This document shows, one piece after another, positions 1-64,000 of a stretch of 64,000 nt of DNA. The notes beneath the pieces were generated by a model that was not told where the DNA came from, did not search any database, and saw nothing but the letters and a program-made list of their open reading frames with translations. Position numbers and translations under genes: made by a program. The stretch is from Ampullaceana balthica (lineage: Eukaryota > Mollusca > Gastropoda > Lymnaeidae). Positions within the stretch are counted from its first letter, which is position 1; the number at the start of each line of letters is the position of its first letter. The stretch is taken from NCBI GenBank assembly GCA_944989445.1, contig CALYLW010001192.1:106001-170000 (forward strand), in the 5' to 3' direction.

Positions 1-124
1 GTACATCAGGTACTACCAAATGTTATGTTAATTACTGCCTAGTACATCAGGTACTACCAAAAGTAATGTTATTTCACTGCCTAGTACATCAGGTACTACC
101 AAATGTAATGTTATTTCACTGCCT
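1..124. repeat. Tandem repeat, ~41-42 bp unit, three copies, cut by the window edge
   Basis: The motif gtacatcaggtactacc starts at positions 1, 42 and 84, and each copy ends in a gcct motif. The array may continue to the left of the window. No coding sense is apparent. Confidence 0.85.
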
Positions 125-240
125 TATTCTGCTACAAATGCAGCTAATTTAAATGATGCTCAATCTTTACCTTGTGTATAATTGTCAGTGAGACAACTAG
201 TTTCTCTACCATTGCTTTAAAAAAAGTACGAGTGAAGGGC

Positions 241-510
241 TAGCCACGTAATAAACATACTTTCACAAGAAGTAAAAGAAAGCATTCAGTTCCTTTGCAA
301 TTTGAAATTTTAACAAATGACCTTAAATTTGGATTATATGTAAATGTATGTGTAACAGGTGTGGAGCCCCCTTACGCCATAGACCAATTGAAATTGCCCC
401 AGTTTTTGGGTACATTTTTAGTAGATAAAGATTTCAGCTCAATTAAGGATCAATTTCATGTTGATGCCTGGGAAGATTTGTTAGCTAGAGTGCATGTGAA
501 AAAAACATGA
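241..510 (+). CDS. Unrecognised reading frame, possible terminal exon or transposon fragment
   Basis: An open stretch follows a TAG at 241-243 and runs to TGA at 508-510, about 88 codons. It has no convincing ATG, so it would have to be a downstream exon or a remnant. Its composition is protein-like (for example GVEPPYAIDQ and FHVDAWEDLLARVHV), unlike the low-complexity frames nearby. I do not recognise the family. A hammerhead-like motif about 130 bp downstream suggests the whole block may belong to a retroelement. Function is unassigned. Confidence 0.25.
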
Positions 511-621
511 CAATCTATTTACTTGTTTGTCTTGTAACATTTTAGTCCCTACTGGGCTGCTTCGATTTCACCGCAGCTTAGTGTTTTTTTTATTATTATT
601 TCGTGTTATTCGTTTCATGTG

Positions 622-690
622 TGAACTATTTGTCCGTTGAGGAAGGCTCTTTGCCGAAACGTTCGCTGTTGTGTTACGTCTTGTCAGGCC
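622..690 (+). other. Hammerhead-ribozyme-like motif (degenerate)
   Basis: The order TTGAGGA - GGC - 5-nt loop - GCC - GAAAC is that of a hammerhead core (CUGANGA, stem II, GAAA), with T where the essential C3 is expected. A downstream CGTC could supply stem III and the cleavage-site C, but I could not find a convincing stem I. Similar gaggaaggc...gccgaaac motifs occur in Penelope-like and related retroelements (recalled family knowledge). This is probably an inactive remnant. Confidence 0.25.
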
Positions 691-990
691 TACTAATACC
701 CTGTTTTTTATATTATAAATTTACCTAACATTTTAGAAAACGGTGAGTTGAAGATGGTGCAATTTGACCATTGTCTGGAGTTGTTACATTATGATTGCGC
801 TGGATATAGATCCGGTATGAAAATTAAATCTTGATTTCTCCAGTCATGTTTGTAATTTTTTGTACTCTGTTGTACATTGCTTCATTATATAATTTGACGT
901 TTCTTCCGTTTTTTCCAATGTTTGATATTACAGATTATACACTTGATGTGTGGTTAATTTATATTTTTCTCATTCTTTATGTGTATATTT

Positions 991-1483
991 TAGGACTATT
1001 AACGATTATTTAAAATTTAATTGTTAACTTTTGAAAAATTAACGATTAAGTAATCGTTAATTTTTATTTAAGCCAAAAAATTAAAATTTATGATGTCATA
1101 AGTAACACTTATTAACCGTTCTTGTTGAAAATCTAAATAACACTGGAATGTTTCCTTTACAAGTCATCTGTTAACCAACTACTTCAACTACACAAAAAGA
1201 CGAGTGTTGACATTATTTGGTTCAAGTGATGAGCAAGTATAGTTGAAAATATAACCAGCCGAGCTGAACAATCATTCACTTGGAACTGAGGTAACTGGTA
1301 ATCACAAAACGGTCTTGGCAAGGAATGGCGTTATCTGATATCGGTCTTCATTAAGTTTCCACCATTGTAGAGGGTTAATGGATTCAGGAACTTTCATCTC
1401 CATTATGTAACGCAGTAGTTTATCAGAACAGCTGTTGTTTTAACAATTAATCTAGAAATTAATAGTTAATATCCGCAGACCTA
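991..1483. mobile_element. MITE family M1, copy a (hAT-like, TAGGRCT...AGNCCTA ends)
   Basis: This shares its body with 5376-5891 and 25530-26295: a terminal (T)AACGATTAA-rich segment, then ttgacattatttggttcaag and ataaccagccgag blocks, and an inverted terminal segment ending in cagacctag. It has no coding potential. The ends have decayed from the TAGGGCTG...CAGCCCTA form seen in copy b. Confidence 0.6.
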
Positions 1484-1991
1484 GTATATTCTATTACAAT
1501 GTAATGTACATGTTTAATTATTTTTTTTAAACTCATGTATTAAGTGCAGATTATTAAAAGAACGTTTCAATAATATTTCTATTATTTCAAAATAAATAGA
1601 GTGACTTAGTAAACAATTACATAATCACATAACCCTCCTGAAAATGGTAATGCAAAAACAATATGACGACCATGTTAGGAGTATGATAAGATTTAATATA
1701 GAACATTGTCAGCCCGTCAAATATACTCTATATAATTAATATAATATAGAGTTTCAATATTTATACAATTTACTACTTGTGATTTACCTAACAACATTAC
1801 TCTTACACCAACAAGCATATCATTCATATATTTATTTTAAAAAATTTTTAAAAGCTAAAATTAAAATGAAGGGATTATTAGTAATAGTAATATGTTAGCA
1901 TGGATTTTTAAAAAAAACTGTCCAAATACCACTTACAAGACATAGAACATAGACCTACTATAATTATACTTCATGTAAATATGTCAACACT

Positions 1992-2418
1992 GGGTCCGTC
2001 CTTAAATGTCACGCGGAAGGGGTGTCACGTGGAAGGGGTGTAACGTGGAAGGGGTGCAACGCATTGCGACGAGGAGGTGGGGGTGTTTATGAAATGTGAC
2101 GTCATATAAAAAAAAGCTTATCTTTCAATTAAAGTTCCACTTAATATTTCATTGCTTTGCAATTTATTTAATGACGTTTTAAAATCAATGGCTTTACACG
2201 TGTAATGATAATAGAGAGCAGACGTGCACTAAATACATATCTAAATGACAAAAAAGGAATTTGCAACAATCTAATTCGAAATAAGAAAATGGGGGGTGGG
2301 GGGGCGTTTTAAAGCTCTGTGACGTCATATAGGCAAAATGGGTTATCTAAGTTTTTTAAACGAGTTGGAGGGTGTAAAAATCTGCTGAAGTTGCGTGGCA
2401 TGATTTATTGACGGCCCC
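1992..2418. mobile_element. MITE family M2, short copy (GGGNCCGTC termini)
   Basis: The left end gggtccgtccttaaatg and the right end (reverse complement ggggccgtcaataaat) form imperfect terminal inverted repeats. The same termini bound the larger element at 53404-55298. Inside are about three copies of a cacgtggaaggggtg-type motif (about 2010-2060) and a G-rich stretch near 2290. Non-coding. Confidence 0.6.
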
Positions 2419-2984
2419 TATATACTAATACTATATATTTTATGATAAAAGTATTAAAAGACTAAAACCACTCAACTAAAACAAGACCTATGACTAAAAC
2501 TATTAAATCAATTTAACATTCATATAATTATTAATTAATTAGAGCTGGCAAGACAAAAATAACAACTTTAAAAAAAATAATAATACAAAATTTAAAAAAG
2601 AAAAGCTATAATAACTAGTTAATAACTACGTAAAATAAAATAGATTGTGGTAGAAATAAAAACAAAAACCGACCAATGACCAACACTAAAATTTACACAT
2701 ACGAATACGAGTTTTTAGTCAATGATATTCAACATCAAACTCAGAATATCACCTAGCAGTAGTTTTATTAACATCTAATAATAGCGGACTACCAATAGCC
2801 GACAGCCGAATGTTGCTATTACTTCCGGCTTTTGGAAGTCGAGTACCAATAACTCTCTAGAAGCTATTGGTAACTGACTACAAATAGCCGCAGCTATTAG
2901 ACAATATAATATTTTTTTAAATGCGAACCGCTGAAAATAAAATATTAGCGGGAAAAAAACCGTCACCAAAAATAACTCGCTTTG

Positions 2985-3270
2985 AACGGAATTTGAACGT
3001 CCGCGTAAAGGTGTTCAATATAGAAATGAGGTTAAATTGTTCATTCTTTGTCTCTGCATTTTCTGATTATTCAATTAACGGCACTCGGGCAAAAGGGAAA
3101 ATTACAAAAACTAACTTAAAACCATCTCCAGGGTAACAGGAACCGTCCTGCCAAATTTGGTCCCCGTCCATCATTTGGTTATTCCGTGGCTGTGTAACGA
3201 ACAGAAAGTTGAAAAGTGAAACATACCGACAAAGATACAAACAACTGAGCTTTATATATATAGATAGATA
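2985..3270 (+). repeat. Dispersed repeat R1, copy a
   Basis: The sequence recurs at 11555-11826, sharing ccgcgtaaa, aatgaggttaaatt, tgtctctgcattttct and cgtcctgccaaat. It ends in tttatatatatagat, a tail also seen at the end of the GGCCC repeat block (35.76 kb). Short frames inside are not conserved between the copies. Confidence 0.6.
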
Positions 3271-3284
3271 TTTTATATATATAT

Positions 3285-3312
3285 ATATTTATAAGTGTTA
3301 TATTATAAATAA

Positions 3313-3373
<61 letters not shown>

Positions 3374-3405
3374 TTATTTATTTATAATATAACACTTTTT
3401 TTTAC
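3285..3405. repeat. Long AT palindrome around an (AT)n tract
   Basis: The left arm aagtgttatattataaataa and its reverse complement ttatttataatataacactt flank a (TA)n core from about 3318 to 3366. The DNA could extrude a hairpin with roughly 30-bp non-microsatellite arms. Confidence 0.8.
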
Positions 3406-5375
3406 CACATGTTCCTATTCTGTAAAGTAATCAAATACTCTGAATGTGAGTGATCCATTTACTCTCTTGTTGCACATCGGGATCACGTATAAGCGCTCTT
3501 TATTATCTGACCGTATTTCCTAAAGAAATCTGAATCACTGGTGTGTATCAACCCTTTTAGTAAATAAATGTCTTATGGTTGTCCCTTTCACTTAAGTTTA
3601 ATGCTTGTTTTTATCATCTTCTCCATTTAAACTTTTTCAGGGTCACATTCTGCAGGTATGTTTTCAAATATAAAAAAAAATTCAGCAGTCCTTAAAGGTA
3701 AATAATTAATAAGTATTTGTATTTATATTTATATCAGTAGTACATTATGTTATTGGGAAAAAATGGGATTTAATAGGGAATTTTTAACAAATATAATTTT
3801 TTTTTAAAAACATTACAAGTTATTTAAAGATAAAGAAACATCTAAAATAGTTTATACATGCAGTAAAATGTATATAAATGTGTTTTTAAAGGGTTACACA
3901 TTTTGAAAACGACATATTTGGAATAATCGCGAAATTTCATTTAACAAAATAAACTGAAAATTAAGAAGTAACTACAATAGTTATAATCCCTCTAAAATTG
4001 TGTCAAGAACCTTATTCTGAAACGTTATAGGTTATCATAAGTTTTAATTGTTAGGTAATGAACACAAAAGACTAAAATATTTGTGGGGAAAAATGTAATA
4101 ATGTAATTATTTAATATTGTACAAAAACTGTCTATATTCTTGGCAATTCCTTTGCCTGAATAAGTAAAAAAAGAATTGAAACAAATATTAGTTAACATTG
4201 CATCTATCTTACAAATTAACATTTAAATAAATAAAATTAAATGAAAATTATTAGCACAGATACTTGACAAAATAAAAATAAATACATTATAGAAAGAAAG
4301 TTTTTTAAGCAAAAAATTATTTGAACAAAAACAGAATATTGAAAAAAAAATAATCTAAAGCTAAGCAAAATAGTTAACTTCTCTTACAACATTTTTAGCC
4401 AACAGAAACAAGTTTTAATTGTATAAGCCGCCTTTTATTATAAATTGTATTGTGTTTGAGCTTTTAAATGTTAATGGAATTTACCTTGAATGGTTTGTAT
4501 ACCATAAACTAGAATATCCAAACTCCAATGAAGGTTAGAGTATTAGTTTTTCATTCAAGGTAAATTCCGGAAACATTTAAATCATCATGATCAATTATAG
4601 GTTAAATCCACACACTAAATCAACATCGTTTACAAAATTTGATTTTTCACAAAGTCTAAATTTGCGTAATAGGTATCATTAAATGTTTTAGTCCCCAGAT
4701 ATTCGTCTCGCGTGTCGTTGAACAATTTCTCCTCCAGGAATTTGATGACCACACGGTCTTCTTCCAGATAGAACTTGTTGGCAAATAGATGCTTGGTCTG
4801 ACCAAGTCGATTCAGATCACCTGATTATGGACAGGATACAAAAACATTAAGCTAAATTTTATTTTCGTTAACATAATTAGGTAATATGCTCCTTTATTTT
4901 TTTGCTTTAAACTTTGAAAATTCATTCTATTTGTTTACACAATTTTTCATTTTGTAACTGAATTAACAGTACTATGTTTATAAAAAAATTGTAAACCTAT
5001 ATTAAAGTGATTTTTCTCAAAATGTTATGCTATGTTATAGGAATATAAAAGTGCCAATTGCTGAAAAAAGAAGAATATGAGTATCTGATGTCTACGAGCA
5101 ATTGTTATGTGTAAGATTTCTAGACTGGAATATTCTATTAAAATGCATAATTCTTTTAAAAATCTGCAGCCTTTGTTTTTTTTGTCAACATTTAGACATC
5201 TCAAACTAACTACATCGATGTGTGTTTAGTTACCTGTACTTTGGATACAAACTGCTCTAACCGTATGACCGGCGCAAACGCTATCATTCCCAAACCAAAC
5301 TGTGTATCTAGTCACAAAGTCCTTCATGTTGTCCGGATCACCTGTGATTATTGATTAATTAATTAATTTATATAT

Positions 5376-5891
5376 TAGGGCTGTTGACGATTAATTACAA
5401 TTTAATCGTTAACTTTTGAAAAATTAACGATTAATGAATCGTAAATTTTGATAAAGCCAAAAAATTAAAATTATGACATAATAAGTAGCACTTATGAAAC
5501 GCTCTTGTTGAAAATCTCAATAAGTCTCTTTTTATCGCATCTTTTAACCAACTACGCAAAAAGACAAGTGTGTTGACATTATTTGGTTCAAGTGATGAGC
5601 GGGTCTAATTGACAATATAACCAGCCGAGCTGAATAATCATTCACATCAAACTGAGGTAACTGGTGTGCAAGAGACGGTCTTGGCAAAGAATGACAGTAA
5701 GTCATTCAATAGCTTAAATCCAAAATAATCGTGTAATCGTTAGGAAATTTGTTATTTTTCGGCCGCTATAATTTTTTTTTGAGTTCCAAAAATGTGTAAG
5801 TGATGGTTCGATAAATCCTAACAAAATAATTTAATTGTTAAAAATTTTTAACGTTTAATCCAGAAATTAATCGTTAATTTCTGCAGCCCTA
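5376..5891. mobile_element. MITE family M1, copy b (complete, TAGGGCTG...CAGCCCTA)
   Basis: Terminal inverted repeats TAGGGCTG and CAGCCCTA enclose about 516 bp. The subterminal parts are rich in ATTAATCGTTAA-type motifs. It sits in intron 4 of GCNT copy 1 and is absent from the matching introns of copies 2 and 4, so it arrived after or during their divergence. The termini suggest the hAT superfamily; no exact 8-bp target duplication could be read in the AT-rich flanks. Confidence 0.75.
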
Positions 5892-5920
5892 TTATATAAA
5901 TATATATATATATATATATA

Positions 5921-6480
5921 CAGAGATACCTCGAGATACGAGTTTAATTCTTCCGCAACCTTACTCGTATGTCAATGTGCTCGTATATCAAAGCAATTTT
6001 CCCCAATGAAATTAATTGAGGTGCCATTAATCCGTTCCAGTCCAAAAAATCGCTACCCCTTATTGTTTTTGTTACGAGTTTTTGAATAAGAAAAATGTAT
6101 TACTAAATGAAGTGCTCAGGATCTGATTCAGCAAATCACAGTAAATCATTCATGCCTTCTCGTCTATGATGCCCTGTGTTAGTGTGTTAAGGTATCGCCT
6201 TAAATCTGCTTCTCCGTCACCCAAACCATCAGCATTTTCTCCATGTTTTAATGGAGAGAGCTCTGGAGCTTAGAAATTATTGTAACGCCCTAAGCTGGCG
6301 TTATACCCTTTATCGACTCCTTCTGTTTAAGCACTGTGCATATCGTTGAAGTACTACGCCCGTACTGCCTCACAAAGTCATTGACTCGCACACCTGGCTC
6401 ATTTTTTTCTATGATTTCACGCTTTAATTTAATAGAATTCATCTTGTTCTGAGCGCTGACCTTTCACCTCACTTTTTTCG
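5921..6480 (-). mobile_element. Tigger/pogo-type transposon fragment with decayed transposase N-terminus
   Basis: The left end (cagagataccTcgagatacg, preceded by TA) resembles Tigger/pogo termini. On the minus strand from about 6442 a frame begins MNSIKLKREIIEKN and continues with RQYGRSTSTICTVLKQKE and ITPA, then stops. This is the CENP-B/psq-type helix-turn-helix start of a TIGD-like transposase. The frame is interrupted after ITPA and homology fades by about 6150. No second terminus or DDE core is seen. It lies in intron 4 of GCNT copy 1 and is absent from the paralogous introns. Confidence 0.7.
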
Positions 6481-7319
6481 GTCACGTGGTTATAGATACA
6501 TTAACTTCACATTTAATGAAAATGTAAATAAACGCAGGTCGTGAGGGCTATTGTTCGTTAAGTTTTTTTGACTAATTTATAAGGTTGAGACAGTTAATAA
6601 TGTTTAAGTACGAATAAATAAATGAACTTAAACATGAAACATGGTGTACAGTTCTACTACTAGCTCCTACTCATGTCTCTAAGCATACACCGATGTCAAA
6701 ACTTTCCCCTTATATCCTCGTTTCCCGCGCAGGTGTTTGATTTTAGTCTCATTCCCCTTGTTTAATCTTCGACCCTAATTCCTAAATACGAATTATTGTC
6801 ATTCTTTATCCGTCACTTCCCTTACAAGCTTCACTAACAAATAACCCAGCCCAACCAACGCCAGCTAATAGTTCACCCACCAGCAATACGTGCAGATTTA
6901 GGGGTTTTCCAACGGAAATTTCAATTGGTATGCAAGTTTAGAGGTCAACTTATAATTAATTTATACGATTTATTGCGAATCTGACCATTGTATTATTATG
7001 TGGGATCTAAGGAGAGTGGGTAATGTATTAAATTGTATCTTGTATATATATAAACATATGCATAGACAAATTGCAAAATGTATACATTAGAATTTGTTAT
7101 TTATGTGTCATATAATATGTAGCTAACAATTTTGTAGTTACATATTGACCAGTGTACATTTGAAATGAATCTAGTAAATAAAAATTTCAAGATAGAATCT
7201 GTATTTACACATTTTAATTAATTTTTATTCAATTCTGAAAAAAATAGTTTTGAGTAGATTTCATTTCTTTTGCCTCTCAAGTATTAATAAAACAAAAACG
7301 TAAAAAACCAAGTTTTTCA

Positions 7320-7802
7320 CTATAAATCCTTTATGTACAAGATGTAACTAAAGGAATGTTCATTATATATAATTCGCAGCGCCAGACCATCCAGAAATAC
7401 AAAATTGCAGTTGTGTCGTAAAACATGTTTAATATAATGCGCACCGATCAGGAATATGTTTATAAAAAGAGTTGTCAATAAAATACGCACCTTATTGCGC
7501 GACAAAAAGGTTGTTCAATATAATACGCACCGCAACGCTCTATCTCAAAAAATAGCATGATACATAGGAATCAATAAAATAATCTAAAAAATCAATAATT
7601 TGATTACAGTACATGCGATCGATCTGAAATTTTGATACATTGTTTTTATTATTAGTACGAAACTGCCTGCAAAATTTCATCTCGCTAGCTTACGAGGAAG
7701 TGGATTAAAAATTGATCAAAAGTTTTGGCGACAAGCATTCAAGCAATCAAGCATTCAAGCAATCAAGGTTGCAGACACCACGAGTTAATATAAAGGATTT
7801 AA
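7320..7802. mobile_element. MITE family M3, copy a
   Basis: The ends are ataaatcctttatgt and taatataaaggattta, a degenerate inverted pair of the M3 termini (AAATCCCTTATAT). The interior shares cgatctgaaattttgata and the aaaatttcatctcgctagc-like block with the other M3 copies. It lies in intron 3 of GCNT copy 1. Confidence 0.6.
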
Positions 7803-10095
7803 AAAGAGAAAAAAAAATTCGCAACGGGTTTAAAGTATTGTCATAAAATTAGTCTCGTACCTCTGTAAGTTCCACGCACGCCCAGTTGAGGGTTAAAGTT
7901 CATAGTTGAAAAGAAAGATTCATCGGGTACTCGAATTGTTTTGGTCCAGTTTAAAACTGCTATAGCAGTCTCGTTATGGAGGATGAAATCAACAAACTCT
8001 CTGTGTTAAAAATATACCATCAAACTCAAATATATCAATATATATATATATTATATAACATATATATATATGTATTTGTAATATCAATAATTTTAATTTT
8101 ATTACTGCTTTTCGTTACAAGTAAATGTATATAATACAACATCTTTAAATATGAAGGTAATCATTAACATTATACTATTGACCATAAAGTGGTCCTCGGT
8201 CTGAGTTTAGTTTGGGGTGTAAAGATCAAATGAGACATCCATATATACCTACGTTTAAATAATTTATTTAGCTTTTGAAAGAGTTTATTTCAATAATTTT
8301 GTGTTGCCAAATCTATATAGATCTCAGTTAAATACATATGTTTCAAATAATAATCAAGAAATATTTAGTCTGTAGAAAAATAAATAAATAAGTATGTATG
8401 TATGTGAGGTATTCAAAGCGGTGTAAAAAGATCATTTGAAAATTGTGAGTGCAGCATTGGCTTTAAATATCAAATGTAATTTTGTGGTGGGGGTGGCGGC
8501 CAAAAGTATTTTTTTTATTTAAAAGGGGATGGGAGATCTTGACAAGAGTGACGTAAATGAAAAAGGAAAAAAAACAATGTTAATTTTCCTGGTAATATCA
8601 TGCTTGCCAGTGGGATTCACAGGTTTGTATATAATGACTCTTAGTAGGCCTGCAGACGCGCTGACGCTCAGCCAGTGTGTCCAACTTTATTAGGAACGAG
8701 AATCGAATTATTTATATCTTAAAATGAAGGACATAAAAGACCTGCTGGCTGTTATAAATAAAGCTCCCTTAACCGGCCTCAGACCAAATGGCGGTGGTTT
8801 CTGTTCCCATCGATTGCTGTTGGCTCTGAAGATGGAAAGCATTTATTTACTAAAAAGTTAGACTGCCTGACAATACTTTTCAGATTTAACAATTTTATAT
8901 GAAAGAAATAGTTCTAATAGATTGTATTATAAATTGTTTTTCTAACCTTACTGCATGCTGTGTCGTTTAGTTTATACGCATATAAAGATATATATGGCAA
9001 TACAAAATTTATTAAAATGTATTTGTCTTTAAATTATGAAAGCAAATAAAATTAGTTTTAAAAGATAATTTATATAATAATAAAACAAAAATAGAGGGGA
9101 AAAATAAAACAAAATGTAGTAACCATGCAATTAAAGCCAGAGAAAATAAAAACAAATGTAAACATATCTAAATTTGTAAGAACACATTTAAATTTAAGAA
9201 ATCCATTTAATTATATTTTAAATAAATTTACGTTACAAATTAAATGAAAAAATATATACATTACTCAATTAATCAAACTGTCAAGAACAACCAAAAATCA
9301 ATCTAATATGTATGTAACGATACTTTTTGGCAACGAATAATTTCCTGATCATTATGTCTCCTTTACTTTTCCCCAAACTAATGTCAGCTACTATCAAACT
9401 AAAAAAAATTATATAAAAAACCTAAATTTATATAATCAAGTATTTTTATCTTTCTTCAATCATTGTACCGTTTTATAGTTCCCTCTATATTGTTAGCTCC
9501 GTTCTAAGCCTTCAATATTTTAACCAGCTCAAAATTGGTCTTCAATGGAAACTCCTGTCCAGTCAGGTTGATGAAATATTTCCAGGGTTTATACCGCCAA
9601 AGTTCCTCCATACAAATCAGCTGTGGTTCTAATACACTAAACTGACCCCACTGAACGTTTGCTCTCTTAGCCGACAGAAAAACGTTAGAAAAACAATTCG
9701 CTATTGATGATATTGCAAGGAAAAATGTTGCTGGTGACTTTAAGTCTATATGAATACAGTAAAAATTTTGTGGTCTAAAAATAGTCCTCAATAATCGTTC
9801 CACCATTTCAGCGTTTTTATAAGCTACAAAATTCAAATGCAATAGGAAACACGTTTTCTTCGTCAGTTAATAATGACATTATATATCCTCTAGTTTGACG
9901 AAATTCTTTACAATCTCTTGTTAAGTTGATATAGGATTCATCACTGACTGACTCGTTAAACTTTGGAATGATTTTAGTCACTTCCTTTGTGTAATTCTTG
10001 TCTCCCATAAATAACCGGGAGCAGTTTACGCCTTGTACATTGTATTTACTTGAAAGATCTTTGATGCATTCCTGACTACCATTACCGCCCCACGT

Positions 10096-10953
10096 TTTTA
10101 GTCATATTAAATGAAAGTACTTCAACTTACAAGTTTTTAATTATTTTCTTCTTTTTAGTCCGCTTATAAAAACGTGTTTTTTAAAAATATTTTTTTTACT
10201 TCTATTTATTTTCTATTTTTTTCTTTTGTGTGTGTTGTATTTTGTGTGTGTGTGCATTTAAAGATATTACATCTACATTATGTGCTACATTTAAACTGCA
10301 CATTAATGTATATATTTAACCTAGTTTTGATCATATAAACCAGGATTTAGCATAAATGCATTGCATAAATTGTTAAAGTTACAAAACCAAAACAGACAAT
10401 TGTTGAGCGATGTTCATTTTCCATAATGAAGATAAAAAAACAACAACATATTATTGTCGTGTATTACTCAATGGCCGTCAATAAAAAAAAATCTTTATAG
10501 CCGGAATAATTAGCGAAGCCAAATGATAAGGTTCAAACGATCTTGAAAGGTCCCACTGTCTAAAAGAAATGTTGTCTAATTATGACAACTGGATTTAGTT
10601 ACTTGAATATAATATGCATAATTATTTGTTTAAGACGAGAAGAGAAAGAAATATTTTTTAAAAATATCTAAAGGAAAGCATTAGCATTTTATTAAAAAAA
10701 TGTTTTTTAAAAATATGCTCTATAAATTTAAATCATGTCTTTAGGTAAAGACGATTTTTGCGCACATTATTTGGCTTTAATTAGAGAATTCGTAAAACTA
10801 TACTCTCTTGATACCAGTTATTTAAACACTTAGAAAGAGAAAGCTTAATATTTCTCCCGTTCTATTAGACATGTAGAAACGAGATGATGAATTATATATA
10901 TATATATATATGTATATTTATATTTAATAATAAAAATAATTAAATAAATAAAT
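10096..10953. other. Intergenic stretch, no gene seen
   Basis: AT-rich sequence upstream of GCNT copy 1. A weak match around 10.40-10.62 kb to 50.88-51.06 kb (both with an aatggccgt...aataaaaatctt block) suggests the duplicated unit once included upstream sequence of copy 2. A (TA)n tract lies at 10893-10912. No promoter element could be assigned. Confidence 0.4.
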
Positions 10954-12126
10954 TAGGGCTCCGGAAATGAATGATTAATTGATCGTTTAGTCGTATAACA
11001 ATTAGTGGAATATCATTAATTTGATAGATTAAAATTATGATTAAAATTTAAGAAAATATTTCTAGTATGTTTTTTTCCAATTTATTAATAATGTGGATAC
11101 ATGCAGGTTACCAAGAGGACGGAAGTACCAGGTAGAGGTTAGCCATGGGACAGCAAAACCAAGTAGGGGTGGGTGCGACCTGGGGTGTTAGGTTATAATA
11201 GTGACTAGAGCGAAGTTTTATCGCTATCAAACCCGACCATAGTCCAAGGAGATGCAAAATGCAATTTTTTGAACTTGGGGAAAATATCAATGTCGTTCGT
11301 TTTAATGGCTTTAATGAAGAGGTTGTCTCACGTATCGCTCACATAGTTTTGGCTAGCTATATAAGGATATGGACTTGTTAGACCGGGGACCGGGGAGTAC
11401 TAGGCCAGGGAGCCATGAGTTGGAGAACAGGATGGCGAGATAGGAGGTCAGGGAGCCAGTGTGCCGAGTTAGTAGGAGTCTGGGTGCCATTAGGACGAAG
11501 CACTAAGAACGTAGTGACGGCCAGATGAGAAGGTGTTCTTGGCAAATAAAAGAACCGGCTTGTCCGCGTAAAATTGTTCAAAATGGAAATGAGGTTAAAT
11601 TTTTTATTCCTTGTCTCTGCATTTTCTATTTTTTTTAAATTTACGTCTTTTAGGCATAATGGACAATTACAAAAACTATACCGAAACCATAAGCAGGTTA
11701 AAAGGAAACGTCCTGCCAAATGTGGTCCATGTCCGTCACTTGGTTTTTCCGTGATTGCCGAACTTACAGTCGAACAGTTAAACAGAAAAACAGAAAAACA
11801 TACAAACACCAACTTTATATATTAGATTTATATTTGTTGTTTCTTACATACATTTCCCTCGTATTATTGTTATTTATTTAGACGTGCATACGTAAACAAA
11901 AATGTTTTTCTTCCCTATTTCTTGCATAGCAGAACGAATTTGCTGTGTTACGTCACAAACTTTGGAAGTCATGGAATTACCACGATTTTGCGAAATAATG
12001 AATCACAACTTTACGGGATCTATATATGCGTTTAAAAATTTAATGAATCTAAATTAATCGATTAATCGATTCAAATGTTTTCCCCCGATTAATCGAACAA
12101 ATTTTTTTTAATCAGTACCAGTCCTA
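10954..12126. mobile_element. MITE family M4, copy a, carrying a nested ~750-bp insert
   Basis: The ends (tagggctccgg... and ...accagtccta) and the flanking attaatcgattaatcgatt blocks match the compact copy at 47648-48084, as does the inner block gcatagcagaacgaattt. Relative to that copy, roughly 11092-11842 is extra sequence that includes dispersed repeat R1 (11555-11826). The inner reading frames at 11.38-11.82 kb lie in this insert and are not conserved. Confidence 0.65.
11555..11826 (+). repeat. Dispersed repeat R1, copy b
   Basis: Matches 2985-3270 over most of its length and ends with the same aactttatatattaga-type tail. It is nested in the M4 element. Confidence 0.6.
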
Positions 12127-12129
12127 AAA

Positions 12130-13005
12130 TATAGCCATAGTAATAAAATCATCTATATAACTAGTATTGAGCTCCAACATTTAAAAACACAGCTTTTGAT
12201 TAAAAGTTGCTCTAATGGTGGTGGTTTAAAAAAAAATATATTTATATATTTTGAGGGTCGGGGGGTGGAATAAAACGTTTGGAAATAAGTAAATATATTT
12301 CAATATTCTTATTCATTGTATGCATTATCAAAAAGTGAAATGCTTTTTTAAAGTTTCAAGTAATTGAAGCTTTTAAAATTAGCGTTAGTGTTTCATTAAG
12401 TTTGTTATATTGCGCTAGCATAATAAATAATAGCAAGAAAAACGTGGTTATGAGTAAATAGCAGTGTACAAGTAGTGTTAGAACGGTAGATTTTTGTTGT
12501 ATCCCGTATTTCATTATTAATTTGTTTTTTTTTAATTTTATGTTTACGGTTTTAGTTTGGGTCAAATAATTGGGTATTATTATGTTCAATGTCTCACTTC
12601 CGAATTAAGTTTTCAGACAACGTCCTGATGATGTTTTTTTTTGTTTTTTTGTTTGTATCATTTCTATTTATTTTAAGTGTCTGTCACATGATTAGGTGTT
12701 AAAAGTAGTAAATATTTTAATAAATGTCTGCGTATTATTCTTGTTTTCGGTAATAAATCGTAAGCAATAACTGCTATTACCTAAAAAATGCATCGTCTTG
12801 ACTTTATATGATGCATTGGCTGTTAGTATCACTGTTGACTTTATCTTGTTAGTAAATGCGATTTTTTTATTTAAAAAAAAATATTATTATGTATCTTTTC
12901 CTTTTAAATTGAGGATTGTTATTTTCTTAATATTTAAAGTGTACATGTTAGTGGTTGCAAAAGGAATCATTTAAATAAAACAACCCCGTAAAAACAACGT
13001 TTTTG
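12130..13005. other. AT-rich intergenic stretch, nothing recognised
   Basis: No exon-like frame, RNA gene or terminal repeat was found. Poly-T and poly-A runs are common. Confidence 0.4.
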
Positions 13006-13010
13006 ACTAT

Positions 13011-13514
13011 AAATCCCTTATATATGAGACATAACTAAAAGTATTTATTATGTTCAAACGCGACAAACATTTACAGACTGAAACAGAAATGATCTCCCCT
13101 GGCTTTAAAACTGGGGGAAGGGGGACGGGGTGTGGACATGGACGGGTTGCGTCAACGCGTTAACTCAAATCCAGGTGGTTTACCTGGTTAAAACACGAGA
13201 TGTGTTCACCTATGGCTGGCGTGAAGTCAAGTGACCCGTAAAATGTAAACAATAGCGGCCGCTACATAGAGTGTATATAGATAAACTATAAATGCATTAA
13301 TTTAATTACGGTACGTTCAATCGATCTGAAATTCTGATATCATGCATTGTTAGATGACACGGGTCCGTGTGCCAAATTTCAGCTCGATGGCTTCACGGAA
13401 AATGGGTCATTTTTTTACTTTTGTTTTTCCGCCCGCCCAAGACAGAGAGAAAGAGACAGAGATCACGAGAGAGAGAGACAGAGACGGCGGTGAAGTCAAT
13501 ACAAGGGATTTAAA
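13011..13514. mobile_element. MITE family M3, copy b
   Basis: The left end tataaatcccttatat and the right end caagggattta form the M3 inverted termini. Diagnostic inner blocks are tggctggcgtgaagtcaa, acggtacgttc, gatctgaaattctgata, gccaaatttcagctcgatgg and a GAGA-rich tract near 13440-13490. Non-coding. Confidence 0.75.
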
Positions 13515-15653
13515 AACTATATAACAACATATTTATTCTATTTAAAATGAAAGCTAGTTCAAATGGAAATATTCTCATGTATTGTAAGCATCTTGGGTAA
13601 CATCTAAGAAGGTTACTGGGATTAGCGTTCAAAATTCAATAACGGATTAGAATTAGATATTGCAACATGTTTTCTTTACACATCATTTACATCTTTTATG
13701 TCGTGTCTCCTAAACATATGTAGATATTGATTTTCTTGCATAAATTGCAGTCCGCCTGTTTGTCTAACTTTATTACACAAAATTTCTCAGGTTGTTTTCG
13801 TTAAAAGACTTATTAATTTTTAAATTACGTCTATTCACAGCCAGATAAAAATGAACGAGTTTATGTTGTGAAACTTTTTTTTAAAAATCCATGATATAGT
13901 AGTGGGAATTAAAACACATGATTATGTGTTCCTATAATTTTCAACTGTAATGAAACAAGTCATCAACACAAAACTTCTGACAGTTAGAAAGAGATAGTGT
14001 ACAGTTAAAGCTTAATAGTCATCATGTGATGACAGAGAATATAATATTATCCTGGTTACAAGATTTCATAAAGATGTATGAAAATAATCAGGAAACATGA
14101 ATACGGATGTTGGTATATTGCCAAGAGATTATGCACATATGCAAGAGCTAAGTCGTAGAATAATAAAGTGATAGAAGAATTCATATAAAAAATAAAACTC
14201 AATTTTTTCTGAATATTCCGTTAATACCCAACATAACATTAACATGTTTAGATTATAGCTAATGGAATTTTAAGAAATACGTTTGTTGCAATATTTTCTA
14301 GTTCGATTTGCGACAGCTCATATTAACATTTAAAGAGAAAATGGCAAATTTAAATTGGTTATTTCTAAGGTAGTCTACCGTAATTAAAATAAAAATATAA
14401 AGTTTTCTCCTGAAAGCGTCTACAGTTACAAATGGTTTAAGTAAAGGAGTAGGACATTGGCATAAACTAAGTTCTGAGCAACATATATTCCACGGAGTTG
14501 TGTACTTAAGATTAGCAAGTAACGGATTAAATCAACACTTAGACCCTACGTATAGACACATGTACCAATACGCCGATAGGCCGTGCGGATGAATGAGATC
14601 CACCACGCGTTATTCAGCAGGATTAGCGTGGGCTTCTCATATCAAATAATATAACTCAGCAATTTTATTTTTTTATTTTTTTTTAAAACTTTTTTTTGGA
14701 CTGATATTGAACCTAAATTTGTCTCCAATGGTTTTCGATCCGCACTCGTCATTGTTGTCCATTGGTGAAAAAAAAAGTGGCCCCTTATCTAGATAGACCT
14801 TCATATCAAATTGATGTCTAGTCTGGCCGTACGCAAATATTTTGGAAAGATACGATGTTTGAAAATAATATGATACTTAAAGTTTTAAGCTAAATTCATC
14901 TACATGCTACTTAATTAATAACTACTTATATCATTGTTAACACATTGAATTTGCATTAAATGACGGCTAACATTTGTAAATTACTAAACAAAATCATATG
15001 CTTAGGCAGCCGCGTGTGTCTTTAAGTGGTTTATTAACATGTCGGACATGTTTGAATACCATCAGAATGATTTTGAACACGATCCTTCCTGGACTGATGT
15101 CTGGACTTATCAGCCTGATGTCTGTTTGCCACACATACTACTGCACCGTTCTGTATTAGAGTAAAAAAAGAATAGAATGTATATTCTTGCATCGGTCTTT
15201 TATAAGGATTAATAGTTACTTTAGAAATAGTTGAATACAGGTTATATATGTATATATATATTTATATATATTTTTTTTATATATATATATATTTTTTTTT
15301 ATTTAACACTGTTAAAAAGAAATTTCTAATAGCTTAAGTATTGTTATTTGAAAATGTAACCGTCTAATCACATTTTCTAAAATTACAACACTGACTAAAT
15401 ATTTCGTGATGGCTGTTTTTATTAAAATTTTGTTATATTCAATTCCCATTTTAGTATTGTTAATTACCATGAATATTCATTTGGCCCCTATTGCATTCTG
15501 AAAGACTTTGTAAGTTATTACATACCGTATATATTCGTTCTAAAGCCGACATTGTTTGGACAAAATCTAAGGTGAAAGGTTAGGGGTCGGCTAACGAGAG
15601 GGTCATATGTGATTTCTGCATGTACATTGAATATAAGTGTTGTTATTGTAGAT
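13515..15653. other. Intergenic stretch with one unexplained 41-codon frame
   Basis: No family was recognised. A short ATG frame at 15039-15164 (plus) reads MSDMFEYHQNDFEHDPSWTD at its start and ends at TAA. Its composition is not low-complexity, but it has no recognised homologue and no visible gene context. An AT microsatellite-like tract lies at 15245-15300. Confidence 0.3.
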
Positions 15654-17722
15654 CAGTGGTTCCAAAACTTTTTTGACCCATGGACCCCCTTTATAGTTGA
15701 ACTGACCACAAATCCAAAAAGCATCATTTTGATGAAGAAGTATTTATTCAAATTATAACATTTGTTTAAATTAAATTTATAACATTTATTGACTAGGATG
15801 AACATGATAATATATTATGAGTGTAAATATGCCTGACTTAATGTTTGTTATGTAGCAACCGCTAATCCTCATGAGCACTAATTTCTAGTCAGTTTCTATT
15901 TGTTTGTTATGAGGTTCACAACGGCACTGACTCCTTGTTCTCCCAAATAGGAAGACGGGAAAGCAGTCAAAACTTCTGTACACTAACCCATAATGCAGGA
16001 TATAAAAGTTGGATCTGTTTTTGGAACCAGAATTTGAGGTATCCTTGTTCAAACATTGGTTTAAGTTCCTCATTTATGGATTTTCAAAACGCTACTCCGG
16101 TATTAGCATGGTTTTATATGTGTTAGAAATCTGAGTTTGCCAACGCGCAAAAGGGTTAAACTTCCAGTCGGTTAATATTGAAATGAAAAATGTCCTCAAA
16201 TCTTAAGCTCAGACTGCATGACAGTAAGCCATGAAATCTTCATCTCTATTTTGCAAATTTTGAAAGATTTGGAAACTGTTAACATTCTCCTATTCCCAAG
16301 TCTATATTTTTGTCTTTCTTTTTTTACAGAAAAAGGTTTGAAACAAACGCAGACATTTAGACTTTTAGTATTATCACATTTAATTTGCCACCTTGTAGTT
16401 TAAAATTAGTTTCGTTAAATTGCGCAAATATATCATTCATAAATACTTAATGATATGTCATTATTTAGTTAATTGTGTCGCAAATGTTTGTCTTTACTTT
16501 CCAGGTATACAAACACCGAATAAAAGGGGGGCATAAAATCAATTTAAACTATACAGTTTTGATAACGAAAGTAGCTCTGCTTGAATTATTAAACGATTAT
16601 AGTTTTCGTAATTTACCAAAAAAAGTTTAGCAAATAATCCCCCATTGAAGACATTAATTTTGATTTTATTAACTTCTCTAATGGCATAATCTAGGCATAC
16701 ATGAAAACTTTCAAGAAGATTTTTGCAACTAAATGATTTCGCTGAATGACACAATGCACTGAAAATACATTCGTTACACCTTGTTTTGATTATGCTATAC
16801 ATTCAAAGGTATAGCTTTAAGCTTAATAAAAAATCATGTAAATTCAGTAAATAACGTTGCGCCTTTTGTATAGGTTTTCAAACAATTAGCCATACTTCAA
16901 ATATTCACCAACGCTAGATTGTCGACATTTTTTCTTCGGCTCACACATTCTCTTATCTGTTGTAACAAACCAGCAGTTGTGTTAAAATTGAAGTGATGGG
17001 GTGCAGACCACACCCGGTTACACCCTCAGAAGGGTGACACCAATGTGTAAAATTATGCATGTTCACATTATTTGGCATTGGCAGACTCGGAGGAGGTCTA
17101 TGGGATAAGATGTGAGGGGGTGACACATGAACTACCGCAATGGGTAACACAAACCCTTTGACGCCTCTGCAAACCACTGTTAATATTTATTAACGTTTTC
17201 ATTGGAATGCTGCAGTAAAGCTTTTTTGCAATAACAAAAAAAAATGATTTAAGGATACAGTTAAATAAATATGACTTACCGATATATGAAAATTAACCCA
17301 ACATTGCAAGCCTCGTTAATTCAAGTTAAAAAATTGTATTTTTCTGACCTACTTATTGGAATTCTGCATTTCTTATGCATCAAACTTCACGTTAATAAAC
17401 CAAATGTTTTGCTTGGTTACAGCTGTGAAAAATACCGTAGTTCTACTTCTGTTTCTAGGTAAAACAACATTGTATTCCATGACTGAGAGCACCTCAGATG
17501 GTTACTAAGTGGTAAAAGAAAAAAAGCAATCAGAACTATATATCTTATGATTTATTTTAATTTCCATGTTAATAAAATGGATCATTTTATTTTTTAGTAT
17601 ATTAAACCTTGTGCGGACCCCTGACGTTGTTCAGTGACCCAATATCAATTTTAATTTCCCACGGACCCCTGAATCGTTCCGGGAATCCCTGGGGTACGTG
17701 GGGACCACTTTGGGAACTACTG
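15654..17722. mobile_element. hAT-type DNA transposon, non-autonomous, perfect 8-bp TSD
   Basis: The left terminus cagtggttccaaaac and the right terminus (reverse complement cagtagttcccaaag) are inverted repeats of the hAT CAGNG type. The 8 bp ttgtagat occurs immediately outside both ends (15646-15653 and 17723-17730), an exact target-site duplication of the size hAT elements make. The internal 2.07 kb holds only short interrupted frames, so it is probably a deletion derivative or decayed. A different MITE (M5) lies inside at about 16980-17171. Confidence 0.88.
16980..17171. mobile_element. MITE family M5, copy a, nested in the hAT element
   Basis: Matches 18362-18553: blocks ggtgacaccaa, gtgtaaaatta, tcggaggaggtct and a terminal gacgcctctgc. 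The left end is shorter than in copy b. Confidence 0.65.
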
Positions 17723-18361
17723 TTGTAGATCATCAAGGTCCTTGTCTGCATTATACAATATTCGACTGCTCTACTATAAGCTCTTTGTTCTTTAAGCGCA
17801 ACAAAAGTAGCAGGCTTTTACATCGAGTATATATGTGGGATGTGTTACAGATATGTAACAGTGAGCACTGACATGTGTTTGTTTCTTTTCAGATTATGGT
17901 AGTAGTAGTTTTAAATATTTATTTTTAAATTAGTTTCCTTTTTTTCCATTTAATTTTGGTGTTAAACAAAAGCAATGCGGTGAATAACTTTAACATAAAT
18001 TATGTTACATTATAGATGTATCGCTTGCATATTTATGATTTTTATGGTCAGTATGTGTTTATTTTTTTATTCCTCATTTACCCTTATATTGCGAGTTATC
18101 CCACCTTATGCCAAAGTATAGTTCTTTCTAGCAAGAAATACTTTTCAACAAATGGACACAAGACATCTTTATAGTCCCAATTCTAAACATACAAAAGGTT
18201 GAAATGCCTATCTAATGAATTTCTTCATCATAGCCACTGACAGCATTGCTCTTGTCACCTGGGTGCAAGGACATAAAGTCGCAAGTGGCTATGTAAAGAT
18301 GGCTGTATCTAAATTTCTTCACCCTCATGGCACGTACGCCAGTAAGAAACGTGTCGTAAGT

Positions 18362-18553
18362 GCAGAGGCGTCCCTAAGGGGTGCGGGTGGAGTGGACCAA
18401 ACCTGGTAACACGATCTCGATGGGCGAAACCAAAGCGTAAAATTAAGTATTTTCACGTTATTCCGCACTGACAGAATCGGAGGAGGTCTGTGGGGATTAG
18501 TCGTGAGGGGTTGGCACGATGAGATACCACAATGGATGACACCAACCATAGTG
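18362..18553. mobile_element. MITE family M5, copy b (CAGAGGCGTC...GACGCCACT termini)
   Basis: The termini cagaggcgtccctaa and the reverse complement of gtgacgccactt form inverted repeats about 190 bp apart. The interior matches copy a at 16.98 kb. The termini suggest a hAT-derived MITE. Confidence 0.7.
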
Positions 18554-18560
18554 ACGCCAC

Positions 18561-19386
18561 TTCGTCAATGAATATTTACTCAATGCTGCACACAAAAAAA
18601 AACGAGTTCCAGAGTGTCTGTTTGGCATATCTTTACATTAAATGATTGTCTTTGAAAAACAACACAGATTGCCTGTTCGGCCTGTTCATTTCCCGGGGCG
18701 TATTCTTAGCTATTTCAATAAATAATTATGGACCTCAAATTTAACAGTAAAAAATGAAACGAGAATAACGTTACAAAGTAAAAGAAAAAATAAACAAAAA
18801 AAAACTGAAGAAAATTAGAAACGAAACAAATCAATAATTTTGCCAAATATATATTGTTTTAAATATTTTAATTCATCTTTTATCCTTGTTGTAAAATGTA
18901 TACTTGTTATATTCTTTCTACATTTATTCTTTTTTTTTAAATTTGTAAGCTTAGAATAGTTAATACTTTTATTTTAGTACATTTGAAGCTCAGATTGTCC
19001 TTAAATGACATATTTTCATTAAATGAAATAATGCATCACTAAAATATCCCAATTAAGTGATAACATTACCTTCACATGTTGATAATACAGTGTAATATCA
19101 TGACGGTTAAACACAAGACATAGGGAAATTAAAGTCACAAATGTACGGTATTTCTGTAGGGGATACAATATGACACGACATTGCTCTTTTCTCTAATCGT
19201 GTATATGTTTACAAATTGAATAGGAAGTCCTTAACGCCTGGTATGTCTAATATCTACATTAGTATGTTTAAGACAAAATTACTCTTAATAGAAATATATA
19301 TCAATACCAATAACTTCAATTTTAAACATCATAATAAACATTTTAAGGGTTCACATTAGAACAATATTTACACTATACATTTTTTA
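18561..19386. other. Intergenic stretch, nothing recognised
   Basis: AT-rich sequence between a MITE and the 3' end of GCNT copy 3. No coding or RNA feature seen. Confidence 0.4.
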
Positions 19387-19494
19387 TTACAAAATTTCAT
19401 TTCGTACAAACTGTAAATTAGAATAATAAGCTTCATGAAATACCTTAGCTCCTAGGTAAGTATCCCGCGTGTCGTTGAAGAGTTTCTCTTCTAG

Positions 19495-19709
19495 TATGCA
19501 AGAACAAACTTATACAGATTTTCGTTCTTCCCATCCGGAATTCGGGCGTGGAATGGGGTGCCTGAAGAAACCAGGAAAGCGAACATTTTATCAACATTTA
19601 AAACTCTAATAAGAATGCAGGACTAAACACAAACCATAGATAAGCGTAGGATGCAATAATCTTCTGTATAGAAGGAGCGTCTGAAACAGATAAGATGATA
19701 AGATAGTCA
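19495..19709 (+). mobile_element. 5'-truncated LINE 3' end inserted in exon 5 of GCNT copy 3
   Basis: The exon homology stops at ctcttctagtat and resumes at acccaatgaccacacgg. The insert reads FFPSGIRAWNGVPEE...ANILSTFKTLIR then a stop, the typical C-terminus of Jockey/CR1-like LINE reverse-transcriptase ORFs. A 3' UTR and a (GATAA)-type tail follow. The last ~50 bp (gcaataatcttctgtatag, ggagcgtctg) recur in the tRNA-SINE at 41909-42200. An exact target duplication is not clear (tagt may flank both sides). Confidence 0.75.
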
Positions 19710-19888
19710 CCCAATGACCACACGGTATACTTCCAGAAGGAACTTGTTAGCAATAGATGCTTGGCCTGGACTAACTTAATCAGATCAGCTGTCAAAATTT
19801 TAAAAAAAGATTAAAAAAAAGATAAATACTGGAATTATAATTTGATATTATATATATTATTTATTATAACTGTACTTTATATACATGT

Positions 19889-21572
19889 TACAGGCCAAGT
19901 GTGAAATTGAGACCTTTTATAGTCTATAGAATACATAGGCAATTTATAGAATGCCTGATGGGTTCAGGCAAAATATGAAATGATTGCTATGAGATGAGTT
20001 GTCACCCGGCAAAGTATGTAATTGGGATACTTTCATTTTTACAGCCACTGATGTTGGCACTTTGGTCGTTGTTTGATGAGGGAGATCGAAGCCTGTGAGT
20101 GTTAAAAGTTATTGTAAGACAGCGTTTAGCCGGTACTAGGTTCCACTACCAGATCAAAGACAATATTTCCAAAATTCTTCTCTCGACATCAGATTATATC
20201 AAACGGCTGATCCACAGACATTCTCCAACAACGTGTCCCCTTGGATTGCTGTGTGAACATGTCGGAAGAGAATGTATTGCTAGAACAGGAATCTTGCCAT
20301 GTTGACATGCATCGACGGTTCTACGATGAGTTATCTAAAGTAAGAGCCAATGATGCTAAAAACAGCGCTTTTGTAAACCGAAACTTTTACCAAAATTTGG
20401 TGGACGATGTGAACATGTCTAAGACCACCATTAAGCAAGAACCACGGGATTATTGACATGGGAAAGAATATGATGTCATGATTGTGGAAAATAAGAGAAA
20501 GTTGGTATAACCCGATAAAGAAGGCGTGAGTGCCATTCTGTTTTACGTCGTGGACTCCGAGATATTTGACGTACTTCATAAAGCCCATTTGGCCATTGGT
20601 TATGGAGGACGCGACAGAATGTTGAAAGAATTTTTACCCAAATACAAGAATGCTACACGACATGATATTAAACTGGGTACTAACCTTAGTGCACCTTGCC
20701 AGAACAAAACAAAAAGGCGTCAGAAAAGGCATATTGTTAAGCTAATGGCTTTTTATGAATTCAACTCTTGTTGTCAGATCGATCTTATCGACTTTCAATC
20801 CCACCCTGATGGGGAATACAATTTTATAATTGGTGTTTCAAGATCATACTACCAAGTCCGTGGTTCTCAGTGCCCTGAAGACAAAGAGGGCACAAGAAGT
20901 AGCTTACCGGCTCGTAGACATATTTACGTTGCTTGGTGTCAAATGATCCAAAAGTCCGATAACGGCAGAGAATTAGCAAACAATGTGGTAAGAAGCAATT
21001 GGGAGTACTGGCCAACCTTGAAGATCATTCATGGTAAGCGCAACACTCACAAAGCTAAGGGAGCGTAGAAAGAGATAACCAGGACATTAAAAATATGCTG
21101 TGAGCTTGGATGTAAGATGAAAAAACTGGCCACTGGAGTGAGGGGTTACGGTTTGTCCAACTCAAGAAGAACATTGCTTTTCATTCTGGTATTAAAAGAT
21201 CACCATACGAAGCTCTCTTTGGCTGCATAGCTAAAGTAGGCCTCACAACGTAGTCCCTGACTGACGATAATTTACAAGATGTGGAATCAGACGAAGACCT
21301 CGAAAAAATAATACAGAGCGTACATCGTGTGCTTTATTTTGTATTACCTGTCACTTTAAAATACATAATTATCACTAAAGTCTTTTGTTGTGCTCTTTTT
21401 ACACTTTGCCTAAACGAAATACGGCATTCTAAAGAATGCTTAGGCATTATGTTTAATACCTAGACAAAGTATGCAAAAGTTTTACAAATTTCATACTTTG
21501 CCTGAAACCATCAGGCATTCTATTTATTGCCTAGACATTCTATAAAATGCCTGATTTCACACTTTGCCTGTA
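19889..21572 (+). mobile_element. Ginger-like DNA transposon with ~85-90-bp terminal inverted repeats
   Basis: The left end tacaggccaagtgtgaaat and the right end (reverse complement tacaggcaaagtgtgaaat) match and continue for about 85-90 bp with small indels, through the shared blocks taggcaat, tagaatgcctgatgg and ttcaggcaaa. Between them lies one plus-strand integrase-like pseudogene. An integrase of the Ty3/Gypsy type inside TIRs, with no LTRs, is the definition of Ginger elements (established family knowledge); the subfamily and the target duplication are not resolved. It sits in intron 4 of GCNT copy 3, opposite in orientation. Confidence 0.75.
20241..21320 (+). pseudogene. KRBA2/SCAND3-type integrase, degenerate
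   Basis: One frame runs from about 20241 to 21068 with stops at 20454-20456, 20508-20510 and 21066-21068. The continuation (FVQ, NIAFHSGIKRSPYEALFGC, KVGLTT) is in another frame from about 21128. Recognisable parts in order: a zinc-binding-like segment (LHKAHLAIGYGGRDRM, later a lone C in SAPCQNK where CxxC is usual); catalytic block 1 (QIDLIDFQ and HPDGEYNFI); catalytic block 2 (SDNGREL); and the HGKRNTH region before the expected glutamate. These are hallmarks of the integrase domain shared by KRBA2-like, SCAND3-like and Ginger proteins. In life the enzyme would cut and join transposon ends. This copy cannot encode a full protein. Confidence 0.8.
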
Positions 21573-21594
21573 TAATGTACATATATATATATAT

Positions 21595-22210
21595 ATATAC
21601 TAGCTGATATACCCGGCTTTCACAGGCCTGCGTCGTTGATCCAATTTTGTACCTCACCCGCTACGGTCCCGTTTATTATGGGTTCTCGTTCTAGGCGGAG
21701 TAACTTTCACTTTTATAATTCCATGTTGTTTTTTTTATTAAATTCCCCATTATGATCCCGTTGCGTAATGGGGTCCCACGAAGTAAATCCCTTTCCCCTA
21801 TTATCAATTTGCTTAAAGGGATCCCGTCTTTGGTAGAATTCCTCTCCCTCATATGATGCCATACTTTATTTCAGATTTCATGCCCGTCATGATCCCATTT
21901 CAGAATGCTATTATATTCGTGATTCAATCCATGTGTCCGATGTGATACATCGAAAAAATCACATATCCCAGTAAAACCCTATTGTAAAATGGAATCCCGT
22001 TCTTGATCGAAACCTCTTCACCACTATTATCCCGTTGCATAATGAAATCCCATGCTTTGTCGACTCCCTTAAGCCAAAGCTATCCCATAATTCATGGGAT
22101 AACATACCATAGTATGATCCCAAAAATATTCCATTTTCGTCAAATCCCTTTCCCAATACTTAGGTTTTTATTTATTTACCCCAGTATGATCCCATTGCAT
22201 TACAAATAAT
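21595..22210 (+). repeat. Dispersed repeat rich in GATCCCNTT...AATGGGAT motifs
   Basis: Starts at an (AT)n tract with actagctgatatacccgg and then repeats variants of gatcccgttgcgtaatggg and gaatcccgttcttg. Related sequence lies at about 41205-41330 (plus) and, reversed, at about 46060-46440. Non-coding family of unknown class. Confidence 0.6.
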
Positions 22211-22698
22211 AAGGGTATATACAATTCTTTTCTGGAAAATAGTTCGGCTAAAACTTTAAAACTTGTACAAATAACAGGGACTAACAATTAACAGAGATCT
22301 TGTAAATATACTATTTAAAATTTTCTAGAATGTTTTAGACATCCTATCCCGTGAGATTTAACAAACTGAAAATCAATCAGAAAAAAACAATTGGATAATA
22401 CTTTAAAGTGGATAATACTTTAAAGTGTATCAAATTAAAATCTGTTTTAAATTACAGAGACCTAAAAAAATTTAAGAAATTTCTAGAATAGTTCAGATCA
22501 TGCCCGAATCAGGTGTACAGTAGTACTAACCTTTCAGTCAAAAGTTTGACAAATAATGGGGGTTATACTTTAAAACTTCTCTGTGTAAAACATGCTAAGA
22601 AATATCAGATATCTTGCAAAAATAAAGTTTAAAGATTTCTAGAATATAACAAACCCTAAATAAAGTAAAATGAAACCAATTAAATTAATAGTCTGATA

Positions 22699-23432
22699 CA
22701 GTGGCGCAGCTAGCGGGTGGAGGGGACGGTCCGCCCTGGGCGGCACAAATCAGAGGGCGGCAATTGTTGACATTTGAACACTACAACCATTTCCGACAAC
22801 TGCTATTTTCTTTAAAAAGGGGGAGGGAAGGTGAACATTTTTTCTTAATTTTTCTAGTCTTAATGAACAGATCGCACAAGTTTTGTTTGGTTACATACTG
22901 GATGTTATAACTAAAGCAAAACAGTTAAAAAAATGTTAATCACTCAAAGAAGGAATCGTTTTTTTTGAAACTTAAGCGGTATACGTCATAGATGAGACAT
23001 TTATAAGAAAACAAAACAAAAACACATCACCGCTGGGCCGATTAATATTTGCTATTAATATCGCCGCGACATATTTTGCATGGAATTTCGACATTCACAG
23101 AATGATGTGCCAACAATTACCAATAAGGCATGGTGGTTCAAATATTGTGTTTAACTTGCAAGTACATGTAGTAATTTATATTATTGTTTCAGTTTTCAGA
23201 AAGTTATTGTAAGTTATTAAATTTTAATTATTTTTTTTTATTGCATTAAAGTAACACATGTAATGTGTGTTTTTCATTAAAATACAGTTATACATGAAAA
23301 ATGTCACGCCTCTCCATTTAGGTAATGTGTAAATAATTCTAGTTCTTCTATTTTAGCGAAAATTATTAAGATTTATGACAAGAATATGAAAATATTAAAA
23401 TTTCTCCTTTAAGTCGTTGTTACGCCTCTGAC
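22699..23432. mobile_element. Possible hAT-like element (CAGTGGCG...CGCCTCTG)
   Basis: cagtggcgcagctagc at the left and gttacgcctctg at the right are a weak inverted pair typical of hAT MITE ends, about 730 bp apart. No 8-bp duplication was found, so the right boundary is doubtful. Confidence 0.35.
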
Positions 23433-23889
23433 CACAATAGCCATAAATAATTTTGAAAAAGACGTATTGGAAATTTAATATTTCAAGCTTCTTGGAAAAA
23501 TTGACATCTGACGAATTAAATAGTAAAACGACATCATATGCTGGAATTTGATTCAATTCAATGCAACCTTTTTCTTTTCTATGTTATCTCCCTTTATGGG
23601 AACCCGTCATTTAAAAAAAATATTAATGCAAAACCCATTGCATGAAAAAAGAGATGTACTATTAGACAAGGCTGTTATGTTAGCCACTCAATTTGTGAAG
23701 AGTTTTAGATATAAACTGAACGCGGAGCTAGAAGGGAAAAAATATGAGTTTGGAAAATTACGAAGACGTGGTACAACGAGAAATGTTTTTATCCATTGAT
23801 GGAATTATAAAAGAACGCTTTGATTAGTGGCATATCCTTGCACGAAAATATTCGTATATGATACCATAAATTACTATATTGACATTCAT

Positions 23890-25040
23890 AACATGCTAAC
23901 CTGTACACAGTACACATAGTCCAGCCCACCTTTACAAAGTACACATAGTCCTGCCCACCTCTACAAAGTACACATAGTCCTGCTCACCTGTATAAATTAC
24001 ACATAGACCAGCTAACCTGTACAAAATACACATAGTCCTGCTAACCTGTACAAAGTACACATAGTCCTACTGAAATATACAAATTAATCACAGTCATGAT
24101 CACCTGTACAAAGTACACATAGTTCCAATCACCTGTACAAAGTACACAAAGTCCTGCTTACCTCTACAAAGTACATATATTCCTACTAACCTGTACAAAG
24201 TACACATAGTCCTGCTCACCTGTACAGAATACATATATTCCTACTAACTTGTACAAATTACACATAAACCTGCTCACCTGTACAAAGTATACATAATCCT
24301 GCACACCTTTTAAAAGTACATATAGTCCTGCTCACCTCTACAAAGTATACATAGTCCTGCTCACCTTTAGAAACTAAACATATTCCTGCTCACCTGTACA
24401 AAAGTAACACATCGTATAGCTCACCTGTAGAAAGTACACATAGTCTCATTCACCTGTACAAAGTACACACGGTCCTGCCCACCTTTACAAAGTACACATA
24501 GTCCTACTGAACTGTACAAATTACACGTAGTCCTGCTCACCTGTACAAAGTACATATATTTTTGCTAACCGTTACAAAGTACAGATAGTCCTGCTAACCT
24601 TTACAAAGTACCCATAGTCCTGCTCAACTGTACACATTACACAATGTCTAGCTCACCTGTACAAATTACACATAGTCCTGCTCTCCTTTGCAAAGTACAC
24701 AAAGTTCTACTTAACTGTACAAATTACACATACTCCTGTTCACCTGTAAAAAGTACACATAGTCCTGCTCACCTGTACAAAGGAAACAGTCATGCCTGCT
24801 CACCTGTACAAAGTAAACATAGTCCAGCTCACATGTACAAAGTACATATATACCTTCTTACCTGTACAAAGTACAAATAGTATGGCTCAACTGTACAAAG
24901 TACATATTGTCCTGATCAACTTTAAAAAGTACATATAGTCTTGCTCACCTGTAAGAAGTACATATAGTCCTCATCCCTTTACAAAACATACATAGTCCTG
25001 CTAACCTGTACAAAGTACATATACTCCTGCTCACCTTTAC
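23890..25040. repeat. Minisatellite of ~39 units, each a copy of an exon 3' end plus 5' splice site
   Basis: The unit is 29-30 bp, cacctgtacaaagtacacat followed by agtcctgct, with point variation between units. On the minus strand each unit reads ggactatgtgtactttgtac then AG|GTGAGC. The end of exon 4 of GCNT copy 3 (25035 and above) reads ggactttgtgtactttgtaa then AG|GTGAGC, so the exon end is itself the first unit of the array and the most likely source. Each unit also has a short inverted repeat, TGTAC-aaa-GTACA. There are no unique spacers, so it is not CRISPR-like. Confidence 0.9.
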
Positions 25041-25529
25041 AAAGTACACAAAGTCCACTCAATCTACGGTCATCACATTTCTCTGGTTAGCCGCCCAGTA
25101 CTTAAACCGAGTCATAAAGTCGGTCAATTTAGCTGGGTCTTCTGTAACATTGTAAGGAGAAACTATTTTAGAGAGAGCCGTGTTATTTTAAATAAACTCT
25201 TAAAGCGTAGTATGCTGGTAAAGGACCATAAGAAATGCATAGACTACTAAACAACTGATGACAATCTTTGTCATCATCACTACATGAACTATACAATTTA
25301 TCAAGGTATTGGTGTATTTTCATTAAGAAAAATAACTGAAAAAGAATAAACATCTCTAATTAATGTCCCACATAAACGTGTTTACGGTCATGGATTTTAA
25401 AAAAATTTTAGTAAAAAAGAAATATATATATATTTATATTTATATTTATATAGCGCAACGTCCTAAATAAATTTGTTTTACGAATTATGAGCAGGTCTAA
25501 ATCTATTGTCCACGTAAGTTAATTTTAAT

Positions 25530-26295
25530 TAAGTCTGTTAACGATTAAAGCCAAAAATAGAAATTTATGGTGTCATAAGTAACATTTATTAAAATATAAT
25601 GGCCGAAAATCTAAATAAAAGTTGAATGTCTTCTTTATATGAGGTATTTTAACCAACAACGCAAGCAGACACGCGTATTGACATTATTTGGTTCAAGTGT
25701 TGAGCCTGTCTTATTGACAATATAACCAGCCGAGATCAACTGTCGTTCACATAACTTTAGATTGTCTCAACTGAAGATTCCGATACTGTAGTGGATGTAT
25801 AGTTTGCAAGTGATATGTAAGCGAAATTTTAGAACCATGGTAGCAATGTTCCCTTTTCGCAGTGCGGCTGCGGATATATTTTACCGACGCCACGCAAGAG
25901 TTTAGAATCACCGCGCAGCAAATTTTGTAAAATATTGCACAAACAAATGGATGTTGTGCAAATTTGCACACGATTTTTTTTTAAACTTTGCACACGGACC
26001 AACGAAGCTTAGACATAGCGGGAACATTGCATGGTAGTCAAGCGATTTCTCTCAATTGACACAATATCCTTTGTCTTTATCAACATTTTGAACGTTTACG
26101 TCAGTCAATAGTTTAAAACAAAAGTGTTCGTGTAATCGTCCGCAAATTAGTTTATATTTATCATCAAAAATATTTATTTTTTTTAGTTTCAGTACATTTA
26201 TAAGTGGTGGGTCAATTAATCGTTAAAAACAAAATTTAATCCTTAAATTTGTTTACGATTAATCGAGAAATTAATCGTTAATTTCCGAAGCCCTA
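25530..26295. mobile_element. MITE family M1, copy c
   Basis: Shares aatttatggtgtcataagtaa, ttgacattatttggttcaag, ataaccagccgag and a terminal taatcgttaatttccgaagc with copies a and b. It is longer in the middle (about 25755-26100), probably through a further insertion. Lies in intron 3 of GCNT copy 3. Confidence 0.65.
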
Positions 26296-27562
26296 ATTTT
26301 AATAAATAATTATTTTATTGAAACTGAACAACATTTTCTTATTTAAAAAAAGAACCTCTAGGATGAAAAAAAAGTTTTGGGATTATAGTTTAAGTCATAT
26401 AAAAAAAACAGAAAAAACAAGGCAACGGCCTCTGATCTGAACAATCTGTTGGTAAGAAATAATGCTAATATCAAATTCCTTCGCTATGTACTCTTTGTTT
26501 TCTCGTGGTTGTTCAAACCATAGAAAAACATACTAATAATTAATGTGTTAACAATTATAACAAATCAAAGTCATGATTGTACTGACATATGAGACGCATA
26601 AAAATACGGGTATTTTCACAAGTTTCATTGCATCATTCTTTCTCCAATGTTTTTATTTTTCTTTTTCAAATACAGTTTTTACGAATTATAATAAACATTC
26701 CATGGGCGCATCACCATATATTTCAAACAAAACCACTTGGAAGGAGGTCAACATCTTAAGTTTGTGGCTGTTTCATCCTAACATAATCTATAAGCTGGCG
26801 ATTTACACATAAAGGCTTTAAGGGGAATAACTCCTGTACTCCAATCAGTTAAAACCGTAATCATTTTTTAAAAATAAAATTCCCTTAGATATTTGCTCAG
26901 TTTTTCGAAAGACAAATATGCATTAACATATAAGAAGACTTTAAAAAAAATATAAACATTTTGAAAAACGTATTATGCTTATACAACTTGCTGAATTTTA
27001 TTTTCTAAACGCATGTATTTCTTACGTACTAATTAACGTGACCTTTGAAATTCCATGAACTAAAATAAACTAATGCGATAAAATTTTGCAAATTTAACAT
27101 GTTACGTGACAAAGATAGGTTAGATATTATACTAAGTAAAATTTAGCCCATACATAACTATAACAGAAAACAGTATTTCAAACTATCTTAACGACTTGAA
27201 TAAATTATTGTATTTTGAAAATAAATTTCACCTTGCTACTCTCTATGAAATCGGACGATACTAGTTAACATCATCGACTGTGCATAATATTCATAAGTAT
27301 TGTTGAAATAATTATTTTTAAATATATATTTATATATATAAAGCATTAGTAATTCATTTGTTATATCATAATTTTGTATTCTTAATTCTAAATAATTTTC
27401 GGCACAAAAAAAGATACCTAATTGAGTAAAATCAAGCCTATCATATATTTTCAAAAAGGATAATTTAGTTATATCAAATTATACAATTTCCCTCCCTCAA
27501 TTGTGTTTTAAAATGCAGTGCGGCTTAGGTTAAAAAGTTAAGCTCTTGCAGTTTGTAACAGA
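26296..27562. other. Intronic stretch of GCNT copy 3, nothing recognised
   Basis: AT-rich sequence with scattered short frames on both strands. None shows a recognised domain or exon-like borders. Confidence 0.4.
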
Positions 27563-27567
27563 ATGTT

Positions 27568-27872
27568 TGTAAATGATTTGCTTATTAATGTAACTTTTGT
27601 AGGCGTTCTCTCAATACAAAACCTTGTACACAATAATCCTCTGAAGAATTTGTGTCAATAAAACAACTTTAATATGTATGCTTAGTACAAGAAATATAAT
27701 TTGATGTTATACAACGTGGAACACACTGGAATACCTCTGCCATGACACCAGCCAACTCTAACACTGACTTCACCTCATTAGCCAATGGGAACGACTCTTT
27801 CTTCCCGCGCTTTTACTCACGTGACCTCTCCGTCATACAATCATGCAACATACTCGTGATTCACACGTGACA
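27568..27872 (-). repeat. 3' LTR of element A (305 bp)
   Basis: Begins TGTCACGTGTGAATCACGAG on the minus strand and ends AATCATTTACA. It has an ATTAAAG-like signal before the GTTGTTTTATTGA block, which is also conserved in the relative at 57390-57670. Confidence 0.85.
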
Positions 27873-28217
27873 TTCACCCCCATCCATAAAAAAAAATGTT
27901 TATGAAATACAACAATTTTGTTCTTAATAAAATCAAATCAATCTCTATATATATATTCAAATTTCAAATATTTATCATCAATGGACATTCATTTCCTTAC
28001 ACACAACATGTGGACATAAAAATCAAGAGAAAAAATATGTAGGACTGCAACAGTCTACCTGTGATGAAAAAATGAAAATGGAATTTTAAACACATCTGTA
28101 ATTTTGTGTAATTAAAATATTTTAAACAATCAATATTATTAAAATTAACTAATAATTAGTGGACTTTAGACACTGTTCCTTGTTTATTGTTCAGCGAATA
28201 AAAATATTAATATTTTT

Positions 28218-28399
28218 ACAGTCTCTGGTTGTATCATTTTGGAATTCACAGACTAATTTTAATACAGTCTCTGGTTTTATCATTTAGGAATTCACAGAAT
28301 GTCTTTTTAATACAGTCTCTGGTTTTATCATTGAGGAATTCACAAACCAATATTAATACAGTCTCTGGTTTTATTACTTAGGAATTCCCAGAATGTCTT
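28218..28399. repeat. Four tandem ~47-bp repeats near the 3' end of element A
   Basis: acagtctctggtt recurs at 28218, 28264, 28312 and 28358, each followed by atcattt..ggaattcacag. It lies between the RNase H remnant and the polypurine tract. Confidence 0.85.
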
Positions 28400-28402
28400 T
28401 AT

Positions 28403-28560
28403 TTATTGTCATTCTACTTAATATGTCTGCATCCACATTGTCCTTTCCCTTCACAGATTTAATGTTAAATTTGTAGTCGGCTAATAGCATAGCCTAGTTC
28501 AAAAATAGTCATTCTTCAGTTGACGAGTATGAATTCAAATCGTTGGGCTTTGAATGTTTC
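28403..28560 (-). pseudogene. RNase H C-terminal remnant of element A
   Basis: The minus-strand frame reads AMLLADYKFNIKSVKGKDNV then DADILSRM, the conserved tail of gypsy-type RNase H (LxxYDFxIxxVKGKDNVxADALSR). Upstream sequence in other frames (DLNSYSSTEE) probably belongs to the same domain. No integrase follows before the LTR. Confidence 0.7.
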
Positions 28561-28585
28561 TTCAGGCTGTTAAATGTTCAATAAT

Positions 28586-28954
28586 TCACCAACCATGACC
28601 ACGATTAAGTCCATTCACAATATAAATTCCAGAATCTTGAATAAGTTGCTTAGCTTTTGAGATATCATTCTTGCTTCCAGATAATTCAATAGAATTTCTA
28701 CCAGATGGGTCTCTGTCAGAAAGCTTTATCCGAAAATCATTGTTTTTATCTATGTCTTCCATTCTGCTTAATACACAACAAATTGTTCTTCCTACTTCAG
28801 ATGATTCCACACGAAAGGTTTCAGATTCAATAGTACCATTTTTTAATCTGCTACTATGGTCTTCATCCCTTTTATCATATACGATATTGTCAATTATGGC
28901 TAAAGTATCACTAGTTTTTATTTCTTCTCGATTCAACTTTATTTTATCATCCAT
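28586..28954 (-). pseudogene. KH-like RNA-binding segment downstream of Gag in element A
   Basis: The frame starts MDDKIKLNREEIKTSDT. Its C-terminal half has the layout of a type-I KH domain: FRVESSEVGRTI, then SRMEDIDKNNDFRIKLSDRD, then NSIELSGSKNDISKAKQLI. The GXXG loop that contacts RNA is replaced by CCVL, so nucleic-acid binding by this copy is doubtful. Reading the same frame upstream (QSWRDRYNHNS, FYQPWRKNEKQD) links it to the Gag C-terminus with one stop, in a different frame from the CCHC part. It is therefore either the C-terminal domain of this element's Gag or a captured host exon. The KH assignment is by pattern only. Confidence 0.55.
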
Positions 28955-29058
28955 GTCTTGTTTTTCATTCTTTCTCCATGGTTGATAAAAATTTCTTATT
29001 CTAAAATTAAAACTATATCTGCCTATTCATGATCTTCTGCTTTGATTATAATCTATAT

Positions 29059-29841
29059 TTATGGAATTATGATTATATCTGTCTCTCCATGATTGTCCAT
29101 CTTGTTTTCAAAGTGATCTTGTCTTGATTTTTCTTCTCTTTTCTTTCTTATAGGATTGCCATTAGGTGACACCCTATTTGGTTGTCCTTTATTATGGTAA
29201 CACTGCTTCACCATATGACCTGGCAAGTTACAGTACCAGCAAATAGTTTGTCTGTTGTCTTGATTTCGCAGACTCTGGTTTCTCATTCCTTGTCTTTTTT
29301 CTTGATTTTTAATTTGTATTGCTGCAAAGATATTTTGTCTCTTATCCATTTCCACATTTGGATGAGAGTTTTTGAATGTGCGTAATGCATTTGTTAGTTT
29401 TGCTTGAGTACGAACTTTCTTATCAGTTAAATTTGTGATTAGAGTGTATGTGGCATTTTCTAAAAACTTGTCAATTAACACCATATTTAGTATGACCATT
29501 GGATTGCTCGTATCTATTGCTGTACGTTCCAGCCATTTTGTTAATTTAACTTGTGCTTTATGCACTATGATCTGTGGATCTTTGTCCATCTTGATTCTCA
29601 TTTCATGAAAATCGTTTTCTATAATAATTTTCTGACTTTCCAAAATGACATAGAAGTGCCTTCTTGACATGTTTATATATGCTTTGTCTTCTTTGGTTAT
29701 ACTGTTATAAGCTTCAAATGCTTCTCCAGTTAGTTGAGTCATCAATTGTGCTGGCCAATCTTCTTCATTATAACCTTTCATGGCCATTATGGATTCAAAA
29801 TAATCCAGATAAACATTCATTTTTTTCTTTATGGCTATCAT
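29059..29841 (-). pseudogene. Gag of element A: SCAN-like segment and CCHC zinc knuckle
   Basis: A 260-codon frame from ATG at 29841. Residues ~20-130 include DWPAQLMTQLTGEAFEAYNS and LTKWLERTA, resembling the SCAN-like capsid segment of gypsy/Gmr1-type Gags. The nucleocapsid motif CWYCNLPGHMVKQC (CX2CX4HX4C) is near residue 202, followed by a basic stretch. It would package element RNA in cytoplasmic particles. The natural N-terminus lies upstream (29990-30232), separated by stops near 29990 and 29922, and the C-terminus continues in another frame. The copy is therefore inactive. Confidence 0.82.
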
Positions 29842-29989
29842 ATTTTATAACTTTGATAGTGTCCTTTGGTGCTGACTTTCTATTTGTGTCATTACCAGCA
29901 TTGTGGCCTCTACTCTATAAATCAATTTGTAATTTTAACTGATCAATTTGAAGTTGTTCAAGTTCTCTTATTGAAGCTCTTTCTTCGCT

Positions 29990-30232
29990 CTAAATTATTT
30001 GTCTTTGCCTCCTTTTTTCATCATCCTCTTTTTGCTTTTGCCTCCATTTTTCTTCAGTAATTCTTTGATTATCTTTTTCTTTAGCTTTTTTTAGCTTTTC
30101 TTCTTCTTTAGCTTCTTTTTGCTTTTGCTTCTCTTTTTCTTCAGCAATTCTTTGATTTTCTTTTTCTTCAGCTATTCTTAGCTTTTCTTCTTCATTGGCA
30201 ATTTTGACTTTCTCTTCAACAAAGTCCTTCAA
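29990..30232 (-). pseudogene. Coiled-coil N-terminal part of Gag, element A
   Basis: Reads MKDFVEEKVKIANEEEKLRI and then Glu/Lys/Gln-rich heptads (EEKEKQKQKEAKEEEKLKKA) up to RRQRQII and a stop. Element B's Gag has the same kind of charged coiled coil ahead of its SCAN-like segment, so this is the detached start of the 29059-29841 frame rather than a separate gene. Confidence 0.7.
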
Positions 30233-31089
30233 TTCTCTTCTACTTAAGCCAAATTGTTCTGCAATGGCAATGAGTTATTTGTAGTAAACCATGTTTTGTT
30301 ATATGGAATAATATGAGTCAAGCAATTCGGTAAGGAATGTAGGTATTTAATTGTTAAGGTATAAATTCTCCAAATGAAAAAAATCTTTATTTCAAAATGT
30401 TAAGTTCAAATAAGTGACACATCTATACCATGAAATTTAGTTTTGACAAGGTGATACAACAAAGCATCCTCACACGGGATCTTAAAGTATACTTTATATA
30501 TACGCTCCCTCAGATTAACAAAACACATCCGATGGTCCAAAGGTTTTACTATGAAATAAGTCACTTAGTTAAATTTTCAATTTCCGAGTTGTTTTTATAC
30601 AATTTAGTTCACTCCATTAATCCAAATTTGCAATTATCAAACTCTTCACACAATGAATGGATATGACACAGTTGTTAATAGTCGATATCTTTCCAAGTTC
30701 AAGGTTATGTTTCCAAATATTTCCTGGAATCAACCGGCACCAGTGATCTAGATGACGTAGTTCACTGCGTGTAACAGTCAGTAGGCTTGTGTATACTGTC
30801 GACTGTAAGGTTAGAACCAACTAGGTGAACTAGTTGTATACAGTGCATGCCGTGGTTTCGTGCGTTTAAGCCGCTATCTGAAATACTTAATACATTCCTT
30901 CAATCTTCAAAAGTTTATACACTGCCACACATGGCCTTTAATATTCACAAAATATGATAGCTGCTAATATTTCTTCTTTTAACGAATACTTTCCTTTTTG
31001 AAATATATAATAATGGTGACTTCCACGAACCTCATTTTCTGGATCGTGATAATAAGTCAATCCTTGTTCACTTTGACGTCAGACACCAA
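30233..31089 (-). other. Leader and primer-binding region of element A
   Basis: Non-coding between the 5' LTR and gag. Directly inside the LTR the minus strand reads TTGGTGTCTGACGTC, a candidate tRNA primer site; the relative at 57.39 kb starts its interior with TTGGTGTCGAAG. Confidence 0.55.
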
Positions 31090-31400
31090 TGTAAATGGCT
31101 TGCTTATTAATGTAACTTTTGTAGGCGTTCTCTCAATAAAAACCATTGTACACAATAATCCTCTGAAGAATTAGTTTCAATAAAACAACTTTAATATTTA
31201 TACTTTGTACAAGAAATATAATTTGAGTTTATACAAAGTGGAATACACTGGCATACGTCCTGCCATGACACCAGCCAACTCTAACACTGACTTTTCCCCA
31301 CCTCATTAACCAATGGGAACGACTCTTTATTCCCGCGCTTTTACTCACGTGACTTCTCCGTCATCTAATCACGCAAAACACTCGTGATTCATCCGTGACA
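31090..31400 (-). repeat. 5' LTR of element A (311 bp)
   Basis: Direct-repeat partner of 27568-27872, starting TGTCACGGATGAATCACGAG and ending GCCATTTACA on the minus strand. Small indels and substitutions relative to the other LTR point to an old insertion. Confidence 0.85.
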
Positions 31401-32289
31401 GTGTTGAAACTTTATTCTAACGGTTCTTGGTTCCGAGACCCATTTCTACAGCCAAGTATGTCAACGAGATGAAATCACTGAACAGTAAATGAAGACCTAC
31501 CACCCTTGTAAGTCCCACGCACATATATCTGAGGGGTAAAGTACAATGTAGGAAAAAAAGCTTCGTCAGGTATGAGAATCTGTCTGCTCCAGTTCAGAAC
31601 CACCTGGGCAGTCTCATTGTGTAAAATAAAATCTACGAAATGCCTAAAATTATCAATTAATAATAAAGCTTTTTTTTTCGTTTCATCTCATTTCAAACGA
31701 AAAGAAGGTACTCATTTTTTTAAGTAATACATTTAAAACAAATTTGAAAAAAACTAATATTTGCACCTTAAATATTTGAGATTGTATTGATTAGTGTAGG
31801 TCAAATTACTTTTTTAGAATTTATTATTTTTATGTTAAATTTTAATATCAATTTTCTCCTGTAAGGGATATAATATGTATTTAAAAAGCATCCATTACCA
31901 TATTTAAATCACATGCACATTTTATCATTTTTAGTGTCCTTTTCATTATAATAATATATTTAAAATAGCATTTTAACAGAAAAGCATGGAAAGAAAATGA
32001 AAGCTGTTTAATTTTATTATTGTTTTTATTTTAATTTTTTTCTTAAAATGTATAACATTTTTTTTTATATTTCAAACTATTTTATTTGGTTGATGTTAAA
32101 AGAGAAATATCTAAATTTATTAGCAGACCCGTCTTGCGTTGCAATGATCAAAGTAAAAAGAAATACATTTAAAGAAACCAATGAGTGGTATGTTTAAAAT
32201 CAATTCTGAAGAAACCTTCGTGGAAGTGTGAAAAAAATCCAAGTTTCATAGCAAACGGATAAATAAATTAATAGTTAAATCGCGTACAA

Positions 32290-33358
32290 AAGAAGAAACC
32301 TTATTAAGGGCCCCGGCCCCAAAATGCGTGATATTATAGTTTTTTATTGCCATTGTACTCAAGCTATATTCATCAATATCGTGTAAAATTGAATAGGAAA
32401 TACAATGATTAAAGTTCAGTAAAAAGACTTTTTCGAAGGAATGGAAATTAAGAGTTCAGTGCCCTATAGTAATATATGCTCTTAAGTTTTTATACTCTAA
32501 GTTTTGTCAAAATCAAGTTATTTTCTCAATATCTAACTCTTAAACTACTTTTTATATACCTAAATTAGGGGGAAAATAATATTAAAGGGCCCCAGGCCCA
32601 TTCGGTGCAAGAGGTCAATTTCAAAAACCTGTTCATTTTAGTTCATTTTTATTGTGGCTATATTTCTCAAGCTCTTTAAAAAGTAAATAGGAGAAATATC
32701 TTAAACATATACGAAAAAGATATTTGGGGCACCCGGCCCCGAAGATATTGGCATTAGAAGTTCAGTGTCTATATTATTTTAATATGGGCTACCAAGTTTT
32801 TGTTTGCAAAGTTTGGTGAAGATCTATTCATTTACTAAGTAGATAACGTAGAAACTAATTTTTATATAGCTTATATTAGATAAAAACGACATTAAGGGCC
32901 CCAGGGCCCATTCTAGGCAAGATATAAAGTTCAAAAATTATGTTCATTTCAATTAGTATATTAATTGATACATGTGTCATAATTTGTCAAGATTGTTAAT
33001 GGCTGAATGGTGAATAAAATCTTAAACACTAAAAACATTTTAGTTTTTAGGCCCCCAGACCCAAAGGAATGAATATTAGCAGTTTAGTGCCCTATAGTAT
33101 TTTAATATTGGCTATCAAGTTGTCATATACACATTTTGGTTAAGATCCAATAATTTAAACAGTAGCTAAAGCTTAAAACTAATTTTTATATAGCTCGTAT
33201 AAACAAAACATGACAATATGGGCGCCCAGCCCCATGAGTGTTAAATTTTGAAAAAAGTGACAGTTACCATCTCGGGAGCATACTCAACAGTCTTGAAAAG
33301 TTTCATGACGATCGGGTGAATGGTTTAGACAGCTATAAAGGACATTCATACACACACA

Positions 33359-33429
<71 letters not shown>

Positions 33430-35765
33430 ATAAATAATTTAAAAGTTTACAAAAGAAGAAACGATATTAAGGGCCCAGGCCCGAAAATGAGTGATACGTT
33501 ATATTTTTTTTATTGCTATTGTACTCAAGCTATATTTTTCAATATCGTGTAAAATTAAATGGGTAATGTATTTAATAACGCTCAGTTAAAAAGACATTTG
33601 GGGCCCCCATCTCCGAGGGAATGGTCATTAGGAGTTAAGTGCCTTATAGTAATGTAATATAGGCTCTAAAGTTTTTATATACTAAATTTGGTCAAAATCC
33701 AGTTATTTTTGCATTATTTAACTCTTAAACTAATTTTGTATCTAGCCAATATAGGAAAAATAAACGAAATTAAGGGGCCCCCGGGCCTATGCGGTGCAAG
33801 ATGGCAATTTCAAAAACGTTTTCATTTTAATTTAGTTTTATCATGGATATATATTTCTCAAGATTGTTACAACGTGAATGGGGAAAATATCTTAAACATA
33901 TACGGAAAAAAGATATTTGGGGCCCCCGGCCCTAATGAAATTGACATTAGAAGTTATGTGCACTTAAGTATTTTAATATGGGATACCAAGTTTTTGAAAA
34001 CAAAGTTTGGTTAAGATCCATTCATTCACTTAGTACGTAACGCATAAACTAAATTTTAAATAGTTTATATAAGCAAAAAACGACACTAAGGGCCCCAGGG
34101 CCCATTATTTGCAAGACATAAATTTCAAAACACCTGTTCGTTTCAATATGGATAATAATGGATGCATTTATCATTATTTTTCAAGATCTTTAATAAATAT
34201 ATGGGAAATAAATTCTTAAAAGTTGAAGAAAAATGGCATTTTGGGCCCCAGGCCCGAATGAATGGTCATTAGGAGTTTATTGCCCTATAGTATTTTAGTA
34301 TTGGCTGTCAAGTTTTTATATACAAAGTTTAGTTAAGATCCATTCATTTACATAGTAGCTAACGCATAAACTAATTTTTATATATCTTATATAAGCAAAA
34401 AAAAAGACTTTAAGGGCCCCGGGGCCCATTCAGTGAAAGGTATAAAGTTCAAAACCCCTGTTCATTTCAATTTGTATAATAATGGATACACGTGTCATTG
34501 TTCGTCAAGATTGTTAATGACTGAATGGTGAATAAAATCTTAAACGTTTAAGAAATGTGAATTTTCGGGCCCCCAGTCCCAAAGGATTGAATATTAGCAG
34601 TTTAGTGCCCTATAGTATTTTAATATTGGCTATCAATTTTCATATACAAAGTTTTGATAAGATCCAACAATTTACACAGTAGCTAGCGCTTAAACTAATT
34701 TTTATATAGCTCATGTAAACAACAAATGACATTATGTGCTTCCGGTGCCCCAAGAGTGTTAAATATAGAAAAAAAAGTTGCCAGTTACCATCCCAGGTGG
34801 GTACTTAAAAGTCTCTAGAAATTTCACGACGATCGGATGAATGGTTTAGTCAGCTATAAAGGACATGCGCACACACACACACTCGCACACACACAGACAT
34901 ACTTTGATTTTTATATATATACATAGATAAGAAAAAAAGACATTTAGGGCCCCTGAGTCCATTTGGTGATAGATGTAAATTTCAAAAACATTTTCATTTA
35001 ATTATGTTTCCTCATAGATATATTCCTCAAGATCGTGACAAATTGAATGGGGGAAAATACATTAAACATATACGAAAAAAAGGCTTTGGTGGCCCCCGGT
35101 CCCGAAGGAATGTACATTTGAAGTTATGTGCCCTATAGCCCTATAGTATTTTAATATGGGCTACCAAGTCCTTGTATTCAAATTTTGGTTTAAATCCATG
35201 CATTTACTCAGTAGCTAACGCATAAACTAATTTTTTATATCTTATATAAGAAAAAAAGACATTAAGGGCCCCGGGGCCCATTCAGTGAAAGATATAAAGT
35301 TCAAAACCCCTGTTCATTTCAATTTGTATGATAATGGATACATGTGTCATTATTTGTCAAGATTGTTAATGACTGAATGGTGAATAAAATCTTAAACGTT
35401 TAAGAAATGTGAATTTTTGGGCCCCCAGCCCTAAAGGAATGACTATTTGCAGTTCAGTGCACTATAGTATTTTAATATTGGCTATCAAGTTTTTATATAC
35501 AAAGTCTGGTTAAGATCCAACAATTTACACAGTAGCCAGCGCTTAAACTAATTTTTATATAGCTCATATAACCAAAGAATGACATTATGGGCCCCCGGTG
35601 CCCCATGAGTGTTAAATTTAGAAAACAAAGTTGCCAGTTACCATCCCAGGTAGGTACTTAGCAGTCTCAAAAAATTTCATGACGATCGGATGATTGGTTT
35701 AGTCAGCTATAAAGGACATGCACACACACACACAGACATACTTTGATTTTTATATATATAGATGA
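32290..35765. repeat. 3.5-kb array of GGGCCC-punctuated repeats
   Basis: A gggccccnggccc-like motif recurs about every 130-170 bp (32310, 32584, 32727, 32892, 33049, 33216, 33465, 33600, 33767, 33915 and on to 35590), each followed by similar AT-rich text (ccctatagtattttaatatt, ggctatcaagtttttatat, taagatccattcattt). Higher-order units end with a cgatcggatgaatggttta motif and a CA/TA tract near 33220-33427, 34740-34920 and 35590-35765. Non-coding; it sits in intron 2 of GCNT copy 3. The last unit ends tttttatatatatagat, like dispersed repeat R1. Confidence 0.85.
33361..33427. repeat. (AT)n microsatellite
   Basis: Uninterrupted AT dinucleotides between two units of the GGGCCC array. Confidence 0.95.
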
Positions 35766-36299
35766 TGCCGCACCTGCTGGCTGTTATATGTCTTTGACTG
35801 GTTGTATGCCGAATGGTGGTAGATTCTTCTTCCATCTCTGATGATACGTTCTAAGGCAAATGAATTATAAAACATGTTAAAATCAATTATATTCTATCTC
35901 TTAAATTTCAAATATGTATTTGGGAGTAAAATGCTAGCGATAGTTTAGTTCCATCTCTCCATAATACAACTAACTCCATGTAAGATTGCAACGCTTTGTT
36001 TTAAAATAAGTATCACTTTGTATAAAGAAATTTTCGGAAATAGAATTAGTAGCAGTGAATAGTAAATTCACAATTCTTAACAGACATGAAAGAAAACGTA
36101 TTTTCTTTCATGCCTTTGAAACGGTTTGAATATCAACACTTAAGGAATATTAATAATAAGGATTGTGTTAACCTAAAGCAGCTACGGCCTGTCATGTATG
36201 GTTACAATCTGAAAGTGTCGAAATTGCAGTTTATTAAAATAGCTACAATATGTTTGTTAATTTTTTTATTTTTGTGTATCCCATAACCTCGTGGTCGTA

Positions 36300-36497
36300 G
36301 GGGGTTCTAATGTTTCCATTAAAACTATTAAGTTGCTTGGTAGACCTTGGTGGCGCCCATCTCGTCTCCAGGTCAGCGGATATCATTTTAGCTATAGTCA
36401 TTCATCAACATTTTTATTGTGGCTTTAACGTGGCTTCGATCCCACGCCCCTCGGCTTGTGAGGCGAACGCACTATTGACTTCGCTATTCAGTCGTGT
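36300..36497 (-). mobile_element. tRNA-derived SINE-like fragment
   Basis: On the minus strand, gtgcgttcgcctcacaagcc and ggggcgtgggatcgaagcc look like a tRNA anticodon arm followed by a B-box-like GGATCGAAGCC. The full cloverleaf is not intact and no CCA or terminator was identified, so it is taken as a SINE head rather than a tRNA gene. Confidence 0.4.
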
Positions 36498-37679
36498 GTT
36501 AATAATGTGTTAATAACAAGATCTTAATCAATAAAGTATATAGCCTCGTGGGTTGTCTATTTTGAACGGAGGATATCATTTGAACAAAGAACTTCATCAG
36601 TGAAGCTGAAAATATTTGTAAATGTAAATACTCACCATAAGGACTTTTACTTTCTTTAGCTTTTATTAAGATAGATTTTGTTTTTATACAAACTACTTGA
36701 TTCGGTTTCATTAGTTGTATTTTTTAAAATGTTATCTCACATAAACAAATCTGTTAATTGCAGGTATTAGAACATGTGATAATATCTAACACCGAAACAC
36801 CTGATTGACTGGAGTAGACCTATTTATGTGTATACATTTATATATATTTATTCGTTTCTGTATTTATATATTTATCATTTTTAACTTAGGTAATGTGTGA
36901 TTTTACCTTTTATCGGTCCCGTTAATGTTAGATGCCCCATTGTAAGCCTTAAGGATTTTGACCAGCTCAAAATTCGACTTCAATGGAAACTTTTCTCCGG
37001 TCAAGGTTATGAAATATGTCCATCTTCTATAACGCCAAAGTTCTTTCATGCACAGAATCTCAGGTTCCAACACACTGAACGTCCCACCACTCTACAGAAA
37101 TCCTCTTTTCGGCTAGAAACACGTTAGGGAAACATTGAACGATCAGAGAGATCGCCCTTACGAAATATTTCACGCCTTTCATATCCACATGGATGCAATA
37201 ATAATTTTGTTGTCGATAGATCACTCGCAACAATTTCTCCACCATTTCTGAGTTTGCGTACGTCATGATCGAATACGCAATCGGGAAATTTTTCTCTTCC
37301 TCTGTCAACGATGACATGATGTATCCCCTCTCTCGATGGAATGACGGACAGTTTTCTGTCAAGTTTAGGTAAAATTCATCGCTAAGAGAACTTCTAAATT
37401 GTGGGACCATTTCAACAACTTGGATTGTGTATTTCTTGTCGCCGGCAAACAGTCGTGAGCAATCAACATCCTTGACCCAATATATTCGAGATATGTTTCT
37501 GTTGAATGGGGTTGTCTTTGCAAGATTTTCTTTGTTTCCGCAACTAAAGTAATTTTCCTTAAGCCTAGATGTTGCGTGATTTCCATTTTCTATTACAACT
37601 AAAATGTACAGCAATCCCCCGGTACAGATTAAGATAAAAATCGTTTTTTCTCACGACTTATTAATCGCATTAGAAACAT

Positions 37680-40600
37680 AATGTGCTTTTGAAATCTGAT
37701 TCAAATGTAAAAGAATTGTTTATTGTTTCATTTAAATTCACAATACTGTATGCTATAACTTGATCAAACAGAGCAAAACACACTTATACACAATACTGGC
37801 CTAACTATATGTTTGCTCCTCATCTGAAAAAAAGAAGAAACATATTGAAAATACTACTAAAAATAAATCATCTCCATTAAAACCTAACAAAATAAATTTT
37901 AATGTATGAAAATGAAGTTGACCTTTTGAAAGTTTTAGTTTAAGAAAAAAAAAGACCACTTAACGTAAATAGCAAAAGCGTATTAATTTAATGCTACTTA
38001 AAATTATATCACACACAGAATCACTTAGGAAATGATTATTTAAAGTAAAGAATACTATGCAATGACATATATTCGTAAGTGTTTGAAAATAGTGCTATAC
38101 ATATATATTGATAAACAAACCTACCAAAACATAACAAAATCATCGAGGCAATTCAAAACACAATTCTAATGTGATTGAGGTAAGCAACAGAGTTGACTCA
38201 ACTCGAATTTGTGAACAAATATAAGAACATTAGCGAGGCATCAGGACGCCATTTTGAAAGATTTCATGAATAGGTTAAACTATTACTTTAACCTCTGGCT
38301 TATTTCATTACTGTTATTAGAATCAGACTTCAACTATAGATAATATTGTGTATTTATAGTTCAAATTATAATTTCAAGTTTTAAAGCATACATTTTGTAA
38401 TAAATGTTAAAAGTATACATTTAAAAAAAAACGAGAAAGTAACCACATAAATAAATCGGAAACTTTTGTGCTGTAAGTTATGACATTTTTTGTCTGCACT
38501 TAATGCACTTAAAATGTGTATTCCGTTGACGAAGAAAAAGAAGGGAAAAAAAACAACAACAGTTATTTAGTATATATAATAAAAGCAAACGCCTAGTTTA
38601 TGAGTGAATCGAAAAACTTAACATGCAACCTGCTTTTTGTATTTCCACTAAAATACCGGGCCCACATTTCTTCCCCCTCCCCCCGCAAAAAAAATGTTTA
38701 AAAAAAATCCGCATACGCTTGCATTGGCATGACACAGACAAAAATAAAGTAATTTTTGTCTGTGTTATCAAACACAACAAATCTCTGTTTGGGGTGTGTA
38801 ACTTCTTGCGTGTGTATGAAACGAACTTTCCGTAGGGGCTTATACATCTCCTGATAATGACGGAGATGCTTAAATCATTATTTATCACTGCAGTAAGGTT
38901 TTTCATGGTTGACTGTTAATTTCTTTGCAACTCACGTGAATTTAAAACGCCTAAGCTATGTAATATCACATTACGAAAATGGAAACATAAATGTAACAAA
39001 ACGGCTTCACATGAAATCTCGGTAACACAGGGTAAATACAGTAAGCAAGATGTTTTTGTTTGTTTGTTTGTTTGTTTGTTTGATTGTTTTTGTTTGTTGT
39101 TTTTGTTTGTTTTTTGTTGTTGTTTTTTTTTGGGTGGGGGGTCTTTTTAATCTGTTAAATTCCTTTAATGGTTTTTTCTCACAGTTTTTTGTATTATTAA
39201 ATGTCGGCCCTTACATCTAGTCCCACGCTTTAACATTTCCATGACATGAAGAAAATCCCACATTCGCACTGATTCAAATAAAATGTATCCACTCATAATG
39301 AACACACTCAGCTGATCAACTAACGATGTTATTGAGTGTAACTGTAAATCATAATTATTTTAATTCCTAATTGTTACCATTTCCTGAAAGATCCCGTTTT
39401 GCAATGTTATTTATTACAATTTCTAGACAGATCCTATGTATTGCTATCCTATAATTTAAATACATTATAGATTAGATCGTAGAGTAGCTATTTTCTAATC
39501 GATACATTTCACGGCACGTGCCCTAAAGAGTTTACAATTTTAATCTCAAATACAGTTAGTGTTTTTATAAGTGAAATTACATTTTGTGTACCCTAAATCT
39601 AATCAAGATCGATAAGTCTATTCAATTACAATTTTAAACATTTTTTTTATAGAGCACATACTGATGTAGCATTTATTTTTGGTCTGCTACCCTAAACAAA
39701 ACATATAAAGTGTCTCTTTTCTTCTGATAATAGGCATTTATTTTTGTGTGTAAAATTTAAGTTTAAAAAAAATTAATACTTTGTTAAAGCTGTTTGTGTC
39801 AAAAGAATGTTTTTTTTTCTGAAAATATTTTATTCTCATTAAATCAATGTGTGTTTACTGAAAGATGTGTAACTGTACTAACTATATTTAGACAAACATA
39901 TATTCCATGGCTTTAACTTTCTTTTATGGTATAGAAAAAACATCAGCTAGTGTGTATTGCAAAGGTTCCAAAATTCAATAGACGACCTAAGGATCAATTC
40001 TTTAGTCATGATGCAATGACTATGTTGCACTGCGCTGCTTCAAAATGTATAAAACATTGTGTTTGTGAAATGATTATAGTAGCAAAACAATGTAAGGGGT
40101 TATTTTTATTCGTCTTTACGTTAACGCAAACTCTTTTTGAAAGTATGAATATTCATACGTTGACATGTTCTTATTTCTAATATGTCAAATATAAAATAGA
40201 TATCTGCTCAAATGTTGGGACACGTCCATTAATCTTAAAGAAAAGTACAGATTTCACATATGTCGTTGCTGTGAAATATTTATATTATGTAACACATCAC
40301 GATTCAGAAAAGAGAAAGTAACCGTCTGAGAAATTTATTTCACTTCATTATTCAATGAAAGGATCATTTCTGTTAAATATCAGATTGGACGAAAAGTTAA
40401 TGTTACCTTTAAACAAGCCAGGAAAATAAGACACTCCTAAAATTAAAAATATTAATAATAAAAATCTAAGACAACAAATCAACTATAGATTAGCGTAGGA
40501 CGCAATAATATTTTGTATAGATTTTTAATATAAAATGTAAAAAGACCCCCCCCCCTCGCCCACCCCGTTAAAAAATAGGGCTTAGGTCAAAACTCCTTAA

Positions 40601-41908
40601 AATTCATAACATCTGTATGTTTATTTTCTGTGGCAATAGTCAGTTGCTTAAGACATCAAAGAAACCAAGAAGCATATCAACTAAAAAATGACGTGTTTAA
40701 AGCACACACAAAAGAAAATGAAATGGAACATTTACAACACATTTTATTCCTCCTTACTTTCAACAGCCCATGATTAAACATGACACAAACACATATTATT
40801 TTAAAAAGTAAACCTTATCTAATTAGATCATGTACTCTGTCGCTTACATCCTGGTCGGGTCTGTTGCATACCGATATGTAAATTTTCATCAAACATATAA
40901 CGTTGACTGTGTTATTGAAATTCTTATGATAGGGTATTTTTATGACAATTTTTTGGAGAGCAGACTAGCAAGTAGTGCGATGTGTTCACACTACGTTTAA
41001 GAAGAGTTTATACCCTAAAGTCCACTATGAGATTGGGACTGTGACAAAGTGTATTGGACTTTCTAGCCCTATCTTAATTTCAGCACTTATTTGACCGTAA
41101 CGTGGACAATGCTGTGAATTCAACACCTGTCGCCCCCCTCCCCCCTTAGCTGATCCTTGATCAATACGTTACCTTGAGCTAAACTTATTTTAGGCGTGAG
41201 ACCCTAATGGAATCCCGTTCTTGGTCGAATCATTTTCACAACTATTACACCGTTGCATAATGAAATTACATGCTTTGTCGAATCTCTTTAGCCAACGTGA
41301 TCCCATAATTCTCCATTGAATTACATAACATTGATTGTAAAACCTTACACACTTAAACCCCATTAAACAATTGTGATGTCGCTGTTTGGAAATTTATTAA
41401 ATAAGAAAAGATTCTGCAGTCTTCGAAGCTGTATCATTATTAGCATTTTTATATATAATTATATAAGTAGTAACTATTGGAAAAAAATTATGAATTTGTA
41501 GGGAATTTTAAACAAACCTTTTAAAAATTATTTTAAAACAGTACAATTATTTAAGTGAAAAAAAGATATATAAATGTATACTAATTTGTTTTTTTTAAAT
41601 TAAAGGGGTAAAGATTTTGGGAAATGACATATTTGGAATAATGACGAAATTTAATTAAAGATTAGAAAACTGTGAAGGTTATTAACTGCAAAAATTATAA
41701 TTATCACTCTAAAACTGCATTAAGAGCCTTATTCTTAAATGTTATAGGTTATCAACAGGGTTCAATGTTCAGTAATGAAAACAAGAGAGAAAAATATGTC
41801 TTGCAAAAAAAAATGTAATTATTTATTATTGGACAAAGTAATGTCTATTTTTGTTGGCGTGCCTTTGACTGAGTAAACAAATAAACAAATGTGCTCAAAC
41901 CAAATTTA
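37680..41908. other. Long intergenic stretch between GCNT copies 3 and 2
   Basis: No exon could be supported. Contents seen: a (TTTG)n tract at 39056-39090; a LINE 3' fragment at about 40440-40525, matching the insert in copy 3 exon 5; a C-rich run at 40550; a piece of the GATCCC repeat at about 41205-41330; and, from about 41500, sequence shared with 57.82 kb onward and 3.84 kb onward. That shared sequence is the 3' flank of the duplicated GCNT unit. Confidence 0.5.
40440..40525 (+). mobile_element. LINE 3'-end fragment
   Basis: Shares actatagattagcgtagga and cgcaataat..tttgtatag with the LINE tail at 19600-19680. Too short to carry coding sequence. Confidence 0.5.
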
Positions 41909-42200
41909 CCTTATCTTATCTTATCTTATCAATACAGACGCTCCTTCTTTGCAGAACATAATTGCGTCCACAGACCATGACATATGATCTGTTGGCAACT
42001 GATGCAGCGTTCACAGGCCACGGCTTTGTGGGTTCCACGCAATACCCAGCATTACCTAACTAGTGTTAGATATCCATTCGGAACTGGTTGACTCAGGGAC
42101 GCCCTAGGCCCTGGGAAAAAATCCTTGCCTTGACATGGATTCGAACCCGTGACCATCGGTACGCTAGTCTAGCACGCTGCCTCTCGACCACCAGTGCCTC
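41909..42200 (-). mobile_element. tRNA-derived SINE with LINE-like tail
   Basis: The head (minus strand, from 42200) contains an A-box-like TGGTGGTCGAGAGG and a perfect B box GGTTCGAATCC, the RNA polymerase III promoter of tRNA SINEs. The 3' part (ggacgcaattatgttctgc, ggagcgtctg) and the (GATAA)n tail match the LINE 3' end in GCNT copy 3, so it probably uses that LINE's machinery. Copy 4 lacks it at the corresponding place (58150), so the insertion followed the duplication. Confidence 0.8.
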
Positions 42201-42606
42201 TACATGACATATTTATCATCTTACAATTGAAAACTAAGTAAAGACAAGAAAATAAATATCCGCAGATCCTTGAAAAAATTAAGATTTAAAAAACAAAAAT
42301 ACTGGAATGACGTGTCAGAAAAAAACATCAAAACAAAATCAGAGTATTGAAAAAAAAAGCAATCTAAAGCTAAGCCAAATAGTAAACTTCTCATACAACA
42401 TTTCGAGCCAACGTAAAAACATTTTATATGTTTAAGCCGGCTTTACTTATAATTATATTGTGTATATGCTCTCATATACAAGTAAATTTAATAACCAAAA
42501 TCCAATGAAGGTTAGAATGCATTTTTTTTACTCATGGTAAATTCCATAGATATTTTAAACATCATGATCCATCAGAGGTGAAATTCAAATACTAACTCAA
42601 CAGCGT

Positions 42607-42797
42607 TTATAAAATCTGATTTTTCACAAAGTCTAAATTTGCGTAATAGGAAACGTTAAAAATTTTAGTCCCCAGATATTCGTCTCGCGTGTCGTTGAAC
42701 AATTTCTCCTCCAGGCATCCGATGGCCACGCGGTCTTCTTCTAGATAGAACTTGTTGGCAAATAGATGCTTGGCCTGTCCAAGTCGATACAGATCAC
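42607..42797 (-). CDS. GCNT-like: Exon 5 of GCNT copy 2 (191 bp), C-terminus
   Basis: Encodes [17 protein letters not shown], then a CLEEKL motif, and ends LDFVKNQIL and TAA. Length is identical to 4630-4820 and 58563-58753. Confidence 0.88.
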
Positions 42798-45700
42798 CTG
42801 ATTATGGACATAATAAATTTTTTTATTTAAGCTGGATTTAATTTTAGGTAACATAAGTATACATTAATATGTACCTTAATTTATTTATTTGAAACTTTGA
42901 AAATGCATTCTATTTGTTTAAATGATTATTAATTTTGTTACCAGAATTAATAATAAAATGTTTCCACACATTTTGTTAACCTAGATTATAGTGATTCTTC
43001 AAAAAATATTATGTTACATGTATCTAAAACTGCAGATTTCTGAATAGAGAAGATTACAAGAATCTGGTGACTATGAACAATTGTCAATTGAACGATTTTC
43101 TAGACTGTTTGTTCTATTATATTGCGTAAATTTGTTTTCTATAGCCTTTGTTTTTGAGTCAACACTTAGACATCTCAAACTAGCTACATCGATGTGTGTT
43201 TAGTTACCTGTACTTTGGATACACACTGCTCTAACCCAACGACCGGCGCACACGTCCTTACTCCCATACCACACAGTGTATCTAGACACATAGTCGTTCA
43301 TGTTGTCGGGGTCACCTGTGATTATAGATTAATTTATAGATATATATACAAATTAAATTCACATTCAACGTAAACTAAATAAACGCAGGTAGTGAGTGTT
43401 ATAGTTCGTAAATGTTTATTTTACTACTATTATGTAGACACATTTACTAATGTACGACAAAATAAATGGACTTTAAAAGGAAACATAGTGTACAGTCCTA
43501 CTACAGCATATGCTCTGTTGGCTCCTACTCATGTCTGTAAGCATTCACTTCTGTTAAAACTTTCCAATTATATCCTCGTTTCCCGGGCAGGTGATTGTTT
43601 TTAGTCACTTCCCTTTCGGTTAACCCTTGACCCTAGGTCCTTAATACGAATTATTTCCCCTTTTTATTACACGTTTTTATTTAAGTCACACTGGTTGTAT
43701 GTTGTATCCATCCATCCATCCATCCATCCATCCATCCATCCATCCATCCATCCATCCATCCATTCATCCATCCATCCATCCATTCATCCATCCTTCCATC
43801 CATCAATCCATCCATCCATCCATCCATCCATCCATCCATCCATCAATCCATCCATCCGTCCTTCCTTCAAATCTTGTAACGTAAAATTAAACCCATTTTG
43901 ATGGATCTAGAGATGTCAAAATTTTACCACAGAGGGATCTTGGATGACAATGCATTGCATCAAAATTTCAGATCGATCGAATGTACCGTAATTAAATTAA
44001 TGCATTTTTAGTTTTTAGTTTATGTCTATATTTCGTTCTTTTTAAATCCCTTATATTAACTTCGCGCTCGTCTCTCTCTCTCTGTCTTGGGCTCGGCGGG
44101 CTGGGCGGAAAAACAGAAGTCAAAAATGACCCACTTCCCATGATCCGATCGAACTGAAATTTGGCACATGGACCCGTCTAACCCAACAATGCATCGTATC
44201 AAAATTTCAGATCGATCGAACGTACCGTAATTAAATTAATGCATTTTTAGTTTATCCTTATATGAGGTATGTAATTCAAAATTCACTGTTTGTTATTGTT
44301 TTTTTTCTTCCAGTTTCACGTGAGTTTGAGTTGACGCCGACCGTCGTGTTGACGCCGACCGTCGTGCCGACACCCCCTCACATCCCACCCCCATTTATTA
44401 AAGACAAGGGACATCACTCGGTGTCAGTCTGTAAATGTTTGAAAATAATCAATACTGTTAGTTATGTCTCATATATAAGGGATTTATAGTCAAAAACTTT
44501 GTTTTTACGGGTTTGTTTTATTCTCAAACAACGCCTATCGACATAGTAATTTTCAGGGCGGGGGCGGGTAGTCCAGAACCAATGAAAAAATAAGGTCACG
44601 TCTTCTCCAGCCAATCGGCGTAAGGTGAACAATTGACAGCGTCCGTTCATGGCCTGTGCGCACGTGTTTTTACTATGGGTCTGTCATGCAGACACCGATA
44701 ATGTTTACATTTCGTGTTTAACATCTAAGTAAGACGAAATTAAATCTAAATTGACATGATAATACAAGAAGAGTAGCAGGAGTTTTGATTATTCAAACAT
44801 TCCTTTTATCAGTTATGCCCCTTCTCACACCTACATTTTAAAAAAAAATTAGACTTAAAAGTAGAAGATAAAATACTGTAAAAAAAATTTTTTTTTAAAA
44901 AAGGACACGTTTTTATTTACAATATAGAAAGTGCACTAAAAAGATAAAATGCTTTTATGTGCAGTGGATAGGTTAACAATTTCACCTGTTATCATAGAAA
45001 ATTTTAATTTTAATTTTATTCTTTTTAGTGCACTTTCTATACGTAAATAAAAGCGCGTCCTTTTTAAAAATAAGATTTTTTTTTACATTATTTTATTTAT
45101 GTGTGACTTCCTTTACAAGATATACTAATAAAAATCCCACCCAAACAAAGGCAAATTAATAGCTAACACCGAAAATACGTGTTTATTTAGGTTTTTTGAT
45201 TTCCCGCGACAATTTCCATTGGCATGTAAGTGGTCAACTCATAATTCATTAATATGATTTATGAGAATCTGACCACAGAACTACGATGTGGGAGCTGGGG
45301 AGAGGAGGGTGGGGGAGTTGAGTGTTCTAAAATCTGGGGCACCTTTGTATACAGTAAATACCCTAAGGCTGTGGTTACACTGCTCGCGAATTCGCAAATC
45401 TAGTATACGGGCGAACGCGCATCTGAAATCTCTTGAAAAACAAATGCAATGACATAGTGTGCGTGGTTACATTGGCAGAGTCAAAAACGCTAGTATACGC
45501 CCGTATACACGCGAATAATTTGATTTTTACAGCGCATCGCTCGAATCTGCTTTCAAAAGTCAACAAAATGGCGGAAATTTTTACCACATCGTCAAATTTT
45601 ATGTGTGTAAATGATCATTTAATAAATATAATTGACTTTCATGCATGATTTTCGAAATTTAAAACAATATATTTCCATTTGAAAACTAAACTTATTTTGA

Positions 45701-45991
45701 TATTTATTATGGATATTGTCAAGTTACATTCGTAAGTTTATGAGCGCACACTCCTCTCAACTCAGCGACGTCGAAGTGTTACCACAATAGTAATTCTAAT
45801 GCTAGTACTAGTAATAGGAATGTTGGAAGGAAACGTTGGCTTGAAATTGCAGACGAACCTAATTCTACAAGTAAATAGGGTACAACTATTATTGTAGATA
45901 TTGTTTATTCATTTCAATGACGAATTGAGTATAAAAATAATTATAAGAATATTAATTTTAGGAGGTTTTTTTTGGGAGGGATATACTATCG

Positions 45992-46062
<71 letters not shown>

Positions 46063-48081
46063 TTTGATCATACTGGGGTAAATAAACGAACCGATGTAAA
46101 GGATACGATCGGGGAAAGAGAATATCTTGGGATAATGATTCGATAAAACATGGGATCCATTATGAAATGGGAATTATAGTGGAGAAAAGGATTCGACCAA
46201 GAAATGGATTCAATTATGCAATATGATACTACTCGGATATGTGATGTATCACATTGGAAATAAGGATTACATCACAAATGTGATCCCATCAAAGTACATT
46301 TTTTAAAGGGGAAAGGGATTAAGTTCATGACTTGCATCCCATTACGCAACGGGATCATAATAGGTAATGTAATCTAAACAAACAATATGAAATAATTTGA
46401 GTTAAAGGGATTTCACCTAGAAAGGGGTCTCATGAATATAAAACGGATCGTATTGATATGTAGACAAGCAATTGGAAACATTTTTATTATCATGGATGTT
46501 TAGATCAAACATGTATACTAAATTAATTTTTTGCACAATACTTGAAAATATAAGTTAATTTTTTTAAAGTCATTTGAGAGTTATAAAGTTAATTATATAT
46601 ATATATATATACATTTAAATAAATAGACATAAATCACACAATTTATAGTTACAAATGTATTATTTGCATGTCAATCGAAGCTGCAACTAATATCTTTTAT
46701 AGTTACGTTTTCAGCAGATTACATTTAAATACATCTGTAAATAGAAATGACAAACTAAAATACAACAAACAAATACAACTGTTATCTAAAGGTGTGAAAT
46801 TCTTTTTTTTTACCCACGTTTTATTAACTCGCTTTCGTTCCTGTCCGAAACTCAATTTTTCAAATCTGCCAAGGTAAAATTAAATCAATTCTGATTGCCC
46901 TAGAGAGCTCAATATTTTATCACAGATAGATCAAGGATGACAATACATTATATCAAAATTATAGATCGATCGAATGTACCGTAATTAAATTAATACATTT
47001 CTTAGTTTATCTTTATATATGCTTCTCTACCCGCCTGCGTAGTTTAGTTTTCCGTGATGAGTTCAACCCGTGACCTCATAGCTTTGTTATTAAACTTTGG
47101 GCGGGCGCTGATGAAGTGTTTGGTAAAATAAATAGAGGTAAAAAATATTTTTAAAAACCATTTTTTTATTAGTGGACTAAAAATAATAAATCTAAATAAA
47201 GTAAAAAAAAATGATTTTAATATAACACTTATGTACAAGTGGATTAAAAAGAAGAAAATAATTTAAAACTTGTAAGTTCAAGTACTTCGATTTAATGTCA
47301 CTTATTTATTTCAGTTCTGAAAACATTTTTTGAGTGTATTTCATTTTTTCCTCTAAATTAAAAAAAAAGTGTAATAACTATCAGACACGGTTTTTAATTG
47401 TTGTTATAATTTATGCTCATACCTTTGTAAGTTCCACGCACGCCAAGTTGGGGGTTAAAGTTCAAAGTTGAAAAGAACGCTTCATCGGGTACTTGAATTG
47501 TTTTAGTCCAATTTAGGACAGCTAGAGCAGTGTCGTTATGGAGGATAAAATCAACAAACTCCCTGTGTTCAAAATAGACCATCAACTTCAATTAAATATA
47601 AATATATATATATGTAAATATATATATATATGTATATGTGTATTTATTAGGGATGTGATAGTTAACAATCAATTAATCGATTACAATTAATTGGATCGAT
47701 TAATATTCTATTGCTTTTTAGAAAATATTTCTAATATTCTTTTTTTCAAATTTATTAATATTCTTTTTTTTTACATACATTCTTTTCCCTCCTATTTTTA
47801 TTATTAAGTTATACTTGCATAGGTAAATAAAAAGGTTTTTCTGCCTTATTTCTGGCATAGCAAAACGAATTTGTCGTGTTACGTCACAACATTTGGGAGC
47901 CATGAAATTACCGCGACTTAATTTCACAAAATAATGATTCGCGACTTAACAGGATGTACATATATAAATATATTTATATATATATGTATGCGTCATAAAA
48001 ATATAATTATAAAAATTAATCGATTAATCGATTAATTTTGTCCCGATTAATCGAACAAATATTTTTTAATCAGTGCCAGCC

Positions 48082-48154
<73 letters not shown>

Positions 48155-50467
48155 TAATTTTATTTTTTTTACTTTTTTTTGCTGACAAGTGAATTAGCAT
48201 AATATAACGTTTTAAGATAAGGAGACGATCATTACCCATAACATAATTGACCGCTCGGTGTGAGTTTTTTTGGGGGTGTATAGATTAATTGGGAACATAA
48301 ATATATGCATACACACATTCAAATAATTTATTTAACTTTTGATATATAAATATTTCAATAATTTTTTGTTTCATCAATCTATATAGGTCTCAGTTAAATA
48401 AAATTGTTTCAAATAATAATCCAGAAATATTTTGTCTGTAAAATACATACATATTTATGTGAGGTTTTCAAAGGGGTGTAAGAAGGTTATTTGAAAATTG
48501 TGAGCAAATGAGGAGTTTAAAATATATATCAAATTTATTTTTCTTGTGGGTGTGGCGGCCAAAAGTATTGATTTTTTTTTAAAAGGGATTTGAGAACTTA
48601 AAAAAGAGTGACGTAAATGGTTTTTAAAAAAAGTTAATTTCCCTGATCATGTCACGCCTGTCTAGGGATATCTGTGGGATATCTGTGGGATATCTGTGGG
48701 ATAGCTGTGGGATATATGTGGGACATATTTGGTATATCTGTGGGATTCACATGTTTTTATGGCCAGAGTTCATAGATAGCCAGTGGACGCGTGCTTGGCC
48801 ACGGTGCCTCAAATGATGACGAACGTGAATCGAATTATTTATTATATTTGGGCGCCAGATAGCTGAGAGGGTCTTCCAGAAAGACCCACGAAGAGCTCTA
48901 GGCTCGGGGCTTCTGATTTTCTTGCACATGTAGTATCATTATCTTAAGTTGATGTACACACAAGACCTGCTGGCTGTTATGAATAAGGCTCCCTTAACTG
49001 GTCTTAGTCCAAGTGGCGGTGGGTTGTTTTTCCATCGTATTTTATTGGCTCTGAATAAGAAAAGCATATATTCACTAACAAGTTAGAATGCCTTACAAGA
49101 AAGAAATCGTGGTTCTAAAAGATTTGAATAATAAACGGTTTTTAACATTGCTGCATGATGTGTCGTGTAATTTTTACGCATAATAAGAGATATAACGCTA
49201 TGCATAATTAATTAACCTTTATTTCTCTTTAAATTTTAAAGCTAATAAAAAGTATTTTTCAAAGAAAACTATAATAAAAATAAAACCAAAAAAAAATACA
49301 ATAAAATATAGTAGCCATGCAGTTAAAGTCGGATGAAAATTAAAATATCTGTAACCCCTTTAAGAATAAATTTAAATTTTAAGAAAATACATTCAACCCC
49401 CCAAAAAAAACAACAAACAAACGAAAAACAAAAAGAAAACATGTTAATCAATTAATTTAACTGTCAAGAGGAACATCTATCAATCTTAAATATTTGTACA
49501 TGAATTTTTTGTTGCCCATGAACAATATTTGGATCATTATGTCTCCTTTATTTCCTTGGTTTCCCGAACAATTGTCAGCTACTTTCATTCAAATAATATA
49601 TATAAATGCATCCATTTATACATTCAATTTTTGTTTTCAATCAACATACCGTCTTATCGTTCCTTCAATATTGTTAGCTCCATTGTAAGCCTTCAGTATT
49701 TGCACCAGCTCAAAATTAGTCTTCAATGGAAACTCCTGTCCAGTCAGGTTGATGAAATATTTCCAGGGTTTATACCTCCAAAGTTCCTCCATACAAATCA
49801 GCTGTGCTTCTAATACACTAAACTGACCCCACTGAACATTTGCTCTCTTAACAGACAGAAAAACGTTAGAAAAACAATTCGATATTGATGATATTGCGAG
49901 GAAAAACGTTGGCGAAGACTTTGAGTCTATATGAATGCAGTAAAAATTTTGTGGTCTAAAAATAATCCTTAATAATCGTTCCACCATTTCTGCGTTTTTG
50001 TAAGCTACAATTGCAAACGCAATAGGAAACAAGTTTTCTTCATCAGTTAATGATGACATTATATACCCTCTAGTTTGACGAAATTCTTTACAATCTCTTG
50101 TTATGTTGATATATGATTCATCACTTACTGAATCGTTAAACATCGGAATAATTTTAATCACTTCCTGTGAGTAATTCTTGTCTCCCGTAAATAACCGTGA
50201 GCAGTTTACGCCTTGTACCATATATTTACTTGAAATATTTTTGATGCATTGTTGATCACTATTAACGCAAGCTGTTTCATCATTGGTCCCACAGAGATGT
50301 GCAATATTATTAATCTCCACAGAATTTTTATATGAAAAATTTCTAATGGAAGATGGAAATCTGACACTATTAATATAAGCGTATTGCAGTACCAAAACAG
50401 ACAATCCAGTAGCTATTAATAATACTAACCAGGCAGTTTGCATCTTTTTTTGGACCATCTCGATCAT
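42607..50467 (-). CDS. GCNT-like: Core-2/I-branching beta-1,6-N-acetylglucosaminyltransferase family gene, copy 2 (intact)
   Basis: Coding exons in gene order: 50467-49650 (818 bp), 49050-48967 (84), 47562-47423 (140), 43315-43208 (108) and 42797-42607 (191). They total 1341 bp, 446 residues plus TAA, with GT-AG borders and matching phases. It is a type II membrane protein with an anchor at residues ~12-32 ([16 protein letters not shown]), a stem to ~145, and a lumenal Branch (GT14) domain from ~148 to ~405. Motifs: YCIHID (176-181), WGQFSVLE (213-220), [14 protein letters not shown] (238-251), PDEAFF (326-331) and HLFANKF. By analogy with mouse C2GnT-L, Glu328 would be the catalytic base. 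Such enzymes add GlcNAc in beta-1,6 linkage to O-glycan or polylactosamine cores in the Golgi; the exact acceptor cannot be told. Several NxS/T sites fit a lumenal glycoprotein. The ATG at 50467 fits the anchor position; an upstream AG may end a 5' UTR intron. Confidence 0.9.
43208..43315 (-). CDS. GCNT-like: Exon 4 of GCNT copy 2 (108 bp)
   Basis: Encodes [18 protein letters not shown] through [14 protein letters not shown], with two of the family's cysteines, and ends ACAG|GTAACT. Paralogues lie at 5234-5341, 25035-25141 and 59163-59270. Confidence 0.88.
43705..43866. repeat. (TCCA)n microsatellite
   Basis: About 40 tetranucleotides with occasional ttca and tcaa variants, in intron 3 of GCNT copy 2. 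Ser/His/Pro-rich frames over it are artefacts of the repeat. Confidence 0.95.
44042..44492. mobile_element. MITE family M3, copy c (inverted relative to copies b, d and e)
   Basis: The left end tttaaatcccttatattaac and the right end tatataagggatttatagtc are the M3 termini in reverse order. The interior holds the acttcccatgatccgatcg and aatttggcacatgg blocks. A second partial M3-like stretch (43890-44040) lies directly to its left. Intron 3 of GCNT copy 2. Confidence 0.75.
45997..46056. repeat. (TA)n microsatellite
   Basis: Uninterrupted TA dinucleotides at the start of a reversed copy of the GATCCC repeat. Confidence 0.9.
46060..46440 (-). repeat. Dispersed GATCCC repeat, reversed copy
   Basis: Reverse-complement relative of 21595-22210: catactggggtaaataa, tgggatccattatgaaatgg and acgcaacgggatcataat. 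Intron 3 of GCNT copy 2. Confidence 0.6.
46865..47035. repeat. Partial MITE M3-like fragment
   Basis: Shares ttatagatcgatcgaatg, taccgtaattaaattaat and the tcaaggatgacaat block with the M3-related stretch at 43890-44040. No terminal repeats are visible. Confidence 0.5.
47423..47562 (-). CDS. GCNT-like: Exon 3 of GCNT copy 2 (140 bp), carries the predicted catalytic Glu
   Basis: Encodes [19 protein letters not shown] and the [19 protein letters not shown] segment. Borders are ACACAG|G and AAG|GTATGA. Identical length to copies 1 (7861-8000) and 3 (31504-31643). Confidence 0.88.
47648..48084. mobile_element. MITE family M4, copy b (compact)
   Basis: The ends tagggatgtgat and tgccagccctaa flank aatcaattaatcgattac and attaatcgattaatcgatt stretches and the gcatagcaaaacgaattt block shared with 10954-12126. 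A (TA)n tract follows at 48085-48150. Intron 2 of GCNT copy 2. Confidence 0.7.
48667..48746. repeat. 11-bp minisatellite (GATATCTGTGG)n
   Basis: About seven units, the later ones with substitutions. It lies in intron 2 of GCNT copy 2, about 220 bp from exon 2. Copy 1 has only a single related unit at the matching place (about 8608), so the expansion is specific to copy 2. Confidence 0.85.
48967..49050 (-). CDS. GCNT-like: Exon 2 of GCNT copy 2 (84 bp)
   Basis: Encodes [20 protein letters not shown] and ALFITAS. The acceptor is TTCAG|A and the donor AG|GTCTTG. The same 84-bp exon is found at 8742-8825 in copy 1 and, 7 bp shorter, at 35774-35850 in copy 3. Confidence 0.85.
49650..50467 (-). 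CDS. GCNT-like: Exon 1 of GCNT copy 2: anchor, stem and N-terminal catalytic half
   Basis: Encodes residues 1-272 and ends CG|GTATGT in phase 2. ATG ATC GAG ATG offers two close starts; the first is preferred. The frame stays open upstream to about 50542, but through an intron-like ATATGTAG|G acceptor and without an ATG, so the extra N-terminal residues are not expected in the protein. Confidence 0.88.
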
Positions 50468-51460
50468 TTTTCCGGTAGAATTACATTCGTTCTTTGATAT
50501 CCAGCAGGGACGGCCTACATATTGCACGGAAAATACAAACACATAGACAATATTGGTTACACATCTTTTGTTTTAACCTCTACCTTATCAGCAAAACACA
50601 ATTTTAATCGGCTTATTCACTTTCAGATCGATTGAAGGCAGTAAACATGCTTCAATTTTACTGAACCAATATTTTATTTCGAGACATTTCGTTTACTTTC
50701 AATATCAATAAATCTATATTTATTCAACATATTAATTATATTGAAAATATATTATTTAGAGACATAAGATGAATTTAGAATTTAAGGCATTGAATATAGT
50801 ATCAAACTTTGTTAAAAAACAAAACAAAATTTATTTTAAAAAAAAAGGATGTCAAGCAATTGTTTATTTAGGATAACGGAGATGGCAACAGTATTGAGTA
50901 GTGTATTGTTGAATGGCCGTAAATAAAAATCTTAAAATCCGAATTTGTTTTAAATCCGGCTCAAGTACCAACGTCACGCGATTTTTGTCAATACATACTC
51001 AACGGTCGCTGTTTCCAAACGCTCTCACATCTTGTTGAATCAGGTGCTAATATATGCAGAAATGACGAGAAGAAAAAGATCAAACACAATTTTAAAAAAA
51101 AATAATAATCATAATTTTCTTTTACATAATTTAATAATTTAAACAACACAAATTTTAAATAACATATTTCAAAACTATTTTTTTTGAAAATAAATACGGC
51201 TTTTTAGCAAACTTTGAGTTTTGATGAAAGCATATGTGGTAGGAATATGTTATTTTAATAAGTGTAATATAAATACTTATTAAGAGAAAACAAAATATGT
51301 ATATCCAAGGTCTCTTGGATTTAGCCTGCAGAAAGTAAAATAAAGCATACATTTTAAAAATACAGTAATACTTAATGCATCAGGTTAACTAGAATCATTT
51401 TAAAGAAATTTAGACGGTTGTAATTAGCTGAATAATTTTAAAAAACGCAAAAACAAAGTT
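50468..51460. other. Upstream region of GCNT copy 2
   Basis: No clear TATA box or CpG-rich stretch was found. Probable 5' UTR or intron sequence starts directly upstream of the ATG, since the minus strand shows an acceptor-like ATATGTAG about 60 bp before it. AT-rich, no other gene seen. Confidence 0.35.
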
Positions 51461-51468
51461 TTTGACAA

Positions 51469-51862
51469 TAAATCCCTTATATACGTGATATAACTTAAAG
51501 TATTGATTATGTTCCAACACGACTAACATTTACAGCCTGAAACTGAGTGAATTCCACCTGGTTAAAACACGAGATGTGGTCACCGATGGCTGGCGTGAAG
51601 TCACGTGACCCGTAAAATGTAAATAATAGCGACTGCTACATATATTTTTATATAGATAAACTAAAATAAATTAATTTAATTACGATACTTTCGATCGATC
51701 TGACATTTTGATACTATGCATTGTTAGGTGACACAAGTCTATGTGCAAAATTTCAGCTCGATGGGATCACGGAAAGTGGGTCATTTTTTACTTTTGTTTT
51801 TCCGCCGTACGAAACGACGATGACAGAGAGAGACATGATTTCGAAGTTAATATAAGGGATTT
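51469..51862. mobile_element. MITE family M3, copy d
   Basis: Begins aataaatcccttatatacg and ends ttaatataagggatttaat. Contains atggctggcgtgaagtcacg, tcgatcgatctgacatttt and gcaaaatttcagctcgatgg. Confidence 0.78.
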
Positions 51863-51894
51863 AATAAAACAAACCCGTAAAAACAAAGTTTTTG

Positions 51895-52399
51895 ACTATA
51901 AATAACTTATATATTAGACATAACTAAAAGTATTGATTATGTTCAAATGCGACACACATTTACAGACTGAATCTGTCTTAACTTCCATTTGCTTTATAAC
52001 CCCTGGGGGCGGATGGTAGAGGGAAAAGGTCTGGTCACCGATCGCTGGACCGAGCTAAGCGTGACACGTAAAATTGAAACAAAAGAACGCCGGTTCACCT
52101 GGTTAAAAACGAGATGTGTTCACCGATGGCTGGCGTGAAGTCAAATAAACCGTAAAATGAAAACAATGGCGACTTCTACATATAGTTTTATATAGATAAA
52201 CTAAAAATGCATTAATTTTATTACGGTACGCTTGGTCGATCTGAAATTTTTATACGATGCATTGTTTGGTAACACGGGTCCATTTGCCAAATTTCAGCTC
52301 GATGGCTTTACGGAAAGTGGGTAATTTTTTACCTTTGTTTTTCCGCGCGCCCAAGACAGAGATATAGAGACGGCAGTGAAGTTAATATATGGGATTTAA
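51895..52399. mobile_element. MITE family M3, copy e, almost abutting copy d
   Basis: Same orientation as copy d, starting about 30 bp after it ends. The ends are ctataaataacttatatatt and aatatatgggatttaaaaac, and the inner blocks are as in the other copies. Confidence 0.75.
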
Positions 52400-52539
52400 A
52401 AACACTGTGTCATTAAGGACACTATATGGAGCCAACATTATAAAAAAAACTAGCAAAAGGACGCGTGTCCAACGAAAAAAAACTATGCAAGTAGTTGTAA
52501 GATGTGAAATGTTATGGATTCATTTTAACATTTAGCGAA

Positions 52540-52700
52540 TGGATACGGGCAGAAAGGATGCCAGAGTGTAGAGAACCAAATATTATTAACGGGCAGAAAC
52601 CAGGGGGCAGACTCACTGGTCACCCAAGACTCAGGTGCATCAATGCTGTGGAAATGGACCTACAACAGCGGGGGGTTTGGGCATGGAGAGGGAAAGAAAA
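52540..52700 (+). pseudogene. LINE ORF C-terminal fragment
   Basis: Reads GQKPGGRLTGHPRLRCINAV then EMDLQQRGV..W, matching the pattern (G+RxxGRPxxRxxDxVxxDLxxxGV) near the C-terminus of many LINE-encoded reverse transcriptases. Nothing upstream belongs to the same ORF. Confidence 0.5.
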
Positions 52701-53403
52701 TATTCTTAATTTTCAATGTCTGTGAGACAGGGCAAATAACTCAATTAAAATTTTAAATGTCAATTACCATTTTTTGTTGTATCCCTTGAAATGTTCAGTT
52801 TAATGACGTTATAAATTTCCATTTTTCGAAATTAACGATGAATTAATAGTTAATTTTTTTCAAAAGTTAACATTTAAATTTAAATTAATCGATAACAGCC
52901 CTAATAAAAACGCATCATAGTCATATTAAAATTATAGAATATGATAAAAGACACTTTAATAGAATTCTTGAACAGTTTAACTCCTGGAGGTATGCCACAA
53001 CATACTCTTAACTAAAAAGTTAACGCAGTAGTCATGCTTCTACGAAACCTTGTTTCTGCAACAGTACAAGATTAGTTGTCAAAACATGATGTCAAAATTC
53101 ATTGACTGTGAAATTCTTACTGGATCTCTTAAAGGCACGAGGGTATTCATTCCAAGAGTTATTCTTGTACCAAGTGAGCCTGATCTTCCCTTTAATTAGA
53201 GACGCAAACAATTTCCATTGAGACTGGCATTTGCAACGAAAATCAACAAAATTCAGGGACAGACATTCGACTCACTGGGCATTTATTTGCCGTATCCCGT
53301 GTTCTGTCACGGGCAACTCTATGTTGCAATTTTTAGAGCAAAGTGTTTTAACACAGTCAGGATAAAAATACTTCCAACAGACGAACAAGGCAACATGACG
53401 AAA

Positions 53404-55298
53404 GGGGCCGTCAATAAATGACGTCACGCAACTTTTGCCGATTTTTGACCCCCCCTCCCCCTCGTCATGCATCGTATCAAAAATTTAGATCCTCCCTCTA
53501 AAAATACGTCGCAAATCTTTGGACCCCCCACCCCCCAAACAAAAAAAAACAACAAAAAAAAACAACTTTATTTTATATTTGAAAATAAGTATGTTTCAAA
53601 TCACTTTTAATGTAATTTAAGTATTTATTATTTATTTAGTGAAGATCTACATTGTAATATCGTAACCCGCGTGAAGCATTTTAAAAAAAAAGTTTAACCA
53701 GCCTTCAGAAAACGAACTGTGTTAACATCCTTAGCTTATATTTTATTTTAATGCATACAAAGTAAACATTGACTATTAATCATCACAGTTAACGTCTTTG
53801 TTTACAAAAAAAAATATTTAGAAATAACATTTTAAAAATGTATTTTTAAAAAATCCCTCAATTGACTGACTGGCATTAAGAAAGAGGTCGGCGAACAGAG
53901 GTAAATAACCTGAACTGTGGTCAAAAAGGGAATTCTTCGGGGTAATGTAGACTCATTTGGGACATATAACATCCACTACAATCCACTAGATATATTAAAA
54001 TACTTCATGTGTACATGTACGCTTTGAACATATCCCATTATTAAACCGGTTCCTTCCAGAAAATTCATTTTTTTTAAAATTTGACAACTATGTAGATTTC
54101 TTACCTACGCACTATATGAAGATACCTAAATCTAACCTACTTTCATTTATATTGACACGAGTGACAATAATCTTAATCCACATGACTTGTCTTTATCACT
54201 TATCATTTCTGTGATATTTAAAATTAATGCCTTAAAAACTGAGCTAAGAAGAAAAGTTGTTTTGTGTTCCTCTCGAATTGCGATGTCCAGAATTTGATGC
54301 ATTCAATAAAGTTAATGAATACTTGACTCATTTTAAATGGGCTCATTAACCATTATATCTATAACAGTGCTTCTCAAACTTTTTACTATTGCGGACCAGC
54401 AGAAATTTGTTTCCATTGCACCAGAGATAGGTGCACTATTTTCCCTGCACATACACTTTTTCTGTCCTTTTTTGAGAACATCTGCGGACCGGCAGCGGAT
54501 GGCCCACAGACCGGCCCCAGTCGCCTGACCACCACTTTGGGAAGCACTGATGTAGAAGACTAGAATGGCAAGGGGCGTTTGACCAAAAACCAATGGAACA
54601 TTTATATCAAACTTAAAACGTTTTTAATCCTATAAAAATAGATTCCCCCTCCTCTTTTAAAGAAAAAGGATATTCCGTGTCGTTTTGACTTGAAATATCT
54701 ACACATAATCCTATTCAATTCATTTTAGACACTTGTCATGCTTGTAAAACTCAAAAGTAGCATTTTCGCAAAAGACACTACCCAAAATCCCCCGAATCAT
54801 GTGAGCAGGACCTAGAGTCTGGGGGGGGGAGGTAACGCATATATAAACTTGTATATTTTGGGGTAACCGGCAAAAAAGATTTACGACTCATGCCATGAGA
54901 GAACCAAACGGAGCTGCTGTTACATCACAAATGCTTTGATGTCAACATCAAACGACGCAGTGTAACAATTTCATATGTTATATTTTAGATTCTCAAACTT
55001 AAGGATTATAATTAGATTTAATTTTCGTGTCTTGATAGCATACGCCAACCAGCGTCTGATGGCCTACTGACCGGCACATTGAGAAGCACTGATTTTTAAT
55101 AAAAAAAGAAAAAAAAGTCATTAAATAAATTGTAAGCGACCAAATATTTCAGTGGAAGTTTTATTTATATTTTTTTATTATACCCTTTTGATGTGACATC
55201 CCGTTTCTTCAACCCCCTCCCTCCCCCTCGTCACGCGTCGTCACAAATGTGTGACCCCCCTCCCCCCTTAGGTGCGTGACGTCATTTATAGCTGGCCC
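53404..55298. mobile_element. TIR transposon family M2, long copy, inserted in the Helitron helicase
   Basis: The left ggggccgtcaataaatgacg and the reverse complement of the right end (gggccagctataaatgacg, then tcacgcacc) are inverted repeats, followed on both sides by C-rich tcccccctcc/ctccccctcgtca tracts. It separates the codons for NMTK from TKNVVF of the helicase. No transposase is visible inside, and a 185-bp hAT MITE is nested in it. The superfamily is not assigned. Confidence 0.75.
54365..54549. mobile_element. Short hAT MITE nested in the M2 element
   Basis: The termini cagtgcttctcaaac and the reverse complement of tttgggaagcactg are inverted repeats 185 bp apart. The flanks atctataa and atgtagaa match at 6 of 8 positions, compatible with an old 8-bp duplication. 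A related right end (gagaagcactg) lies at about 55080-55090. Confidence 0.72.
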
Positions 55299-55347
55299 AA
55301 AAGACAAAAGAGTTTTCACCAAAAATGTAGTCTTCAGGGAGGTTTAA

Positions 55348-56707
55348 AACCATTAACAAAATTAATCATTACCAATTTTCTGAGAAATATTTGCCCTGTG
55401 CGTTCAAATATACCCTTAAAAGCTCCAGTGATTTGCAGGATTTTTAATGCAGCAAACAACGAAATTATAGAAACTTTTTTTTTGAAAAGCTCCAACCAAG
55501 TAATTGCACTTTAAAATAAGAAACAATTAGAGCTTTTTTACAGTATCTTTTTACACGCTTTTGCCATATTAGTGAAGTGAACTTTGTAATTGTGATAGAG
55601 TAAAATGGAGCCATACCTTTGTTTTAAAAGCAGAATCTACGATAAAATGAATCAACAATATCAACATAATAGCATTGTCATCAATAGCCACGTATTAGTA
55701 TTTTTGTAAAAAGATGATTTGATAAGTATTCGTTCTGAAAAGTTCGTATTCCACAATGCTTATGCAACATTTATTGCATACACTGATATTTTTCAGGTTA
55801 ATGCCTTAAATAATATGATTCTAAATTGAGGAAACATTCTTACTCTGGAAATATATCGCTAAATTGCAAAATTAGTAAAATTCCTCATGAAATATATCGT
55901 TTTAACAAACTGTTTAAGCAACGCAAGTATCTTCCCAAGTGTGCTTGGACATTACTGGGAGGAAAGGGTCAAGCGAAGTTTTCTAACATGACTTTAAATT
56001 AAAGACACCATTTGTGATGTATCTTTAAGACATGATATGGTTATTGAAAAGATAGACTCCTCTGAAAAGAAAACATGTCCGTTAGATATATAAATATGAT
56101 TTCTAAACGCGAATCTACTTTCATTACATTGGCACATCATTCATAGAGTATGATATAATTTCAAAGCATTTGTCATGCTTGCAATGTTTTAGACAACTCA
56201 ACCATATTTATATTTATTTGCATTTTTTTAAAAATGATGTGTGTGTGTGTTTGTGTGTTTGTTAAGAAGATGGTTGCTTTATCGCTTTTCACTCTTAAGA
56301 AGCACATTTTTGCCAAGGCTCTATTATCTAAATCTCTGAGAGAAAGATGAGAAGCCAAAACAAAATACTCCAAAACTTCTATGTTTCTATTGCATGTACC
56401 ACATTAAAATAAATAATGATATTTTAGGTTATGATATTTACATAGCTTCTTGCTTTCACGTCAAGGCGTGACGTCATTTGATTATTAAAACAATATATAT
56501 TTAGCTGTTATTGCTAATAACTACATGTGTGAAAATGTAACAGTGAAAGTAAGGGGTTAGCTTTGGCTTGGACCCTTTTGAAAATTTGAACATATATTAA
56601 TTTGTGAGCAGCGCACAATATATAAAGAGTCATGGTTAATTGATAATGTTTTTTTGTTTGTTTGTATTTTGAAGTCATGCTTTGTATGAATATATGTGTG
56701 TATGTGT

Positions 56708-56738
<31 letters not shown>

Positions 56739-57389
56739 CGTGCGCATGTGCACATGTCTAGGTTTATGTTTGAAGATGCTGGATTTTTTTTTCTATACCC
56801 CCATATTGTTATTTTATGATAATGAAGGTTGCTGTCTCGATATCCAACTTTCGTGATGTGTTTTAATCATCTCTAAATTTCTAATAGAAAAATGAGACCC
56901 AAAAAAACAAAATACTTTGATAATTGTACTGTGCTTACCCCGTAGCATAGCACGGGCATTGTGGTCGTGTTTAATATAATAGGCATCGCGCGACAGACTA
57001 GCATAAACATCCACATGCTACATAGATGTAGCCGAGTGGTGTCTAAGCTATTAAAACAATGAAGTCCAAGTCACTAATTGCTAAGGATATCAAACAGGTT
57101 GCTCAACTCAATACGCAGGATACACAGTCTTTAAGTCGCTTCTCTCTTTACACCATCTCTACACTCTCATCTCTCTTAAACACAAGTGGAAGTGTGTCAT
57201 TGCCCACTGGTCGCGTCACTAGTCCCCACTTGACTTAACACCCCATGTTGTAAAATTGTAAAACACTTGGACGTGGTCAGGCGCTCTCCTGACCTTTGTG
57301 ACATAGAGGGCTGTAGTGCACCTCCAGGGCCCTGTGGAGGTCAATTATAGTAGACTGCTGAGGTAAATTATAGCAGACGGCTACATAAT
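55348..57389. other. Intergenic stretch, no gene seen
   Basis: Only a (TG)n tract at about 56696-56740 stands out. Frames over it on both strands are repeat artefacts. Confidence 0.45.
56696..56740. repeat. (TG)n microsatellite
   Basis: TG/TATG dinucleotide run. Confidence 0.9.
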
Positions 57390-57670
57390 TGTCACGTGTG
57401 ATTAAAATGATTTGTGACGTAAGGTCACGCGAATAAGAAACGCGGGAAGAAAGGATCATTCCTATTGGTTGAAAGTGTTGGGCGAGCAGTTGTTAGAGGA
57501 CTTCCGTCAAGGAAGGACGTGATATGTGTGCCTCAAGATTTCCACGTTGTATTACCTCAAATGATATTTCTGTGTACAAAGTATACATATTAAAGTTGTT
57601 TTGTTGAAACAAGTTCTTCAGTGGATTATTGTGCCATAAGATTAATATTATGACATATTTAATAGTTACA
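57390..57670 (+). mobile_element. LTR of an element-A relative, with a short piece of its interior
   Basis: Begins TGTCACGTGTGA and ends AATAGTTACA. It shares gcgggaagaaag, tttccacgttgtat, catattaaagttgtttt and ttcttcag.ggattattgtg with the LTRs of element A. TTGGTGTCGAAG follows, like element A's primer-binding region, and about 150 bp of interior precede the duplicated GCNT flank at about 57820. The second LTR is absent, so it is a truncated element rather than a clean solo LTR. Confidence 0.78.
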
Positions 57671-58562
57671 TTGGTGTCGAAGTAAAAGTATTTTGCCATT
57701 AGGCATAAGTTCTAAGTGAACACAGTACAAGAGATTTTAGAAAGGAGGTTTCGTGGAAATAACAAGTATTGGATATTTCAAAAAGGAAAGAATTCATTAA
57801 AAGAAGAAATATTAATTAAAGATATATGAATGTATATTATCAGCTGTTTTAAAGGGTTACATTTTTGGAAAATGACATATTCCGAATCATGAAGAAATTT
57901 AATTAAAGAAAAGAAAGGTGTAGATATTAACTGCAAAAATTAAAAGTATCACTCTAAAACTGCATTTAGAGCCTTATTCTTAAATGTTATAGATTATCAA
58001 CAGGGTACAATGTTACGTAATGAAAACAAGAGAGACATATATTTCTTGCAAAAAAATGTAATTATTTATTATTGGACAAAGTAATGTCTATTTTTTTCGC
58101 GTGCCTTTGACTGAATAAACAAATAAACAAATGTGCTCAAACCAAACTTACCTGATACAGTTATAATCTTACAATTGAAAATTAAGTAAAGAAAAGAAAA
58201 GAAATGTGGTGACCGCAGATCCTTGAAAAAATAAAGATTTTTAAAAAAAAATTACTGGAATGACGTGTCAGAAAAAAAAACATCCAAACAAAACCAGAAT
58301 TCTGAAAAGAAAAGCAATCTAAAGCTACGCCAAATAGTAAACTCCTCATACAATACTTCGAGCCAATGTAAAAACATTTTATGTGTTTAAGCCTGATGTT
58401 CTTATAATAATATTTTGTTTATAGGCTCTCCTATACAAGTAAATGTAATAACCAAAATCCAATGAAGTTAGAATGAAATTTTTTTATTCATGGTAAATTA
58501 CATATATATTTTAAACATCATGATCCATCAGAGGTTAAATTCAAACACCAACTCAACATCGT

Positions 58563-59270
58563 TTATAAGATTTGATTTTTCACAAAGTCTAAATTTGTGT
58601 AATAAGAAGCGTTAAAAAATTTAGTCCCCAGATATTCGTCTCGCGTGTCGTTGAACAATTTCTCCTCCAGGCATCCGATGGCCACGCGGTCTTCTTCTAG
58701 ATAGAACTTGTTGGCAACTAGATTCTTGGCCTGTCCAAGTCGATACAGATCACCTGATTATGGACAGAATAAAACATTTTTTATTTAAGCTGGATTTAAT
58801 TTTAGGTAACCTAAGTATGCAATAACATGTACCTTAATTTATTTATTTTAAACTTTGAAGATGCATTATATTTGTTTAAATGATTATTGATTTTTTTACC
58901 ATAATTAATAATATGATTCACAAAATCTTTGTTAACCTAGATTATAGTGATTTAAAAAAAAATATTATGTTATATGTATCTAAAACTGCAGATTTCTGAA
59001 TAGAGAAGATTACTAGAATCTGATGACTACGAACAATTTTCAAGTGAAAGATTTTCTAGACTGTTTATTCTATTAAATTGCTTCAATGTTTACCTGCAGC
59101 CTTTGTTTTTGAGTCAACACTTAGACATCTCAAACTAACAACATCGATGTGTGTTTAGTTACCTGTACTTTGGATACACACTGATCTAACTGAACGACCG
59201 GCGCACACGTCCTTATTCCCATACCACACAGTGTATCTAAACATGTAGTCGTTCATGTTGTCGGGGTCAC
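58563..59270 (-). CDS. GCNT-like: GCNT-family copy 4, last two exons only (gene incomplete in the window)
   Basis: Exon 4 is 59270-59163 (108 bp; [20 protein letters not shown] through SVRSVCIQST) and exon 5 is 58753-58563 (191 bp; [17 protein letters not shown] through FVKNQIL and TAA). Both are open, keep the splice borders and phases of copy 2, and share its 3' flank and introns from about 57820 to 59449. One notable change is HLFANKF to NLVANKF in a conserved motif. Exons 1-3 would lie beyond LTR element B, past the right edge, so it cannot be told whether the gene is whole. The intronic LTR element is in the opposite orientation. Confidence 0.82.
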
Positions 59271-59449
59271 CTGTGATTATAGATTAATTTATAGATATAT
59301 ATACAAATTAAATTCACATTCAACGTAACTAAATAAACGCAGGTAGTGAGTGTTATAGTTCGTAAATGTTTATTTTACTACTATTATGTAGACACAGTTA
59401 CTAATGTACGACAAAATAAATGAACTTTAAAAGGAAACATAGTGTACAG

Positions 59450-59931
59450 TGTCAGGGTATGAGAATCACTGCGAATGATTGTTGTGAGATTGTTGTGAGA
59501 TTGTTGTGAGCCAGTGTGTGAGTCGGCTCAAGGCGTGCGTGACAAGAGTTCACTTGTGAATAATGATGTAATTGTATTCACCCGGTATGCAAGTTAGAGA
59601 GCCGTGTTGTGGATAAATAGTGGGTGTGTGACAGAGAGGAGAGAGACGTATGAAGACTGGCGAGTGCGGAGGTCCATAGCCCTTCTTAGGGCTGGACATT
59701 TAGTATAGAAGCGATGGAGTGATCGAGTGTAGTTCGACTAGCTGGTAACACATCGAGGTGTGCTCGAGGTTACAGCAAAGTGTACGCACTTAGGAGTAAG
59801 GTCCTTGTGAAAGATTACGTTTGTGTACCTGAAGCTATTGATGTACATATGTTGCTGACTAATAAAGATTATATGATCCATTGACAAGAGTCGAGACTTG
59901 TCTCCTTTTATCCAGAACCCAGAACGCAACA
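59450..59931 (+). repeat. 5' LTR of element B
   Basis: Starts with TGTCAGGGTATGAG, has three attgttgtgag repeats near the start, a TATA-like gataaatag at about 59615, an AATAAA at about 59861, and ends CGCAACA. Confidence 0.9.
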
Positions 59932-59950
59932 TTGGGGTCACGTCCGAGGA
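59932..59950 (+). other. Primer-binding site of element B
   Basis: TTGGGGTCACGTCCGAGG directly follows the LTR. It resembles the proline-tRNA type site (TGGGGGCTCGTCC) with a few differences. The tRNA assignment is tentative. Confidence 0.55.
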
Positions 59951-60028
59951 ATTTCTGGAGGCTCTTGTGGATGGTACGTCAAGTCACAGCATCTAAGTGA
60001 GACAGCGTCGACGGGCTTTTCAACGTGT

Positions 60029-60340
60029 CCAGGCCGTCGGATAGTTGGTGTCCAGGGTCCTGAGTGTGTCGGTGAATGATTTCCTGACAACAAGTCATCC
60101 ACCTTATCGTTCGCCTGAGTGTGACAGTGAACGACTGCCAGACAACAAGGCATCCGCCTTACCGATCGTGTCCAGAGTCCCGAGGAGTGTGCCGGTGAAC
60201 GGCTGTCCCGACAACAAGGCATCTGCCTCATCGTCGTGTCCAGAGACTGGGGTGTGTCAGTGAACGATTATCCGACAACAAGGCATCCGCCTCATCGTTG
60301 TGTCCAGAGACCGGAGCGTGTCGGTGAACGACCGTCAACA
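60029..60340 (+). repeat. Tandem repeats in the leader of element B
   Basis: About five imperfect units of ~55-67 bp built on tgtccagag, gtgtgtcggtgaacgac, gacaacaaggcatccgcc and tcatcg. Short frames across them on both strands are by-products of the repeat. They could hold packaging or translational signals, but nothing shows this directly. Confidence 0.8.
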
Positions 60341-60589
60341 ATGCACCCACTCGAACAGATTCCAGTATACAGTGTGTTGGACTATCCGTGAGAATATTGC
60401 TGGAAAGTATCATTGTGCTACAAGGATAACTGTTTTACGTTAGAATTCTATGGACACGTAATTGTGTTGTGTTTGTAATTCTGTAAATCCAGGCAAGTAA
60501 TCATTTAAAATTTGATAAATTATTTTTTTCCCTTTTTTCCCCCTTCTATATATGACACTATAACTATTGTAAGTTATTGTAAAAGTAGA

Positions 60590-61702
60590 ATGGAAACTAG
60601 AAGCCACAGTAAGAGTATAAACATGGACGAGAAATTAGAGTCGTTTAAAAAAGAAGGGGAAAAACTTGCACTCAGAGGGGAGAAACTAGAAGAATATGTG
60701 AGAGATCAATGGAAAGAATTTCAAACACGGGAAAGGTTAAGGGAACAGAGAGATTATGACGAGAGACAGAGACAGAAAGACGAACAAAAGGTAAAGGAAC
60801 AGAGAGAGTATGACGAGAAACAGAGACAGAAAGAAAGGGAGCACGAATTGAAATTGGCAGAAATTAAAAGGAAAGACGTAACTGAACTGGACATGACAGG
60901 CCACTCGAGAGAAAACAAAGACCTTCGACAAATATTAAAAAATTTGCAAAAATTCGACGGGTCCCAAGAACTCGACGAATATGTGGCGACATTCGAACAT
61001 GTAGTGACTCAGGCGAAAGTGCCAAAAAGTCAATGGCTGATAGAGCTACAAGTAAGGCTAACGGTTGAGTTACAATCATTCTTAATGACGGAAGACGTTA
61101 GGACAAAACTGCATGATTATGACACTGTCAAGCGACTCCTTTTGCAACATGCAGGATTTAATGGGGAGAAGTACAGGGAAGCGTGGAATAGACTAGCACC
61201 GGAGAGTAATAATTTTAGATTATTTCACTCAAAATTGGTTAGAAGTTTAGACAATTGGGTGGCCAGTACAAAAACAGAGAGAACATTTGAGGGGTTGAGG
61301 GATTTATTATGTAGAAACAAGTTATTATTGAACATGAATGAAGAGGCTGTTAAATGCATCCTAATGAATAATGCCCCCAAATGTGAGGACGTACTGACAC
61401 AAATTGACCATATAAAGTCGGCAGGACAAGGACAACTAAGTAGAAAAGTCAATACACAGCCACTGGTAGGAGGTGTGGCGGAACATAGGGGTGAATATGG
61501 AGGCAAGTCTAGAAGTCGCTCGACGGAGGGCCGAGTAATGGGTGCATGTTTTAACTGTGGTCAGAGGGGTCACATAATGGCCAACTGTCGACAGAAATGG
61601 GCCAATAATAGGATGCCTGCGAAGGGAAATCAGTATAAAAACTCAGACCAGAAATCTAGCTATAATGGAAATAAGTATCCATGGTACAGCCAGGATAGAT
61701 GA
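60590..61702 (+). CDS. gag: Gag polyprotein of element B
   Basis: 370 residues from the ATG at 60590. The open frame extends 26 codons further up without an ATG, so this start is preferred. Order: basic start (METRSHSKS); charged coiled coil at ~25-105 (RERLREQRDYDERQRQKDEQ and similar); a SCAN-like capsid segment at ~110-240 (WLIELQVRLTVELQ, DTVKRLLLQHAGFNGEKYRE, LVRSLDNWV); and a CCHC knuckle CFNCGQRGHIMANC near residue 323. The SCAN-like segment is the kind found in Gmr1-type gypsy elements, from which vertebrate SCAN domains derive. It forms the RNA-packaging particle. The frame ends TGA CTA, and the protease continues in the same frame. Confidence 0.9.
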   Translation: METRSHSKSINMDEKLESFKKEGEKLALRGEKLEEYVRDQWKEFQTRERLREQRDYDERQRQKDEQKVKEQREYDEKQRQKEREHELKLAEIKRKDVTELDMTGHSRENKDLRQILKNLQKFDGSQELDEYVATFEHVVTQAKVPKSQWLIELQVRLTVELQSFLMTEDVRTKLHDYDTVKRLLLQHAGFNGEKYREAWNRLAPESNNFRLFHSKLVRSLDNWVASTKTERTFEGLRDLLCRNKLLLNMNEEAVKCILMNNAPKCEDVLTQIDHIKSAGQGQLSRKVNTQPLVGGVAEHRGEYGGKSRSRSTEGRVMGACFNCGQRGHIMANCRQKWANNRMPAKGNQYKNSDQKSSYNGNKYPWYSQDR

Positions 61703-62557
61703 CTAAGCAAAGATTGCAAACAGGGCCGTACTATACAGTGGCAGGGGTATAAACCTAGAAAAGGGTGGCAGTCTCGCAATACGCAATGCGTGGGGAGTAT
61801 GAACGATATTTTTAGAAAGTCCACGGGTAGGTTAAATGTCGAAAAATGCTTGTTGTTAGGGAAGGAAGCTTCTCTTCTTAGAGACACCGGCTGTACAATC
61901 GTAGGGTGCAGAAAGAGTTTAATACCAAAAAAATACAGGACTGATCAGACCTTTACAGTTAAACTTATCGATGGGACAATAAAAACGTTTGAAACTGCTA
62001 TAGTAGACATTAAAACCCCTTATCTCTGCGGTAGATTTTTGTCCGCCCTTTTTGAAGATCCGATAACAGATGTGATTTTAGGAAATGTTAGATCAGACGA
62101 GGACACACCATTCCATCACGGTAACGTAGTTACCAGGGCCCAGAATAAACGAAATAAAGGGGGAGGACCACAAATGAAAACGGTGATTAGTACAATCCCA
62201 AAAATATTTGAACACATCAATTTAGCTGAGGAGCAGGCAAAGGATAGTGGACTAAATAAACTATGGCAAAAAGCTAAAAGTCAGAGGGTGGAAAGCACCA
62301 AACAAGGAATAATAACGTTTGAAATAAACAATAATATACTGTACAGGATATTTATTTCTAAAATAGATAACAGTGTTGAAAAAAAATTGGTGATTCCGAA
62401 ACCATACCGACGATTAGTCTTAGAAACGGCTCATACAACAGCATTAGCCGGACACATGTCAGTCATAATTACTGAGCAGAAATCAAACCATGACCGACAA
62501 GGACTCGCAGGACAGGTTTATGATTCGGCCGAGTCACGAAGGTCGAAAAACAAGTAG
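61703..62557 (+). CDS. pol: Protease and truncated integrase zinc-binding segment of element B (pro-pol remnant)
   Basis: In the same frame as gag and open from the codon after its TGA to TAG at 62555-62557. The protease has LLRDTGCTIVG (active-site DTG) and, about 70 residues later, a DVILGN flap-region motif. Near the end, VIPKPYRRLVLETAHTTALA and GHMS match the first half (the two His) of the H2C2 integrase zinc-binding domain. Its CxxC part and everything after are missing. Protease followed directly by integrase, with no reverse transcriptase between, fits the Gmr1-type order. There is no good internal ATG before the protease, supporting expression as a Gag fusion by readthrough. Confidence 0.82.
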   Translation, partial: LSKDCKQGRTIQWQGYKPRKGWQSRNTQCVGSMNDIFRKSTGRLNVEKCLLLGKEASLLRDTGCTIVGCRKSLIPKKYRTDQTFTVKLIDGTIKTFETAIVDIKTPYLCGRFLSALFEDPITDVILGNVRSDEDTPFHHGNVVTRAQNKRNKGGGPQMKTVISTIPKIFEHINLAEEQAKDSGLNKLWQKAKSQRVESTKQGIITFEINNNILYRIFISKIDNSVEKKLVIPKPYRRLVLETAHTTALAGHMSVIITEQKSNHDRQGLAGQVYDSAESRRSKNK

Positions 62558-63870
62558 AGTTGCTTATTCAGGGGGACTAATTTGGGTAGAAATTGAGGTC
62601 TGAGTCACCTCGGGCCAGTATTATTATTATATGAACATGATTGTAAGGTTTCATAGCGATTATGTACTTATGTTAGTTAGTACTTACGGATGGTTGTAAA
62701 TAAATATGAGATGGTTGTATTTTCGTGCTGATGTTTTTTATTATAATTTTTGGCTCCGGGTGACCTCGGGCAAAATTTCATTATAAGGAGATGTAATTAT
62801 TGATATATATATATATATTCATGAAATTATGAGATATGATGATAATGATTTTGTTCATGATTATGAGTATTATGATGAATTATGTTGATTACGACTACTA
62901 TATGCACATGTATGTTATATAATTGATTGTAATGGGTTAAATACAATCAGGCTGAAATGTCTATAGTTTGGATAAGTAGTTATCCCTATAACATTATCTC
63001 ATGCTGGAGGTAATCCTGGAATTAATATCTTAAGGAATTTATATGAGGAACCAGTAGAGTCAGTTGGTAAATAGAAAACAATCTAGCGTAAAAATGGTCA
63101 ATTGTTGGATAATAATATGTGAGGTGTTATGACCAGTAGTAGGTCGAAGGTTGGTTCTTTGAGAATTAAGATAATAATGTACGAGTAGTCATGAAGTAGG
63201 AAGTCAGACCTGTATGGCATGGGAGATAGTCTCCCTTTGTTATATAATTAACTACGTCCTGTGCGGCAGGAGTGATGGGCAGTTTTTGTTAATCAATTAA
63301 CCAAGTTCCTGTGTGGCAGGAGCGATGGGCTGTATTTATATACATAGATTTAGAACTGTGCCTATGGAGGGGATAAGAGAGCTCAATAACACAGGTGGGA
63401 AAAATAATTAAGTGAGCAGTGATTGCTCCGTAATATGCCACATGATGTGGACACGTTCTTATGTGCTAGAAAGTTTCTTGTGTCGTTTTTTCCAAGATTG
63501 TAAATTGTGTATTTATATATAGATTAATTATTATAGATAATGAGATGCATTAAGACTTCACATGTATATATTATTTTTTATTGCATTGATGTAGATATAG
63601 AATATGTAATCCATGTGTGGTAGTAGGACGGCTGTCCATCTCGAATGACGTTGCGGGTTAGTGAAGTCGTATACAGGTACGACCAAGTGGATTTTGCTCT
63701 GTGTTGTATATACTATTAATTTTTTATTTTTTTTTCATGCATGGTTGTGTATAAAATTATTTTTAAAGATATTAATTCAGGATGTATTATATAAATGTAT
63801 TTGTAATGTGCAGTGATTCCATGCCCTGACTTTGTTGTATTGTGAGATTCTACTCGTAAGTAGAATCTAA
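62558..63870 (+). other. Non-coding 3' interior of element B
   Basis: No coding frame is supported. Contains two gtcctgtg.ggcaggag.gatgggc repeats at about 63255-63330 and tcgggccag/tcgggcaaa motifs near 62600 and 62770. It replaces most of pol and looks like an old deletion fixed in the element family. Confidence 0.6.
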
Positions 63871-63886
63871 CGGAAGAGGGGGGATA
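63868..63886 (+). other. Polypurine tract of element B
   Basis: aacggaagaggggggata lies directly before the 3' LTR start and would prime plus-strand synthesis. Confidence 0.8.
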
Positions 63887-64000
63887 TGTCAGGGTATGAG
63901 AATCACTGCGAATGATTGTTGTGAGATTGTTGTGAGATTGTTGTGAGCCAGTGTGTGAGTCGGCTCAAGGCGTGCGTGACAAGAGTTCACTTGTGAATAA
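63887..64000 (+). repeat. 3' LTR of element B (first 114 bp, cut by the window)
   Basis: No mismatch to the 5' LTR over the visible part, implying a recent insertion. Confidence 0.92.

Follow-up and report, generated by a model that had tools for sequence, protein, structure and literature searches.

Is a long row of repeated splice donors behind a glycosyltransferase exon a working device, or the residue of a gene copy that has fallen out of use? The question is raised by a minisatellite in the pond snail Ampullaceana balthica, located in a stretch of 64,000 nt (contig CALYLW010001192.1, positions 106,001 to 170,000, forward strand; GC content 32.8%), which as a whole is called the window here. 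All positions below are those of the window. The explanation to which a probability of roughly 0.8 is assigned is that of a minisatellite born at an exon-intron junction of a GCNT pseudogene, which was amplified, then decayed without selection on its donors and, since its host copy is a pseudogene, is most likely inert.

GCNT copies in the window

Matches to the Pfam family Branch (core-2/I-branching enzyme) were obtained with open frames of the minus strand. Among the best 120 of 734 matches, the closest relatives were beta-1,6-N-acetylglucosaminyltransferases of pond and land snails, and the first five of these 120 were proteins of Lymnaea stagnalis (55-69% identity). Three proteins of Lymnaea and one of Biomphalaria served as queries to locate exons in the window, using matches with E < 1. 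Five coding exons, A to E, were found by this protein search in the minus-strand GCNT copies; exon D as used here is exon 4 of the preliminary description.

Four copies were distinguished, all on the minus strand. Copy 1 lies at 4633-10101 and copy 2 at 42607-50572; all five exons were found in copy 2, and the matched stretches are without a stop codon. For copy 4, the window yielded exons D and E only (58566-59271). The D exons of these three copies (5234-5341, 43208-43315 and 59163-59270, respectively) were used for comparison and are referred to as sister exons. The array is hosted by copy 3, which was traced by the protein search from 37.5 to 19.4 kb. Copy 1, too, seems damaged, as its exon A match shifts frame near 9848-9835 and a stop codon follows further on.

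State of the host copy

Copy 3 is a pseudogene with lesions in four of its five exons, namely A, B, D and E. The exon A match (36900-37515) contains an extra base at 37086, which shifts the frame. Exon B (35775-35851) lacks 7 nt in two gaps relative to copy 2, and its frame is broken; the slices compared were 82 and 77 nt long, with end points 2 nt apart. Exon C (31502-31645) has kept an open frame. The remnant of exon D (25035-25141, 107 nt), the last 22 nt of which are the exon part of the first repeat unit, is 1 nt short and carries a TGA in the frame of the sister exons. Exon E (19388-19790) is interrupted by a stop codon and by an insertion of about 210 bp, as judged from slices of 403 and 192 nt. 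Identity to copy 2 was 68-69% in exons A-C and 55% in exon D.

Upstream of the frameshift in exon A, copies 3 and 2 differ at 41/135, 29/135 and 75/136 of the three codon positions in turn, counted with gaps included in one pairwise alignment. This distribution points to coding constraint for much of the separate history of the two lineages, and copy 3 would have died only afterwards.

Structure of the array

Tandem Repeats Finder reported 40.0 copies of a 29-bp unit at 23894-25056. The units lie head to tail in the orientation of the sense (minus) strand of copy 3, and their sense consensus is GGACTATGTGTACTTTGTACAG on the exon side, followed directly by GTGAGCA on the intron side. Wraparound alignment produced 42 rows, from which two partial end rows with 8 and 11 matches were dropped, leaving 40 full units with a mean identity to the consensus of 25.3/29. 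Unit length is exactly 29 nt in 37 of the 40; one unit lacks a base and two have two additional bases. With 40.0 x 29 bp, the array agrees with the definition of a minisatellite (several head-to-tail copies of a unit of 10-100 bp). The preliminary description had counted about 39 copies, which is correct for the units beyond the one that belongs to the exon itself; its array interval was drawn too far, up to 25141, as 25057-25141 is exon D.

A 24-base pattern of the unit, allowing up to three mismatches, matched 26 times across the window, and all 26 matches fell inside the array (mean in shuffled sequence, 0.00). By this pattern, no unit copies were present outside the array within the 64-kb window. 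Exact 25-mer matches to the unit in viral contigs numbered 0, although such contigs tell little about a repeat from a snail. No published account of this array was found in the open-licence literature, a search that does not exhaust what is in print.

Origin of the repeat unit

Unit 1 (25028-25056, minus strand) consists of the end of exon D and its donor, with the GT at 25034-25033. Exon D of copy 3 extends over 107 nt from its acceptor to the first GT, one less than the 108 nt of the exon in copies 1, 2 and 4. Aligned to the three sister exons, the 47 nt at the 5' end of this exon and its final 22 nt scored above all 2000 base-order shuffles, and the complete exon likewise beat all 1000 shuffles. 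The middle 38 nt could not be aligned to the sister exons, 240 of 2000 shuffles being equally good. The consensus unit, taken without its last four exon bases, was matched in its likeness to the sister exons by 15 of 2000 shuffles.

A ranking that made no use of the copy 3 exon was carried out with the 312 AGGT sites outside the array, each of which was scored against the upstream 20 bases of the unit. Copies 1 and 2 ranked first with their exon D ends (12/20 each), and that of copy 4 (11/20) was tied for third place with two other, unrelated sites, on a background with a mean of 5.3 and a standard deviation of 2.05. The exon C ends of two copies reached 10/20. As the sister exons descend from one exon, the ranking counts about once, as roughly a single draw at 2 in 312.

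A peptide profile of exon D was built from those members of a set of 33 long relatives that had enough residues in this region, the 33 being all those of at least 380 aa among the first 59 of the best 120. Directly behind the three sisters, the next locus hit by the profile was exon D of copy 3 (E 0.0056), with a match to positions 5-21 of 39, hence to the first half only. A Pfam match for this stretch of copy 3 was absent at E 0.001. Past the array, no convincing match to the intron sequence of the sister copies was obtained (best E 0.007 over 21 nt). As the sequence beyond the array is unlike the sister introns, the far junction on the intron side is not proved; the unit appears to span an exon-intron junction, and its exon side is the supported one.

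By these comparisons, it is well supported that the array arose from the junction of exon D and its intron, as had been proposed from the sequence at the outset: both exon ends exceed 2000 shuffles, and the donor is placed to within 1 nt. The accompanying statement that codon alignment confirms a genuine exon goes too far for an exon whose middle 38 nt could not be aligned, that the profile covers in its first half only, that is 1 nt short and that carries a TGA in the frame of the sister exons.

It is unlikely that, instead, an unrelated intronic minisatellite spread to the exon and overwrote its end, and that the likeness is nothing but the general 5' splice consensus. The unalignable middle of exon D would agree with such an event, and from base composition MAGGTRAG is expected in about 0.24% of random 29-bp units on either strand, a rate at which arrays of this kind should exist in any large genome. 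Against it, the unit register lies within 1 nt of the expected donor position. The likeness also takes in the 18 bases that precede the consensus, where only the 15 of 2000 shuffles were as good, and the list of 312 sites is headed by the ends of exon D from copies 1 and 2, with that of copy 4 tied for third.

Donor motifs in the units

On the sense strand, GT is kept in 32 of the 40 units and absent from 8, AGGT is kept in 29/40 and GTRAG in 16/40; exact CAGGTGAGC is present in 10/40 and exact TTTGTACAGGTGAGC in 6/40. The sense strand of the array contains the motif MAGGTRAG 13 times, whereas both strands of the remaining window together contain it once. The row of exon ends with 5' splice donors noticed on the minus strand in the preliminary description is therefore real, and several units (32/40 by GT, 16/40 by GTRAG) carry plausible sense-strand donors.

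Pairing with U1 was computed for nine donor bases and the U1 5' end, without enforcing the pairing register. The computed duplex was at least as stable as that of the sister exon D donor (-8.0 kcal/mol) in 22/40 units, all of which have GT. Compared with the exon D donor, the other three donors of copy 2 pair more weakly (-5.2 to -5.7). Any transcript of the array would thus offer many donors that look usable.

Sequence decay within the array

The donor motif is not preferentially conserved. The mean conservation of the donor 9-mer was 0.839 compared with 0.886 elsewhere in the unit, which is rank 25 of the 29 cyclic windows. When G/C and A/T positions were treated separately, donor and other positions had decayed equally (0.788 and 0.793 at G/C, 0.942 and 0.937 at A/T positions, respectively). 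Selection on the donors was unsupported by permutation (P 0.54 for G/C, 0.54 for A/T and 0.87 for all positions). The units depart from the consensus 149 times, one departure being a deletion, and 97 of the 149 are changes of G or C to A or T.

Neighbouring units are not more alike than distant ones (P 0.75), and the pairwise identity among units has no excess variance (P 0.197). Recent local duplication and higher-order repeats were rejected, none of 14 lags standing out (best P 0.42). An age gradient outward from the exon was detected neither in likeness to the sister exon ends (Spearman 0.07, P 0.66) nor in identity to the consensus (Spearman 0.23, P 0.15). Five pairs of co-occurring variants passed the filter, three of them at nominal P values of 0.005-0.011, uncorrected for the number tried; one linked pair combines the loss of the donor G with another change in four units (12, 15, 19 and 34 of 40). 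The linked variants hint at small subfamilies and at more than one round of growth. Overall, the pattern agrees with a single old amplification and subsequent neutral decay; any later rounds were at most minor.

Proposed history and alternative functions

According to the explanation preferred here, a 29-bp stretch across the junction of exon D and intron D (22 exon and 7 intron bases) would have been duplicated in tandem in one GCNT copy, a gene for a core-2/I-branching N-acetylglucosaminyltransferase of Pfam family Branch. The number of units would then have risen to about 40, a single burst being the simplest course. The units would subsequently have decayed one by one, mostly from G and C to A and T, with no selection for splice donors. 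The array is probably neither transcribed nor functional.

That the tandem donors are a working element, which creates ladder-like exon ends or binds U1 snRNP in copy 3 transcripts, is very improbable. Such a role would agree with the position of the array on the sense strand and with the 22/40 units whose computed U1 duplex equals or exceeds that of the sister donor. Its host, however, is a pseudogene in which every exon but C is damaged, the donor is not preferentially conserved, 8/40 units are without GT, and because 29 is not a multiple of 3, two in three donor choices would shift the frame. Sequestration of U1 by one locus would, moreover, presumably require very high transcription. Both effects had been suggested in the preliminary description, and neither finds support in a broken copy that has not preferentially kept its donor motif. 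Slightly less probable still is a store of proto-introns, in which AG/GT serves as acceptor and donor at once and pairs of units are spliced out as introns or used as recursive sites. AGGT is indeed available in 29/40 units, and introns made of tandem repeats with AGGT or AGGC are described (PMC4974935, PMC3629103); on the other hand, the consensus has, by eye, little pyrimidine tract before the AG, and the host is, again, a pseudogene. A combination of both ideas, a transcribed pseudogene in which the array forms a ladder of interchangeable AG/GT sites and gives rise to alternative exon ends and small new introns, is given only a very low probability. If true, it would provide a natural test bed for the choice of the spliceosome among tens of near-identical donors and for the birth of introns from tandem repeats.

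Comparison with known systems

A splice-donor minisatellite was reportedly described in the human gene IFI6 (6-16, G1P3) by Turri, Cuin and Porter in 1995. The snail array resembles it in anatomy, being a minisatellite in a gene copy and having units with plausible splice donors. IFI6 is an expressed gene in which two of the downstream units act as donors (PMC4526556); the snail array, in contrast, has a 29-bp unit and lies in a pseudogene, not within a working gene, given the lesions in every exon except C. It was therefore classified as a minisatellite and not as a working array of the IFI6 type. The array of IFI6 is located at the end of exon 2 and has units of about 12 bp.

For fission yeast, introns composed of tandem repeats that carry proto splice sites have been described (PMC3629103), and such introns are discussed for vertebrates and potato (PMC3629103, PMC4974935). 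The tandem units in these cases have AGGT-like proto splice sites, as does the snail array; their starting point is exon sequence and their product a new intron, whereas the snail unit spans an existing junction. Recursive splice sites and zero-length exons also have AG directly before GT, as in the snail unit. Such sites depend on a pyrimidine tract and are used in long introns.

Minisatellites that supply splice donors have thus already been described, and the snail array is a further example. It is unusually readable: the sister gene copies have retained the original exon, and through them the place where the repeat was born can be recognised as an exon-intron junction. Most likely the array documents the neutral birth and decay of a repeat; if it were transcribed, the choice of donors among about 30 near-identical sites could be measured.

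Neighbouring repeats

Two long open frames are present on the plus strand at 60509-62554, where exons A-C of copy 4 might be expected; the first has a zinc knuckle (PF00098) and the second is without a Pfam match, and they may belong to another retroelement. A probable degenerate LTR retrotransposon occupies 27568-31400 in the intron between exons C and D of copy 3. Its direct repeats (27568-27872 and 31090-31400) start with TGT, end with ACA and are 89.7% identical by self-comparison, or 91.5% without gaps. Open frames lie on its minus strand at 28589-30274, with a CCHC-like motif by eye; the one frame scanned, 29062-29844, gave no Pfam match. Between exons B and C of copy 3, Tandem Repeats Finder and self-comparison revealed diverged long direct repeats (32259-35763), including a 324-bp unit reported by the former at 33905-34731. 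An interspersed repeat is present at 25544-26308, at 5369-5902 and, near the start of the window, at 984-1327, its copies being 75-80% alike among the matches listed. It lies upstream of exon D at a distance of about 30 bp in copy 1 and about 400 bp in copy 3.
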